NCBI RefSeq assembly: GCF_001540865.1
Contig: NC_033621.1
Location: 14,936,277-15,000,276 of the forward strand
Direction: 5' to 3'
From: Ananas comosus
Taxonomy: Eukaryota > Streptophyta > Magnoliopsida > Poales > Bromeliaceae
Length of the DNA: 64,000 bases
Shown: piece after piece, positions 1 to 64,000 of the stretch
How positions within the stretch are numbered: the first letter of the stretch is position 1
How the letters are laid out: the number at the start of each line of letters is the position of its first letter
The notes under the pieces: generated by a model
Seen by the model: the letters and a program-made list of their open reading frames with translations, nothing else
Told to the model about the DNA's origin: nothing
Databases searched by the model: none
Made by a program: the position numbers and the translations under genes

Positions 1-73
1 CGAAAACTGGACTATAGTACCGAGCTCCGGTACTATAGATAGTATAGGACACTAGCTCTATATAATATAATAT

Positions 74-144
74 GTAGGGCTACTGTGCTATTAGGAGACA
101 GCACCTTGTGACTCCTAAGTTCTTAATAGCACAAGTAGCCCTAC
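74..144. repeat. Short fold-back MITE derivative
   Basis: The left arm (gtagggctactgtgctatta) is the inverse of the right arm (taatagcacaagtagcccta), so about 70 bp folds into a hairpin. The ends match the larger fold-back that starts 10 bp further on. This looks like an internally deleted copy of the same MITE family. It has no coding capacity. Confidence 0.6.
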
Positions 145-153
145 TATATATGA

Positions 154-413
154 GTAGGGCTATTGTGCTTATTAGGAACACAGCAGCCTTGTGCTTCTAA
201 GTTCTTAAACTCGCCCATCAAATTTGATGGGTGGTTAGGAGTGAAAGAGAAGAGAAATTGAAGAGAAATTGGTTTCTGTAATTTCTCTCTCTTTGAATTT
301 CTCTTTAATTTCTTTCTCTCTTCACTCTTTCACCCCTAACACCGAATCAATTTTGATGGACGGTTAAGAATTAGGAGCACAAGGTCTGCTGTGCTCCTAA
401 TAGCACAATAGCC

Positions 414-416
<3 letters not shown>
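154..416. mobile_element. Fold-back MITE, about 260 bp
   Basis: The terminal arms gtagggctattgtgcttatt and its near inverse at 396-416 (cctaatagcacaatagcctac) face each other. A second inner inverted pair (cccatcaaatttgatgggtgg against the tttgatggacggttaag side) surrounds a CT/GA-rich middle. It is flanked by TA-rich DNA, as expected for a MITE that targets TA. The superfamily is not proven. Confidence 0.65.

Positions 417-446
<30 letters not shown>
417..446. repeat. (TA)n microsatellite
   Basis: An almost pure TA run directly abuts the MITE end at 416 and the hAT-like fragment that follows. Confidence 0.85.
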
Positions 447-449
<3 letters not shown>

Positions 450-648
450 CGAGCTTTTCGAGAGCTTTTCGAGCCTAATTCGACAAGCCGAGTAATACTT
501 CAAAGCTCGGCTTGAAATGAATTTCGAGCCTTTATTTGTTCAAGTCTGGCTCATTTAATTCGAGAGTCGAGCTCGAGCGAGCCGATATCGAGCCGAACAC
601 CAGAGTCGAACGCGAGCCGTGGTCGCTCGTTTGCCAGCCCTAGTCTTA
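446..648. mobile_element. hAT-like element fragment, right end
   Basis: The sequence is rich in gagccgagctcgagc-type words and ends gctcgtttgccagccctag. It matches the right end of the complete element at 32933-35358, which ends gctcatttgctagcccta. The left end is missing, so this is a fragment. Confidence 0.55.
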
Positions 649-1485
649 GAACAAGGATACGTTTTCTCACAAGCGAAATTTTTTCTGTACACCCAAAATT
701 CAGCATAGCATTAGCAATTCCAATAAACTACATTCAAAACAACATTTGGTTAAAATTAGTCACTATAAATTGATAGAACAAAAGCCTAGTAGTCAATATA
801 GAATAAAAAAAATTTATACAGCAAAATTGAATTTTCTTTTAAATAAAGAACGTTAACGTTAATACTAGTAGTGTCTTCTAAAGAGATGTGTAGCCATTAC
901 ACCTCTTCATTTAGGGTTCATAAATCCTTAATAAATTTTAATATTAAAAAAATGAACTAACAACACCGGATGTATTTATGGCTCTTGATGATGAAAGTGT
1001 ATGATTTACACCCGTCTTAGGTGCATAAAGTAGTGCTGCTCCTAATTTAAGTACGTAAATATGAATTGGTGTATAAGTATACAGGGATATACAAGGAATA
1101 TACTTTTGTATTTCATCAAACAACAAAAATTATATTGTAACTGATTTATTACGGTGTACAGAATTTAATATACTCTTGAAATAAATATAAATATTTTTAT
1201 CGTACATTCTCATGAAATAAATATAATAAATGTAACTGATTTATTGCGATGTACAAATTTTTGTTATTTGAATTTAAATATAGTTTAGTAATTTGAGTTA
1301 TGTATGGCTAGTTAAGTTGATGTTTTTGTAAAATTTGACCGTCTATTAAGTATATATATATATATATAGGCTGGGGCTACTATACTCTTATGAGTATAGA
1401 CCCCCTATACTCATAAATTTTTAACCGTTGATTGATAAGATGTGTGGTTAGGATGATGGTGGTCCTTACTTAGAATGATAGTGGT
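649..1485. other. AT-rich intergenic DNA
   Basis: No credible reading frame is visible. A short half-MITE lies at about 1370-1485: the words gctactatactcttatgagtatag and the ggttaggatgatggtggtcc motif recur in other MITEs of this window. A TA run sits at about 1350-1368. Confidence 0.5.
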
Positions 1486-1660
1486 CCCCTAGGGCTGTAA
1501 ACAAGCCGAGCTCGACGGAGCTAGAGCCAGCTCGAGCTTGGCTTGAACGTCTTCAAGGTCAGCTCGTGTTCGGCTCGAGCTCGTGACGAGCTCGAAAACT
1601 CCGGCTCTAATCGGCTCGCAACTTAAACGAGCTAGCTCGTGTTCGGCTCGTTAGCGCCGC
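1486..1660. mobile_element. hAT-like element fragment, left end
   Basis: It begins tagggctgtaaacaagccg, followed by gagctcgagc-type words, like the left terminus at 32933. It runs into degenerate gccgctgccgct triplets from about 1655, so the right side is lost or rearranged. Confidence 0.5.
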
Positions 1661-1903
1661 TATCGAAGTTCGCTGCCGCTGCCGCTGTCGAAGTTTGTTG
1701 CCGCTGCCGCTGCTGAAATTCGCTGCCACTGCCGAAGTTCGCTGCCGGGGGTTTGCGAATGGCGAAGAATCCGCTGCCGAGGGTGTGCGAACGGCGAAGA
1801 GTGCGCTGCAGGCGTGCCGCCATCTGGGGGTGTGCGAACGGCGAAAGTGCGCTGCCGGCGAGCCGCCCGCCAGGGGTGTGCGACATGTGTAAAGTGAAGT
1901 GTG

Positions 1904-1946
<43 letters not shown>

Positions 1947-2060
1947 GAGGGGGGCAGAAGGCAGCGAAGGTGGCTAGGTGCCTGTGTGAAGGGTGAAAAA
2001 GTTGGGAAAAGAGAATAGGGTTAGAAATATAGAGAGTTAAAAGTTGATGTAATATCATCC
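1660..2060. repeat. GCCGCT-rich low-complexity DNA and (GA)n microsatellite
   Basis: Degenerate gccgctgccgct triplets occupy 1665-1745, and short repeats of gtgtgcgaacggcgaa extend to about 1890. A pure GA run lies at 1906-1943. Overlapping open frames on both strands are what such composition produces and show no recognisable domain. Confidence 0.6.
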
Positions 2061-2107
2061 ATTAGATTTTAATCTAACGGTTGAAATTTTAAATATATAT
2101 ATAGTGT

Positions 2108-2336
2108 GAGTCTACTATGCTTCTGGAAGCACGGAGCCTTCCGTGCTTCCAGGTCGTTTTCAATGTTGCGACTTTTGAATCGCCGATCGGCTCCGTTAAA
2201 GTTGATCTAGAGTATTTGAAGTACATAGAAAATAAATTTTATGATTTTTCGATATCATTTGCCTAGTGATCGAAGGGGCTCAAAAATCAATAATTTTAAT
2301 AACCGTAGTGAGCCGTTTGGAAGTTTAACGTTGTAG
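2108..2336. mobile_element. Fold-back MITE, left arm only, cut by the gap
   Basis: The words cgatcggctccgtta, tctagagtatttgaa and cctagtgatcgaaggggctc are shared with the left arm of the complete fold-back at 47998-48532. The matching right arm would follow, but it is missing because of the 100-N gap. Confidence 0.7.
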
Positions 2337-2436
2337 NNNNNNNNNNNNNNNNNNNNNNNNNNNNNNNNNNNNNNNNNNNNNNNNNNNNNNNNNNNNNNNN
2401 NNNNNNNNNNNNNNNNNNNNNNNNNNNNNNNNNNNN
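2337..2436. other. Assembly gap, 100 N
   Basis: Exactly 100 N, a conventional placeholder for a gap of unknown size. It interrupts a fold-back MITE, a kind of repeat that is hard to assemble. A lone N also occurs at 3166. Confidence 1.
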
Positions 2437-2470
2437 TTTTTCTACGGCATTTCATCCTCTCTCTCAGCTT

Positions 2471-2475
<5 letters not shown>

Positions 2476-2528
<53 letters not shown>
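2476..2528. repeat. (TA)n microsatellite
   Basis: A run of roughly 25 TA units lies just right of the gap. Confidence 0.9.
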
Positions 2529-2530
<2 letters not shown>

Positions 2531-2631
2531 CTTTTACTTTTAATCTAATTTTTCGCTTGAAAATTGAGGGGGAAGTGCACCAAGGCAATTGTGTGGAGTG
2601 TGCGTGCAATGTGACCGTGAGATAGAAAATT

Positions 2632-2796
2632 TTTTTTTTTTTTTCTTTTTTTGAGAGATAGGTAGCACACTATCCGTTTCGTTTATTTCATTTTAAAATA
2701 AACTTAGCTGCAAATGTGAATCAACTAGAATTCGAGCTTGGGATTTCGGGTACCAACCACCAAGTCCTTTGCCACTTGTGCTAGAGACGGTCGGTG
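2632..2796 (-). mobile_element. tRNA-derived SINE, minus strand
   Basis: Read on the minus strand, a tRNA-like head (A-box-like word, then caagctcgaattctag resembling a B box) is followed by ttgattcacatttgc and a body ending in an A-rich tail, seen as the T run at 2631-2644. The sequence is homologous to the SINE at 44201-44348. The 8-bp word agaaaatt flanks it on both sides (2624-2631 and 2797-2804) as a probable target duplication. It would be transcribed by Pol III and mobilised by LINE machinery. Confidence 0.75.
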
Positions 2797-2804
2797 AGAA
2801 AATT

Positions 2805-3424
2805 GAGTTATATATATGGTCGTGGGCTTGTGATACAGAACATAAATTTTTAGACGTATATGTAGAGATGTAATTAAGGCTAAAACTTATCCATATTTAT
2901 ATTTTCAAAATTGAATTCTATCGAGCTAGTATTCATGTTGGATAGATATATTTAAAAACTATCGGCACTAAATACCAATTAATTGAGGTTATTTATCATT
3001 TTGTATATCTCTTTTCAAATGTTCATTATTTTAATTTTATTTTTCTGATATATTATATATACTACTAGTATAGGACCCACGCTTTGCGACAGGTAGAAAA
3101 TATTTCGGTAAATTAATATATATAATTTTTAAAATTTAAAAAAAAAAAAATTATAATGAAAAATANGGATTACCAATTCATATATATTTTGGTGACTAAA
3201 GTGAAAAGCATACAAAATTTAGGGATCAAAATTGGCATGAAAAAAAAAATTAAATAGGCGATGGCATGATAATTTCGATAATTCTAAAATATTTTTTAAC
3301 GGTTGCTATTTTATCGCGATAAAATTAAAAGGTTTGAAAGTTTAATTGAAAAAAAAAAAATTAGGAATCAAAATAAAAAATGGTGAAAAGTTTGGACAGC
3401 ACTATATACAATTAATCCTAAAAA
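2805..3424. other. AT-rich intergenic DNA
   Basis: No gene is visible. The word actagtataggacccacgc near 3061 recurs in modified form near 4213 and 32010-32040 and may mark ends of a dispersed repeat that I cannot name. Confidence 0.4.
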
Positions 3425-4110
3425 AATTCTAAAAAAGCTTGTGGGCCCCACACCCCCAAAAAAAAGAGAGGTCTTCTTTGGGTTCCCAATTAGATGAAAT
3501 TTTAATTTTGTATGATTTATACGATAAAATTTTACACTTGATATAGATAAATATCAAAAAGAAAGATGTAAATATTTTAGTAGATAAAAATTTAATTTTG
3601 TTATATTGACTATTAAAAATAAGAATTGATCCATGCAATAAAATTTTACAATTGATGTGAGCAAAAAATAAAAAAATATTGAGAGAGAAAAAATAAAAAA
3701 AAATAAGAGAGAGAGAGAGAGTGAGAGAGAGAGAAAAAATAAAAAAAGAAAGTAACCTAAAAAATCCAAAAAAAACTTGTGGGCCCCACAACCCGAAAAA
3801 AAAAAAAGGCCTTCTTTGGGTTTCCAATTAGATGAAATTTTAATTTTGTTATCTTGACAATTTAAAAATATGGTTGATCTATACGATAAAATTTTACATT
3901 TGATATAGACAAATATCAAAAAGAAAAGATATTGATATTTAGTAGATGAAAACTTAATTTTATTATATTGACTATTAAAAAATAGAATTGTTATATGCGG
4001 TAAAATTTATTAATTGTTGTAGGCAAAAAATAAAAAAAGAGAGTGAGAGAGAAAAAATAAAAAAAAGGTAAGAGAGAGAGAGAGTGAGAGAGAGGAAAAA
4101 AAAGAAAAAA
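3425..4110. repeat. Tandem duplication, unit about 340 bp, two copies
   Basis: Copy one (about 3425-3760) and copy two (about 3765-4110) share in order: cttgtgggccccaca, gaggtcttctttgggttcc, caattagatgaaattttaat, an AT-rich middle and a GA-rich end. A third start (gggcccccaccgaagc) appears at 4141. The GA tracts yield spurious Leu/Ser/Phe-rich open frames on the minus strand. Confidence 0.75.
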
Positions 4111-4210
4111 AATAAGAGAGAGAGAGAGAGAGAGAGAAAGGGGCCCCCACCGAAGCTCCCCACCCCCACTAAATACGGGGAGGCTTCGATTTAACCCTGC
4201 TTTCATTATA

Positions 4211-4589
4211 TTTACTAGTTTAGGGCCCGCACTTCGTGGCGAATTAACATCCGCAGCCTAAAATCTCAGTTTGATTTTCGAATCAAAATTTAAATTTTGA
4301 TTTCATAGTTGAATTTTAAATTATCATTCAAATTTAAAATTCAAAATTGATGATTTTCAAATGAATATCTTTCAGACTTAAATTTTAAATATTATTTTTA
4401 ACTTTTAAATGTCAAATATCAAATTTAAAAATTTTAGTTTTCAAATATTAGATTTTATATTTTATATTTTATATTTTAAATCTTAAAATTTAAAATTTGA
4501 ATATAAAATGTAAAATTTAAAATTTAGAAACTGCAATTTAAAATTTAAAATTGTAAAATTTTTAAATTTAGTTTTAGTAATTAACTATA
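4211..4589. other. A/T-homogeneous DNA built from aaatttaaa words
   Basis: Composition is close to pure A/T with short palindromic words. The phrase tttagttttagtaatta recurs at about 11541, so this block and 11419-11860 are probably related repeats. No gene. Confidence 0.5.
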
Positions 4590-4680
4590 ATGTCCCTAGT
4601 GTTTTGCGGCCTGGGTGATATCAGCATCTAAGGCTTGTCGGCACATCTGGAGAGTGTCCAGATGTGTCACTGTTGGGATC
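4590..4680 (+). mobile_element. Fragment of an LTR 5' end
   Basis: It starts tgtccctagtg and contains aggcttgtcggcacatctggagagtgtcc. This corresponds to the first part of the solo LTR at 8011 (gaggcttgtcgacagctctggagagtgtc) and of the array LTRs at 13420 and 21196. Homology is lost after about 4680, so it is a truncated U3. Confidence 0.5.
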
Positions 4681-5290
4681 AAAAAATTTTAAAATTTAAC
4701 TTCAAATTGAAAATATAGAAGGTAAAAAAATGAATGGGGAATGATTATGCTTATCTTAGGTGACCAACCATGAAAGAGGAAAGAAAATAAAATTATGTGG
4801 TTACCTTATTTTTAAATTTTTTTGAATTATTTTTCAAAGTGAATAGGTCCTAATATCACTATAAAATAGACCATGAGGTTCAAAAAAAAAAATTCTCTTG
4901 GAGGGGGAGATTAAAAAAAAAAGAAGAAATAAATAAAAAGAAAAAAAAAACAAAACAAAAAAAAAGAGGAGAGAGAGAGAGAGAGAGCCTCAAGAGGAGG
5001 GGTGCCGCACCTCCCTCTCTCTGGATCGAACAAAGAGAGAAGGCGTGGGCCCCTCCCTCTCACAGTAAAAAAAAAAAAAAGAAAAAGAAAAAAGAAAAAA
5101 AAAGTGAGAAAAAAGAAAGAAAAAAGAAAGCAAAAATATATATAGAGAGAGAGCAACGGCGACAACGACGGCGACGGCGGCGGCGGCGGTGGCGCTATGA
5201 CGACTTTGACAATGACAACAATTATGCACGAGGAGGCCTCATGGCCTCTTTCTTCTTCTTCTCCGACGACGGCGGATTGGTGTATACGTG
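4680..5290. other. AT-rich and GA-rich low-complexity DNA
   Basis: Poly-A/GA tracts occupy 4910-4990 and 5080-5160, followed by a short GGC-rich triplet run (about 5160-5195). The minus-strand open frames here are low-complexity artefacts. Confidence 0.5.
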
Positions 5291-5299
5291 CAAACGTAT

Positions 5300-5880
5300 A
5301 GTAGCGATTTATTTGTCAGTTTGATTAACACGACCGTCTTCGTGATAGGTTGACCCGATCAAATCCGGCATTGGATCGTTACTATGTCGTGCGTGTGTAT
5401 TCACTAAATGTCCGTCTCCTCAACATCGACGAAAGTCCTACATGAACGTGCGAATGACGCGACGACGAACCTCCAACCGATTTGATTGTGCGGCCGTCTT
5501 CGTCATAAGCTTGACACGCTCAAATCTCTATAAAAAATAAAATAAAATAAAATAATAAAATAAATATTTGGATCGCCGTCTTCATAATAGGCTAGATCCA
5601 ATTTGACATAAACCGGGTCGCCGTCTTCGTGATTGGCTTGACCCGAGTCCGGTTTATTGACCCGGATCGCCGTCTTCGTGATGACCCGAGTCTGGTTAAT
5701 TAAACCGGGTCGCCGTCTTCGTGATAGGCTTGACCCGAGTTTGGTTCAATTAAACCGGGTCACCGTCTTCATGATAGGTTTGACCCGAGTTCGATTAATT
5801 AAACCAGGTCGCTGTTTTAGTAATAGGCTTGACCCGAGTTCGGTTCATTAAACCGGGTCGCCGTCTTCGTGGGTCCGATC
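5300..5880. repeat. Minisatellite, unit about 50 bp
   Basis: The core ccgggtcgccgtcttcgtga, then taggcttgacccgag and a ttcggttaattaaa-type spacer, repeats from 5611 to 5875. Units start at about 5611, 5662, 5706, 5757, 5806 and 5849. More degenerate units with the same gtcttcgt-ataggttgac core reach back to about 5330. Spacers differ between units, so the array is not recent. Confidence 0.8.
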
Positions 5881-6780
5881 CGATCCTAATCACAAAGGGT
5901 TCTACTTGAACCGAAGCAGATCAGACCGGAACCAGACCATAAAGGATTCAGCTCAAACCGAAGTGGGTCCAATCTAAACCGAACTACATGAAGATCGAGC
6001 TAAACCGAACCAAGCTATAAGTCAGTTCGACTTAAATTAGAAACTGGTTCAGCTCAAACTCAAACCCAAAAGGTTTTCAGTTGAGCCGGAATATAAGAGC
6101 TCAATTTTAACCAAACTCAAACATATCTTGAACCAAACCATGTGGGTTCAATCCAAACCACACTGAAATATAAGAAGGTTAAAGTTGAGCCAAAATATAA
6201 GGGCTCAACCCAACCCAAAATTAAAGGGGACTTGAACTACGTCACAAAAGTTCGACTTAAACCAAGTCTTGATGGGTTCCGAACCAAAGCATAACGGTTC
6301 AACCCAAACCAAATCCAAAGCGACCAAACAAACCTAAGGTCGCCCAGCTCAAATCAAACACGAAGGTTTCAAGTCAATTCAACTTAAACCCAGTCGTGAT
6401 GATTCAAATTAAGTAAAACAACTCCATCCGAACCGAAGCAAATCAACGGTTCAAACTGAGCTAAATACAACTTAACCGGCTAAGTCAACTTAATCGACTC
6501 ATAAGCCGGAAACAAATGACCATCAAGTCGTTAAACTGAACAAATAACCATCAAGTCGTTAAACTGAACAATCGAATCAAACTCAATTTGACCACCAAGT
6601 CGTTAAACTGGATCAAATTCAATTTGACCACCAAGTCGTTAAACTGTGTAATCAAATCAAACTCAATTCGACCTCCAAGTTGTTAAACTGGATAATCAAA
6701 TCTGATCCCAATCGATCACCAAGTCACTAAACTGAGTATTCTAGTCTTATAAATTCATGTACAGTGGGGGTATACCCCTG
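5880..6780. repeat. Degenerate AACC-rich repeats and a second minisatellite
   Basis: 5880-6500 is a loose series of ttcaactcaaaccgaac-like words. From about 6530 to 6745 a clearer repeat of about 50 bp appears: tttgaccaccaagtcgttaaact followed by a variable gaataatcaaatcaaactc, with five units. No gene is visible. Such arrays are common in untranslated parts of large retroelements, but none is demonstrated here. Confidence 0.6.
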
Positions 6781-7139
6781 CTTAATCCATGTACACGGCA
6801 AATCATATTAATAAAATTTTATTTGCTTGTTTTGTCTCTTTTATCATCAGCATTTATATTTGGTCTCTTAATCGAGGGTTCCATAATACTAAAAGTGTGG
6901 GGTAATTAACAGTAGATTCTTGAGTCTGTTGGAAGCTATGAACCTATAATCCTGATTTCAAAATAAAATTTAAATAAATTTAATCTGTACCATGAATGAC
7001 CACTCGTGTTAGAAATACCTACGGCGGGGTCGGTTCGTTCGCGGCAGACAGTCGAAACAAGTTGGACTGGTTGTGGCGCGAAATGGACGCAAAACGGACT
7101 TAACGCGACGCGAGAGTGGAGTTCTGTCACTGAAATCCG

Positions 7140-7370
7140 CAAAGTACAGGATTTCAGTATTGAGTACCGATACCGGAGAGGAGTACCGGTACCCCAGTGA
7201 AGTACAGAATTGGATGCTCTCGGGTTGGTGCGTATTTGATGCTGAGTACCGGTACCGAGCCCGAGTACCGATGCTGCATCGGGTGAGTACCGGTGCCCAG
7301 TGCAGGAGGCTATGGGCTGAATGCCCGAGTACCGGTATTCAAGCGGAGTACCGGCACTCCAGCTGGATTT
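7140..7370. promoter_or_regulatory. Cluster of GTAC / GTACCGGTAC palindromes in a U3
   Basis: About eleven GTAC tetranucleotides occur in about 230 bp, mostly as gagtaccggtac and close variants, just upstream of the TATA-like box at 7435. The palindrome gtaccggtac also occurs in the U3 of the solo LTR (8174-8207). GTAC is the core of SPL (SBP-box) and copper-response sites in plants. A regulatory role here is inference. Confidence 0.4.
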
Positions 7371-7434
7371 TTGAGTAGGTAAAGGGTAGTTTGGTCTTTT
7401 GATGCGTCGATAACTTGAACCTTATCCTCAGCCC

Positions 7435-7443
7435 TTATATAGG
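7435..7443 (+). promoter_or_regulatory. TATA-like box of the interrupted LTR
   Basis: The word ttatatagg lies at the point in this LTR equivalent to cctataaatagc in the array LTRs, about 430 bp from the LTR start. It is the probable U3/R promoter. Confidence 0.5.
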
Positions 7444-8010
7444 TGCAGAAAGCTCTGAGACGAGGACTTTCGCTCTACTCCCTCTCTTTCTCCAATTTTG
7501 GACGTCGCTCGTGGTGGAGGTCGCAGCTCGAGCTCGGGTGGTTTTCGCCGTTGCGCCGAAGGGCCGTTCGAGCACGTGGCTGTCGCGGTTGCGCCGTTGG
7601 AAGCCGGGCTAGCGCATGGATTCTCTCCTTTCGACTTCTCGCCGTGGTTGGACGAGCTTATCGAGGTGGGTTGAAGTTTACCAAAATCGTCGGATCTCCT
7701 CCTAAGCCGAGTTTTTGTCAGCATGTGTATTTTATGTGTAGTATCATGTTAGTAGCTCAATTTATCGATTTGCATAGTTTTTATGAAATCTAAGTTGGAG
7801 CTTTAAATTTTAGATTCGTTTTATATGTTGGACTTGGAATTTACTTAGGAGAAAATTATTGAACCCTACAGTGTCATTTCTAAAATGTTACCAGATTTAA
7901 CTCTAGGAGCTGTGATTTTTTTGTATCGCCGTTGTCAGGATGTGGTGGATATCCAGATTAGTGTAGGATGAGTTTGCGCTCGTGCTGGAATATCGAACTC
8001 ATTTTACAGT

Positions 8011-10480
8011 TGTAGAGACCAGAAATTTTAGCTGAGGCTTGTCGACAGCTCTGGAGAGTGTCGGGACAAGTCCGGGTCGCGTTGGCGCGAAGTGGACGCC
8101 AAACGGGCCTTGTGGGAACTTGAGAGCAGCGTGTATCTTGAAGATCTGCGAAATAGCAGATTTTCAGTGAGCTGTACCGGTACAAATCTGGGTTTGTACC
8201 GGTACAAAGTGGAAGCAGGGTGCAAGTTGACTTTTGGCCATCTTGTCACATCACCCCCCTTTAACCCTTACCTTGGAGCAGAGAGGAGAGAGAGAGGGGA
8301 GCTTCTTCATGCTGCTGCTGCTGTGCTTCTTCTTCCTCTCCTTCTACTTCCCTTAGCAACCTAGAGTGTTGGAGGAGCTCAAGAGAAGCTCGAGCTTCGT
8401 CGACGACGCGCCGCGGAGCGGATCGAGCGAGTTTTCGACGAGGTGCTGCTCGCAGGGAGGGTTTGTCGAGGTGAGTGGCTCCTTGAGATCGCTTTTATGG
8501 CTTTAAACTTCTACGATTTTCGAACTGCACTGCTGCTGCTGCTGATTCCAGCGTCGACCCGCAGAGTTTTGACTCGTATTCCGCGCAGGAGCATCGGAAC
8601 GTGACGCGACTTGATTCGTTGGAACCGAGACTTCGAGACGAATCCATAGGATCCTTACTCGCCCGATTTGGAGAAGGTTTGCTCTGTCGAAATCCCTTTT
8701 TACTGAGTTGCTGTTTGCCGAGCAGACTCTGAAGTGCTGATTGCTGATTCCAGCATCGACCCGCCGTGTTTTACCTAGTTCTCTGTGTAGGAGTGTCGAA
8801 ACGCGACGAAATTTGGCGTGCTAGATTCGCGACTTCGAGACGAAGATTCTGAGCCCAAGATCGCGATTTTTGGAGCAGGTTTGCCCTGTCGAACCCTAGT
8901 TTTACTAGGCTGCTGTTTGCCGAGCAGATTTCAGAGATGCTGTTTCGCAGGTTCCAGCGTCGACGTTTCGTATTCTGGCCCGTTCTCTGCGTAGGAGCGT
9001 CGGAATTCAGCGAAACCTGGGCCATTGGATTCGTGACTTCGAGACGAAGCTTCAGAACCCTTGTTTGCTGAATTTGGATAAGGTTAGCTTGGTCGGATTT
9101 AATGTTTTCTTCGCTGCTGTTTTCTGGGCAGATTTCGTGATTTTGAGTGTAATTGGGTTTACTTCTTCGCAGCAGGAGAACCGGGGACTTCGACGGACCA
9201 GCGAGGGATCAATTTGGATCCGGGCCACTTTCTTCGCTGCCAGGAGTTGCTTGAGAGGTGGGTTCATCGGTTTTTGCCTCTAAGTACATATTAGTCGACT
9301 TGTATGCTTTGTTCGTTGAACACTAAATGAGGTAGCTCAAATTCATGGATTAGTATATTAAAAACCTGAATTGGGAGCATGCTTAGTGAGTGATGATAAT
9401 TGATACTTGTTGGACTTGGATTTGACTTAGGAGAAAACCCCGAATTGATCGTCATTTACATACACTGCCGGATTTAGCTCTAGGAGCCGTGTTGCATTGT
9501 ATCGTCGTGGGCTTTGTGCGATGGATACCCAGGATAGTGTAGCTTGTGTTTGTGCTCGTGCTGGGACGCCGAGCTTATACTAGCTGAGTGTAGACTGTTA
9601 CGGGGTGTCGGGCGCCGTCGGGGCAGGCGGTGGGCCCCAAAGTCGGTTTTGGTTACTTGGGTTTGGCTGGTTAGGGCCTGATTGAGCTCGACAGAGCTAC
9701 GCTGCATACTCGGCTGGGTAGCTCCCCCGAGTGCCACTCCGGAGTTAGGCTTTGTGCTTTCGCGTCGGTGTCGGGTAGTGCAGGTTGGACTTGCTCTCCA
9801 CTGAGGTTTAGAGTGGGGGTAGCTGTGCAGTCACAACCGGGCACGGGACGGGTGCGTTCACAGTCCCAGGGACGGGTGCGTTCACAGTCCCCTTCGGATT
9901 GGGTCTGGTTGACTTGAGTCTATAGGTGTTAGTTCTGGGCATGATAGCATAGCGACTTGTAGCTGTAGAGAGTTTCCAGCTTCATTTTCTTCTATCTTGC
10001 TTACCCTGTAGACTTAGTGGGTGGACCGATGTTGTTTAGGGCGGCACCCACTGAGGACTACTTGCTTTTATAGTAGTTCTCACGCCCTCTTTCTTCCACC
10101 GATGTTGCAGGGCCTTCTGTTTCGGCTGCTGCTCCTTCTGAGGCGGACCGCGGGAAAGGCGTGGCGAGTTAGAGCCTACCCTTCGAGTACAGTGCTAGAG
10201 GACTCCCGCTGCAGGTAGTGACAGTTTTTGTTCGGGCGCTTTTGTACATACAGTTGAACTCGCTGGAGCGAGTAGTGTTCTTTTGTATCCGTGGCTGATG
10301 TAGGTATATAAAGTTTGTTATTTCTACCTGCTTGTTTATAGTTTACTTCAGCTCTATACTACTGCTTGTAGTATTGTATGTTTATACAGGTTCAGCTACG
10401 CTTCGTATATCGGAGAAATTCTCTTGTATACGGCGGATTTGTCGGCGTGCCCGGGGGACTGTGCAGCCCGGGGCGTGACA
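8011..10480 (+). mobile_element. Solo LTR, 2.47 kb, inserted into another LTR
   Basis: It starts tgtagagaccag and ends cggggcgtgaca (TG...CA). It is flanked on both sides by the 5-bp duplication acagt (8006-8010 and 10481-10485). There is no primer-binding site after it and no internal region, so it is the product of LTR-LTR recombination in a Ty3-gypsy element. It shares the conserved R-U5 of the host LTR. Removing it and one acagt rejoins the host LTR at the position where the other LTRs read without a break. Confidence 0.9.
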
Positions 10481-11418
10481 ACAGTAGAGTGTAGACTGTT
10501 TCATACTGTCGGGTGCCGTCGCGGTTGACGGTGGATCCAGATTTCTATATCTTGCATTAGATTGTGCCAAGGGCATGTGAATTTTGTAGTTAGATCAGTT
10601 TGACCTTGTTACTTTGACTATAGTTTGTGAGAGCCTGATTGAGCTTGACAGAGACACGCTTGCATGCTCGGTTGGGTTGCGCCCACGAGTGCTGCTCCGG
10701 AGTCTTGTTACGTTGCTTTGCGTTGATGTCGTAGTAGTTCGGTTTGGACATTACTCTCTGCCGCCCGCCCACGAGGTGGTGTGCGGTGTAGTTGGACAGG
10801 CGGGACGGGTGTATCACAGTCCCTAGTGAGATTGGGTGAGTGAGATGCATATTTATATTTACAGATAGTTTGCATTGGTTAGCAATAGTAGAGTGGCATG
10901 TAACTGTAGATTTCTTAGCAGCTTTCCTTACTATCCTTTGTGCATATTTCAGTAGATTTAGTCGGTGAGCCGTTGAGGTCGGTGGCGATACCCACTGAGG
11001 ACTACTTGTTTTATAGTAGTTTTCACACCAAGTTGTTTACACCTTTTTGTAGAGTCTTCGTCTGCGGCTGCTGCTGTTGCTAACTTGGACCGTGGGAAGG
11101 GAGTCGCGAGTTAGATCCCTACTAGTCTTGTAGTTGTGTTACAGGAGGACCATCCAGAGGTAGTTTTTGGGGCTTTCTGTGTACATAATGTTATGTTGTT
11201 TTTGTACTCGCTGGAGTGAGTTGGGTTGTAGACTTTTATATGTACTGGACCCCTTTATGTTAATTATATATTTCCTTCAGTTTAGCAGCTCTATACTTCT
11301 GGTTGTGGCTATGATGTGATTACAGGTATAACTATCTCTTCGTATACACGGAGAACTCCTACGTATACGGCAGGTCTGTTCGCGTGCCCGAGAAAACGTA
11401 TGAATCTAGGGCATGACA

Positions 11419-11860
11419 TTAAGATAAAATATAAAATTTAAATTTTAAGTTTTAAATTTTAAATTTCAAATTTTAATATTTTAAATATTAAATTATAAAT
11501 TGAATTTAAATATTTTAAATACTAAATTTTGAATATTTTAAAATTTAGTTTTAGTAATTAAGATAAAATATAAAATTTTTAAATTTTAAATTTTAACTTT
11601 TAAATTTCAATTTCATTGTATTTTAAAACATTAAATTATAAATGAATTAAAAAAATTCAATATTTAATTTCAAATATTGAAATTTCAATTTCAAATGTTA
11701 AAATTTAAATTTTAAACTTCAACAAATTTATATTTTAAATTTAAATTTATATTTTTAAATATTTAATTTTAACAATTTAGATTTGAAATGAACAATTTTT
11801 AAACTTAAATTTCAAAATTTTACATTTTAAATTTTTAAGTTCAAGTGAAAAAATTGCTAT
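11419..11860. other. A/T-homogeneous DNA
   Basis: Almost entirely A/T, built from taaaattt words and similar to 4211-4589. No gene. Confidence 0.6.
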
Positions 11861-12440
11861 ACCGAGAGAGAAGTGAGAGTGAGAGAGAGAGTGAGGGGGG
11901 GGGGGGGTGCGCCGCTCGAGCCGCTTACCCATGCCGCGCCAGCTCGCGCGCCCGCTGGTGGGGAAAGGAGAGAGAAAGAAAGAGAGAGGGGGGGCGCCCG
12001 CTCTAGCCTCCCACCTACGCCGCGCCCACCCTGCGCGCCCGCACCCGCCTCGCGCGCTCGTGAGTCTGCCTGTAGGGAGAGAGGGAGAGGGAGAGAGAGG
12101 GAAAAGAGAGGGGGGGAGAGGGAAGAGGAGAAAGGGGGAGAGAGAGAGTCTCGTCGCGACCATCGCCGCTCACGCCCGCTCAAGCAGCTGGCCTGTACCG
12201 CGCCCGCCCACTCTGCCATGTGCGCGCGGCCCGCTTGCGCCCCTCGCGCTCCCGTGCCCGCCCGTGCTGCCACTGCACATGACCCGCGGCCGGCGCCCGC
12301 TTGCGCCCATGCCCGCCCATTTTGCCACATGCGCGCGACCCGCGCTCCTCGTGCGCTCACGCTCGCCCGGAGGAGGCTTTGGTGGAACTCCACTGAAGGG
12401 ATCGAAGGGGCGCGAGAGGCAGAGACGGAGGCGCTGAGAA
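11860..12440. repeat. GC-rich low-complexity block
   Basis: A GA tract with a run of 13 G (about 11897-11909) is followed by cgcgcccgc-type words. From about 12190 there are roughly three degenerate 70-bp repeats (cccgcttgcgccc, cccgcccattttgccacatg). It has long open frames on both strands with Arg/Ala/Pro-rich translations and no recognisable domain, so none is annotated as a gene. Confidence 0.55.
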
Positions 12441-13134
12441 GCCAACACGTCGGTCACAGTAGAGCTCATGATTTAATATATCTATAGATTATAGATATCT
12501 ATATCTATATAAGATCCAGGGGCAGTGGGAGTTTTTTTATTTTCCTTCTCTCTCTTCACATGTAGAGAAGAGGATTTAGAGTTTTTTTTAATCCAATTTA
12601 TTTTTTATTACAAAAAATTTAAATGTATAATTATTTATATCTAACTTTTAAATAGTTTAGATTGAATGTATTAAATATAAATTTTAATTTTATAATATTA
12701 TTCATTTAGATATAAATTGTACAATAAAAAATAAAAAAATTGATGGAGTTTAAGTTAATTTTTTATTTTACTAAATTTAGTTACGAAAATCGCATAAAAT
12801 ACACTAATTAAATCTATAAAGCTAAGCGACGCATTCAAATTTTGAAGTCAAAGTATTATTGATTGACTCAAATCTAATATACAGAAAAGCTGGATAATAA
12901 AAATAAAATTTTGCAAACTTGGATAGCTAATTTAAAATGGTTCATAATTCAAAAAAAATTATAAATTTTTACTTTGATTTAAATGTCAAACTTCAATGCA
13001 ATATTTATAATCTCATGAGCGATTAATTTTACATTTAAAATCTTTTGAAATATCTAAAATATGATTAATTGAGTTTTAATTTTAACAATTAGGCTTTCTA
13101 AAATTCATGTAATTTCCTTATATAAAATTACTAA
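12440..13134. other. AT-rich intergenic DNA
   Basis: Nothing recognisable is seen apart from a short ata/tat repeat near 12475-12510. Confidence 0.5.
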
Positions 13135-13419
13135 TTAAAAAAAGGACCAATTGCTTATATACCTCTGAAAAATTTTCGACTTTTTGATTTACCCCACTTA
13201 GAAGGCTAATATTGAAAGTATCTTTTTTACGTTCCAACCTATTTCAAATATACCTCTAGAGTTAAATTCTATAAATGAACTGTTAGCAATAGCTGTTATC
13301 TGTATGAAATTACTATTTTACCCTTTCAAATATATACTTCCACTATCACCGACTTTTCTTATTTGCCCTTAAATTAGGGTTACAAAAAAAATTTTAATTT
13401 TAGTCTTTTCAAATATACC

Positions 13420-16009
13420 TGTAGTGTTCCTGAGCTTTGGATAGGATTGGCTTCAGTATTATAGACTGGTCGACATCTCTGGAGAGTGTCGGACTGAGTC
13501 GGAGTCAATTCTGCACGAATTGGATACAGAATTGGACTCGGCGCACTCAAATAAGCAAAACTGAAGTTTTGCCAGATTCGGGCGCCCAGAACATTGTTAG
13601 GGTCGCCCAGAAACGAGTGTTGAATTTAACTGAAACTGGAAGCCAATTCGGATCCCATGTTCCGGGCGCCCAGAAGTAGGTCCGGAAATTTCACCTCGTG
13701 AATATCGCTTGCTTCGACGCGTGGCAGGGCGGTAGGTGAGTTCCGCCGGTGCCGTTTACGAGCGCAGCACACTGTGGGCGGAGAGTCCGAAGGGCCCGGT
13801 TTGTGCTGTCGGGATGTTCTGGTCGCCCAGAACATGGTTTTGGGCGCCCGGAAATGCCCGTTTCTGCAGGGACAGCAGATTGCAAGCTTTGTTCTTGAGG
13901 TTCATTTGATCCTATTTTTCACCCTATAAATAGCTGAGCAGTGTCCCTGGTGAGCTCTTTTCCTCCTTTCTTCACAGAGAAACCCCTTTTGGCATCTCAA
14001 ACCTCGGATTTGCTTCAAATTGCATCAAATTTCCATTGATCCAGCTTGATGGTGTGCTGATTGTGCAGTTCTTCAGCGTCGACCTCCAGTGTTTTGGCTC
14101 GTGCGTGACGTAGGAAGGTCGGATTTCGACGAAACTTGGTTTGCTGGATTCTAGACTTCTAGAGGAATCCACGAAGCCATGATTCGCAGAATTTGGTGAA
14201 GGTTAACTCAGTCGAACTCAGGTTTTCCTCTGCTGCTGTTGCTGTGGACAGAATTGTAAGTTTTTGAGTTCTTTTTGGGGTGAACTTTGGAAGCAGGGGC
14301 TTTGTGGAGTTGAGTCACGTTCCCCATCACCCAGTACTGGAATTGGGACCCTCTTCACCTGATTTGGAGTTCATTAGGTGAGTTTTGACATTAGAATTGG
14401 GATATTTTAGCTTAAGTGCTGTTTTGCTGAACTTCATCGTCGACTGTTAGTATTTCAGCTCGTACTCGACGTAGGAGCAACGGATTTCGACGAGACTTGA
14501 TTCGTTGGTTTCGGGACTGCGAGAGGAATCCACGAAGTCCTTACTTGTGGATTTTGGTGAAGGTTAGCTTGGTCGAAACCCTTCTCTTCTCTGCTGCTGT
14601 GTATTTGGACTGAATTGTGGATTTTGATGTTGATAGCTTGGAGATAGCTTGATTTTGAGACTCGGACATTTTCAGTCGATCCAGCAGGTTGTGCCGCAGC
14701 CGAGGGAGTTCCGTGCTGCCAGGAATTGCACTAGAGGTGGGTGTATCATCGGTTTCGCTCCTAAGTGCATGTTTAGTCGACGTGTATAGTTCGATTTTTG
14801 TATATCATGCTTTAATTCATCGATTAGCATCTTGAATGTAATATGAATGTAGAAGCATGCTGAAATGAATATTTAAATTATACATGTTGGACTTGAAATT
14901 TGACTTAGGAGAAAACCTGCGTTTTGACCCGTCATATGCTTAAACTACCAGATTTAGCTCTAGGAGCCGTGATTCGATTGTATCGTTGCAGTATCAGTGC
15001 GATGGATATCTGGGGTAGTTTAGAAGGCATTTACGCTCGTGCTGGGGTGCCGAGCTTATTTTTCAGCAGAGTTTAGGCTGTTTCGGGTCGTTGGGTGCCG
15101 TTCGGGTTAGCGGTGGACCCAGATTCTTGTTTTGGTCACAGATTGTGCCGAGGGCACGTGGGTTTGGTTTGTAGACCTGTTTTGACCCTGTTCACTTGAC
15201 TTTGGCTAGTTGGAGCCTGTTTGAGCTCGACAGAGATACGCTGCATACTCGGTTGGGTAGCGCCCACGAGTGCCACTCCGGAGTCAGGCTTTGTGCTTTC
15301 GCGTTGGTGTCGCTCATGCCAGTTGGACTTGCTCTCCACGGACCAGTTAGTGTGGATAGAGCCCGATAGTCGCAACGGGGCAGGGACGGGTGTATTCACA
15401 GTCCCGGGGACGGGTATGCTTACAGTCCCGATTGGATTGGGTCAGATTGGACATTTCCTACAGTTGGTTAGTGTAGAGCATGATAGTGTAGTGATCGATA
15501 GCGGTAGAGTTTATTTCCTGCTTTTCTGACTACTCTTGCTCCCTTCTGTAGACTTAGTGGGTGGACCGATGTTGTTTTGGGCGGTACCCACTGAGGACTA
15601 CTTGTTTTTACAGTAGTTCTCACGCCCAGTTGTTACCCCTGTTTTGCAGAGCCACAGGTTTCGGCTGCTGCGCCTTCCGCGGATCAAGATCGAGGCAAGG
15701 GCGTCGCGAGTTAGAGCCCTACCCGACGTGCTGAGCTAGAGGTGCCCCTACTGCAGGTAGATGTTTTGTTTCGAGTTTATGTACATAGTGGACCTAACTC
15801 GCCAGTGCGAGTAGCTTTGTATTTTGGATTTGGACTATTTATATAAAACTCAGTTGGTTTAGTTTCTGCTTTCTCTAGCAGCTCCCTACTACTGTTCGTA
15901 GTAGTGTTTGATTTACAGGTACAGCTATCGCTTCGTATACAGGGGAAATTTCTTTGTATACGGCGGATCTGTCGGCGTGCCCGGGGAAAGTGTAATCCGG
16001 GGCGTGACA
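13420..16009 (+). mobile_element. First (5') LTR of the gypsy array, 2,590 bp
   Basis: It starts tgtagtgttcctgag and ends ggggcgtgaca, and the primer-binding site follows within 9 bp. U3 carries five gggcgcccagaa-type repeats (13580, 13601, 13664, 13821, 13842) and a TATA box at 13925. The 5-bp word atacc precedes it (13415-13419) and recurs after the last LTR of the array (31009-31013). It resembles the middle LTR at both ends but differs visibly around 13865-14050 and 14625-14720. Confidence 0.93.
13925..13932 (+). promoter_or_regulatory. TATA box of the first LTR
   Basis: The word tataaata lies about 505 bp into the LTR and is conserved at the same place in the middle LTR (21700-21707). 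It is the likely promoter for the genomic RNA of internal unit 1. Confidence 0.7.
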
Positions 16010-16017
16010 GATTAAGT

Positions 16018-16029
16018 TGGTATCAGAGC
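16018..16029 (+). other. Primer-binding site, initiator tRNA-Met type
   Basis: The word tggtatcagagc is the standard plant retroelement complement to the 3' end of initiator tRNA-Met. It sits just inside the first LTR and starts minus-strand synthesis. Confidence 0.95.
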
Positions 16030-16308
16030 TTTGCTGTAGGTCGTGGGGACCTAGAAAACCTAAGTTTGGCAAACCTTAGGGAAGCAAGACGTGAGAGGCG
16101 TAATTTTATTGCGAAAGTCAATGATTATTTGTTTTAACTCCTCTTGGAGTAGAGTGAGTGACTGAAGGAGTTTCTATTTTGGCCTGAGAAATTATGTTGG
16201 CTGCAGACGACATAATTTTGAGGAGAAACAGGGGCCGCCTTCTAGACTTTCGTTTGATTGGGTCGAGAGTGTTTTGTTTTATCTGACCCCGATTTGTTCC
16301 TTTCAGCT

Positions 16309-19300
16309 ATGTATCGTCGCCGAGGCGACCGTCGTTGCGGGAGCGCGCCCAGTTGGCGCGGGATCATGCTGGGCCTTCTGAGAGATCTGAGCAGATGGAG
16401 CAGAGTACTCGGCAGGAGCAGGGTGACAGACTGGAGGCAAGTGCACCCCTGTTGTGGAGCCGAGTGTGCGACCTGAGACTAGCGTACCCCCTGATCTGAG
16501 TCCACAGTTGGCTGCCCTGACTGAGGTGACGAGACAGCAGGGGGAGCTATTGCAGAGGTTGTGTGAGAGGATAGCTCAGCCACCGAGTTCTGTACCGAGG
16601 GCACCAGAGTCGCCAGTTCCACCCCCGACTACTCCAGTGACAGCACCAGCTGCAGCAGTTCCTCCATCGGCAGCAGTTCCAGTAGCGCCAGTTGCGCCTG
16701 CTAGGGGGCCAGTACCGTTGACTGAGGCCGAGCAGGAGCGGTGGACGGAGAGGTTAGCTCGTTTTCGCCGATTTGATCCACCGATCTTCGATGGCAGAGG
16801 CACTGAGGCCTGGATTGTTGAGGGATGGGTCAGTGCGATGGAGAAGTTATTCGAGGATCTGTTCGTTCCAGAGGGGGAGCAGGTACCCCTGGGAGTACAC
16901 TGTCTAGCAGGTGATGCTCATGACTGGTGGCGGAGGACGAGGCGAGACCAGGGGCTAGTGGCGGCGCAGCTGAGTTGGGACGAGTTCTGTGGAATGCTGT
17001 TTGGGATGTTCTTTCCCAACAGTGTGAAGCAGAAGCTCGAGGAGGATTTGAGGAGGCTTCAGCAGGGAGATCGCCCAGTGCAGGAGTACGTTCGGGAGTT
17101 TACTCGACTCCTGAACTGTGTACCATTTGCGGCCAGAGACGAGGCGCACAGAGTATACATGTTCGAGCAGGGGCTGAGACCGGACATCTTCAGGTTAGTG
17201 CGGGCGCAGAGGTCGAGGACCCTGGATGCGTCCATAGAGCAGGCCCTATGGGTGGAGAGAGGTGAGGTGTCGCTGCAGGAGAGGACTCAGGCCGTGGGGC
17301 AGGGTCAGGACAGGAAGCGCCCCTTTCCAGATGACGGAGGGCAGTCGAGCAGCAGACGTCCGCCGAGACCTCCACGATCACGTTCTCAGGGTCGTGGGTC
17401 TTCGGGGCGTCAGCGTTCCAGGGGATCCCGTCAGCAGGGGCAGACTCAGAGGACGCCACAGTGTGTGATCTGCGGGGGACCACACTGGCCTCGGCAGTGC
17501 GAGCAGAGAGAGGGCAGGTGCTACGGATGTGGTCAGCCGGGACACATGAGGGCAGCTTGTCCCCGAGCAGCATCTCCAGCACCGTCATCAGCTTCGGCAC
17601 CACCAGCACCACAGCAGTCTTACGGAGCAGCACCGAGCTACCGCCAGGAGGACAGATCGTCTGTGCCGCGGTCGAGTGAGCGGCGACAGCAGGCTCCGAG
17701 TGGCAGGGTCTATGCAGCTCAGGTGGAGGACTCTTCAGCAGCCGACCGAGTGGTGGCAGGTATCACTTTGATTTCTGGCATTAGAGTTCGCACTCTTTTT
17801 GATACCGGTGCATCGCATTCCTTTGTTAGCCGAGCATTTGCATTGTTGCATGGTCTAGAGTTAGGAGCGTTGTCTCAGGCACGAGAGGTGCAGATCCCCG
17901 ACCATGTCTTGCAGGTTACAGAGTGTTGTTGGTCCTGTCCGGTGCAGTTAGACTCTTGGATCATGCCCGCAGACCTGTTGGTGTTAGGGCAGCTGCAGGA
18001 CTTCGACGTAGTGCTCGGTATGGATTGGCTGGCGCGGTACTATGCTACGATCGACTGTGGAGCGAGGACGGTGACGTTCCGCGAGCCAGGCCAGGAGGAG
18101 TTTACTTTCAGAGGCTGCAGGAGCACGCTGTTTGCCACCTGGATATCTTCGGCGAGGGCTCGACAGATGCTGAGCAGTGGGTGTATCGCTTTCCTAGCGA
18201 CAGTTGTGGAGGTACCTACGGCGGCGCCGAGACTCGAGGACATCCCAGTAGTCCGCGAGTTTTCGGATGTGTTTCCCCCTGAGTTGACGACATTGCCGCC
18301 GGAGAGGGAGATTGAGTTTGTGATTGATGTAGTTCCTGGAACTGCACCAATCTCAAAGGTACCTTACAGGATGGCACCGGCAGAGCTGAGAGAGCTAAAG
18401 GCGCAACTTCAGGATCTGATGGATAGAGGGTTTGTGAGACCCAGTGTGTCGCCTTGGGGAGCGCCGGTGTTATTTGTAAAGAAGAAGGATGGTTCGCTCA
18501 GGTTATGTGTGGATTACCGGGAGCTGAATAAAGTGACCATCAAGAACAAGTATCCTCTGCCGCGCATTGATGATCTATTCGATCAGCTGCAAGGATCTTG
18601 TGTCTTTTCGAAGATTGATCTCCAGTCAGGTTACCACCAGCTGAGGGTGAGGGCCGAGGATGTTCCCAAGACGGCTTTTCGGACTCGGTACGGGCATTAT
18701 GAGTTCACGGTGATGCCTTTTGGATTGACGAATGCCCCTGCCGCATTCATGGATTTGATGAACAGAGTGTTCAAGCCGTTCTTGGATAGGTTTGTGGTAG
18801 TCTTCATCGACGATATCCTGATTTACTCCCGGAGTGATGCTGAGCATGAGGAGCACTTGAGGATTGTGCTACAGCTTCTGCGCGAGAAGAAGTTGTATGC
18901 CAAGTTAAAGAAGTGCGAGTTCTGGCTACGGGAGGTTGCTTTCTTGGGCCACGTGATTTCAGCTGAGGGCGTAGCAGTGGACCCGAAGAAGATTGAGGCG
19001 ATTCGAGATTGGCCTAGACCGACGACGGTTACTGAGGTACGGAGCTTCCTGGGACTGGCAGGATATTACCGTCGGTTTGTGGAAGGCTTTGCGAAGCTTT
19101 CCACACCCCTCACGCGCTTGACGCGGAAGGGGATTCGTTTTGTCTGGAGCGACGACTGTCAGAGGAGCTTTGACGAGTTGAGATTGAGGTTGATGTCGGC
19201 TCCTATCCTTGCCCTTCCTGTTATGGGCGAAGGATTTGTGATCTACAGTGATGCATCGCACAGTGGACTTGGTTGCGTGCTGATGCAGCATGGTAGGGTG

Positions 19301-21148
19301 ATTGCTTATGCTTCACGGCAGTTAAAGGATTATGAGAAGAATTACCCTACGCATGACTTGGAGCTTGCCGCGGTGGTTTTTGCTTTGAAGCTCTGGCGGC
19401 ATTACTTGTACGGCGAGCACTGCGAGATTTTTACTGATCATAAAAGTCTCAAGTATCTGTTCACCCAAAAGGAGTTGAATTTGAGACAGCGCCGGTGGTT
19501 GGAGTTGCTGAAGGATTATGACATCAGTATCCAGTATCATCCCGGCAAGGCGAATGTGGTGGCAGATGCGTTGAGCAGGAAGGCAGTGCAGAGCTTGAGT
19601 ATGTTGATCACTCGGCAGAGACCGTTACTCGAGGAGCTGAGACGGCTGGGACTCGAGGTAGTGTCCCCTGGATTTACTGCGAGATTGATGTCTATGATCT
19701 TGCAGCCCACTCTGTTAGATAGGATTCGAGAGAAACAGAGTGGGGATCCACACTTGTCGAGGATTCGAGAGCAGCTTGAGAGGGGACAGGCCGAGGGCTT
19801 TGTTGTGGACAGTTCGGGAGTACTGCGGTACAGGGACCGACTGTGTGTACCTATGGATTCAGAGATCCGAGAGGACATCTTGAGAGAGGCTCACTGTTCA
19901 CCTTATACGGTTCACCCCGGTGGAACCAAAATGTATAAGGATTTAAAGGCTCAGTTTTGGTGGAATGGAATGAAGAGGGACATTGGTAGATTTGTGGCTC
20001 AGTGTCTGACTTGTCAACAGGTAAAGGCCGAGCATCAGGTACCTGCTGGCAAGCTTCAGAGTCTACCAGTGCCCGAGTGGAAATGGGAGCAGATCACGAT
20101 GGACTTTGTCGTCGGATTGCCGAGAGCACAGGGTGGTTTTGATGCGATTTGGGTGATAGTGGACAGACTGACCAAGTCTGCTCACTTCTTACCAGTGCAG
20201 ACCACTTGGTCCAGAGAGAGACTCGCTCAGTTGTACTTGGATGAGATAGTGAGGTTGCATGGCGTGCCCACTTCGATAGTATCCGACCGGGACCCGAGGT
20301 TCGTATCGCACTTCTGGAGGAGTCTTCAGACGGCCTTGGGCACTCAGTTGCAGTTCAGCACAGCATTTCACCCACAGACAGATGGTCAGTCAGAGCGGAC
20401 CATTCAGACTCTAGAGGACATGCTGAGGGCATGTGTCTTGGACTTTGGAGGAGGGTGGTATCGGCATTTGAGACTGGTTGAGTTTGCGTACAACAACAGC
20501 TATCAAGCGAGCATCCAGATGGCTCCGTTTGAGGCGTTGTATGGACGCAGATGTCGATCCCCTTTGTTTTGGAGTGATGTGGGTGAGAGGAGGACGCTTG
20601 GGCCTGAGATTCTGATTGAGGCTGAGGAAAAGGTAAAAGAGGCGCGACGGCACATATTAGCAGCCCAGAGTCGACAGAGGAGCTATGCTGATACCCGGAG
20701 ACGAGACTTGGAGTTCCAGGTGGGAGATCATGTTTTTCTTAAAGTCTCGCCGTCCAGAGGGATTCGCCGATTTGGTGTACGTGGAAAGCTCAGTCCACGT
20801 TTTGTAGGCCCTTTCGAGGTATTGGAGCGAGTCGGGCCAGTTGCTTACAGGATTGCTCTACCACCACGGCTAGCCGGCATTCATGATGTGTTCCACGTCT
20901 CGGCTTTGAGGAAATATGTGTTCGACCCCTCCCACGTGATCGACTTCACTCCGCTTGAGATTGGCGAGGACCTGAGCTACGAGGAGCGACCGGTGCGGAT
21001 TCTGGCTCGTGAGTCGAGGGAATTGCGCAACCGGGTCATACCCTTTGTAAAGGTGCAGTGGAGTAATCACGAGGAGCGGGAGGCGACTTGGGAGCCGGAG
21101 GCGATGATGAAGGAGTCCTACCCCTACCTGTTTGAGGCCCTGGATTGA
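16309..21148 (+). pseudogene. Gag-Pol of internal unit 1, gag start frame-broken
   Basis: This is a Ty3-gypsy polyprotein of the Tekay/Del chromovirus type. Relative to unit 2 it lacks one base near 16325 and another near 16448, so the Gag initiator ATG at 16309 runs into a stop after about 55 codons. From 16454 to the stop at 21148 the frame is open and carries Gag, two zinc knuckles (from 17462), protease DTGA, reverse transcriptase with FIDD, RNase H, an HHCC and D,D35E integrase, and a C-terminal chromodomain (from about 20990). Bases 16523-19426 match unit 2 except for one noticed difference at 19114. Beyond 19426 the two diverge. The locus could still supply protein if translation began downstream, but the normal start is lost. 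Confidence 0.9.
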
Positions 21149-21183
21149 GGTATGTGTACAGTTTCGCGGACGAAACTTTTTGT

Positions 21184-21195
21184 AGTGGGGGAGGA
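21184..21195 (+). other. Polypurine tract of internal unit 1
   Basis: The word agtgggggagga directly precedes the TG of the middle LTR and primes plus-strand synthesis. The inverted word gtttcgcggacgaaac at 21161-21176 lies just upstream and is conserved in unit 2. Confidence 0.85.
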
Positions 21196-23802
21196 TGTAG
21201 TGTTCCTGAGCTTTGGATAGGATTGGCTTCAGTATTATAGACTGGTCGACATCTCTGGAGAGTGTCGGACTGAGTCGGAGTCAATTCTGCACGAATTGGA
21301 TGCAGAATTGGACTCGGCGCACTCAAATAAGCAAAACTGGAGTTTTGCCAGATTCGGGCGCCCAGAACATTGTTAGGGTCGCCCAGAAACGAGTGTTGAT
21401 TTTAACTGAAACTGGAAGCCAATTCGGATCCCATGTTCCGGGCGCCCAGAAGTGGGTCCAGAAATTTCACCTCGTGAATATCGCTTGCTTCGACGCGTGG
21501 CAGGGCGGTAGGTGAGTTCCGCCGGTGCCGTTTACGGGCGCAGCACACCGCGGGCGGAGAGTCCGAGGGGCCCATTTTGTGCAGGCCGGATGTTCTGGTC
21601 GCCCAGAACATGGTTCCGGGCGCCCAGAAACGCCCGTTTCTGCAGGGGCACTGGATTGCGGCTATTTTTCCTGGGGCTTATCTGATCTATCCAGCAGCCT
21701 ATAAATAGCTGAGAAGCGCCCCCTTTGAGCTCTTTTACCTGTTCTTCACAGAGGACTTAGATTTTACTCCCAAATCCCTCAAATCTTTCCAATTTGCATC
21801 AAGATCCACCTCTCCAAGAATTGCAAGGTGCTGATTTTGCAGTTCTTCAGCGACGACCTCCAGTGTTTTGGCTCGTGCGTGACGTAGGAAGGTCGGATTT
21901 CAACGAAACTTGGTTTGCTGGATTCTTGACTTCCAGAGGAATCCACGAAGCCCTAATTTGCAGAATTTGGTGAAGGTTAGCTCAGTCGAACTCAGGTTTT
22001 CCTCTGCTGTTGTTGCTTTGGACAGAATTTGCCAATTTTTGATGTTTTCTTGGGGTGAACTTGGGAAGCAGGGGCTTTGTGGAGTTGAGTTATTTTCCCT
22101 ATCACCCAGTACTGGAATTGGGACCCTCTCCACCTGATTTGGAGTTCGTTTGGTGAGTTTTGACATTGGAATTGAGATATTTAAGCTTAAATGCTGTTTT
22201 GCTGAAATTCATCGTCGACTGTTAGTATTTCAGCTCGTACTCGACGTAGGAGCATCGGATTTCGTCGAGACTTGATTCGTTGGTTTCGGGACTGCGAGAA
22301 GAATCCACGAAGTCCTTACTTGTGGATTTTGGTGAAGGTTAGCTTGGTCGAAACCCTTCTCTTCTCTGCTGCTGTGTACTTGGACTGAATTGTGGATTTT
22401 GATGATTTTTATTGGATTTTTGGGTGCATTGTAAATCCAGATCTTAAGGGGCTTTGTTGCTGGTTTGAAGAGGTTTCCAGCAGTGTTGCTTGAGGATCCG
22501 AGACCCTATTGCTGCCAGGAATTGCATTAGAGGTGGGTGTTTCATCGGTTTCGCTCCTAAGTGCATGTTAGTCAACGTGTATAGTTCGAGTGTTGTAAAT
22601 CATGCTTTAATTCATCGATTAGCATTTTGAATGTAATATGAATGTAGAAGCATGCTGAAATGAATATTTAAATTATACATGTTGGACTTGAAATTTGACT
22701 TAGGAGAAAACCTGCGTTTTGACCCGTCATATGCTTAAACTACCAGATTTAGCTCTAGGAGCCGTGTTCGATTGTATCGTTGCCGAGTCAGTGCAATGGA
22801 TACCTTGGGTAGTTTAGAATGTATTTACACTCGTGCTGGTTCGCCGAGTGAATTTTTGCAGGGTCGTTCAGGCCGTTTCGGACTGTTGGGTGCCGTCAGA
22901 GTTGACGGTGGACCGTATCGCCTTTTTGGCGTCAGATTGTGCCGAGGGCACGTTACCTGTTGGTTGTTAGACCAGTTTAAGTCGATTACTTGACTTTGGC
23001 TAGTTGGAGCCTGATTGAGCTCGACAGAGATACGCTGCATACTCGGTTGGGTAGCGCCCACGAGTGCCACTCCGGAGTCAGGCTTGTGCTTTTGCGTTGG
23101 TGTCGCTCATGCCAGTTGGACTTGCTCTCCACGGACCAGTTAGTGTGGATAGAGCCCGATAGTCGCAACGGGGCAGGGACGGGTGTGTTCACAGTCCCAG
23201 GGACGGGTATGTCTACAGTCCCGATTGGATTGGGTCAGATTTGACATTTCCTACAGTTGGTTAGTGTAGAGCATGATAGTATAGTGATTTGTAGCGGTTG
23301 AGTTTGTTTCCTGCTTTTCCTACTATTCTTGCTCCCTCCTGTAGACTTAGTGGGTGGACCGATGTTGTTTTGGGCGGTACCCACTGAGGACTACTTGTTT
23401 TTATAGTAGTTCTCACGCCCAGTTGTTACCCCCGTTTTGCAGAGCCACAGGTTTCGGCTGCTGCGCCTTCCGCGGATCAGGATCGAGGTAAGGGCGTCGC
23501 GAGTTAGAGCCCTACCCGACGTGCTGAGCTAGAGGTGCCCCTACTGCAGGTAGATGTTTTGTTTCGAGTTTATGTACATAGTGGACTTAACTCGCCAGTG
23601 CGAGTAGCTTTGTATTTTGGATTTGGACTATGTATATGAAACTCAGTTTGTTTAGCTTCTGTTTTCTCTAGCAGCTCTCTACTACTGTTCGTAGTAGTGT
23701 TTGATTTACAGGTACAGCTATCGCTTCGTATACAGGGAAAATTCCTTTGTATACGGCGGATTTGTCGGCGTGCCCGGGGAAAGTGTAATCCGGGGCGTGA
23801 CA
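21196..23802 (+). mobile_element. Middle LTR of the gypsy array, 2,607 bp
   Basis: It starts tgtagtgttcctgag, ends ggggcgtgaca, and serves as both the 3' LTR of unit 1 (polypurine tract on its left) and the 5' LTR of unit 2 (primer-binding site on its right). It has no target duplication of its own. U3 type matches the first LTR, with the same gggcgcccagaa series from 21356 and a TATA box at 21700, but scattered differences show they are not recent identical copies. Confidence 0.93.
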
Positions 23803-23810
23803 GATTAAGT

Positions 23811-23822
23811 TGGTATCAGAGC
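23811..23822 (+). other. Primer-binding site of internal unit 2
   Basis: The word tggtatcagagc again complements initiator tRNA-Met, 8 bp inside the middle LTR. Confidence 0.95.
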
Positions 23823-24101
23823 TTTGCTGTAGGTCGTGGGGACCTAGGAAACCTAAGTTTGGCAAACCTTAGGGAAGCAAGACGTGAGAGGCGTAATTTT
23901 ATTGCGAAAGTCAATGATTATTTGTTCTAACTCCTCTTAGAGCAGAGTGAGTGACTGAAGGAGTTTCTGTTTCGGCCTGAGAAATTATGTTGGCTGCAGA
24001 CGACATAATTTTGGAGGGAAACAGGGACCGCCTTCTAGACTTTCGTTTGATTGGGTCGAGAGTGTTTTGTTGTATCTGACCCCGAATTGTTCCTTTCAGC
24101 T

Positions 24102-27100
24102 ATGTATCGTCGCCGGGGTCGACCGTCGTTGCGGGAGCGCGCCCAGTTGGCGCGGGATCATGCTGGACCTTCTGAGAGATCTGAGCAGATGGAGCAGAGT
24201 ACTCGGCAGGAGCAGGGTGACAGACTGGGGGCGAGTGTACCCCCTGTTGTGGAGCCGAGTGCGCGACCAGAGACTAGCGCACCCCCTGATCTGAGTGCAC
24301 AGTTAGCTGCCCTGACCGAGGTGACGAGACAGCAGGGGGAGCTATTGCAGAGGTTGTGTGAGAGGATAGCTCAGCCACCGAGTTCTGTACCGAGGGCACC
24401 AGAGTCGCCAGTTCCACCCCCGACTACTCCAGTGACAGCACCAGCTGCAGCAGTTCCTCCATCGGCAGCAGTTCCAGTAGCGCCAGTTGCGCCTGCTAGG
24501 GGGCCAGTACCGTTGACTGAGGCCGAGCAGGAGCGGTGGACGGAGAGGTTAGCTCGTTTTCGCCGATTTGATCCACCGATCTTCGATGGCAGAGGCACTG
24601 AGGCCTGGATTGTTGAGGGATGGGTCAGTGCGATGGAGAAGTTATTCGAGGATCTGTTCGTTCCAGAGGGGGAGCAGGTACCCCTGGGAGTACACTGTCT
24701 AGCAGGTGATGCTCATGACTGGTGGCGGAGGACGAGGCGAGACCAGGGGCTAGTGGCGGCGCAGCTGAGTTGGGACGAGTTCTGTGGAATGCTGTTTGGG
24801 ATGTTCTTTCCCAACAGTGTGAAGCAGAAGCTCGAGGAGGATTTGAGGAGGCTTCAGCAGGGAGATCGCCCAGTGCAGGAGTACGTTCGGGAGTTTACTC
24901 GACTCCTGAACTGTGTACCATTTGCGGCCAGAGACGAGGCGCACAGAGTATACATGTTCGAGCAGGGGCTGAGACCGGACATCTTCAGGTTAGTGCGGGC
25001 GCAGAGGTCGAGGACCCTGGATGCGTCCATAGAGCAGGCCCTATGGGTGGAGAGAGGTGAGGTGTCGCTGCAGGAGAGGACTCAGGCCGTGGGGCAGGGT
25101 CAGGACAGGAAGCGCCCCTTTCCAGATGACGGAGGGCAGTCGAGCAGCAGACGTCCGCCGAGACCTCCACGATCACGTTCTCAGGGTCGTGGGTCTTCGG
25201 GGCGTCAGCGTTCCAGGGGATCCCGTCAGCAGGGGCAGACTCAGAGGACGCCACAGTGTGTGATCTGCGGGGGACCACACTGGCCTCGGCAGTGCGAGCA
25301 GAGAGAGGGCAGGTGCTACGGATGTGGTCAGCCGGGACACATGAGGGCAGCTTGTCCCCGAGCAGCATCTCCAGCACCGTCATCAGCTTCGGCACCACCA
25401 GCACCACAGCAGTCTTACGGAGCAGCACCGAGCTACCGCCAGGAGGACAGATCGTCTGTGCCGCGGTCGAGTGAGCGGCGACAGCAGGCTCCGAGTGGCA
25501 GGGTCTATGCAGCTCAGGTGGAGGACTCTTCAGCAGCCGACCGAGTGGTGGCAGGTATCACTTTGATTTCTGGCATTAGAGTTCGCACTCTTTTTGATAC
25601 CGGTGCATCGCATTCCTTTGTTAGCCGAGCATTTGCATTGTTGCATGGTCTAGAGTTAGGAGCGTTGTCTCAGGCACGAGAGGTGCAGATCCCCGACCAT
25701 GTCTTGCAGGTTACAGAGTGTTGTTGGTCCTGTCCGGTGCAGTTAGACTCTTGGATCATGCCCGCAGACCTGTTGGTGTTAGGGCAGCTGCAGGACTTCG
25801 ACGTAGTGCTCGGTATGGATTGGCTGGCGCGGTACTATGCTACGATCGACTGTGGAGCGAGGACGGTGACGTTCCGCGAGCCAGGCCAGGAGGAGTTTAC
25901 TTTCAGAGGCTGCAGGAGCACGCTGTTTGCCACCTGGATATCTTCGGCGAGGGCTCGACAGATGCTGAGCAGTGGGTGTATCGCTTTCCTAGCGACAGTT
26001 GTGGAGGTACCTACGGCGGCGCCGAGACTCGAGGACATCCCAGTAGTCCGCGAGTTTTCGGATGTGTTTCCCCCTGAGTTGACGACATTGCCGCCGGAGA
26101 GGGAGATTGAGTTTGTGATTGATGTAGTTCCTGGAACTGCACCAATCTCAAAGGTACCTTACAGGATGGCACCGGCAGAGCTGAGAGAGCTAAAGGCGCA
26201 ACTTCAGGATCTGATGGATAGAGGGTTTGTGAGACCCAGTGTGTCGCCTTGGGGAGCGCCGGTGTTATTTGTAAAGAAGAAGGATGGTTCGCTCAGGTTA
26301 TGTGTGGATTACCGGGAGCTGAATAAAGTGACCATCAAGAACAAGTATCCTCTGCCGCGCATTGATGATCTATTCGATCAGCTGCAAGGATCTTGTGTCT
26401 TTTCGAAGATTGATCTCCAGTCAGGTTACCACCAGCTGAGGGTGAGGGCCGAGGATGTTCCCAAGACGGCTTTTCGGACTCGGTACGGGCATTATGAGTT
26501 CACGGTGATGCCTTTTGGATTGACGAATGCCCCTGCCGCATTCATGGATTTGATGAACAGAGTGTTCAAGCCGTTCTTGGATAGGTTTGTGGTAGTCTTC
26601 ATCGACGATATCCTGATTTACTCCCGGAGTGATGCTGAGCATGAGGAGCACTTGAGGATTGTGCTACAGCTTCTGCGCGAGAAGAAGTTGTATGCCAAGT
26701 TAAAGAAGTGCGAGTTCTGGCTACGGGAGGTTGCTTTCTTGGGCCACGTGATTTCAGCTGAGGGCGTAGCAGTGGACCCGAAGAAGATTGAGGCGATTCG
26801 AGATTGGCCTAGACCGACGACGGTTACTGAGGTACGGAGCTTCCTGGGACTGGCAGGATATTACCGTCGGTTTGTGGAAGGCTTTGCGAAGCTTTCCACA
26901 CCCCTCACACGCTTGACGCGGAAGGGGATTCGTTTTGTCTGGAGCGACGACTGTCAGAGGAGCTTTGACGAGTTGAGATTGAGGTTGATGTCGGCTCCTA
27001 TCCTTGCCCTTCCTGTTATGGGCGAAGGATTTGTGATCTACAGTGATGCATCGCACAGTGGACTTGGTTGCGTGCTGATGCAGCATGGTAGGGTGATTGC

Positions 27101-28937
27101 TTATGCTTCACGGCAGTTAAAGGATTATGAGAAGAATTACCCTACGCATGACTTGGAGCTTGCCGCGGTGGTTTTTGCTTTGAAGCTCTGGCGGCATTAC
27201 TTGTACGGCGAGCACTGCGAGGTTTTCACCGATCATCAAAGTCTCAAGTATCTGTTCACACAGAGGGAGCTGAATCTGAGGCAGCGCCGGTGGTTGGAGT
27301 TACTGAAGGACTATGACATTAGTATTCAGTATCATCCCGGCAGGGCGAATGTGGTGGCAGATGCGTTGAGCAGGAAGTCAGTGCAGAGCCTGAGTTTGAG
27401 GATTACTGAGCAGAGACCCCTACTCGAGGAGCTACAGCGGCTGGGACTCGAGATAGTACCCCCTGGGTCTACGGCGAGGCTGACGTCTCTAGTTTTACAG
27501 CCCACTCTGTTGGATAGGATCCGAGAGAAACAGAGTGGAGATCCGTACTTGTTGAGGATTAGAGAGCAGCTAGACAGGGGGCAGGCTGAGGGTTTTGCTT
27601 TGGACAGTTCGGGAGTACTACGGTACAGGGACCGACTGTGTGTGCCTGTGGATCCGGAGATTCGAGCGGATATTCTGAGAGAGGCTCATTGTTCCCCTTA
27701 TACGGTTCATCCTGGGGGAACCAAGATGTATAAGGATCTTAAGGCACGATTCTGGTGGCCTGGAATGAAGCGGGACATTGGCAGATATGTGGCTCAGTGT
27801 TTGACTTGCCAACAGGTGAAGGCCGAGCATCAGGTGCCTGCTGGCAAGCTTCAGAGTCTGCCAGTTCCCGAGTGGAAGTGGGAGCACATCACGATGGACT
27901 TCGTCGTTGGATTGCCTAGAGCGCAGGGTGGCTACGACGCGATTTGGGTGATAGTGGACAGACTGACCAAGTCTGCTCACTTCCTACCGGTTCAGACTAC
28001 CTGGTCCAGGGAGAGACTTGCGCAGCTATACTTGGATGAGATTGTTAGGCTGCACGGCGTGCCAGTGTCGATTGTATCAGACAGAGACCCGAGGTTTGTA
28101 TCCCAGTTTTGGAGGAGTTTGCAGACAGCCTTGGGTACACAGCTGCATTTTAGCACGGCGTTCCACCCACAGACAGATGGTCAGTCAGAGCGGACCATAC
28201 AGACTCTAGAGGACATGCTGAGGGCATGCGTCCTGGATTTTGGAGGAGGGTGGTATCGACATGTGAGACTGGTTGAGTTTGCGTACAACAACAGCTATCA
28301 AACGAGCATTCAGATGGCTCCGTTTGAGGCGTTGTATGGACGCAGATGTCGATCCCCCCTGTTTTGGAGTGATGTGGGTGAGCGGAGGACACTTGGACCG
28401 GAGATTCTACTTGAGGCTGAGGAAAAGGTGAGAGTCGTTCGACGACACCTTTTGACAGCACAGAGCCGACAGAGGAGCTACGCCGATACCAGGAGACGAG
28501 ACTTGGAGTTTCAGGTTGGAGATCATGTTTTCCTCAAAGTCTCGCCGTCCCGAGGGATACGCAGATTTGGAGTACGTGGAAAGCTTAGTCCACGGTTTGT
28601 TGGCCCTTTCGAGGTATTGGAGCGTATCGGACCGGTGGCTTACAGGATAGCTCTACCCCCGCGACTTGCTGGCATCCATGATGTTTTCCACGTCTCAGCA
28701 TTGAGGAGATACGTTTTCGATCCCTCTCACGTGATTGACTTCACTCCACTTGAGATTGGCGAGGATCTGAGATACGAGGAGCGACCGTTGCGGATTCTTG
28801 CTCGGGAGACGAAAGAATTGCGCAACCGGGTCATCCCGTATGTGAAAGTGCAGTGGAGTAATCATGATGAGCGGGAGGCGACTTGGGAGTCTGAGACGGT
28901 GATGAGGGAAGCCTATCCCTACTTGTTTGATGCTTGA
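24102..28937 (+). CDS. Intact Gag-Pol polyprotein with chromodomain, Ty3-gypsy Tekay/Del type
   Basis: The 1,611-residue frame has no internal stop. The ATG at 24102 (MYRRRG...) is chosen because the unit 1 homologue and the Gag fragment at 61751 start at the same place; the frame is open 17 codons further upstream. Approximate order: Gag 1-380; zinc knuckles at 386 ([13 protein letters not shown], one residue short of canonical) and 405 ([14 protein letters not shown], canonical); protease with DTGA at 499-502; reverse transcriptase about 686-920 with FIDD around 833-836; RNase H with catalytic D near 982; integrase with an HHCC zinc domain from about 1195 and D1266, D1327, E1363 (35 residues between the last two); chromodomain about 1558-1609. 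In the family, the chromodomain directs integration to heterochromatin. This unit appears coding-competent, though its two LTRs do not match in U3. Confidence 0.93.
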
Positions 28938-28975
28938 GTAGAGGTACGTTCAGTTTCGCGGACGAAACTTTTTGT

Positions 28976-28987
28976 AGTGGGGGAGGA
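28976..28987 (+). other. Polypurine tract of internal unit 2
   Basis: The word agtgggggagga abuts the TG of the last LTR and is identical to that of unit 1. The inverted word gtttcgcggacgaaac lies at 28953-28968. Confidence 0.85.
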
Positions 28988-31008
28988 TGTAGTATACTAG
29001 TATCCCTACACTTAGTATATATATATAAGTGTGTGTGTGAGGGTACGTGTGTGTGTGTGTGTGAGTGCACATGTGTGAGTATGTGTAATGCCATGTGGCA
29101 TCACCTCCCCCCCCTCTTTTATGCATGCAGGGAAGAGAGAGAGAGGAGTTTATCTCCTCTCTTCTCTCCTTTTCTCTTTCGTTCGGCCGTACCAAGGAAG
29201 CACGCGAGGGACGCCGCCGCGGAGCCGATTTCGCCGTCGACGTCGCACCGCAGAGCCGTTCGAACCTACGGTTGCTGCCGTTGCATCGTGAGGAGGCCGG
29301 GCGAGCGTGGATCTTCGCCGTTCTTGACGTCGCGCCAGTGCTAGTCGCCGTCGAGGTGGGTGTTCCATAGAATTGCTTCCTAATTTCCAAGCTTTTTCAA
29401 TTTCGAGCTAGTTGCTGTCCCTGCAGATTTCCAGCGTCGACCGTTGGCGTTTCGGCTCGTACTCGACGTAGGAGCGTCGGATTTCGACGAGGCTTGATTC
29501 GCTGGATTCAGGACTTCGAGAGGAATCCACGAAGCCCTTACTTGCCAGATTTCGTTGAGGTTAGATTGGTCGAATCCGTGCTGTACCTGACTGTTGCGAA
29601 TTTTGGGACTGAAACGGTGATTTGTGCTTTGTAGAGCGTGGTGTTAGCTCGACTCCCGGATTTGGAGGGTGTAGATCGACCAGCAGGTGGTGCTGCAGCT
29701 GTGAGGGTGTTTTGCTGCCAGAATTAGCGACTAAGGTGGGTTTACATCGGTTTATTCCTAAGTGTAGTAATAGTCGACATGTATGATTTTCTGTTCGGTA
29801 AATCATGTTGTAGTTCGTTTTTCATAATGATATCCTGGATAAATGCTGCATATATAACATGATTATTACCTTTTAAATATACATGTTGGACTGGGTTTAA
29901 ACTTAGGAGAAAACGCGATTGGAATCGACATATGTATTAAACTGCCTGATTTAGCTCTAGGAGCCGTTATAGAATTGTACTGTCGCAGCATACTGTAGAC
30001 GAGTACTCCAGGTAGTTTAGAATACATTTACGCTCGTGCTGGTATGCCGAGTGAATTTTTCTGAGGTCGTTTAGACTGTTTCGTACTAGTGGGCGCCGTC
30101 GGGACTGACGGTGGGCCCGGTTCGCCGTTTTGGCGTCGGATTGTGCCGAGGGCACGTTGTTTGTTGTATTTAGACTAGTCAGAGTTGTTACTGGACTTCG
30201 GCTTGAGTTAGAGAGCCTGTTTGAGCTCGACAGAGATACGCTGCATACTCGGTTGGGTAGCTCCCACGAGTGCCACTCCGGAGGCGGGCGCGGTGCTTTT
30301 GCGTTGGTGTCGCTCATGCCAGTTGGACTTGCTCTCCACGGACCAGCTAGTGTGGATAGAGCCTGATAGTCGCAACGGGGCAGGGACGGGTGTGTTCACA
30401 GTCCCAGGGACGGGTATGTTTACAGTCCCAATTGGATTGGGTCAGATTTGACATTTCCTACAGTCGGTTAATGTAGAGCATGATAGTGTAGTGGATGATA
30501 GCGATAGAGTGTACTTCCTGCTTTTCCTTCTATCCTTGCTCCCTTCTGTAGACTTAGTGGGTGACCGATGTCGTTTTGGGCGGTACCCACTGAGGACTAC
30601 TTGTTTTTACAGTAGTTCTCACGCCCAGTTGTTACCCCTGTTTTGCAGAGCCACAGGTTTCGGCTGCTGCGCCTTCCGCGGATCAGGATCGAGGCAAGGG
30701 CGTCGCGAGTTAGAGCCCTACCCGACGTGCTGAGCTAGAGGTGCCCCTACTGCAGGTAGATGTTTTGTTTCGAGTTTATGTACATAGTGGACCTAACTCG
30801 CCAGTACGAGTAGCTTTGTATTTTGGATTTGGACTATGTATATGAAACTCAGTTGGTTTAGTTTCTGTTTTCTCTAGCAGCTCCCTACTACTGTTCGTAG
30901 TAGTGTTTGATTTACAGGTACAGCTATCGCTTCGTATACAGGAAAAATTCCTTTGTATACGGCAGATCTGTCGGCGTGCCCGGGGAAAGTGTAATCCGGG
31001 GCGTGACA
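28988..31008 (+). mobile_element. Last (3') LTR of the gypsy array, 2,021 bp, different U3
   Basis: It starts tgtagtatactag and ends ggggcgtgaca, and is followed by atacc, which matches the word before the first LTR. From about 29410 onward it follows the other two LTRs (cgtactcgacgtaggagc, gttggactgggttt, the ctactactgttcgtagtag hairpin). Its first 400 bp are unrelated: a TA run, a (GT)n tract at about 29029-29085, and a CT-rich leader. The gggcgcccagaa repeats are absent. Confidence 0.92.
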
Positions 31009-31266
31009 ATACCCTTATATCATCACCAATATTTCTGATTAGCTCTTAAGTTAAGGGCAAAAGAGATATTTTAATTTTTTTTTTAACTCTAGTAGATATT
31101 TAACTTACATTTAACCCAAATTAACTTAACGGGCGGTAACTGAAGAGGTATTTTGGAATAACGAAGGAACATATGAGAGGTATATTGGAAAGAAAAAAAA
31201 AAAGAGGAGTAAATGAGAAATTTTCAAAGTTTTGAGAGGTATATAGGCAATTATCCCTTAAAAAAA

Positions 31267-31617
31267 CTGATCAGCGCTCAACTCTGACTTTGTTTCACAT
31301 AAAAACAAAACATAAAAAGGGTAAATTGTACTTTTGGTCCTCAAACAATAAGATACATGAAACTTTACTCCTCGAGCTTTTCTGTATTACAATTTCTTAC
31401 TCACACTATAAAGCATATGAAGTTTCATCATTCAACTTTTACTGTTACGGTAAATATAATTTATTATTCTTATGAATTTTATTTTATTATTTTTTTATGT
31501 TTCTTATACTTTTATTTTTATACTTTTAACACAATATCAGTTGTTTTTTCTTTAAATTCTTATATTTTTGTTTTTTTAATTCTATTACTTTTTTTTGCGC
31601 TATTTATATTTTCTTTA
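31267..31617. other. AT-rich DNA with a partial MITE
   Basis: The phrase gggtaaattgtacttttggtcc at 31319 resembles MITE termini, but no matching right end was found. The open frames here are AT-rich noise. Confidence 0.4.
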
Positions 31618-31624
31618 ATTTTAT

Positions 31625-31870
31625 GGGAAAACTTCATACACCACCTCTGTGGGACAGTGCTTTCTCACTTTAATATCTTATGGTTTAAATTATATCACTT
31701 TAATACCCTGTGGTTTCGTTTTTCTCTTACCGTTATTCCTCAACTTATTTTTCTATTAAATTAGTGAGAAAATTAAAACTACAGAGTATTAAAGTAAAAG
31801 TTTCGTAAACCATAAGGTATAAAGTGAATATGCGATAAACCACGGGATATCTTAAGTTTTTTTATATGTT
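31625..31870. mobile_element. Degenerate Mutator-type MITE
   Basis: The left end gggaaaacttcatacaccacctctgtggg and the inner taatatcttatggtttaaa correspond to the clean MITE at 52080-52433. The right side carries the inverse words (aaaccataaggtataaagtg, aaaccacgggatatcttaag) but has decayed. No target duplication is convincing. Confidence 0.5.
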
Positions 31871-32329
31871 TTAACAGAGAGTTAATGGAGGTGTTGACAG
31901 AAAAAAAAAAACCGCATGGTACTTAAGCAATACACTTTAAACTATAGAGCACTAAACTGAGAAATTTAAAGTTTTTTACAATTTTATTTATTTATTTATT
32001 TTTGCGAAATCGACCCGCCGTAACGCACGGGTGCTTCACTAGTATATCACTAATTTTCACTTTTTATTAATAGGATATAGTGAAATATAAGAAATATATA
32101 CAAATAAAATTCCACCATCCCTTTCCTTCTGTCCTACTCTTTCTCTCTCGACCCTTGCTTGGGACAATTGGTTCACTCTCTCTGTTTTTCTCGTTGAGGC
32201 CAAGATCTCCCCTGGGATTTAGAGCTGCATGGTAGGAACAAAGTATTTTTCGCTGACATTTTCCTTGTAATCGCCCAAACTCCAAAAGAGAGAGCTCAGT
32301 CATAGGTTTTGCTAAGGCATTCTAGAAGC
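31870..32329. other. Intergenic DNA, possibly the start of an LTR
   Basis: The word cgtaacgcacgggtgcttcactagt near 32020 resembles the dispersed repeat end noted near 3061 and 4213. The LTR that ends at 32715 may start within this stretch, but I cannot place its TG. Confidence 0.35.
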
Positions 32330-32715
32330 TTCTATGCAGATTCCAAGATTGACGGCGCAAATGCCAAAGGGTCAAGAGTTCTTTAGAATTTCTAGGAGGG
32401 CAATAAGTGTAGTCTCTTATTAGGAGCTTGTAGCCTCCCTCTGCCTTGTAGCTATGCGCCACTTAGCGCCTTTTCATTTGTAGCTTGGGTGGCGAGTGTC
32501 CTATATAAGGTTGTGGTCTCGACCCCCTCTTCTTAGAAAATCAGTTGTAAACGATTCTCTTAATTAATATACAACATTCCTCAAACTCTCTCTTATACTT
32601 AGTCTTAGGGCGAGTGGGTTCTAACTTAGCAAGTAGTAGGGTAGGCTTGCTCACTTCGCGAAGGAAGGTGAGCATCACTTGAGCTAGACAAGCGATTTCG
32701 CTTAAGTACATGACA
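32330..32715 (+). mobile_element. 5' LTR (right part) of a second gypsy element
   Basis: It ends cttaagtacatgaca directly before a primer-binding site (tggtattagagc at 32718-32729, one base from the standard initiator Met site). A TATA-like word cctatataagg lies near 32500. The left end of the LTR is not resolved. No 3' LTR is seen in the window. Confidence 0.65.
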
Positions 32716-32717
32716 GT

Positions 32718-32729
32718 TGGTATTAGAGC
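32718..32729 (+). other. Primer-binding site of the second gypsy element
   Basis: tggtattagagc matches the initiator tRNA-Met primer-binding site with one change (T for C). Confidence 0.8.
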
Positions 32730-33411
32730 GAGTTCGGAGTTGGGAAGCCATATCAACATCGGATGCTGCCGTCATCGACATTATGCGTGAACCGACGGTG
32801 TCCTAGCACGGCAAGAGCAAGGCACTGTTTTGGCAAGAGAGTCCGCATCGCTCAAGGACCACATAAGCTTGTTGGAGGATTCTGCTGCAAGAGTGGAGGA
32901 GCACTATTCTATCTTGTCCCGACATGTGGGGATAGGGGTGGAAACGAGCCGAGCTCGAGCGAGCTTACCTCAGCTCAAGCTTGGCTTGAAATTAATTTCG
33001 AGCCTAAATTTAGGCTCAAGCTTGGCTTGAAATTAATTCGAGCCGAGCTCGAGCTAGCCTAACTTTGAGTCGAGCGAGCTCGAGCCCTAAACGAGCTGCT
33101 TGAAATTCTCAACATCATACAATCTATACTTTAATTTTTATAAAATATTATCTAAAATTTGATATAAAAAATATCTAATAGTTTAACATATAAAAAATGC
33201 ATGAAATACGATATTATATACTACTAAAAAAATTAAGAAAACGACTCCGAGGAAGTGAAAAAAGAGAGAAGAGCATGTAGAGTGGATTTTGCTGGTTTAT
33301 GTTTTGATGACGACCAATAATACATACTATCTATATAGATAGATTAAAATACATATATATAATTATTATTAATAATTAACATATATATTATATTAATTAT
33401 ATATATATATA

Positions 33412-33640
33412 TAGAGAGTTTGGCTTACTATATATACTATTTAAGTATAATAATTCTTTAATACTCAAAGTTTCGACCGTTAGATCTATTCTTTTGACCA
33501 TTTCATGACGTTAAATCATAACTATTCACGAACGATCCTCAATCTTAGGAAACCACTATCATTCTAATCGCAAATCCAACGCTAACTCTTAAATTTATAA
33601 GTTAAAGGGTTATATACTTAATAAGAGTAATACGTAAACG
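33412..33640. mobile_element. MITE copy inside the hAT element
   Basis: tggcttactatatatactatttaagtata on the left and the inverse-like tatatacttaataagag on the right enclose the recurrent cgttagatct and ccactatcattctaa words seen in the MITEs at 47474 and 47731. Ends are imprecise. Confidence 0.45.
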
Positions 33641-34261
33641 AGGCATGGATATAGTACAGAATTAGAACTATATACTATTATCAGAATAACGGCATTTGCT
33701 ATTAGGTTTTCGGCCTTAGATGAAGGACTATGCAGTTAGGATGATAGATGCCCTAGGGGTTGAGTGGGTGGCCAGTTGAATATTATGATCTAACGGATGA
33801 AATGGTAAGGGATGATTTTTAAAGCAAAAAACTTCGATAGCAAACAAAGCTGTACTATCGATATATAATAGGCGGACTCTCTCTCTCTCTCTCTCTTCAT
33901 TAAGTTCTTCCATGTGCCGTCCCTCTTCTCTCTCCTCTATATATATAGTATATATGATATAGGATTACAAAAACTTAATAGAAAGAAAGCGCTTATACAA
34001 TACGATAGTATAGATAGTATAATACTGGACTATATATATATATCGAAGTAGAGAGAGAAGCCGATAACTATCTTATGATAGTACTATTCTTGGTAGCTAT
34101 GAATCTTTGTGTGCGTCAGATCAATATATTCAACTACACCACGTCACTCTAGAGGATGCAACTGTCATTCTAATGCAGCATTATCTTCATCAATAGGTCG
34201 CGAAATACTAATAGCAAGTGGTGTGGTAATCAGTTAAATTATATAGTAGACTATATATATA

Positions 34262-34800
34262 GATTGAGTAGGTCTTGTGTGTATTAGGCACGAGCTCCGC
34301 GCTGCTCAAGCCGTTTTCGATTGAGTTTCCGAATCGACGATTCGCTCCGTTAGAGCTTTGTATCTGGTATTTGAACTATTAAGAAATAAAATTTTGTAAA
34401 TTTTCGATATATTTATTACGCTAAGGATCAAAAATGGTTCAAGAATGCAACGCTGAAAATAAAATCTTAATAAAAGTGTTGATATAGCATGAAAATTTTC
34501 GATCAAAATATTGATTTGCTGTAAAGTATAAGATTTTAAAAATACAAAAATTTTATTTGATTATGACATTCTAAACCGTTAAACTTGAACGGTATACATC
34601 AACATTATAATGTTGATTTAACCCTTTCGATCGCTAGAATGATACCGAAAAAATCACAATAATTAATTTTGCTAGATAGTTCAAATATCGCTAGATCAAG
34701 TCTACGAGCCGAGGATCGTCGATATCGGAAGCGTCATTCATCGTAACGGGCATTAGAGACGAAAGCCCCTTGCTCTAATAGCACACAAGACTACTATATA
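34262..34800. mobile_element. Fold-back MITE inside the hAT element
   Basis: The arm gaatcgacgattcgctccgttag with ttttcgatatatttattacgctaaggatc is mirrored by ctagatcaagtctacgagccgaggatcgtcgat near 34690-34720. It belongs to the same family as 47998-48532 and 44387-44938. Flanking TA runs follow at 34801-34833. Confidence 0.6.
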
Positions 34801-34819
<19 letters not shown>

Positions 34820-34834
<15 letters not shown>

Positions 34835-35160
34835 TAGAGTTGGACTAGAAGCTAACTATTAGTACAAATTTCATTGTTGTACCATTTTTTAGCCTTTGGA
34901 TTAAACTCTTTTCAGCATCAATTTCTAACTATTGGATTTAAAATATTTAAACCCCGTGGGGAATAACATTAGGTGGGACTCAATTCTATACTGAACTAAT
35001 ATTATCCTAACCTACAATTTATTCATCAATGGTTAAAAAACTTGATGAAAAAGAGGCATTTTATATAATAAGTATATCCAGCTATTTATAATATATATAT
35101 TATAATATATAGTATACTATATATATATATATAGTATATATATATATTATATATAATAAT
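34820..35160. other. MITE-like remnant and TA runs
   Basis: ggactagaagctaactattagtac and the recurrent ccgtggggaataacattaggtggg resemble the other small MITEs. They are followed by TA-rich sequence at 35090-35170, before the right end of the hAT element. Confidence 0.4.
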
Positions 35161-36657
35161 ATATAATTTATTAGTTTTCGAGCTTTTCGAGCTTAATTCG
35201 AGCGAGTCAAGTAATACTCAAGTTCGGCTTGAAATTAATTTCGAGCCTAAATTTAGGCTCAAGTTTGCTCGAAATTAATTCGAGCCGAGCTCGAGCGAGC
35301 CGAATATCGAGCCGAACACGAGTCGAACACGAGCTGGCTCGCTCATTTGCTAGCCCTATGTGGGGATGATGAAGGAGGAGCTACATGCCATGGAGGACAG
35401 CGTTGTGGCTGCCATGGCGACTTTTCGCCATCAGTTTAGGCAGCTCTGCAGCGACTTCGCCCATCGCGAGGATGAGCGGAAGGTGTTGGTGGAGGACCTT
35501 GTCACCAGGGTTGACGAGGTCCAGGACCTCAAAATGCAGGTGATTATCCTCGAAAAGGCGGTGGCTTGCGGCGTCGAGATGCGAAAGGAGCACACCTCGA
35601 AGGTCTGTGTCCATGAACCCCAACACTTCAAGCGCACACGAGATAAGAAGAAAATTGATAATTTCTTTGACACATGGAGCACTATTTCAAAGCGTTGTGA
35701 TTGGAGGACGAAGAGGATAAGGTCAAATCGCAGCCATGTACCTCTCCGATGATGCCATAATGTGGTGGCGTCGACGGTCGGCAGAGGCGGAGTAAGGTTG
35801 CTACCAACTCACCACTTGGGAGGATTTCGTGCATGAGCTCAAGGCGCAATTCTACCCCGAGCATGTCGAATATTTGCGCGGAGGCAAATTCAACGGCTCA
35901 AACATTGTGGGACACGAAAGGAGTATGTCCAAGAATACATAAAACTAATGTTGAGATCTCCAACATAGCTGATGAGGATCGGTTGTTCTTCTTCCTAGAC
36001 GGTCTTCAACCATGGATAAACAAGGAGCTCGTGGGGCAAAATATGAAGGACCTAAACTCTATGATCGCTTTAGCGGAGAAATTATTGGAGGGGAAGCGAA
36101 ATGAGCGTGATCGAGGTGAACACCGAATGCGAGTTAGGCCAAAGGTGGGGAAGGGCATCAGAATTCAGAGGGTGCGAAGGGGCACAAGTAGAACCATGAT
36201 GCGAAAAGGCAAAAGCAGAATCCCGCCCCACCTTCTACAAAGATGTAAGGACTGAGATTTTTGACAGTGCTACTAAACTCTCTGTTGATGATGTTTATGT
36301 GTGTAATTTAATTACATAAGCACTCGTCAAGTTTCGGGCGAAAATGAGCTAAAATGGAGAAGATACGCGACTTTTAGTTTTCACTTAAGTGAATAGTAAC
36401 TCCGGTTTTCCGGAGAAGCCACGGAGTAGAGTTGGCTTCTGCCGCGTATCGGACTCCGTTCATATCAGTCCAATAGCTCGTTTCGACTGGTTCAGCTGTT
36501 TTGGAACCAATGGCACTGACGGAATTGGATTTGGATGCACGGATTTCGAGAAAAAGGGGTTTAATGGTTTTAGCATATAGTCGTCTATATGCGGGTTTTG
36601 GTGGAACCTTGGAGGGATGGTTTTGTCGCAAATCGGAAACCTTTTCGGGTGAAACGA

Positions 36658-36682
36658 NNNNNNNNNNNNNNNNNNNNNNNNN
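36658..36682. other. Assembly gap, 25 N
   Basis: Exactly 25 N, a fixed-size filler. The right flank (gctattaggttttcaggc) restarts sequence already present from 33698. Confidence 1.
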
Positions 36683-39600
36683 GCTATTAGGTTTTCAGGC
36701 TTTAAGATGAAAGGATATGCAGTTAGGATGATAGATAGCCCCCAGGGGTGAGTGGTGGCAGATGATATTATTGACTCTCACGGTATATGGAAAGACTTAA
36801 CAGGATAGATTATCAAAAACTCAAGAATAGCACAAAGGCTCGCTCTCTCGCTAGTCTATTAATAGCGCGACTTCTTCTCTTCTCTCTCTCTCTCCTGCTT
36901 CTCTCTCTCTCCTATATTATATACTATAATTTATATAGGCAGATCTACGGCAAAAACTTAATAGTACAAGCGACTTAGTACAAATAGTAGTATAGATAGA
37001 TATAGTAGCTGACTATTATAATATAGAAGGAAGAGAGAGAGAAGCCCAGATACCATTATATTAGTTCGATAGTACTAAACTGCTTAGGTAATTCGGAATT
37101 TCTTTTGTGTCGTCAGCAATACATATTATTCAATAACAGGCCACTCAACTTAGGAGGATCACTGTCTTTCTAACTGACAGTTTCTTCATCCAAAGGAATC
37201 GAAATCTAAAGCAAGATGAGTTAAAGATACTAATTAATAGTTTTAGTAGCCTTAATATATAGAAATAGAGTTGGTCTTGGTGCTATTAGGAGCCGGACGG
37301 CGCCTACCAGCGCTCCTAAACGTTTTCGATGATGGAGTTACGAATGCGAATCGGCTCGTTGATTGATCTAGCGTATTTTGACTATTCTAAAACTAAATTT
37401 GTAAACTTTTCGATATATGTTACCCTAAAGCGATCAAAATGGTTCAAAATAACGGACTGAAAATAAAAATCTTACAAAAAAGTCGCGTGAATGATAGCAT
37501 GAAGAATTTTCGATCAAACTATTGATCTTGATCATGTAATAGTCATAAAAGCATTTTCTACCAAAATTTTTATCTGATATTGAACACTTCCTAACACGTT
37601 AATACTTTGCAAACGGAAATACATTAAACCATTAAAAGATGTGGTGTTGATTTTTGAACCCTTTCAGATCGCTAGGAAAAATGATACGAAAATCACAAAA
37701 TTTATATTTCTATATAGTTCCAAATACGCTAGATCAAGTCTAACGGAGAGCCGATCGTCGATTATCGGAAGCCATCATCCGGTAAACGGTTAGGACACGG
37801 AGGCCCCCGTGTACCTAATGCACACCAAGACCTACCCCTCTCTAATATACTCTATACTCTCTCCACTCTCTATAATTATATTATTAGAAGTTGGGACTGA
37901 GCTACTATTAGTAGCAAAATTCCATTGTTGTATCCAGTTTTTTTTAGCCTTGGATTAACGTTTTCATCGATTTCTAATATTGCGAAGTTTAAATTTTATT
38001 TTATACCGGTGGGGACCGACTTCAACCTTAGGGCGGACCACGTCAATTCTAAACTGCAATAATACTCATCCTAACCCTCCAAATGGTTTCATCAATGGAA
38101 TAAAATTGATAGCAAAAAAGACATTTACAGCTATAGACTTATTCCGACCTAATATATATATATATATATATATATTATATTATATCCTATTATGATATAT
38201 AAATATATATATATATACTGATATATATATCATTATTATGATATAATTATTTTCTGAGCTTTGCAGGGAGACTTAATCTTCGAGCGAGTCAGTAATACTC
38301 AGTTCGAGACTCTCGAATTACATTTCGATGCTAAATTTAGGCTCAAAGTTTTGCTCGAAATTAATTCCGGAGCCGAGCGTGAGCGATAGACGAATATGAG
38401 CCGGGAACACGAGTCGAACACGAGCTTGCTCCTCATTATAGCACCTATGTGGCGGATATGAAGGGGAGCGTACAGCTGCATGGACGACGCGTTGTGGCTG
38501 CCATGGCGGAGCTTTGTGCCGCCGATCGTTTAGGCAGACTCTGCCAGCGACTTCGCCCATCGCAGGGATGTAGCGGAGGGGATGTACGCTGTTGGTAGAG
38601 GAGGACCTGTGTCACCAGGCGTTAGACGACGTCCAGGACCTCAAAAATGCAAGGGTTATCCTCGAAAAGCGAGCGGTGGCTTGCGGCGATCGAGATGTAA
38701 AGGAGCACACTCGAAGGTCATGTGTCATGACAACCCAACACTTCGAAGGCACACCGAAGATAAAGGAAGAAATGATATTTCTATTGACACATTGGACACT
38801 ATTTCAAGCGTTGTGATTGGAGACGAGAGAGGAACTTAAGGTCAATATCGCATACGCACTGATACTCTACGATGATGCCATAAATGTCTGTCGGCGCGAC
38901 GTGTCGGCAGAAGGCGGGTAAGGTTAGCTACCAACTCACACTTGGCAGAGGATTATCCGTGCAAACTGAGCTTCAAGGCGCATTCTACCCAAGAGCATTG
39001 TCGAATAATGTTGCGCGGAGGCAAATTCAACGGCCTCAAACATTGTGGGACACGACAAGGAGTATAGGTCCAAGTAACATAAAAACTAATGATTGAGATC
39101 TCAACTAGCTGCATGAGGATCGGGTTGTTTTCTTCCTAGACGGTCTTCACCATGGATAACAAGGACGACTCGTGGGGGCAATATGAAACGGACCTAAACT
39201 CTCTGATCGCTTCTAGCGGAGAATTATTGGGCAGGGAGTCGAAATGAGCATTTGATCAGGTGAAAACCGAATGCGATTAGGCCAAAGCGTGGGCAAGAGG
39301 CATACAGAATTCAGGGCGTGCGAAGCGGCACAAGTAGAACCATTGATGACGAAAAGGACAAAAGCAGAAATCCCGCCCCAACCTTCTACCAAGATGTAAG
39401 AGACTGAGATTTTGCGTGCTACTAAACTCTCTGTGATGATGTTTTATGTGATGTATTTAAATTACATAGGCACTGTACAAGTTATCGGGCGAAAATGAGC
39501 TAAATGGAGGAAGATACAGCCGACTTTTGTTTTACTTAAGGCCATAGTAACTCCGGTTTTAGGACGAAGGCCACGGAGTAGGAGTTGTATCTTGCCGCCG

Positions 39601-39804
39601 TATGGACTCCGTTATATCATGTCCAATAGCTCGTATTCTGAATCGGATCAGCTGTTTGGAACCAATGGCACTGCGGAATTGGTATTTGGATGCACGGATT
39701 TCTAGAAAAAGGGGTTAAGGTTCTTTAGCATATAGTGTCTATTATGGGGTTTTGGTGGAACCTTGGAGGGATGGTATTGTGTCGAAATCCGGAACCTTTT
39801 TCGG
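36683..39804. other. Probable false duplication of 33698-36657 with dense small indels
   Basis: The segment follows the preceding 3 kb in the same order: MITE remnants, fold-back MITE (about 37270-37835), hAT right end (about 38280-38445), gag, and LTR start at 39395. It carries single-base insertions and deletions every few bases, the pattern of uncorrected long reads, not of sequence divergence. All short open frames here are damaged copies of the gag and LTR sequences. It should not be counted as extra genes or repeats. Confidence 0.85.
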
Positions 39805-40128
39805 ATCGTTGGCAACGACGATACGCTAGATCGATGCCTCTGTCGTCGCTTGATCGCAGCTGGTGCAATCGATCGGAAAATTGACATGACGGGATCTTCG
39901 GGAATCGGAAAAGTAGCGCGAAGTGAAACGGCTGATTTGCAGTAATCGGAATTTATTCGCGGAAAAGCCCTATATTTCTATATGCATCGAATTGCCAGCG
40001 AGGTTTTCCGAACTTCAGAGGCGGACTATCCACGCAGCATTGGTGCCGACTGCTGTGTTACGAGAGCTGGGATTAAATAGATATCCTTTGAGGGTTCAGC
40101 GAAGTTTCTGCAAGTTTTCCGAACCTTA

Positions 40129-40137
40129 ATATATAAG
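40129..40137 (+). promoter_or_regulatory. TATA box of the 39395-43540 solo LTR
   Basis: The word atatataag lies about 735 bp into the LTR and is followed by gcctagggtttcttg and a GC-rich leader. The position is consistent with a U3/R promoter. Confidence 0.5.
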
Positions 40138-40179
40138 GTTGCCTAGGGTTTCTTGAAGCTAACGCGAACCCTAGGAACC

Positions 40180-41020
40180 TAGTGAACCTCCAGCCGCCTG
40201 CCATCCCGCACCTCCCTGCCCTGCCCAGTGCTCGGCTCTACCGGCCGCCCCGAGCGTCGCCAGGACGCGCAGGAACAAGAGGCTGCAGCCAGCGAGGACT
40301 GCCAGACCCAGAGCCAGGCCAGAGCGTAAGTTGCGGGCTTTGGACATGACATACCCCTGACGCAGACCAAGCCCCCTGTCGACCCCCGGCGACCTTTACC
40401 AGCAACCCGGCTGCGCGCCTCCGCCGGCGTCCCGCGCCCGCGCCCGCCAAGGTCTCCGCCCGCCGCTGGACCGGCCGTCATTACACGAGGATCAACACCT
40501 AGTGCGGCGGAGCCGAGCGTGGCATTCTCGTGGCAGAGATGGCACGCGGAGCAACTTGCGTCCTGAGTGCGGGACGACCTATGGAGACCGGGCCACGAGC
40601 GCCGAACTGCCGTTGCCATCTGGTGAGCACACCACCTCCCTTCGGTCCCAGAGACACGGACACTTTCATCGACGCCCCGACCTCCCCAGGTCGCCGCCCT
40701 CACCGGCCAGACAAGCTACAGCTCGAGAGGAAGTGCGCGGGCCGCGATTCCGCCGCCCGCACCGCCACCGCTGTGGGCATGCCGCTGTCCAGCACTCCCG
40801 GCGACTTCCCGGACCTGCTGCCTCCCTATCACCGGCCGGAGGCGCCGCCGTCCGATCGCCAGCGGCCATCCCTACGCTCCAAGCCCCAGTTCCGTCGCTT
40901 CTTCGCTTGGAGACGTTTCCAGCTATTATACAGAGTGGGGTACTCGCATCCGACGTCCGGTACCGTTGGTGACATTGTGATGATTTTTCCCTTACTCTCT
41001 CTGTTGTACTATCCATAGTA
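40180..41020. other. GC-rich leader of the solo LTR
   Basis: CCG/CGC-rich sequence has long overlapping open frames on both strands (for example 40179-40703 minus and 40530-41018 plus). None has a recognisable domain, and all lie inside the LTR, so I treat them as chance frames. Confidence 0.5.
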
Positions 41021-41493
41021 TATCGAGCCTTGCACCCATTGTTATTCGCTTAAACACTACTCCCGGTGATTTTGTATGCTTGATATACGGTAGGCAGCTA
41101 GAGCAAGTTCTCTTGATATATGCGTACTGTGTGACCTGTTGGGTCTGTTGTTGCATTTAGTATCTAGTTGACTAGTTGGTCCGTTATTGCCTTTCCCGCT
41201 ATCTGTTGACCTGATCGGTCGTTTTGGTGCGACTTTTTAGTGACAGTCGTAGCAGTTCTACATAACTATCTTTATCTATCCTCTGATGGTTATTTCTATG
41301 TGTAGTATCTGTTATAGAGAGTAGAGTAAGATGGCTCGTATGATACTATACTTGGTGACTGGTTAGGTCGGTTCTCTATTTGCATCGGAGTGACGTGTTG
41401 GTCCGTTCGGTTACTTTCCGTACAATTCTTGACTATCTCGCGTCGGTTCACGTTGTATACTCTGATGACTACACGGTCGTTATGCCAGGGGTC

Positions 41494-42347
41494 AGGGGTG
41501 TCAACGCGGCCGGAGGGCGGCCCGCGGCCGCGGCGCCGGCACTGAGCGTTGGCCGGGCCCAGGCACAGGCATAGAAGTATATAGCGTGCCGTGCGACGCC
41601 CGGGCGGCAGCTAAAATCGGCCGTGCTGAGCGCTATGCTCGCGGCCCGATTTGGCACGGCACGAGAACGGTCTACGACATAGCCGTGGCCGCTGCGACGG
41701 CCTACGCGGTATCCAGCCCGGCCCGGCGGGCACGGCCGGCCCGACTCGGCTTGGCTCCCAGAGCTGGCCCGACTTGGAGAGTTGGTTGTTACCAACTCCA
41801 AAGCCATCACACCTTGGAGTTCGGAGTTTGTACAACACCAACTCCAAAGGCCATGCAGCCACCCAAAATCCCAATGCTTTGGGGAGTTGGGCTGTGGCCT
41901 GTGAGCTTTGGGACTCAAAAAGGAAGTGTTGCTTGGACCAAAATAACCCTCGCAACATAAAAATTTGCACTGTTGGGGGTCATTTTGTGTCCAAAAATTG
42001 TAAACTTTTAATATTTTTGTAGAATATATTTTAAATTTTAATTTTTTTACTGATATATTATTATTTAAAAAATTATATTTTTATTTTTTAATTTTTAAAT
42101 TTTAATATTTTAAACAAAAATTAATTAAAATAAAGAAAAGGCTGGCGAAAGCCGGCCGGCCCGGCACGGCCGTGACAGTCGGGCCGAGGGCCGTTGCATG
42201 GGGCGGGTTCCTGAAGAACTTTGGCGAGCACAGACGGCCGACTTTTGGGGCCGGGCACTCGATGCCGGGCTGGCCCAGCCGACACAGCTTTCAGGGCCCG
42301 AATGTGCGGCGTGCCGGCCCGGCACAGGACCCAATTTATATCCCTTA
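41494..42347. mobile_element. hAT-like non-autonomous element inside the solo LTR
   Basis: It begins aggggtgtcaacgcgg and ends acccaatttatatccctta, which are loosely inverted. Both subterminal regions (41500-41770 and 42140-42330) are packed with ggcccggcacggcc-type words around an AT-rich centre (41950-42130). This layout is common in plant non-autonomous hAT elements. The flanking words caggggtc and cagaggga are only an imperfect duplication. Confidence 0.5.
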
Positions 42348-43888
42348 CAGAGGGACAGTGATGCTCGGCTGAATTGCCGCACGGATTGGCTATTATGTCA
42401 TATCCGCATTGTCGCCACAGCATCGAGTGCATTTCACGTAACACCAGCGGGTTTGGATCCCGAGTAGAGGGTGTTCTTTTTCGCGGAAAACGGGTCTAAC
42501 ATCGACCGGACCCCAGCGGTGTTCTGCTTGTTACTCAGGCGTTACATAGCCAGGTGGTGAGCAAGGTAGTGGCTTTTGCCTGAGCATATAGACCGACCAG
42601 CGTTTAGATTGGATACTTTTGCGGATTTCTTGTCCGGTTGAATGCCATTAGCTATAGTATTCGGTTGTTGCACTAGTTTTTTTTTATATTCTAGTTCTTT
42701 CTTTACAGTGCCTGCCATACATATAGTTTTGACTATCCTTGTATGCTTGCAGGATTGTATTCACGTACAGTAGCGGTAGTTGTGCTTTCATATCCTATAC
42801 TCTCTGGTCGTTCATTATCAGTTACGTACTGATAAAATATTATTAGCCATAATGTTGTTTATCTCTTCCTGATCAGGTGATATCTCGCCTTCTTCGGCTT
42901 GCAGGTACACCACACTGGGAGGGAGGCAATTTGTTTAATGATTCTCACCTCCCTACTGTTTTTGAAGGCTATTACAGGGCGTTGAGCTTTGTGGACGAGA
43001 CGATTGAAAGGTACATGTACAGCCGGTACGATAGGAGCTTCGACCCAGATTTATCGGTTTAGTTTTATCCCTACTATTCTGTTGTTATAGCTTAGTCAGT
43101 TTATATGGTTCAGTATTTTTATTACATTGGAATATGTGGACTTTCATGAATATAATAAAAGAATTTCTAGACTTGGTAAAATAAAAGGTTTTCTACCCAT
43201 CGTGGTAGCTTTTATAAAAGATAAAAGTTTTCGCGTATGGAACAGTTTTTAAAAGGTTTTTCGTGGACTTTTGTTTAAACATCGAATGTAAAACTACGGT
43301 GTGAATGGTGAATGTATGAATGTATAGCTATCTGTATATTCATTTAGTTGTGGTTGTATACTGTTTGTACTTTTGTACTTGTGCGACGCCGTGCAAATAC
43401 AGGGGAGACCTGTCCGTGTGAACAGTGGATTCCCTGTATTTGTGGCGGATCTGACATACTCTGGGGTCAGGTGTTTCAAAAAAAAATTTTAGTCGTTTCC
43501 GCTGTTTTTTCAAACTAAAAAGGGACCCCGGGGCGTGACAAAAGACCTCATGCTATATTTGTGGCGAGAACCATTGGGCGCGAGACTGCCCAAACCGGAT
43601 CAACAAGAAGGGAAAGCAGGTGGCTGCGGTCTAAGCTAAGCAGCAACAAGCTCCGTAGAAGGGAGCTAATGTTTGTCTGCATGATTCTCAAGAGGAGGAC
43701 CACGCGGGAGATGATCAACACTGACGTGACACACAATTTCGTTGCGGAGGCGGAGGCCAAGCAGTTTGGCCTCATGCTTGAGAAGGGTGCAAGCCGCATC
43801 AAGACAGTCAACTTCAAGGCGCGTCCAATCGCAGGAGTTGCCAAAGGCATGGAGATAGCCATCGACCCGTGGAGGGGCAAGGGTAATT

Positions 43889-44186
43889 TTAATTTTAAGT
43901 TGAATTTATTAAATTTAAAAAAGTAGCCCGTTTTTGTAAAAATACAAATTTTTTATGCAAATTGGCCATCCAAATTTCTACACACAATGACTGAAATCTT
44001 ATCATCAAGATAGGCTAAGGAAAAAGTCTAAATTTACACTGCATTTTCTCAGTTGGAAAAAGTTTAAAATACAACAATCACATGAGTGGCATGGCATCTC
44101 CAATCAGTTAAATTATTTTTTAAAATTTTATCCACTCCATCATAATTCTTTAAAATAATATTTTTATTGTAATATTTTTTAAATAA
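43889..44186. other. AT-rich intergenic DNA
   Basis: This stretch follows the truncation of the second gypsy element. Nothing recognisable is seen. Confidence 0.5.
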
Positions 44187-44200
44187 ATATAAATATAATT

Positions 44201-44348
44201 TTTTTTTTTTGTTTTGAGAGATAGATAGCATGCTATCCGCTTCGTTTATTTCATTTAGAAATAAACTTAACTGAAAATGTGAATCAACTAGAATTCGAAC
44301 TTGGGTCTCGGATACCAACCACCAAACTTTTTACCACTTACTCTAGAG
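44201..44348 (-). mobile_element. tRNA-derived SINE with 14-bp target duplication
   Basis: On the minus strand it begins at 44348 with a tRNA-like head (tagagtaagtggtaaaaag as A-box region, caagttcgaattctag as B box), then ttgattcacattttcag and aaatgaaataaacgaagcgg. It ends in an A tail, seen as T at 44201-44210. The 14-bp word atataaatataatt flanks it exactly (44187-44200 and 44349-44362). This is the mark of LINE-mediated retroposition. Confidence 0.85.
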
Positions 44349-44386
44349 ATATAAATATAATTGATTAAACATGAAGAGTTGAGCTA

Positions 44387-44938
44387 GAATACTATCGATA
44401 GCAAACCGGCACTTTTGCCACCCATTTGTTTTCGATGATGGAGCCTCAAAATTAATGATCGGTACCGTTGAACATGATCTATACCATTTGAAATATTTAG
44501 AAATCAAATTTCATATATTTTCGATATTGTTTTCTTATCCATCGAGTGGACACAAAAATGAACGGCTGAAAATGAATATTCTTAAAAAAATGATAATAGG
44601 AGTCTTATAATCAAGATCAAGAGTATAGATCTTGTTTTAAATAGTTTAAAGAATTTTCTAACAAAAATTCAATTGATTTGAATATCTTTTCGCCGTTAAA
44701 CGAGAAAACGCCTCATATCGACCATTAAAATTATAAATTTTGAAACCCTTTGATCATTAAGCAATATGTCGTTTAAAGATTTGAATTTGATTTTTAAAAT
44801 ACTTCAGTCGTATAGATGTTATAACGGTGTTCTGATGAGATTTAGAGGCTCCTATCATCAAGAAAAAACAGACATGGATGGCAAAATTACCGATTTGCCT
44901 ATCGCGATCAGCGATTCTTAGCCTCAACTCTAAACATA
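44387..44938. mobile_element. Fold-back MITE, about 550 bp
   Basis: The left end gagctagaatactatcgatagc is mirrored in degraded form near 44905-44930. The inner arms include ggtaccgttgaacatgatcta, aaatatttagaaatcaaattt and ttttcgatattg on the left, and matching inverse words on the right. It belongs to the family of 47998-48532 but is more diverged. Confidence 0.55.
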
Positions 44939-44939
44939 A

Positions 44940-45207
44940 TACTATAATCGCTGTTTTGCAGTAGACGGCCTTTCACAGTTGAGGAGTGTCCTTACTTTTT
45001 TCACCACGAGTATGCGAGAAGCAAATGATGACCTGGATACCTTTTCCCACTTGCAGCGGCGGGAAGAGAGCTGCCACTCCCTGCGCCAACATCGCCCGCA
45101 AATCAAGCTATCGCTTCCATTCCTTCCTTCCCCCCTTCCACCCCTCACTTTTTCAATTCTTCCGCCCTCTCCTCTCTCCAACTTCCGGACTTCTAGAGGC
45201 TTTCTCG
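44940..45207 (+). other. Upstream region of the hemerythrin-domain gene
   Basis: A pyrimidine-rich leader (ccttccttccccccttccacccctc) precedes the ATG at 45208. I see no clear TATA box. Confidence 0.35.
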
Positions 45208-47424
45208 ATGGGGAACTGCAGCCACCAAACCCGGCGCCAGATCCCTAGCGCGCAGCGCGCGACCTGGGGCGGCGGCGTCGGCGGGCGATGATTCCTCGCC
45301 TCCGATCGTGGATTACGGCTACCGAGTCGTGCCCCTGGCGTGGCGGATCGCGCCGCGCTCTCTACAAGGGACGTCGCATTTCGGAGTTCGCGCCTCGTTC
45401 GATAAAGACGCCGATCCTCCGCGAGCCGTCGTCCTCTGCGGCGTAAGGGCGGCGCGACGCCGAGTGGGGGGTCGGCGGAGGAGATGTCAGGGTAGTGGAA
45501 TTCGAGGTTTCCGGGGCCGCCGAGGCGGCGGCGGCGCGGGGGGAGCGAGGCGGCGGCGGCGGCGCGGCTGGCGCTGACAGCACGGAGGCGTGGAGCGGCG
45601 GCGGAGGGGATGGCGCGGGGCGGCGGAGATGGCGCAGCGGCGCGAAGGAAGACAGAAGGGGCGGCACGGGGTGGTGGCGGCGGTAGGGCGGAGCTGGGGC
45701 GGAGGTACGGGGATTTGGTGAAGGTGATCTGGAGCACGCCCGATGGAGAGCGGTGCTCTTCCCCGTCCATGGAGGCGAACCCGCCATCGACGTACGTAAA
45801 CACTTTTTTTTTTTTTTTTTTTATTTTAAAAAACACCAATCCTCGGACCATTTTCATCTTCTCACTCATCTGCTGATGCGCACACTGCCGCCGAAAACTT
45901 CTTTACATGCAAATACTTTTTCTATTAATTAAGAGGCTAGTGCTATATATATATTACTTATATCACTGTACGTACGTACGCAGGAAATTCTCCGCAATTG
46001 AGGATTTTTTAGTCGGATCTGGCCCGGATTAATGAGTGGTCATATGGCACTGCTAAATTAACAAATAGAAAATTCATTTTGAATCCATCTTGATTCGTTA
46101 TGAAAAATGGAGTGGAGAGCAGCACAAATTTTTTTATTTTGTTTTCTTGATCCATCATTATGTAAAAAAAAAAAAAAAATTCACTACATTCTGATCTATT
46201 CCCAATAAAATAATAAACTAGAGCAAAAATATAATACAAAATCCAACAAATCTGTCCCGATCCGCCAAACATAGGGGATGGAAAATGAGGGAACCCCTCC
46301 TCCAGATTTAATCATTTTGCATTCCTAATCTATATATCCAAAAGTGAATATAATACTAATAACATCTTCTTCGGACTAGCTTTCTAAACCTTATTTTATT
46401 ATTTTATTTTATTACTAAAAGTTTTAAAAACTATTTAAATTGTTGAATCGAAAGGAAGTAAGATTTACACTTAAAATTGATTTTTCAAGTGACATTTCTC
46501 TTAAGCGATGGAATTTATGAGAATAGTTTTTTTTTTTTTTTTTTTTGAGTAGCCATTACAATAGACAAAAATAACTAATGATGAACTGACACGTAAGTAT
46601 GAGTAAAAAGGTTGTAAATGGGGAAACCATTTCCTTTTAAAATTAAGTCGTTTTATTTCAGTAAAAAAAAATCCAAAGATTTTATCAACTTAAACAAATT
46701 TTAAGCACTTTTTAGCACATATAACTTAAATGATTAATAATCATAGCTAATTGAATCACAAATTTTAACAAAATTTTGCAACTAAAAATAACTACAGTAA
46801 TTCAATTCTAAATGCATCAAAAGTTAATTAAAGAGATCTCAATTAAGAAAAGGAAAAAAAAGAAAAATTTAAAAACTGAGTGGGGCCAATTTCAAAATGT
46901 GCTATAGTTGAGGGGGTCTCGATACATTTTCATCTTAGATATGAATTCATGAAGTTTTTGTTCTACAAAACCCTTAACAAAATTTATAACATTTTGTCTA
47001 TTTATATCTATCAAATCAAAAAATGTATTTTTTTATATATGGTTGATTTTGAGGTACTTTCAAACATTATGAATATTTTATAGACAGTCACTTTAGATCT
47101 TAATTAGAATAATTTTGAATTTTAAAATATGGATTTATTAAATATTATGTATTACTCCATTTAATGCATGAATTTTATTCTAATTGTTTGAGAAAGAATT
47201 AAAGAAGAATGGCTTTCCATGTGTATCAGTAAAAGCTGATCAACCGAGCTATATTTCTGAAGAATAATCTTTGGAATTTTAAGTTAGTTGTGTGAAGAAG
47301 TAAAAAGTGTTATAATTTCGCTTTTACTTTAAAAAGTTTGTTTCGTTATCTTCACTTCATTCCTTTTTTAAAGGTAACAAAAGCTTCTAGTTCACCCAAG
47401 CTTTTGTGTACTTTTACACCCTTT

Positions 47425-47474
<50 letters not shown>

Positions 47475-48528
47475 GTAGAGCTACTATGCTATGGGAAGTA
47501 TAAAGTGGTTCGTGCTTTCGATATTTTGGCCCTTAGATCAACCTAATTGATCATTTCTAACCATTGGATTAATATTATTGACCACTCAACCCTAGGGGAC
47601 CTCGATCATTCCAACCGTAGAATTTTTATCCAAAGACTAAAAAATCGGAAGCACCAACTATTTTATGTTTCCGATAGTATAGTAGCTCTACACTAACTAT
47701 ATATATATATATATATATAATAATATATGACGGTCGGCTACTATACTATCGATAGTACCAAGTCCTTGGTACTATTGAGTTTCTACCGTTAGATCTACCT
47801 TGATCATTTCCACCGTTAGATTATAATATTAAACACAACCACCCACTCAACTCTAGGGGACCGCACTATTATCCTAACCGCACATTTTTTCATATCATCG
47901 CCGAAAATCAATAGTACCAAGAACTTTGTACTATTGTAGTATAGTAGCATAATTCTAATATATATATATATATATATATATAATAATATAGTCGGCTAAG
48001 TGCTTATGGAAGCACGGTGGCTCGCATGCTTCCACTTTTTTTTCGATGTTCGGACTTTCGAATCGACGATCGGCTCCGTTAGACTTGATCTAGAGTATTT
48101 GAAATATCTAGAAAAATAAATTTTGCGATTTTCGATATCAATTTGCCTAGTGATCGAAGTGGCTCAAATCAACAGGCTGAAAATAAAAATCTATACAAAA
48201 ATGATGATATGACATTAAAATTTTAGATCAAATTATTAATCTGTTTTATATGGTTATAAAAATTTTCTATTAAAATTTCATGTGATTTGGATATTTCTAC
48301 ACGCGTTAAACTTGCAACCGGCTCACCCACGGCCGTTAAAATTATTGATTTGAGCCCCTTCGATCACTAGGCAAATGAATATCGAAAAATCGTAAAATTT
48401 ATTTTCTAGGTACTTCAAATACTCTAGATCAACTCTAACGGAGCCGATCGTGCGATTTGAAAGTCCGAAATCGAAAACGACTTGAAAGACGGAGGCCTCC
48501 GTGCTTCCATAAGCATACCAGCACAACT

Positions 48529-48577
<49 letters not shown>

Positions 48578-51266
48578 CACTTAAATATTAAAAATAACAT
48601 AAGATTATCTTAACCACCATAAACTCTTCTGAAGCGATAATTTTCTAAGGAAATCTTGTTCGAATAATTTCATGTTATTTTCTAAAACTTGGATGATGAA
48701 TCCAGTCACACTTAAATGAAGAAAAGATCACGGGCATTAAATTAAAAGAATTATTCTTCTACCCCTTTATTACTATTTCTCTTTTTCTTTTTCGCTACGT
48801 GCTTATATAATATAAAGTGTTCTCCACTTGGTGCTGGTCCTTAGAGTAAAAAAATAACTAATTGATGACTAATTATTTGGTGATGAGCTATACGGTATCC
48901 TTTGGCCCACGTTGGCTATTTTGAATAAGTTGTCCATAAAAGCATTTTCTAATATATTTTATTTATGAACACGATCATTTTATTCGGACAAAGTGATCTG
49001 AGATCCGACTATAAAATGTCTTACTATGTATTTGATAATATTAAATACATATATACATAATGCAGGGGTGTGTAAAGCGGCGAACGCGGAGCACGCGAGG
49101 GACCTGCCGATGATAAACGGGATAAAGGAGGACATCAAATCTTTGCTGGTCATGGAAGCTGGGACACCTTCCTACCAAGAAGCACTTGTCAATCTCTCTC
49201 TCCGTCTCAAAACCTTGCTGGTACGTAATTCATAATATTCAAGCTACAGGCCACTTCTTTGATAACCTTTTAATTAGGACATAATATCTTTCGATGCCGA
49301 TGGTGATGGTGGTCCTAAACATTCACTTACATATAAAAAAAGAAAAGAAGAAAAGATATATATTCATTCGCATGCATAGCAATGCTAAGTGCGTAATTGG
49401 TTGGTGCCCTTGTTGAACAATAATTATACCGAAAATTCAGAACAAATTTCTAGGCATTCGAGGGAGTTAATATTATTGGAGATGTTTAGTAAAAAAAATT
49501 GTTTTAGTATTTTTATTGATTGAATGACTCTTTACTCAGATAATGCATCTCTTTTGATGGGCCCAAACAGGGAAAAAGAAAAGCAAAAAAGAGTGGTGAT
49601 TCTTTTCCCAGTAGTCACGTTAGCGGGATAAAATAGTGGGCATTCACGGATATTGCCTACACTTTGCTTTTAAGCTGGAGATAGCTGATGTTAAGCACCA
49701 GCTTGCTACCATCCTGTCGTATAATGTTCTTTAATTTTGCAACCGTGTGAACTAGCTAGGCCTAAGTTTGAGTTACGATGGAATTGGGCCCTCATGGGTT
49801 GGATCTTAACATTTACAGTTGGGCCCAAACCTACGATTCGCTTGGGTTATTTCTGCTAACACTGTGATCCTGCCCATACTGTGATCGATATCTCAGGGCC
49901 TTTTTTACCATCAATATTTTGTTCAGCTTTTTAGAATTGAGCTGAAATACTTTTAAAAGCATCAAGAACTTCGTGTTTTTAGATTTGTAACCCTGTGGCT
50001 AGAGGTGTTAGGATTAGAATGATAGTGGCCCACCCGGGATTAGTGATGGTAAATAAAATAGTATTTAATCCAAAGGCTACTAATAGTTTAGGGTAAATCT
50101 AAGGGCTAGAAAACTTTAAATGTATTCTAGCTCAACTCTGCTTTTCAAGTTATTCAAGAAGTATGACATACTACGTACCAAAGCCATTTTTGTCGGAATA
50201 AGATAAATTACCTAGTAAATGAAATATACTATCCTTATAAATTTATATAGAAGAGTAGTTCATTTTTTCAAAGATGAACTTAAGTTAAAAATATGAAACA
50301 ACTATGCTTCAAACATAGAATCTCGAGTACAAACTCAATTGGAAGTAAGTGTAGAAAAACTTAGAAAAAGGAAAAATAGATGTGAGTCAAATAAAGGGGT
50401 CGGATAACATTATTTACGACAAATTTCAAAAAGGTAGGAAATGACCCTATGATAAAGAAATTAAGCTCAGGTGGAGAAGTGAAAGCTTTAGCACAACATA
50501 TATGTGCGCCTTTTTATTGACACCATCCTAACCTAGGTCTTAAAGATCGTTTACACTTTGTTTGTTAACATTTTTTCACGCGCCCTTTCAAGTGAAGTTT
50601 GAATAAAGAAAGATTGATAAGAACATGAAGACGCCAACAATTTAACATGTATAGCCTAAATCATTCGGCTCCGAATTTTATTACTTGCCCTTGGTGAAGT
50701 TCTTCATGAAATAAAATGATTATAAGAACCCACTGATGGCGGAAAGATGATCAAACTCATTGCAGTCAGAACAGCAAATCCTGTAAAGCACAAGTTATCA
50801 CCAGACAACAACAGAAATAATTGAAAGATTTTCCAACAAGAGAGCATTAGTGCGTGCGCGCACAGAGAGAGAGAGAGAGAAATGCGCGTACCTAATTCTT
50901 GCTGATTATGGCTTGCAGGAGCACTGTAAGGAGCACTTCAAGGAGGAGGAGAGGGAGCTGATCCCACTTTTCGACGCAGCAAATAGGATGCTGAGAGAGG
51001 AAGGAAATACCTCTTCCAGGTGGGCAGAGGAGGTGATGCGGGCGATGGAGGCCACGCATTCGCAACGCCTCTTCCCTTTCTTCATGGCCGGCCTCCTTCC
51101 TCAAGAAGCTGTACAGTACCTAGACATCGTCTGCAGGTGTATTGCTGACAAGCATCATGTAGTCTCGATGCTCCGTTCGCTGGTTGCCAGCCTCGAAGGC
51201 AAACATCCACATTCCGTTATTTCCAACTATTCACTCAAGTCGGTCTCTAAGCAGATATCATTCTAG
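45208..51266 (+). CDS. Hemerythrin (HHE)-domain protein gene; exons 2 and 3 clean, exon 1 frame-broken
   Basis: Exon 2 is 49066-49220 (tgcag acceptor, gtacgt donor) and exon 3 is 50919-51266 (tgcag acceptor, stop 51264-51266). Phases agree exactly across intron 2. Together they encode the helical hemerythrin-type metal-binding region: AEHARDLP in exon 2, and EHCKEHFKEEERELIPLF and ATHSQRLFPFF in exon 3, with His and Glu residues suited to a di-iron site. Exon 1 is GC-rich, begins MGNC (a plausible N-myristoylation start) at 45208 and should end near 45791-45795 at gtacgtaaac. It has no single open frame: homologous-looking pieces such as PLAWRI, ALYKG, DLVKVI, LEHAR and SMEANPP lie in different frames. 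The product would be a cytosolic or membrane-tethered metal-binding protein of unknown substrate. The gene is either decaying or exon 1 contains base errors. Confidence 0.7.
47474..47692. mobile_element. MITE with near-perfect terminal inverted repeats, 219 bp
   Basis: The ends tgtagagctactatgctat and atagtatagtagctctaca are inverted. A (TA)n(GA)n run lies on its left and another TA run on its right, compatible with TA target preference. The inner words cctaggggacc and gatcattccaaccg recur in the next MITE. Confidence 0.75.
47731..47956. mobile_element. MITE of the same group, 226 bp
   Basis: The left end gtcggctactatactatcgatagtacc is mirrored by gtactattgtagtatagtagc at the right. The inner cgttagatctacc and ctctaggggaccgc words are shared with 47474-47692. 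TA runs separate the two. Confidence 0.7.
47998..48532. mobile_element. Long fold-back MITE, 535 bp
   Basis: Almost the whole element folds on itself: cgatcggctccgttagac and cctagtgatcgaagtggctc on the left face gagccccttcgatcactagg and aactctaacggagccgatcg on the right. Terminal words tgcttatggaagcac and gtgcttccataagca are inverted. This is the best-preserved copy of a family also found at 2108, 34262 and 44387. A TA run follows at 48533-48573. Confidence 0.8.
49221..50918 (+). other. Intron 2 of the hemerythrin-domain gene
   Basis: It runs from gtacgt to ttgcag. A degenerate SINE-like stretch lies at about 50250-50380 (aagatgaacttaagttaaaaatatgaaacaact). A purine run (GA)n sits at 50866-50880, close to the acceptor. 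Confidence 0.7.
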
Positions 51267-51911
51267 TGGTCTCCATTCACTCAAATGTGTAAGCTGTAAA
51301 CAAGCCTCCATGTGAAGCTAATACTATCTCATAAGCATCATGGTACACAAGAGGATGAAACCTTACTGGAAGATTCATTGAGGAACTCTCAATTACATTT
51401 ACTTTTCATGTTGCATTCAAATGTTGGAATTTATGTTGGTAGTTTCCATAATGCAAGACAGTTTACTCATGAGAAATGTAAATAGAATCCTTCTGTTATA
51501 TTTCTATTTGGCGAATTCAATTTAGCTGAAATAAAATGGTTTTGCCTGAAACCTCAGTTGAATGACTACATATGATTGAAGAATGGCATTTCACTGATGC
51601 AAAACTTAAATTCTTGAACAGCCTATTTTTCATCTAAACAATATGAGATTGTTGCTTGCCTCATGTTATAGTATAAACTAAAACAGTCAGAAAAAGGGGA
51701 GGAATCACAAGGCAATGCTAATGCCACCATCAAACATATCATTCTTCCAAATTATAGTTTATCCAAAGTAATCTGGGATGGATTATCCACTTATCAATCC
51801 TTCGCCCAGGTGCAGCTTGAGAAAATATGCAGCATGCATACAGATGAAAAGGTACTACTAAGAAAAGCCAAAGAAAGGTATGAACATCAACAAAATTTTA
51901 TATGATGAAAT
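51267..51911. other. 3' flank of the hemerythrin-domain gene
   Basis: Probable 3' untranslated DNA (aataaaatgg near 51529 could serve as a poly-A signal) grading into AT-rich intergenic sequence. Confidence 0.4.
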
Positions 51912-53157
51912 TTTGGAGCCATTTGGTTGGATATAGTTGTAATTACAACGAAGTTAAAAGTACATGCAGGTGAATATACAACAATTGTAAATACACCTAT
52001 CTTATTTGGTTCTGTACAGATGCAACTGCTGCATTTATATTTTCTCTATTTGGTATCCTGAAGCTGATAATTATATTTAGGGAAACTTCAAAAACCCCCC
52101 TGTGGTTTCATAGTTTCTCACTTTGCCCCCATGTGGTTTAAAGTGTATCAATTTGCCTCCCTGTGGTTTCGTTTTTATCTTTTCGGTAGATTTTTCGTTA
52201 ATATTTCGTTAAATTATATACAAAAAACTTCAGAAACCCATCTAGATTTATCAAATATTCACTTTAGTACCCTTTAATTTTAACTTTATTACTGATTTAA
52301 GGAAAAAAAATAATGAAATTGATAAGAAAAAGAGAAAAACAAAACCACAGGAGGGCAAATTGATATATTTTAAACCATAGGGGGGCAAAGTGAGAAACTA
52401 CGAAACCACAAGGGGGTTTTTTGAAGTTTTCCCTTATATTTATGAATTCTATCACCTTTCATATAGAGCGGTGAGATTACCTCCACTACACATAAAATAA
52501 TGCTATAATTTTATTAATTATTTAAACTTTGCATCTATAAATAAGCAGACATATATAATATTTTATACTTTTTTTAAATAATTTTTTAACTTACCAATCG
52601 ACACAATTTAAAATTTTCAATCTATTTAACTTCAATAGATAAGCCAAAATTAAAAAACTTTACTACATTTCTCTCATTTTTTTTTTTTTTCAAATTGAAT
52701 AATTGTATTTAATTAAAATTTAGTAAGTAAACATGCACAATCAAATTCTATCAACATTTATTAAAAAATTATTTTTGTATTTCAAATAAAATTATTTTTA
52801 GACTATTTTTATTTTTTTAATATAGTGCGTGTTGCACATGGTTTTTTAGTAATACTTATTAATTTATAAATATATATTCATTTATTTTACAAATCTACAT
52901 ATAAGTATATATTAATTATTTATTTGTTTATTTATTTATTTATTTGTTATTCTCACTTAGTGGGCAGTCTAATCCTTTACTAACTAATGTAGTTGAAACT
53001 ATAACCTATTTGGATGTACTTCCAACTGTAGCATTTGCGCTTTCTTGTGCAAGTTCCAACTGCAGTAGTTGAACTCAATTATACGACGCAAACACAAGAT
53101 TTGATTCTGCGGGCATGCAGTTCAGTGCAGTTCCAATTGCGCCCAACCAAACAACCC
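51912..53157. mobile_element. Possible DNA transposon remnant with nested MITE
   Basis: The left word ggagccatttggttgg and the right word cccaaccaaacaacccc are inverted, and both sides contain aattgcagttgaac-like words. No target duplication or coding region was found. A Mutator-type MITE lies inside at 52080-52433. Confidence 0.4.
52080..52433. mobile_element. Mutator-type MITE, 354 bp, with perfect 9-bp target duplication
   Basis: Long terminal inverted repeats of about 110 bp begin gggaaacttcaaaaaccccc and end gggggttttttgaagttttccc. The 9-bp word ttatattta flanks both sides exactly (52071-52079 and 52434-52442). It has no coding capacity. Confidence 0.9.
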
Positions 53158-55094
53158 CTTAATGTAGCAAATGTGAAACCATCAGCTGACATGCTATTTT
53201 CAGGATTTTGTTCCAACTATTGTCAGGACTCAGGAGCATAAGTTTCCTCAGCGTCTTCTTCTTATGTCCGTGAACTTGAAAGAGAGATTTTGTTTCTATC
53301 TGCCTATAGTGCAAGCTTTATTTTGAAAGGTGCTTACTGTCTTTCTTGAAGGGAATGTTGAAACAAATTGTGCAAATTGGGGTTGTGTTAGAAATGAATC
53401 ATAAGGTCAGTGTCATTGGAAGCCTTTTACCACTACAACATTCTGCTCTGCTTCTGCTTTCTTCCTGCAAGTCTCGTCTGTCTTTTATCAACAGAAAGAG
53501 GATTACAAGAGAAGTACAAAGCACAGCCGTACCATTCTACCGAACTGAACCAGAAGCTCCAGACCAAAGAGGTTTAATGTTGCCTATTCAGCTTAACTTG
53601 TGTTTGTTACAAGCAGTATTACTTTGCAGGAAAGCTTGCAACACACAAACTACACAAGTAACATTACTAGCTAAAACAAAGGAAGATCTGAAGCAAGACC
53701 AACATAATCTGAAAGGTACGAGCTTCTATTGTAATAAGATTAGTAATTTCAGGAAAGGAAACCAGGTCATTGTCTATCATCTACAAGAAACGTCAAAACA
53801 TTCTTACTACTAAAAAAATTCATTGATCAGTTAACTTACAGCACATCAAGCTTGCGTTCTAAGATCATACTTGGAAAAATCTGTTAGGAATGATGCTTGA
53901 CTGTTCTCAAAAATAGGTAAAAACTATGTCGCTAATGGCTAACACCCTATGTTTTGGGATCAGAGTTGCAATTTCACAGCAAAAGAAAGCAGAACTTTGT
54001 TAGTCGTATTTTGTATTACGCTACTACTGAAAAATGTAAAAGCATTCTTAGTACTCAAATATCATTGAACAGTAAAATCTTCGGCACACCAAATTTCCTA
54101 AGGTCAGATGTGTCAACGCTTCACTGCTCAAAAAGTAGGCAACATTCACTGTCTAGTCATGAAACTTGCATCTAATCATATTCTATCAAACTTATTAGCT
54201 GGAGATTACAGATTGAATGCTGCTAACAGTTCTATCACGAAGAGATATCTTCAATTTCTCTGTTACAGATTGTTGATGAAATGGAACTATCTGAGGAAAA
54301 ACAGGACAAATTTGGTGCATTTGTTGGCCTATGGTGACTTAATTAAGAATTGAAAGAAATTAGGAGCACTTAGCAAAACACTCTTGTCTCAACCATGCAT
54401 CAAGTAAACTAGCTGTCGAACACAACATGTTAACCTGCCGTTCTCTAGTAGCTTGGGCTTGTATAGAATAAACGGTCCGTTTTTCATGTGGTAGCAATGC
54501 GGTAGATTATGATTTCAAATCCTACATGACTCCCTCCCTTTTCTTTTATTTTCTGTTTTTCTAGCTGTTAAGCTTTACTTCATTTGGATGAAGAGAACAT
54601 GAGAGAAAAGGTGAGAGAAGAGAAAAGAAAGGGAAAAATCCCTCCTGTTGTTTGGAGTAAGGGAAAGAAAAGACTGTTATCGCCTTCTCTTCGTTCTCTC
54701 CATTTTCTTTTCTTTTCTCTCCTCAAGTTTCGATCCAAACGACAGAAAATGATTCTCTCATAACTTTTTTTTCTTTTTTTTTTACACCCTCACTCTCCTT
54801 TTCTCTCCGTCCAACCTGCAAATGATTTAGGTTCACAGAAGCACCCAAAATTTTAATATAAGTTTCATGACAAGAAATCTGGCCTACCAAAGTTGCGCTA
54901 CACTCGTGCTCTCAGAGCTGCGAAATCAAACATTGTAGCAAAATTCACGGGCTACCTCTTACACAGGAAGAGATGTGAGATGGATGACAACAGAGATTAA
55001 AACCTACAAGCACACCGAAGGATCGTGATGATGATGAGGGATTGGATGATTGATGATGGATGATTGATGATGATCGTTGATCGTTGATGGTTGA
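53158..55094. other. Intergenic DNA without a recognised gene
   Basis: Several open frames of 70-155 codons occur (the longest is 53346-53813, plus strand) but none shows a domain, codon bias or splice context I can support. A simple repeat (tgatgat)n at about 55025-55105 precedes the LEA_2 locus. Confidence 0.5.
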
Positions 55095-55561
55095 TCATGA
55101 TGATGAGGAGGAGGAGGCGAGGTGGAGGTGGGTCTCGGAGTGGCTCTGCTGATCGATGACGTCGAGGAAGATGGGGTCGACGACGACGTGGCTGTCGATG
55201 TGGACGTCGAAGCGGCGGGCCCACCAGAGCAGCTGGGCGGTGCCGGCGATGTCGACGGCGGCGTCGAGCGCCATGCTGCGGCGCGCGGCGTCGGCGAGGA
55301 GAAGATGGCCACGGTGGCGGCGGAGTAGCGGATGGGGACCACGTTGGGGTTGGTCACGTGGACGGTCAGGGTGAGCTCCACGTCCACCACCGGGAGATTC
55401 AGCCGGAACGCCGACAGCGCCACGGAGATCAGGTGGAACGTCGGGTCGCGAGGCCGCGCCCAAATCACCAACGCCGCCGCCGCCGCCGCCGCCGCCGCCG
55501 CTCCGGCGCCCACCACCGCCGGGCTCAGCCCTGGGCGGCGGCGCCGCCGCTCGCCGCCCAT
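55095..55561 (-). pseudogene. LEA_2 (NDR1/HIN1-like) protein gene with internal deletion and frame change
   Basis: On the minus strand the frame from the ATG at 55561 encodes a basic N-terminus (MGGERRRRR), an Ala-rich membrane segment encoded by a (GCC)n tract, and the start of an LEA_2 domain (PTFHLISVALSAFRLNLP, ELTLTVHVTNPN, IRYSAATVAIF). It then changes frame near 55293-55305. The other frame supplies the rest of the domain (RRSMALDAAVDIAGTAQLLW, HIDSHVVVDPIFLDVID) and a stop at 55095-55097. Against the family's usual layout about 40 residues are missing between the two parts. Intact members are single-pass membrane proteins with an extracytoplasmic or luminal domain. Read as it stands the locus cannot make a complete LEA_2 domain; a collapse error in this GC-rich region is the alternative. 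Confidence 0.75.
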
Positions 55562-55604
55562 TCCCTCCTGATCTCTGTCTTGGTCCCTTATTTGTTGGGC
55601 TATT

Positions 55605-55605
<1 letters not shown>

Positions 55606-55635
<30 letters not shown>
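55606..55635. repeat. T30 homopolymer
   Basis: Thirty consecutive T lie 45 bp upstream of the LEA_2 start. The length is likely to vary between reads. Confidence 0.9.
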
Positions 55636-55849
55636 CGCTCCACTCTTCTATCCCTTTTGCTGGTATCAGTTATTTATCACTATCGGCAGTGGAATGATGA
55701 GTGTCGGCGAAGCATACCGGAGCAGGGACGACCCGACAGTGGGTGGGGTAGTAACGAAGATCGAGCCCGGGGTCCAGTTTAAGTTCAAACTCGACTTCCA
55801 AGTTTTTCAGAAAAATGCTAATCGTATGGTACACTTCTATATAATATAA

Positions 55850-57097
55850 GGGCGGGTTTGGTTTGAAGTCGGAATCGGAATCAGAAACGGAATTAAAATA
55901 AGCTGTAATCGGAATCGGAATAACTCATTATCTAATTCTGTTTGGTTCATTATCTGAATCAGAATCAGAATAAATCATTTTCATTGTCGGTGTTTGATTC
56001 AGGTGGATATAAAAAACGTAATCAAATTAATATACTAACTTTATCTTTATAATATATTAGTTTAAATTTAAATTAAAAATTAAATATTAAACATTTACTT
56101 CAAAATTTTGAAATAATGTCAAAATTTTAAAATAATGTCGAAATTTTAAATATACTTTTTTTTAAAAAATTAAACTTTAAAGTTGAGTGGATAATTCAAA
56201 ATATGAAACTAAATTTTGATTTATTCAAATTCAAACTTAAAATTACAATTTAAATTTTAATTTGAATCCATAAATTTAATTTAAGTTTTAAATAAAATTT
56301 GAATAAAACTTTATGCAAATTAACATTTAATTTAAATTCAAATTCATAAGTTAGATTCGAAATACTCGATTAAATTGTCTATTTCTCCCAATCATTTCCC
56401 TCTCTCACCCGCGATCTGTTCTCCCTCTCTATCGCTGAGCGGGCTTACGTGTCGCCTGCCCCGCCTCTCCTGATCCATTCCTTCTCTCTCTCACCCTCGA
56501 TCCCCTCCCTCTCTCTTACCCGCGATCCCTTCTCTCTTACCCCCTAATTCCTTCCTCTTCTAGATCGGCTTAGATCTAGCAAGTACTGTGGCATATCCCC
56601 CCTGCAATCACTTCTCTCTCACCCCCAATTCCTCCCTCTCTAGATCGGCTCAAATCTAGCAAGTACTGTGGCATATCCCTTGTTGAACACCTAGCTCCAG
56701 CAGATCCCGCCGGGTGCGGAGGGTTGTCGCACTCTACCGTGGCCTTCCTCCCCTTTCATATGTACGTTCCGAGAGAGTGTCAGATTGGGGCCAGAGTATA
56801 GTGGTGGGGTGGCGCACTCTACCATAGTCCCGCTGCCGCCGGAGGTTGGTCGCCTGATGGGTGCCTTTCCCTATCTAATCTACAACTTGCCCTAATTCTC
56901 ACCCCTTCCCTATGATGGGTGCCTTTCCCCTTCTCTCTACTTCACCATCGTTCTCCCTCCTCCTCCTTCTCTCATCTTATCGGGGTATGGATGGCAATCA
57001 TGACAACCTACCCTACTCCCCCATCCCTATTCCATTCTTTCTCGGCACCTGTCTATAAATATGCCTAAATCTATGCAGAGAGAGCTCAACCTGCATG
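55850..57097. other. Intergenic DNA with partial repeat
   Basis: At 55852-56010 the phrase gggcgggtttggtttg with repeated gaatcggaatcagaa words resembles the start of a plant DNA-transposon relative, but no right end is found. From 56380 a CT-rich repeat of about 110 bp (ctctctcacccgcgatcccttc, ctagatcggcttagatctagc) appears twice, at about 56520 and 56605. No gene. Confidence 0.45.
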
Positions 57098-57893
57098 CCT
57101 CCATTGTCAAGGTTTGCTTCGGCCTTTACCAATTATTGGAAAAAAACTATATTCATACATTTCTTTAATAGATGCAAAGGAGTTAACGCCTGTGCTTTTG
57201 GTGTTCTTCTAGGTCCTCCTCTAATGCTCACTATACTCTGAACTGCTAGCCTCCATTTCTAAGGTTTGCTTCATGCTTTTGCAATTGTTGGAAAAAAATC
57301 GTATTTACATATTTTTTTTAGGGGCAATTGCTTATATATTCCTGAAAAGTTTCTGACTTTCTGATTTACCCCTCTTAGAAGACTAATATTGAAAATACCT
57401 CTTTTACGTTCCAACTTATTTCTAATATACCCCTAGAGTTAAAATCTGTTAATGAACTCTGTTATCTGTATAAAATTATTATTTTGCCCTTTCAATTATA
57501 CCCTTTCACCATCACCGACTTTTCTTATTTGCCCTTAAGTCAAGGGCACAAAAAGTACTCAAATGTACCCCTCTATCATCACCAACATTTCTTATTTGTG
57601 CCCTTAAGTTAAGGGCAAAATTGGCATTTTAATATTTTTAAACTGAGGTAGATATTTAACTCACGTTTAACCCAAGCTAACATAACAAAAGATAACTGCG
57701 GGGTATTTTGCAATAACGATGGAACATATGAGGGGTATTTTAGAAAGAAAAAAAAAGTTGGGGTACATCGGATATTTTCAAACGTATGAGGGGTATATAG
57801 GCAATTATCCCTTTTTTTTATAAATGCGAAGGAGCTAATGTCTATGCTTTTGGTGTTCTTCTAGGTCGTCCTCTACTGCTCCCTATATACTCA
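57098..57893. repeat. Tandem duplication, about 150-bp unit, second copy split by a MITE
   Basis: Unit one is 57098-57249. Unit two starts at 57250 and resumes after the MITE to about 57893. Shared words are cctccatt, aaggtttgcttc, ttggaaaaaaa, and gcttttggtgttcttctagg followed by tcctc. Confidence 0.75.
57321..57811. mobile_element. Mutator-type MITE, 491 bp, with perfect 9-bp target duplication
   Basis: Terminal inverted repeats are ggggcaattgcttatata and tatataggcaattatccc. The flanks 57312-57320 and 57812-57820 are both tttttttta. It is the uninterrupted relative of the MITE split by the gypsy array at 13144-31257 and therefore shows what that site looked like before the array inserted (57563-57573 corresponds to the insertion point). 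Confidence 0.9.
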
Positions 57894-58324
57894 ATAGTTT
57901 TTCTCTCCCTGTGCCTACACTCTTGTTTTCTCACTACTTTTGGTAAGTGGCACGACGGTCTACTTGCTCTAAATTATGATATGCATTTTTTCTCCTGCCT
58001 ACTTTGGGGGTTTGACTGGCGGGGACTTTTTTGGGACTATCAACTATGATATTTTTTAAAGTGCCTTCTCATACACTTATACATAACAAATTTTTAAAAA
58101 ATAAAACAAGAAGGGTGAAGGTCCACGCTATTACTTTCGCTTAATGCAAACTACGACTGACTGAGAGTATGTTTTGACATATGTACCTTTTGATACACTT
58201 ACACTTAAAATTTTTTTCTAAAAATAAAAGAACAAGAAAGGTACTCTCATTATGTAGCTATAAGTGCTTTTCTTTGAATTGATTGTTTCCTTCCCCAATT
58301 TTCATCTTAACTATAGTTGTCGAG
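57894..58324. other. Upstream of the decayed gene
   Basis: AT-rich sequence with a repeated phrase (cacttatacataacaaatttttaaaaaataaaac near 58073 and cacttacacttaaaatttttttctaaaaataaaag near 58197). No exon is recognised. Confidence 0.4.
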
Positions 58325-58862
58325 ATGTCGGTTATTCAGCTTTCTTATAGTAAATTACTTAAGAAAATTATTGAGAAACTGGGTGTTGGAACGCCCGACT
58401 GTGTTGTAACTGTTACTGCTGAAGGTTGGTTTCTAGCATACATAGACTTTCCAATTGCACGTAGTGGGACTGTTATTGAAATTGTATGATGTTGGGGTGC
58501 TCCGTCCCCTGATTTCGTAATAGCAAAGGAAGATACAGCCCGTGTAGCTATTCAAAGAATGAAGGGCGAGATAGATTTGCAAATAAAAATGCTAACTACG
58601 ATGACTTTATATTGTATAAGAGTTTGTATGATAATGTTACGGTTCAGTATACCGAGTTGCTTGGACAGTTCAATAAACTTAAGCGGGAATACAATCTTCT
58701 GCAAAATTGTTATGCTTCTGTCGTCGCCAAAAAAGTGAATCTATAGCTGAGCAGGTAAAAATCTGCCGTATAATTGACGAATGTTATATGACCATCAACT
58801 GCTTACGTACAGATCGAATTACTACTGCAGCTGACCCCTCTGAAGCAGAGTTTGCTTCTTAG
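58325..58862 (+). pseudogene. Decayed gene: small alpha/beta or dsRNA-binding-like domain plus coiled coil
   Basis: The ATG at 58325 opens MSVIQLSYSKLLKKIIEKLG..., stopped by TGA at 58487-58489. In the same frame the sequence continues with CWGAPSPDFVIAKEDTARVA, then needs one frame change near 58588 (giving DANYDDFILYKSLYDNVT... and NKLKREYNLLQNCYASVVAK) and another in an A run near 58730. It ends in frame at 58862 (SEAEFAS). The continuity across three lesions shows a former protein of about 180 residues without introns. The first half, with VVTVTAEGWFLAYIDFP and KEDTARVAIQRMK, has the strand-strand-helix look of a dsRNA-binding fold. I cannot name the family. Confidence 0.7.
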
Positions 58863-59108
58863 CTCTACACTCCCTTCTTGGGATTTGCACTGTACTACAA
58901 ACTCTCACCTACTTCTTGCTGCTGCTTTTCTTCTACGTATCGTTTGGTGTTGGAATGTTCTCCCAGCTCCTTTTTGTGCTACAGAGCCGGTTCTCATAGC
59001 TTAGCATATTTTGTTCTTGCTTTACTTTGTAAAATATGGCATGTACTGTCAGCTTTACTTTCTGGTGAGAGGAGTAATATGTAAGAACCAATCTTCTTCT
59101 ACCATTTT
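58863..59108. other. 3' flank of the decayed gene
   Basis: The pyrimidine-rich, tyrosine/serine-coding look of this stretch is consistent with former 3' untranslated DNA. No separate feature. Confidence 0.4.
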
Positions 59109-60796
59109 TGTCACGTCCCGCTATCGCCAATTTGGTCGATCCGGGCCCGTACACAGACGCCGAACGAACAGCACCTCCTCTGTTCGCCCAAGGCTCGACA
59201 ACAACGAATACATGTATAAAGAAATTAAACAATTCCTAGGATCACATTTCAATATACATGGCTTGCACGAAGACAAGCAACAACACAAGTGATAGTAAGT
59301 CTAACCAAACATGAAATCCACTGTAATTTAAAACTTTACATAACTGAAACATTTAGTTATTTACATGCTTTTTATACATTCATTTACATGTCTCTGTACA
59401 TCAAAATGGATGATACATGAACTCAAAATGGTAATTGCTAAACTCTGGTGTCAGCTAGCTAAGCTGCAGGGCCCTTGCCACGATCCTCGGCCTCGAAACT
59501 CGCACTGGAACCTGTATGGTTAGTGGTGTGAGAACTACAAGAAAGTTCCCAGTGGGTTCGGCTGCCGACTTCGCCGACTCACCCACTAGGTCTACTCAGG
59601 CATATGTAGGCAAGAAAAGTAAGCAGATAGTAACCAACTATAACATGTAACTACTACAATGCCTGTACAAAGCTGAAAGAAGTAACAGATATGAAAACTG
59701 TAAATATGCATGCATGCTTTTCATTAACTTTACCCAATCTTTTGGTTAACCCTCTGGTTAACAGCTGGACAAGTACGTTAGTCCTGGGGCAAGTACGTTA
59801 GCCCATAAATTTACCCAATTCAGTGGTTAACCCTTTGGTTAACAATAACTCACCAACGAAATCCCTCACGGGCCCTAAGCTGCCTCCCGATGGGACCGTC
59901 TGTCGGACAAGTACGTTAGTCCTGGGGCAAGTACGTTAGCCCAACAAGTGACTACTCCGGAGCTCACTGCCTGGGGGGAGCGACCACCACCAAGCTAAGA
60001 AAACAGACTATGTGAGTAAGATCTGATCCCCCTTTAGAGGATTCAACTGACAACAATGTCACAATTTAACTCTAACTAGTTCTTTATACTAGTTTCATAA
60101 TTGCATTTCTCGATGCTAACCAAATCTCTAGTCATGATGTCACCAAGTTTACTATTGTCAAAGTCCATGCATTCATAGGGTTCTATGTCCACAATCTAAG
60201 GTTCACAAATTCTCATTGTTGATAGGAATTCACATTTTCACTCGCTCAATGCCAAACACCCTATAATGCATGACTACAAATATAAATATGCTCAACGAAG
60301 AATTATAGACATAAAAGGTGATTCAAAGAGTTCGGATAGCACCACCCACCTGTAGTGGTGTCAATCAACTAGAATCCACGTCTCGGAAAGCGTCGACGAC
60401 TATCTCTCGCGACTCCGTGCAAATAGGACTAGAAAGGCCGCTACCGTAATTAGTGCGTCGTCGACCTGTCGGAAAGTCAATTTAGACTCTCGAGCATGTT
60501 TACTTTTCACCTATAAAGGATTAGAAAAGATTAAACTAGGGTCATTACCCATAATTTACAAGTTAGCATTTCAATGCTATATAAAACGGCAACTATAGCC
60601 GAAAACCTTCTTTTGGCGATATCTTTGCGTAGGTTCGTCGGATTGCCGAACCGACTTCGCCAACGCGTTTCTTTTACCCTCAATTTGGTTCACGCGCGGT
60701 CAATTTCGCATTAGGATTCTTATTTTTACAAAAGTGCATTGCCGCGGTCAGGGGAGAAATTTCACAATTTCTATGAAATTTCACAATTCAATTTCT

Positions 60797-60890
60797 TTCC
60801 TTTCTTTCTTTCTTTCTTGCTTCCTTCCTTTTCTTTTCTTTCTTTTCCTTCTTTCTTTCTTTTCTTTCTTTCTTTTCTTTCTTTCTGGCC
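60797..60890. repeat. (CTTT)n microsatellite
   Basis: Degenerate ctttctttctttcttt lies inside the minus-strand LTR next to the CTG tract. Confidence 0.9.
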
Positions 60891-60899
60891 CTGCAGGGC

Positions 60900-61440
60900 A
60901 GCTGCTGCTGCTGCTGACAGCAGCTGCTGCTGCTAAGGCTACTGCTGCTGCTCCAAGCTGCTTCTGCTGCTGCTGCTGATGCTGGTGCCACTGCTGCTGC
61001 TGCTGCACACTGCTGCGCATGCTGCTGCTGCTGGTTCTGCTGAGCTGCTGCTGCTGGCACTGCTGCTGCTAAGCAGCATAAGCTGCATAAGCTGCTGCTG
61101 CTGCTGCTGCTGCTGCATCTACTACTGCTGCTTGCTGCTGCTACTACTACAGCTGCTGCTGGCTGATGCTGGTGCTGCTGCTGGTGCTGCTGCTGGCAGC
61201 AGCTGGCTGAGCTGCTGCTGCTGGCACTGCTGCTGCTAAGCAGCATAAGCTGCTGCTGCTGCTGCTAATGCTGCTGGTTGCTCAGCTGCTGATGCTCAGC
61301 AGCAGGCTGAGCTTCTGCTGCTGCTGATGCTAACTGCTGCTGCCGTTCCTGCTTAAGCTATTAGCAGCAGGGGCTGCTGCTGATGCTCCTCTAGCTTGCA
61401 GCAGCAGCAAAGATTGGTGTTGTTGCTGCTATTTTCAGCA
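60900..61440. repeat. Long interrupted CTG/CAG triplet tract
   Basis: About 540 bp of ctgctgctg with interruptions (aagcagcataagctg, gatgctgg) form higher-order repeats: the phrase tgctgctaagcagcataagctg recurs at 61065 and 61228. The runs create long poly-Leu, poly-Ala and poly-Gln open frames on both strands that are not genes. Confidence 0.85.
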
Positions 61441-61750
61441 GTAGGGAAACGAAAAAGAGGGAGGGGGAAAATCAGCAAAGAGAGGGAGAAAAAGGAATAC
61501 CTTTCTTTCATTTTTTCTCCTTTTTCTTCATCTGCTTCTTCTTCTTCTCTTTTCCCCTCTTCTATTTCTCTTCTTTTCTCCCTCTCTCTCTCTCTACGTA
61601 TGAAGGGTGCAGAGGTGCATATAAGGATGGAGGCTAGCCTGCTGCAGGTTAGTGGAATTCATAAAGCTAAGGGTTGAGTATAAATGCACTTGAATTGCTT
61701 TCGCCTGATTGGTTTTGTTCTAATAATGTGAATGGTTCATTTCGAGAGAA

Positions 61751-61870
61751 ATGTCGCGACGTGCGACGAGATCCACTCCGACATTACCTTCTGGGATGCC
61801 AGAGCAGACTGGATCTAGCGAAGTTCAGGAGCTACGTGCTCCGGTGAGCGCGTTGGTTGAAGTTAAATGA
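61751..61870 (+). pseudogene. Gag N-terminal fragment
   Basis: Thirty-nine codons from ATG to TGA. The first residues MSRRATRSTP and the later ELRAPVSALVEV parallel the Gag N-terminus of the array (MYRRRGRPS and LAALTEV), preceded by the similar leader phrase cctgattggttttgttc. The rest of gag is deleted. Confidence 0.6.
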
Positions 61871-62113
61871 TATTTGTGCGGAAGATGCGCGAATGGATTA
61901 GTAAGAATGAAGGATAAGCGACTGATATTGAGCTTAAGTGGTTAATCAATTGTTTAATTTCTTTATACATGTATCCGTTGTTGTTGAGCCTTGGGCGAAC
62001 AGAGGAGGTGCTGTTCGTTCGGCGTCTGTGTACGTGCCCGGATCGACCAAATTGGCGATAGCGGGGCGTGACAATTTTAGTCTCTAAACCGTGCAATTTT
62101 AAATGTTGGTTCA

Positions 62114-62229
62114 CCCTCTAATTTGGAAGTGTTATATTTACATGGTATCATCTTTATAGATACCCTATGATCGCCCTCTAAATTGGAAGTGTTATATTCA
62201 CATGGTGTCTTTATAGACACCCTCTAATC
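62114..62229. repeat. Tandem duplication, 60-bp unit
   Basis: ccctctaatttggaagtgtt with acatggtatcatctttatag at 62114-62173 is repeated with small changes at 62174-62229. Its location just right of the inverted-end LTR element may be incidental. Confidence 0.75.
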
Positions 62230-62870
62230 TGAAGATGGTGCCTTAATGAATATTACTAATGGAGACCTTCAAGCTCTCTTCAACATGCATAAGCTTAGCC
62301 ACTAATCAACGCCCACACTTTTTTTTTAATCCTCTAGGCTTCTTGAACTTGAGTTCCAAGTGATTAAATCAAATTGATTTAATTTGCTTTGTCTATCTCA
62401 ACATTTCTAGAAGGGATAAAAAAAAAATTGAAATTGCATTTGCTCATTTGGCCACTAATCTTTTTATTTTTTTTTATGCGTTTTCCATTTTCGCACATGC
62501 TATGATGATATTTTCCCTAAATGTCAGATGGTTTCGATAATTCGGAGGGACCGGTCCCTCCTTAATTGGTGATGAGGACACTATGGATGGCCTACTTTAT
62601 AGGCAATCGATTGCTCTCATTTGTGCTCGGAGTAGTTTGGTTCTACATACGGGTTTCAATTCACTCCACACTACTATGCAAAAAAAAGCTTTGGTGTGGA
62701 TCTAATCAATGTTTGATAGATAGGGGAGTCTAAGCAAAATATATTTACGTTGGCTGTTAGGTTTTGTTTTCACTACTGCTCTATATTTATGAATAGTTTA
62801 TTTCCATCTTAATTTAGCTAGGCTATTTTGTTTGGTTTTCATAGACAAATTTATTATGGAATTTCTAATC
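62230..62870. other. AT-rich intergenic DNA
   Basis: No gene or named repeat is seen. Confidence 0.45.
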
Positions 62871-62879
62871 CTTCTATTT

Positions 62880-63900
62880 TTCTACCCCCTTGCTCTTCTC
62901 TTCTTTGCAAATATTGTTTCATGATTTGGTTTATAGTTTTCAAAGTTTGAATAAGAGTCCCAAGGTTTCTATTGTTGGTTGGTAGTTGGTATTTGTTTGA
63001 AAGAGAGTTCCAAGATTTCTATTGTTGGTTTGATAGTTGGTATTTGTCAAGACTCTGTGTTTTTTTACTTACTCTTATGTAGATTTTTTTTTTTTGTGAT
63101 TTTTTGGGCTGTTAGTATCTCCTAAAGGTGCAAATTTTATCATTGTTCTTATGCCAAGTTTTTCTCCAGAATTTTTAAGCTGTTGGGATTTCCTAAATTG
63201 CATTTTTGTCATTGATTTAATTTATTTTTTTAGCCATTCTCTTCCCTTTTTACCCTCCCCCACTCTTCTCTTCTTTGCAAACATTGGTTTCATTGTTTGG
63301 TTTATAGTTTTTAGAGTTTGGAGGAGAGTCTCAAGACTTCTATTGTTGGTTTGGTTATTGGTATTTGACAAAACTCTCTGTTCTTTCACTTACTCTTACG
63401 TAGATTTTCATTTTTTGTGATTTCTTTGGGCAGTTGGTATCTCCTAAAGGTGCAGGTTTTGTCACTGATCTTACGCCAAGTTTTTTCCTAAAATTTTTAA
63501 GCTACTGGGATTTTTTCAAAATTGTATTTTTATTATTAATTTGTCAAGACTCTGTATTTATTGACTTACTTTTACATAGATTTATATTTTTTTTGTGATT
63601 TTTTTTGGCTGTTGGTATTTCCTAAATTGCAAGTTTATCATTACTTTTATGCCAAGTTTTTTTTCCAAAATTTTTAAGTTGCTGGGATTTTCCAAAACTG
63701 TATTTTTGTGATTGATTTAATGAATTTGTCAAAACTTTGTGTTTTTTGACTTACTTACGTAGATTTGCATTTTTTTTTGTGGTTTTCTCTGCTGATGGTA
63801 TCTCCTGAAGGTGCAGATTTTACCATTGCTCTTATGCCAAGTATTTTCCTAAAATTTTTGAGCTGTTGGGATCCCAAAATTAAATTTTTAGCTCATATTG
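62880..63900. repeat. Degenerate tandem repeats, AT-rich
   Basis: The block gattttttgggctgttagtatctcctaaaggtgca, then cttatgccaagtttt and aatttttaagctgttgggat, starts near 63097, 63420, 63598 and 63780. A longer outer repeat (ttcttctctttgcaaa, tggtttatagttttc, tctattgttggtttg) occurs at about 62890 and 63265. Spacing is about 170-330 bp, and the array may continue past the window end. Confidence 0.7.
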
Positions 63901-64000
63901 AAGTTTTTATGTGTTTTCTATCAATTGTTTTAGTGCCATTTGAATATTTGGTTACTTTTCATCATTATTTTGGTGTTCTTTCCAGGTAAAGCTCTCTCCT

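Follow-up and report, generated by a model that had tools for sequence, protein, structure and literature searches.

Tandem LTR-retrotransposons with two internal regions, three LTRs and one short outer target duplication (TSD) have already been published, among them TLI1 and TLI2 of rice and other plants, the latter inside a MULE that carries its own 10-nt repeat (PMC11899658, in the sections drawn on here). In TLI1, confirmed by four spanning reads, the internal regions are 94% and the LTRs 85-89% identical, and those sections leave open whether single-TSD tandems form by dimeric insertion or by recombination (PMC11899658). Complexes explained by template switching in Triticeae (Angela), rice and maize also have two bodies, a common middle LTR and an outer TSD, their outermost LTRs being highly alike (PMC1950507), and the complexes of Devos et al. 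2002 (described via PMC1950507) have unlike outer LTRs and a chimeric middle LTR without flanking TSDs. The same order of LTRs and internal regions, the one feature on which the likeness rests, is reported for 10 cases in A. thaliana (PMC5379124, in the part cited).

The array described here shares the layout of the TLI elements, lies inside a MITE and is known from an assembly. What sets it apart is that its three LTRs derive from different variants while both bodies contain a nearly identical coding core, a combination that indicates either recent recombination or an assembly error. Neither a near-identical core between divergent flanks nor an unrelated U3 is described for TLI1/TLI2 in the cited sections of PMC11899658, and unrelated outer U3s under one TSD are likewise undescribed in the portions used of PMC1950507, PMC11899658, PMC5379124 and PMC7251063. 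The array occupies positions 13420-31008 of the window, that is, the whole stretch of 64,000 nt of Ananas comosus NC_033621.1 that was analysed, and comprises two gypsy bodies placed head to tail, the middle LTR being common to both. Its features and surroundings are as follows.

13135..13143, no strand: left 9-bp duplication of the host MITE, TTAAAAAAA
13144..13419, no strand: left MITE part, last bases ATACC (13415-13419)
13420..16009, + strand: LTR1, U3 type A, TG...CA
16018..16029, + strand: primer-binding site (PBS) 1, TGGTATCAGAGC
16309..21148, + strand: gag-pol of unit 1, broken near the gag start
16523..19426, + strand: core S, copy 1 (gag into RNase H)
19427..21195, + strand: 3' part j1, with the end of RNase H, integrase, a chromo-like end and the PPT (21184-21195)
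21196..23802, + strand: LTR2 (middle), U3 type A, internal blocks unlike LTR1
23811..23822, + strand: primer-binding site 2
24102..28937, + strand: gag-pol of unit 2, open
24318..27221, + strand: core S, copy 2
27222..28987, + strand: 3' part j2, with the PPT (28976-28987)
28988..31008, + strand: LTR3, U3 type B in the first ~425 bp
31009..31257, no strand: right MITE part, first bases ATACC (31009-31013)
31258..31266, no strand: right 9-bp duplication of the host MITE, TTAAAAAAA
57321..57811, no strand: second MITE copy without an LTR element, the empty-site reference

An earlier note on this DNA had described this order, and the sequence bears it out in each of its parts: LTRs and internal regions alternate with an LTR at both ends, the perfect ATACC pair abuts the outer edges and no duplication occurs at the edges of LTR2, which are the features that define single-TSD tandems in the cited sections of PMC11899658. 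In keeping with the note, the middle LTR has a PPT, AGTGGGGGAGGA, directly 5' and a primer-binding site, GATTAAGT-TGGTATCAGAGC, directly 3', each identical to its counterpart in the other unit; the host MITE retains its own 9-bp duplication; and the U3s of LTR1 and LTR3 do differ. The second MITE copy, with a 9-bp pair of its own (TTTTTTTTA), aligns across the joined array flanks at 423 of 522 aligned positions (81%; the join retained 2 surplus bases of the left ATACC), with an 18-column gap a few bases left of the insertion site, and both outer array ends therefore lie at one target point. A 9-bp pair thus accompanies each of the two MITE copies, a duplication length from which we take the host MITE to be putatively of MULE type. 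The TSD, the continuity of PPT and PBS and the unoccupied MITE relative together support the single integration site that the note had proposed. Elsewhere in the window, which has 76 ORFs of at least 110 aa, a search for host genes by Pfam, run on 12 frames including the two gag-pol, gave no match in the 10 others, and the window yielded no tRNA genes (ARAGORN) and no Rfam families at gathering score.

Both units have the Pfam order gag, protease, RT, RNase H and integrase, and this order, with the TG...CA LTRs, PBS, PPT and 5-bp target duplication, identifies Ty3/gypsy elements. The integrase core rve scores 29.2 and 29.5 bits, under the Pfam cut-off of 32.6, its zinc-binding neighbour lies well above the cut-off, and the C-terminal Chromo match, on which membership of the chromoviruses would depend, reaches 21.5 and 20.0 bits, below the Pfam cut-off of 25.1. 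The PBS is presumably a tRNA-Met site, and the long LTRs would at most suggest the Tekay clade. The gag-pol of unit 2 is open over 1611 aa counted from the first in-frame ATG; unit 1 lacks two single bases that unit 2 has, so that its first ATG is not in frame, and the frame is open from 16427 (1573 aa) up to the stop. Used as a protein query, residues 200-1628 from unit 2 returned 7,905 proteins among 7,926 scored candidates; among the 120 matches listed, the top identity was 72% (over 30% of the query), the best whole-query identity was 58%, and none was close enough to be a sister copy.

All three LTRs differ from each other, so the puzzle raised in the note about the outer pair stands and extends to the whole set. 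The U3 of LTR3 (type B) is unrelated to that of LTR1 and LTR2 (type A), and LTR1 and LTR3 show just 69.6% identity across LTR1 positions 14400-15209, but the final ~800 bp of LTR3 is 95% like both other LTRs; the 3' block of LTR2 is 95.0% identical to LTR3 and 96.1% to LTR1. Between LTR1 and LTR2 identity is 89.7% overall, in blocks from 49% to 97%. The earlier note had missed this last difference. Over the final 800 bp the three are nearly star-like, with 15, 16 and 24 private differences, and changes of C-to-T type are no commoner than the reverse (5 v 7 in LTR1, 6 v 6 in LTR2, 8 v 8 in LTR3), so the differences look inherited and not like decay at the site. The stretch that LTR1 and LTR3 share without a difference at their 3' ends measures just 44 bp, which leaves little if any native LTR3 to see, and the idea that a native right LTR was converted but retained its 3' end is not supported. 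Dating by LTR divergence was rejected, as no pair of LTRs resembles one produced together in a single round of reverse transcription.

The coding core S differs between the two bodies at one position (19114/26909) in 2,904 bp. It is the longest run with at most one difference, and when the 267 columns that differ were shuffled 2,000 times over the 5,188 columns of the internal alignment, no such run exceeded 328 columns; its edges are sharp (16522/16523 and 19426/19427), and both changes of partner, i1 to j1 and i2 to j2, flank it. Part i, left of S, has 23 differences in 513 aligned positions (4.5%), and part j, right of S, has 232 in 1,719 (13.5%; j2 and j1 are 86.5% identical). Over 571 codons open in both, j1 and j2 give dN 0.048 and dS 0.62 by NG86, and dN 0.050 and dS 0.51 by YN00; with dN near 0.05 and dS of 0.5-0.6, the j versions must have diverged as working lineages before meeting here. 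In part i, 7 CG/CHG sites are lost in unit 1 only versus 0 in unit 2 (12 versus 7 when the first U3 block, the LTR 3' end and i are pooled), and these i-part losses, with the broken gag start of unit 1, hint at decay of i1 and an older left part. At substitution rates of 1.3e-8 and 6.5e-9, the one core difference corresponds to about 13,000-26,000 years, with an upper bound of about 74,000-148,000 years, figures that serve as a limit only and would mean nothing had the assembly collapsed the core. The faster rate is the grass constant mentioned in the part of PMC7251063 used here. The near-identity of the core copies had also gone unremarked in the earlier note.

The reading that we favour, with confidence somewhat short of even, is that the array is a real, young tandem Ty3/gypsy insertion at one MITE site, made by recombination of at least two, and probably three, variants of one family. 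On the simplest path, an element L1-i1-S-j2-L3 (L for LTR) would have met DNA of another variant, L2-i2-S-j1, in the form of a one-LTR circle or a tandem; one crossover within the common core S would have joined them, and conversion would have made the two S copies alike. L1 and L3 would have been united by an earlier DNA-level exchange, either between cDNAs before integration or through a 3'-half conversion afterwards. The outer ATACC and the unoccupied MITE relative count for this account, as does the long-read-verified single-TSD tandem of rice (PMC11899658, cited sections), and opening a one-LTR circle in S would give precisely the segment S-j1-L2-i2, with both partner changes next to S. 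Also on its side are the contrast of S with parts i and j, the dN and dS values of j1 and j2, and the nearly star-like LTR ends whose differences look inherited. Counted against it are that two events are needed, that the S copies must have been nearly identical beforehand or converted at the crossover, that an assembler reusing a collapsed S repeat gives the same topology, and the hints of decay in i1. Capture of a one-LTR circle, which the note had offered as an explanation, fits only in part: the topology agrees provided that the exchange took place within the coding core instead of an LTR, and capture of this kind would explain LTR2 and the duplicated core, but not why LTR1 is unlike LTR3.

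An assembly artefact, in which reads of at least two elements were joined through the collapsed core repeat, is a serious rival, if on balance unlikely: a young L2-i2-S-j1-L2 elsewhere would form a graph loop traversed once at the array locus. In its favour, a single base distinguishes the S copies whereas all their surroundings differ, the partner changes sit on either side of S, the window is draft sequence that contains gaps of 100 N and 25 N besides a lone N, and short-read artefacts that are hard to exclude are blamed for the lack of systematic tandem reports (PMC11899658, in the sections cited). Yet there is no N within the array, the outer TSD and the MITE halves are intact, the S copies do differ at one base, a structure of this kind has been verified by long reads (PMC11899658, same sections), and an artefact alone leaves the difference between LTR1 and LTR3 unexplained, each LTR being continuous with its own flank.

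Rather less probably, the integrated molecule may itself have been multi-parent DNA: three variants active together would have supplied cDNAs and a one-LTR circle, these would have recombined before integration, as double-stranded DNA and within the gag-pol core, and integrase would then have attached LTR ends from two different parents to a single target. Comparably doubtful is an origin in which a tandem of unlike family members arose first, by a dimeric transcript, recombination or repair, and later received a recent gene-conversion tract of ~2.9 kb that homogenised the cores. The sharp edges of the near-identical tract and the direct order of units ~7.8 kb apart suit it, and conversion is predicted in 25% of LTR pairs across fifteen plant genomes (PMC7251063, in part), but it takes one event more and does not explain three unlike LTRs.

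Template switching between co-packaged RNAs, yielding a dimer integrated once (the model of Sabot and Schulman), accounts for the single TSD, the common middle LTR and the two bodies; it is nevertheless improbable, because the model gives alike outer LTRs (PMC1950507), and the unrelated U3 of LTR3 and the low LTR1-LTR3 identity over 14400-15209 contradict it unless LTR3 was replaced later. Fusion of two neighbouring insertions by LTR-LTR recombination (Devos type) gives the observed order with unlike outer LTRs, but a matching outer TSD is not expected from it and LTR2 should be chimeric; both flanks correspond to a single MITE site, and LTR2 in its 3' block is no nearer to LTR3 than to LTR1, which makes this very improbable unless the two elements had inserted at an identical 5-bp target. 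Unequal LTR recombination after a single insertion, which the note had also proposed, here taken as crossing-over between sister or homologous chromosomes, would yield the order and keep one TSD but predicts equally similar units and LTRs all of one type, and as the sole cause it is contradicted by between-unit divergence of 0.03% to 51% by block, dS of 0.62 in j versus 0.0014 in S, and the unlike LTRs, so that of all the explanations it deserves the least credence.

The locus carries a warning that collapsed repeats can mimic a tandem array, and LTR divergence cannot date elements of this kind. Under the favoured reading of a recombinant tandem, the parents are divergent enough for every segment to be told apart, which allows the exchange to be located within the coding core instead of an LTR; if confirmed by reads, the locus would be a direct test of circle capture versus dimer insertion versus later conversion. 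Should the integrated molecule have been multi-parent DNA, the insertion would carry two bodies, of which one has an open gag-pol, and would preserve natural evidence that retrotransposon DNAs recombined outside the chromosome.

The Ty3/gypsy array of the pineapple window consists, on self-comparison, of two internal domains (the left and right units, 1 and 2) and three LTRs:

13420-16009, LTR1
16010-21195, internal 1
21196-23802, LTR2
23803-28987, internal 2
28988-31008, LTR3
13135-13143 and 31258-31266, 9-bp duplications of the host MITE, enclosing the array

Both internals start with GATTAAGT-TGGTATCAGAGC and have in common at their 3′ ends the polypurine tract AGTGGGGGAGGA, followed by TGTA, while ATACC stands on either flank of the array. 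Self-comparison and flank inspection thus bear out the LTR-internal-LTR-internal-LTR order, outer ATACC and MITE with its 9-bp duplication (a length usual for MULE elements) described in an earlier note, as do the same sequences at the ends of both internals its placing of the middle LTR between a polypurine tract and a primer-binding site. A second, unoccupied MITE copy (57321-57811, or 57312-57820 with its 9-bp duplication TTTTTTTTA) aligns through the insertion junction of the array (81% identity, 522 aligned positions); an 18-column gap interrupts the alignment a few bases to the left of the insertion site. Its continuity across the junction, together with the outer ATACC, indicates that the two outer ends of the array represent one integration point. 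A nested insertion agrees poorly with this, as does the fusion of two separate insertions.

The units share a coding core, S (gag into RNase H; 16523-19426 and 24318-27221), that differs at 1 of 2,904 positions, a synonymous change in CG context (19114/26909). Directly left of it (segment i) 23 of 513 positions differ and directly right (segment j) 232 of 1,719; in 2,000 shuffles of the difference columns the longest stretch with at most one difference never exceeded 328 positions, versus the 2,904 observed. Right of S, the low dN relative to dS (0.048 and 0.62 by NG86; 0.050 and 0.51 by YN00) indicates that the two 3′ parts diverged under selection in working elements before meeting here, and the dS of 0.0014 within S points to a very recent common ancestor of the cores. 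An assembler passing twice through a collapsed core would give the same picture, which we consider a real possibility, though less likely than not: the window is a draft, with a 100-N gap (2337-2436), a 25-N gap (36658-36682) and a lone ambiguous N at 3166, but the array itself contains no N.

Both units encode gag, protease, RT, RNase H and integrase, in that order (Pfam), the integrase core model and a chromo-like end scoring below Pfam cut-offs. Unit 2 has an open frame of 1611 aa, counted from the first in-frame ATG (24102); in unit 1, the ATG at 16309 is out of frame through two single-base losses near the gag start and meets a stop after 55 codons, the frame being open beyond.

In an ordinary insertion both LTRs are copied from one reverse transcript, and no pair among LTR1, LTR2 and LTR3 resembles such copies. 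LTR1 and LTR2 are 89.7% identical over 2,582 aligned positions, unevenly so by block (limits set by eye from the identity profile; LTR1 positions):

first 381 bp, 97%
13801-14119, 75%
14120-14619, 93%
14620-14719, 49%
14720-15019, 96%
15020-15209, 75%
15210 to LTR end, 96%

The first 425 bp of LTR3 are unrelated to either, confirming that the outer LTRs differ in U3 type, as noted earlier; its identity to them is 69-70% over LTR1 positions 14400-15209 and 95% in the last 800 bp, where the three LTRs carry 15, 16 and 24 private differences, nearly a star. Within 14635-14750, 27 positions unite LTR1 and LTR3 to the exclusion of LTR2 (other pairs, 10 and 18), and within 15020-15209, 30 unite LTR2 and LTR3 to the exclusion of LTR1 (other pairs, 11 and 22). 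The closest partner switches between these two mid blocks, and each LTR has the appearance of a mosaic of family variants. A C-to-T type excess is absent among polarised changes in the last block of all three, so these differences look already present in the parents; against this, CG/CHG sites lost in one unit only number 7 in unit 1 and 0 in unit 2 over the 513-bp stretch, and 12 and 7 once the first U3 block and the LTR 3′ end are counted as well, an imbalance that may reflect a greater age of the left part of the array.

The last 800 bp (15210-16009) are conserved above the rest among the three LTRs and may be a functional region; LTR2 matches an old LTR at 9.65-10.48 kb by 77% there and 68% upstream, but for the other old remnant (10498-11418) identity to LTR2 over this region is only 67%. 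Remnants of old LTRs from the family span 7545-11418, including an LTR 3′ end at 10480, after which the 3′ part of a different LTR starts at 10482; 7545-7643 weakly resembles the LTR3 U3 (70.6%). With the unit 2 internal domain as query, blastn gave no match in the window outside 16000-29000. A motif of ~200 bp recurs in family LTRs in varying copy number:

14054-14255 and 14415-14616, LTR1, two copies, spacing ~361
21828-22029 and 22190-22391, LTR2, two copies, spacing ~361
29412-29613, LTR3, one copy
8531-9148, old LTR near 8.5-9.1 kb, about three copies, spacing ~204

Elsewhere, 33698-39800 holds two ~3-kb tandem copies, 77% identical, one each side of the 25-N gap.

In segment notation, with L for the LTRs, the array reads L1-i1-S-j1-L2-i2-S-j2-L3. 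Removal of S, the unit 1 j segment, LTR2 and the unit 2 i segment would leave a two-LTR element, the removed segment being a complete one-LTR unit. One crossover within S between a circle of this composition and an element at the site would yield the order, two S copies, no inner duplication and an LTR2 of another kind. Capture of a one-LTR circle, as proposed earlier, would account for these features but leave over the difference between LTR1 and LTR3, which would require further DNA-level exchange: two cDNAs recombined in S before integration, or a later exchange that replaced j together with most of the right LTR. A native LTR3 remnant is not visible beyond the last 44 bp. Template switching as published predicts alike outer LTRs (PMC1950507) and fails here, where the outer LTRs are unlike. 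Unequal LTR recombination within a single insertion, the other earlier proposal, is contradicted as the sole cause by the divergence pattern along the units.

The kind of structure is already known. According to the portion of PMC11899658 drawn on here, plants commonly carry single-TSD tandems that share an inner LTR; Nipponbare rice gave 74 candidates (66 clearly LTR-element related), 28 with clear tandem structure, 10 of these with perfect 5-nt TSDs; the LTRs of one rice locus, TLI1, are 85-89% identical, four spanning reads confirm it, and the formation mechanism is left open. Another, TLI2, sits in a MULE, the pineapple array in a MITE with a 9-bp duplication. Beyond the cases described there, the outer U3s of the present array are unlike and its two units share a core within divergent flanks; this mosaic make-up is the interesting part, provided that the assembly is correct.
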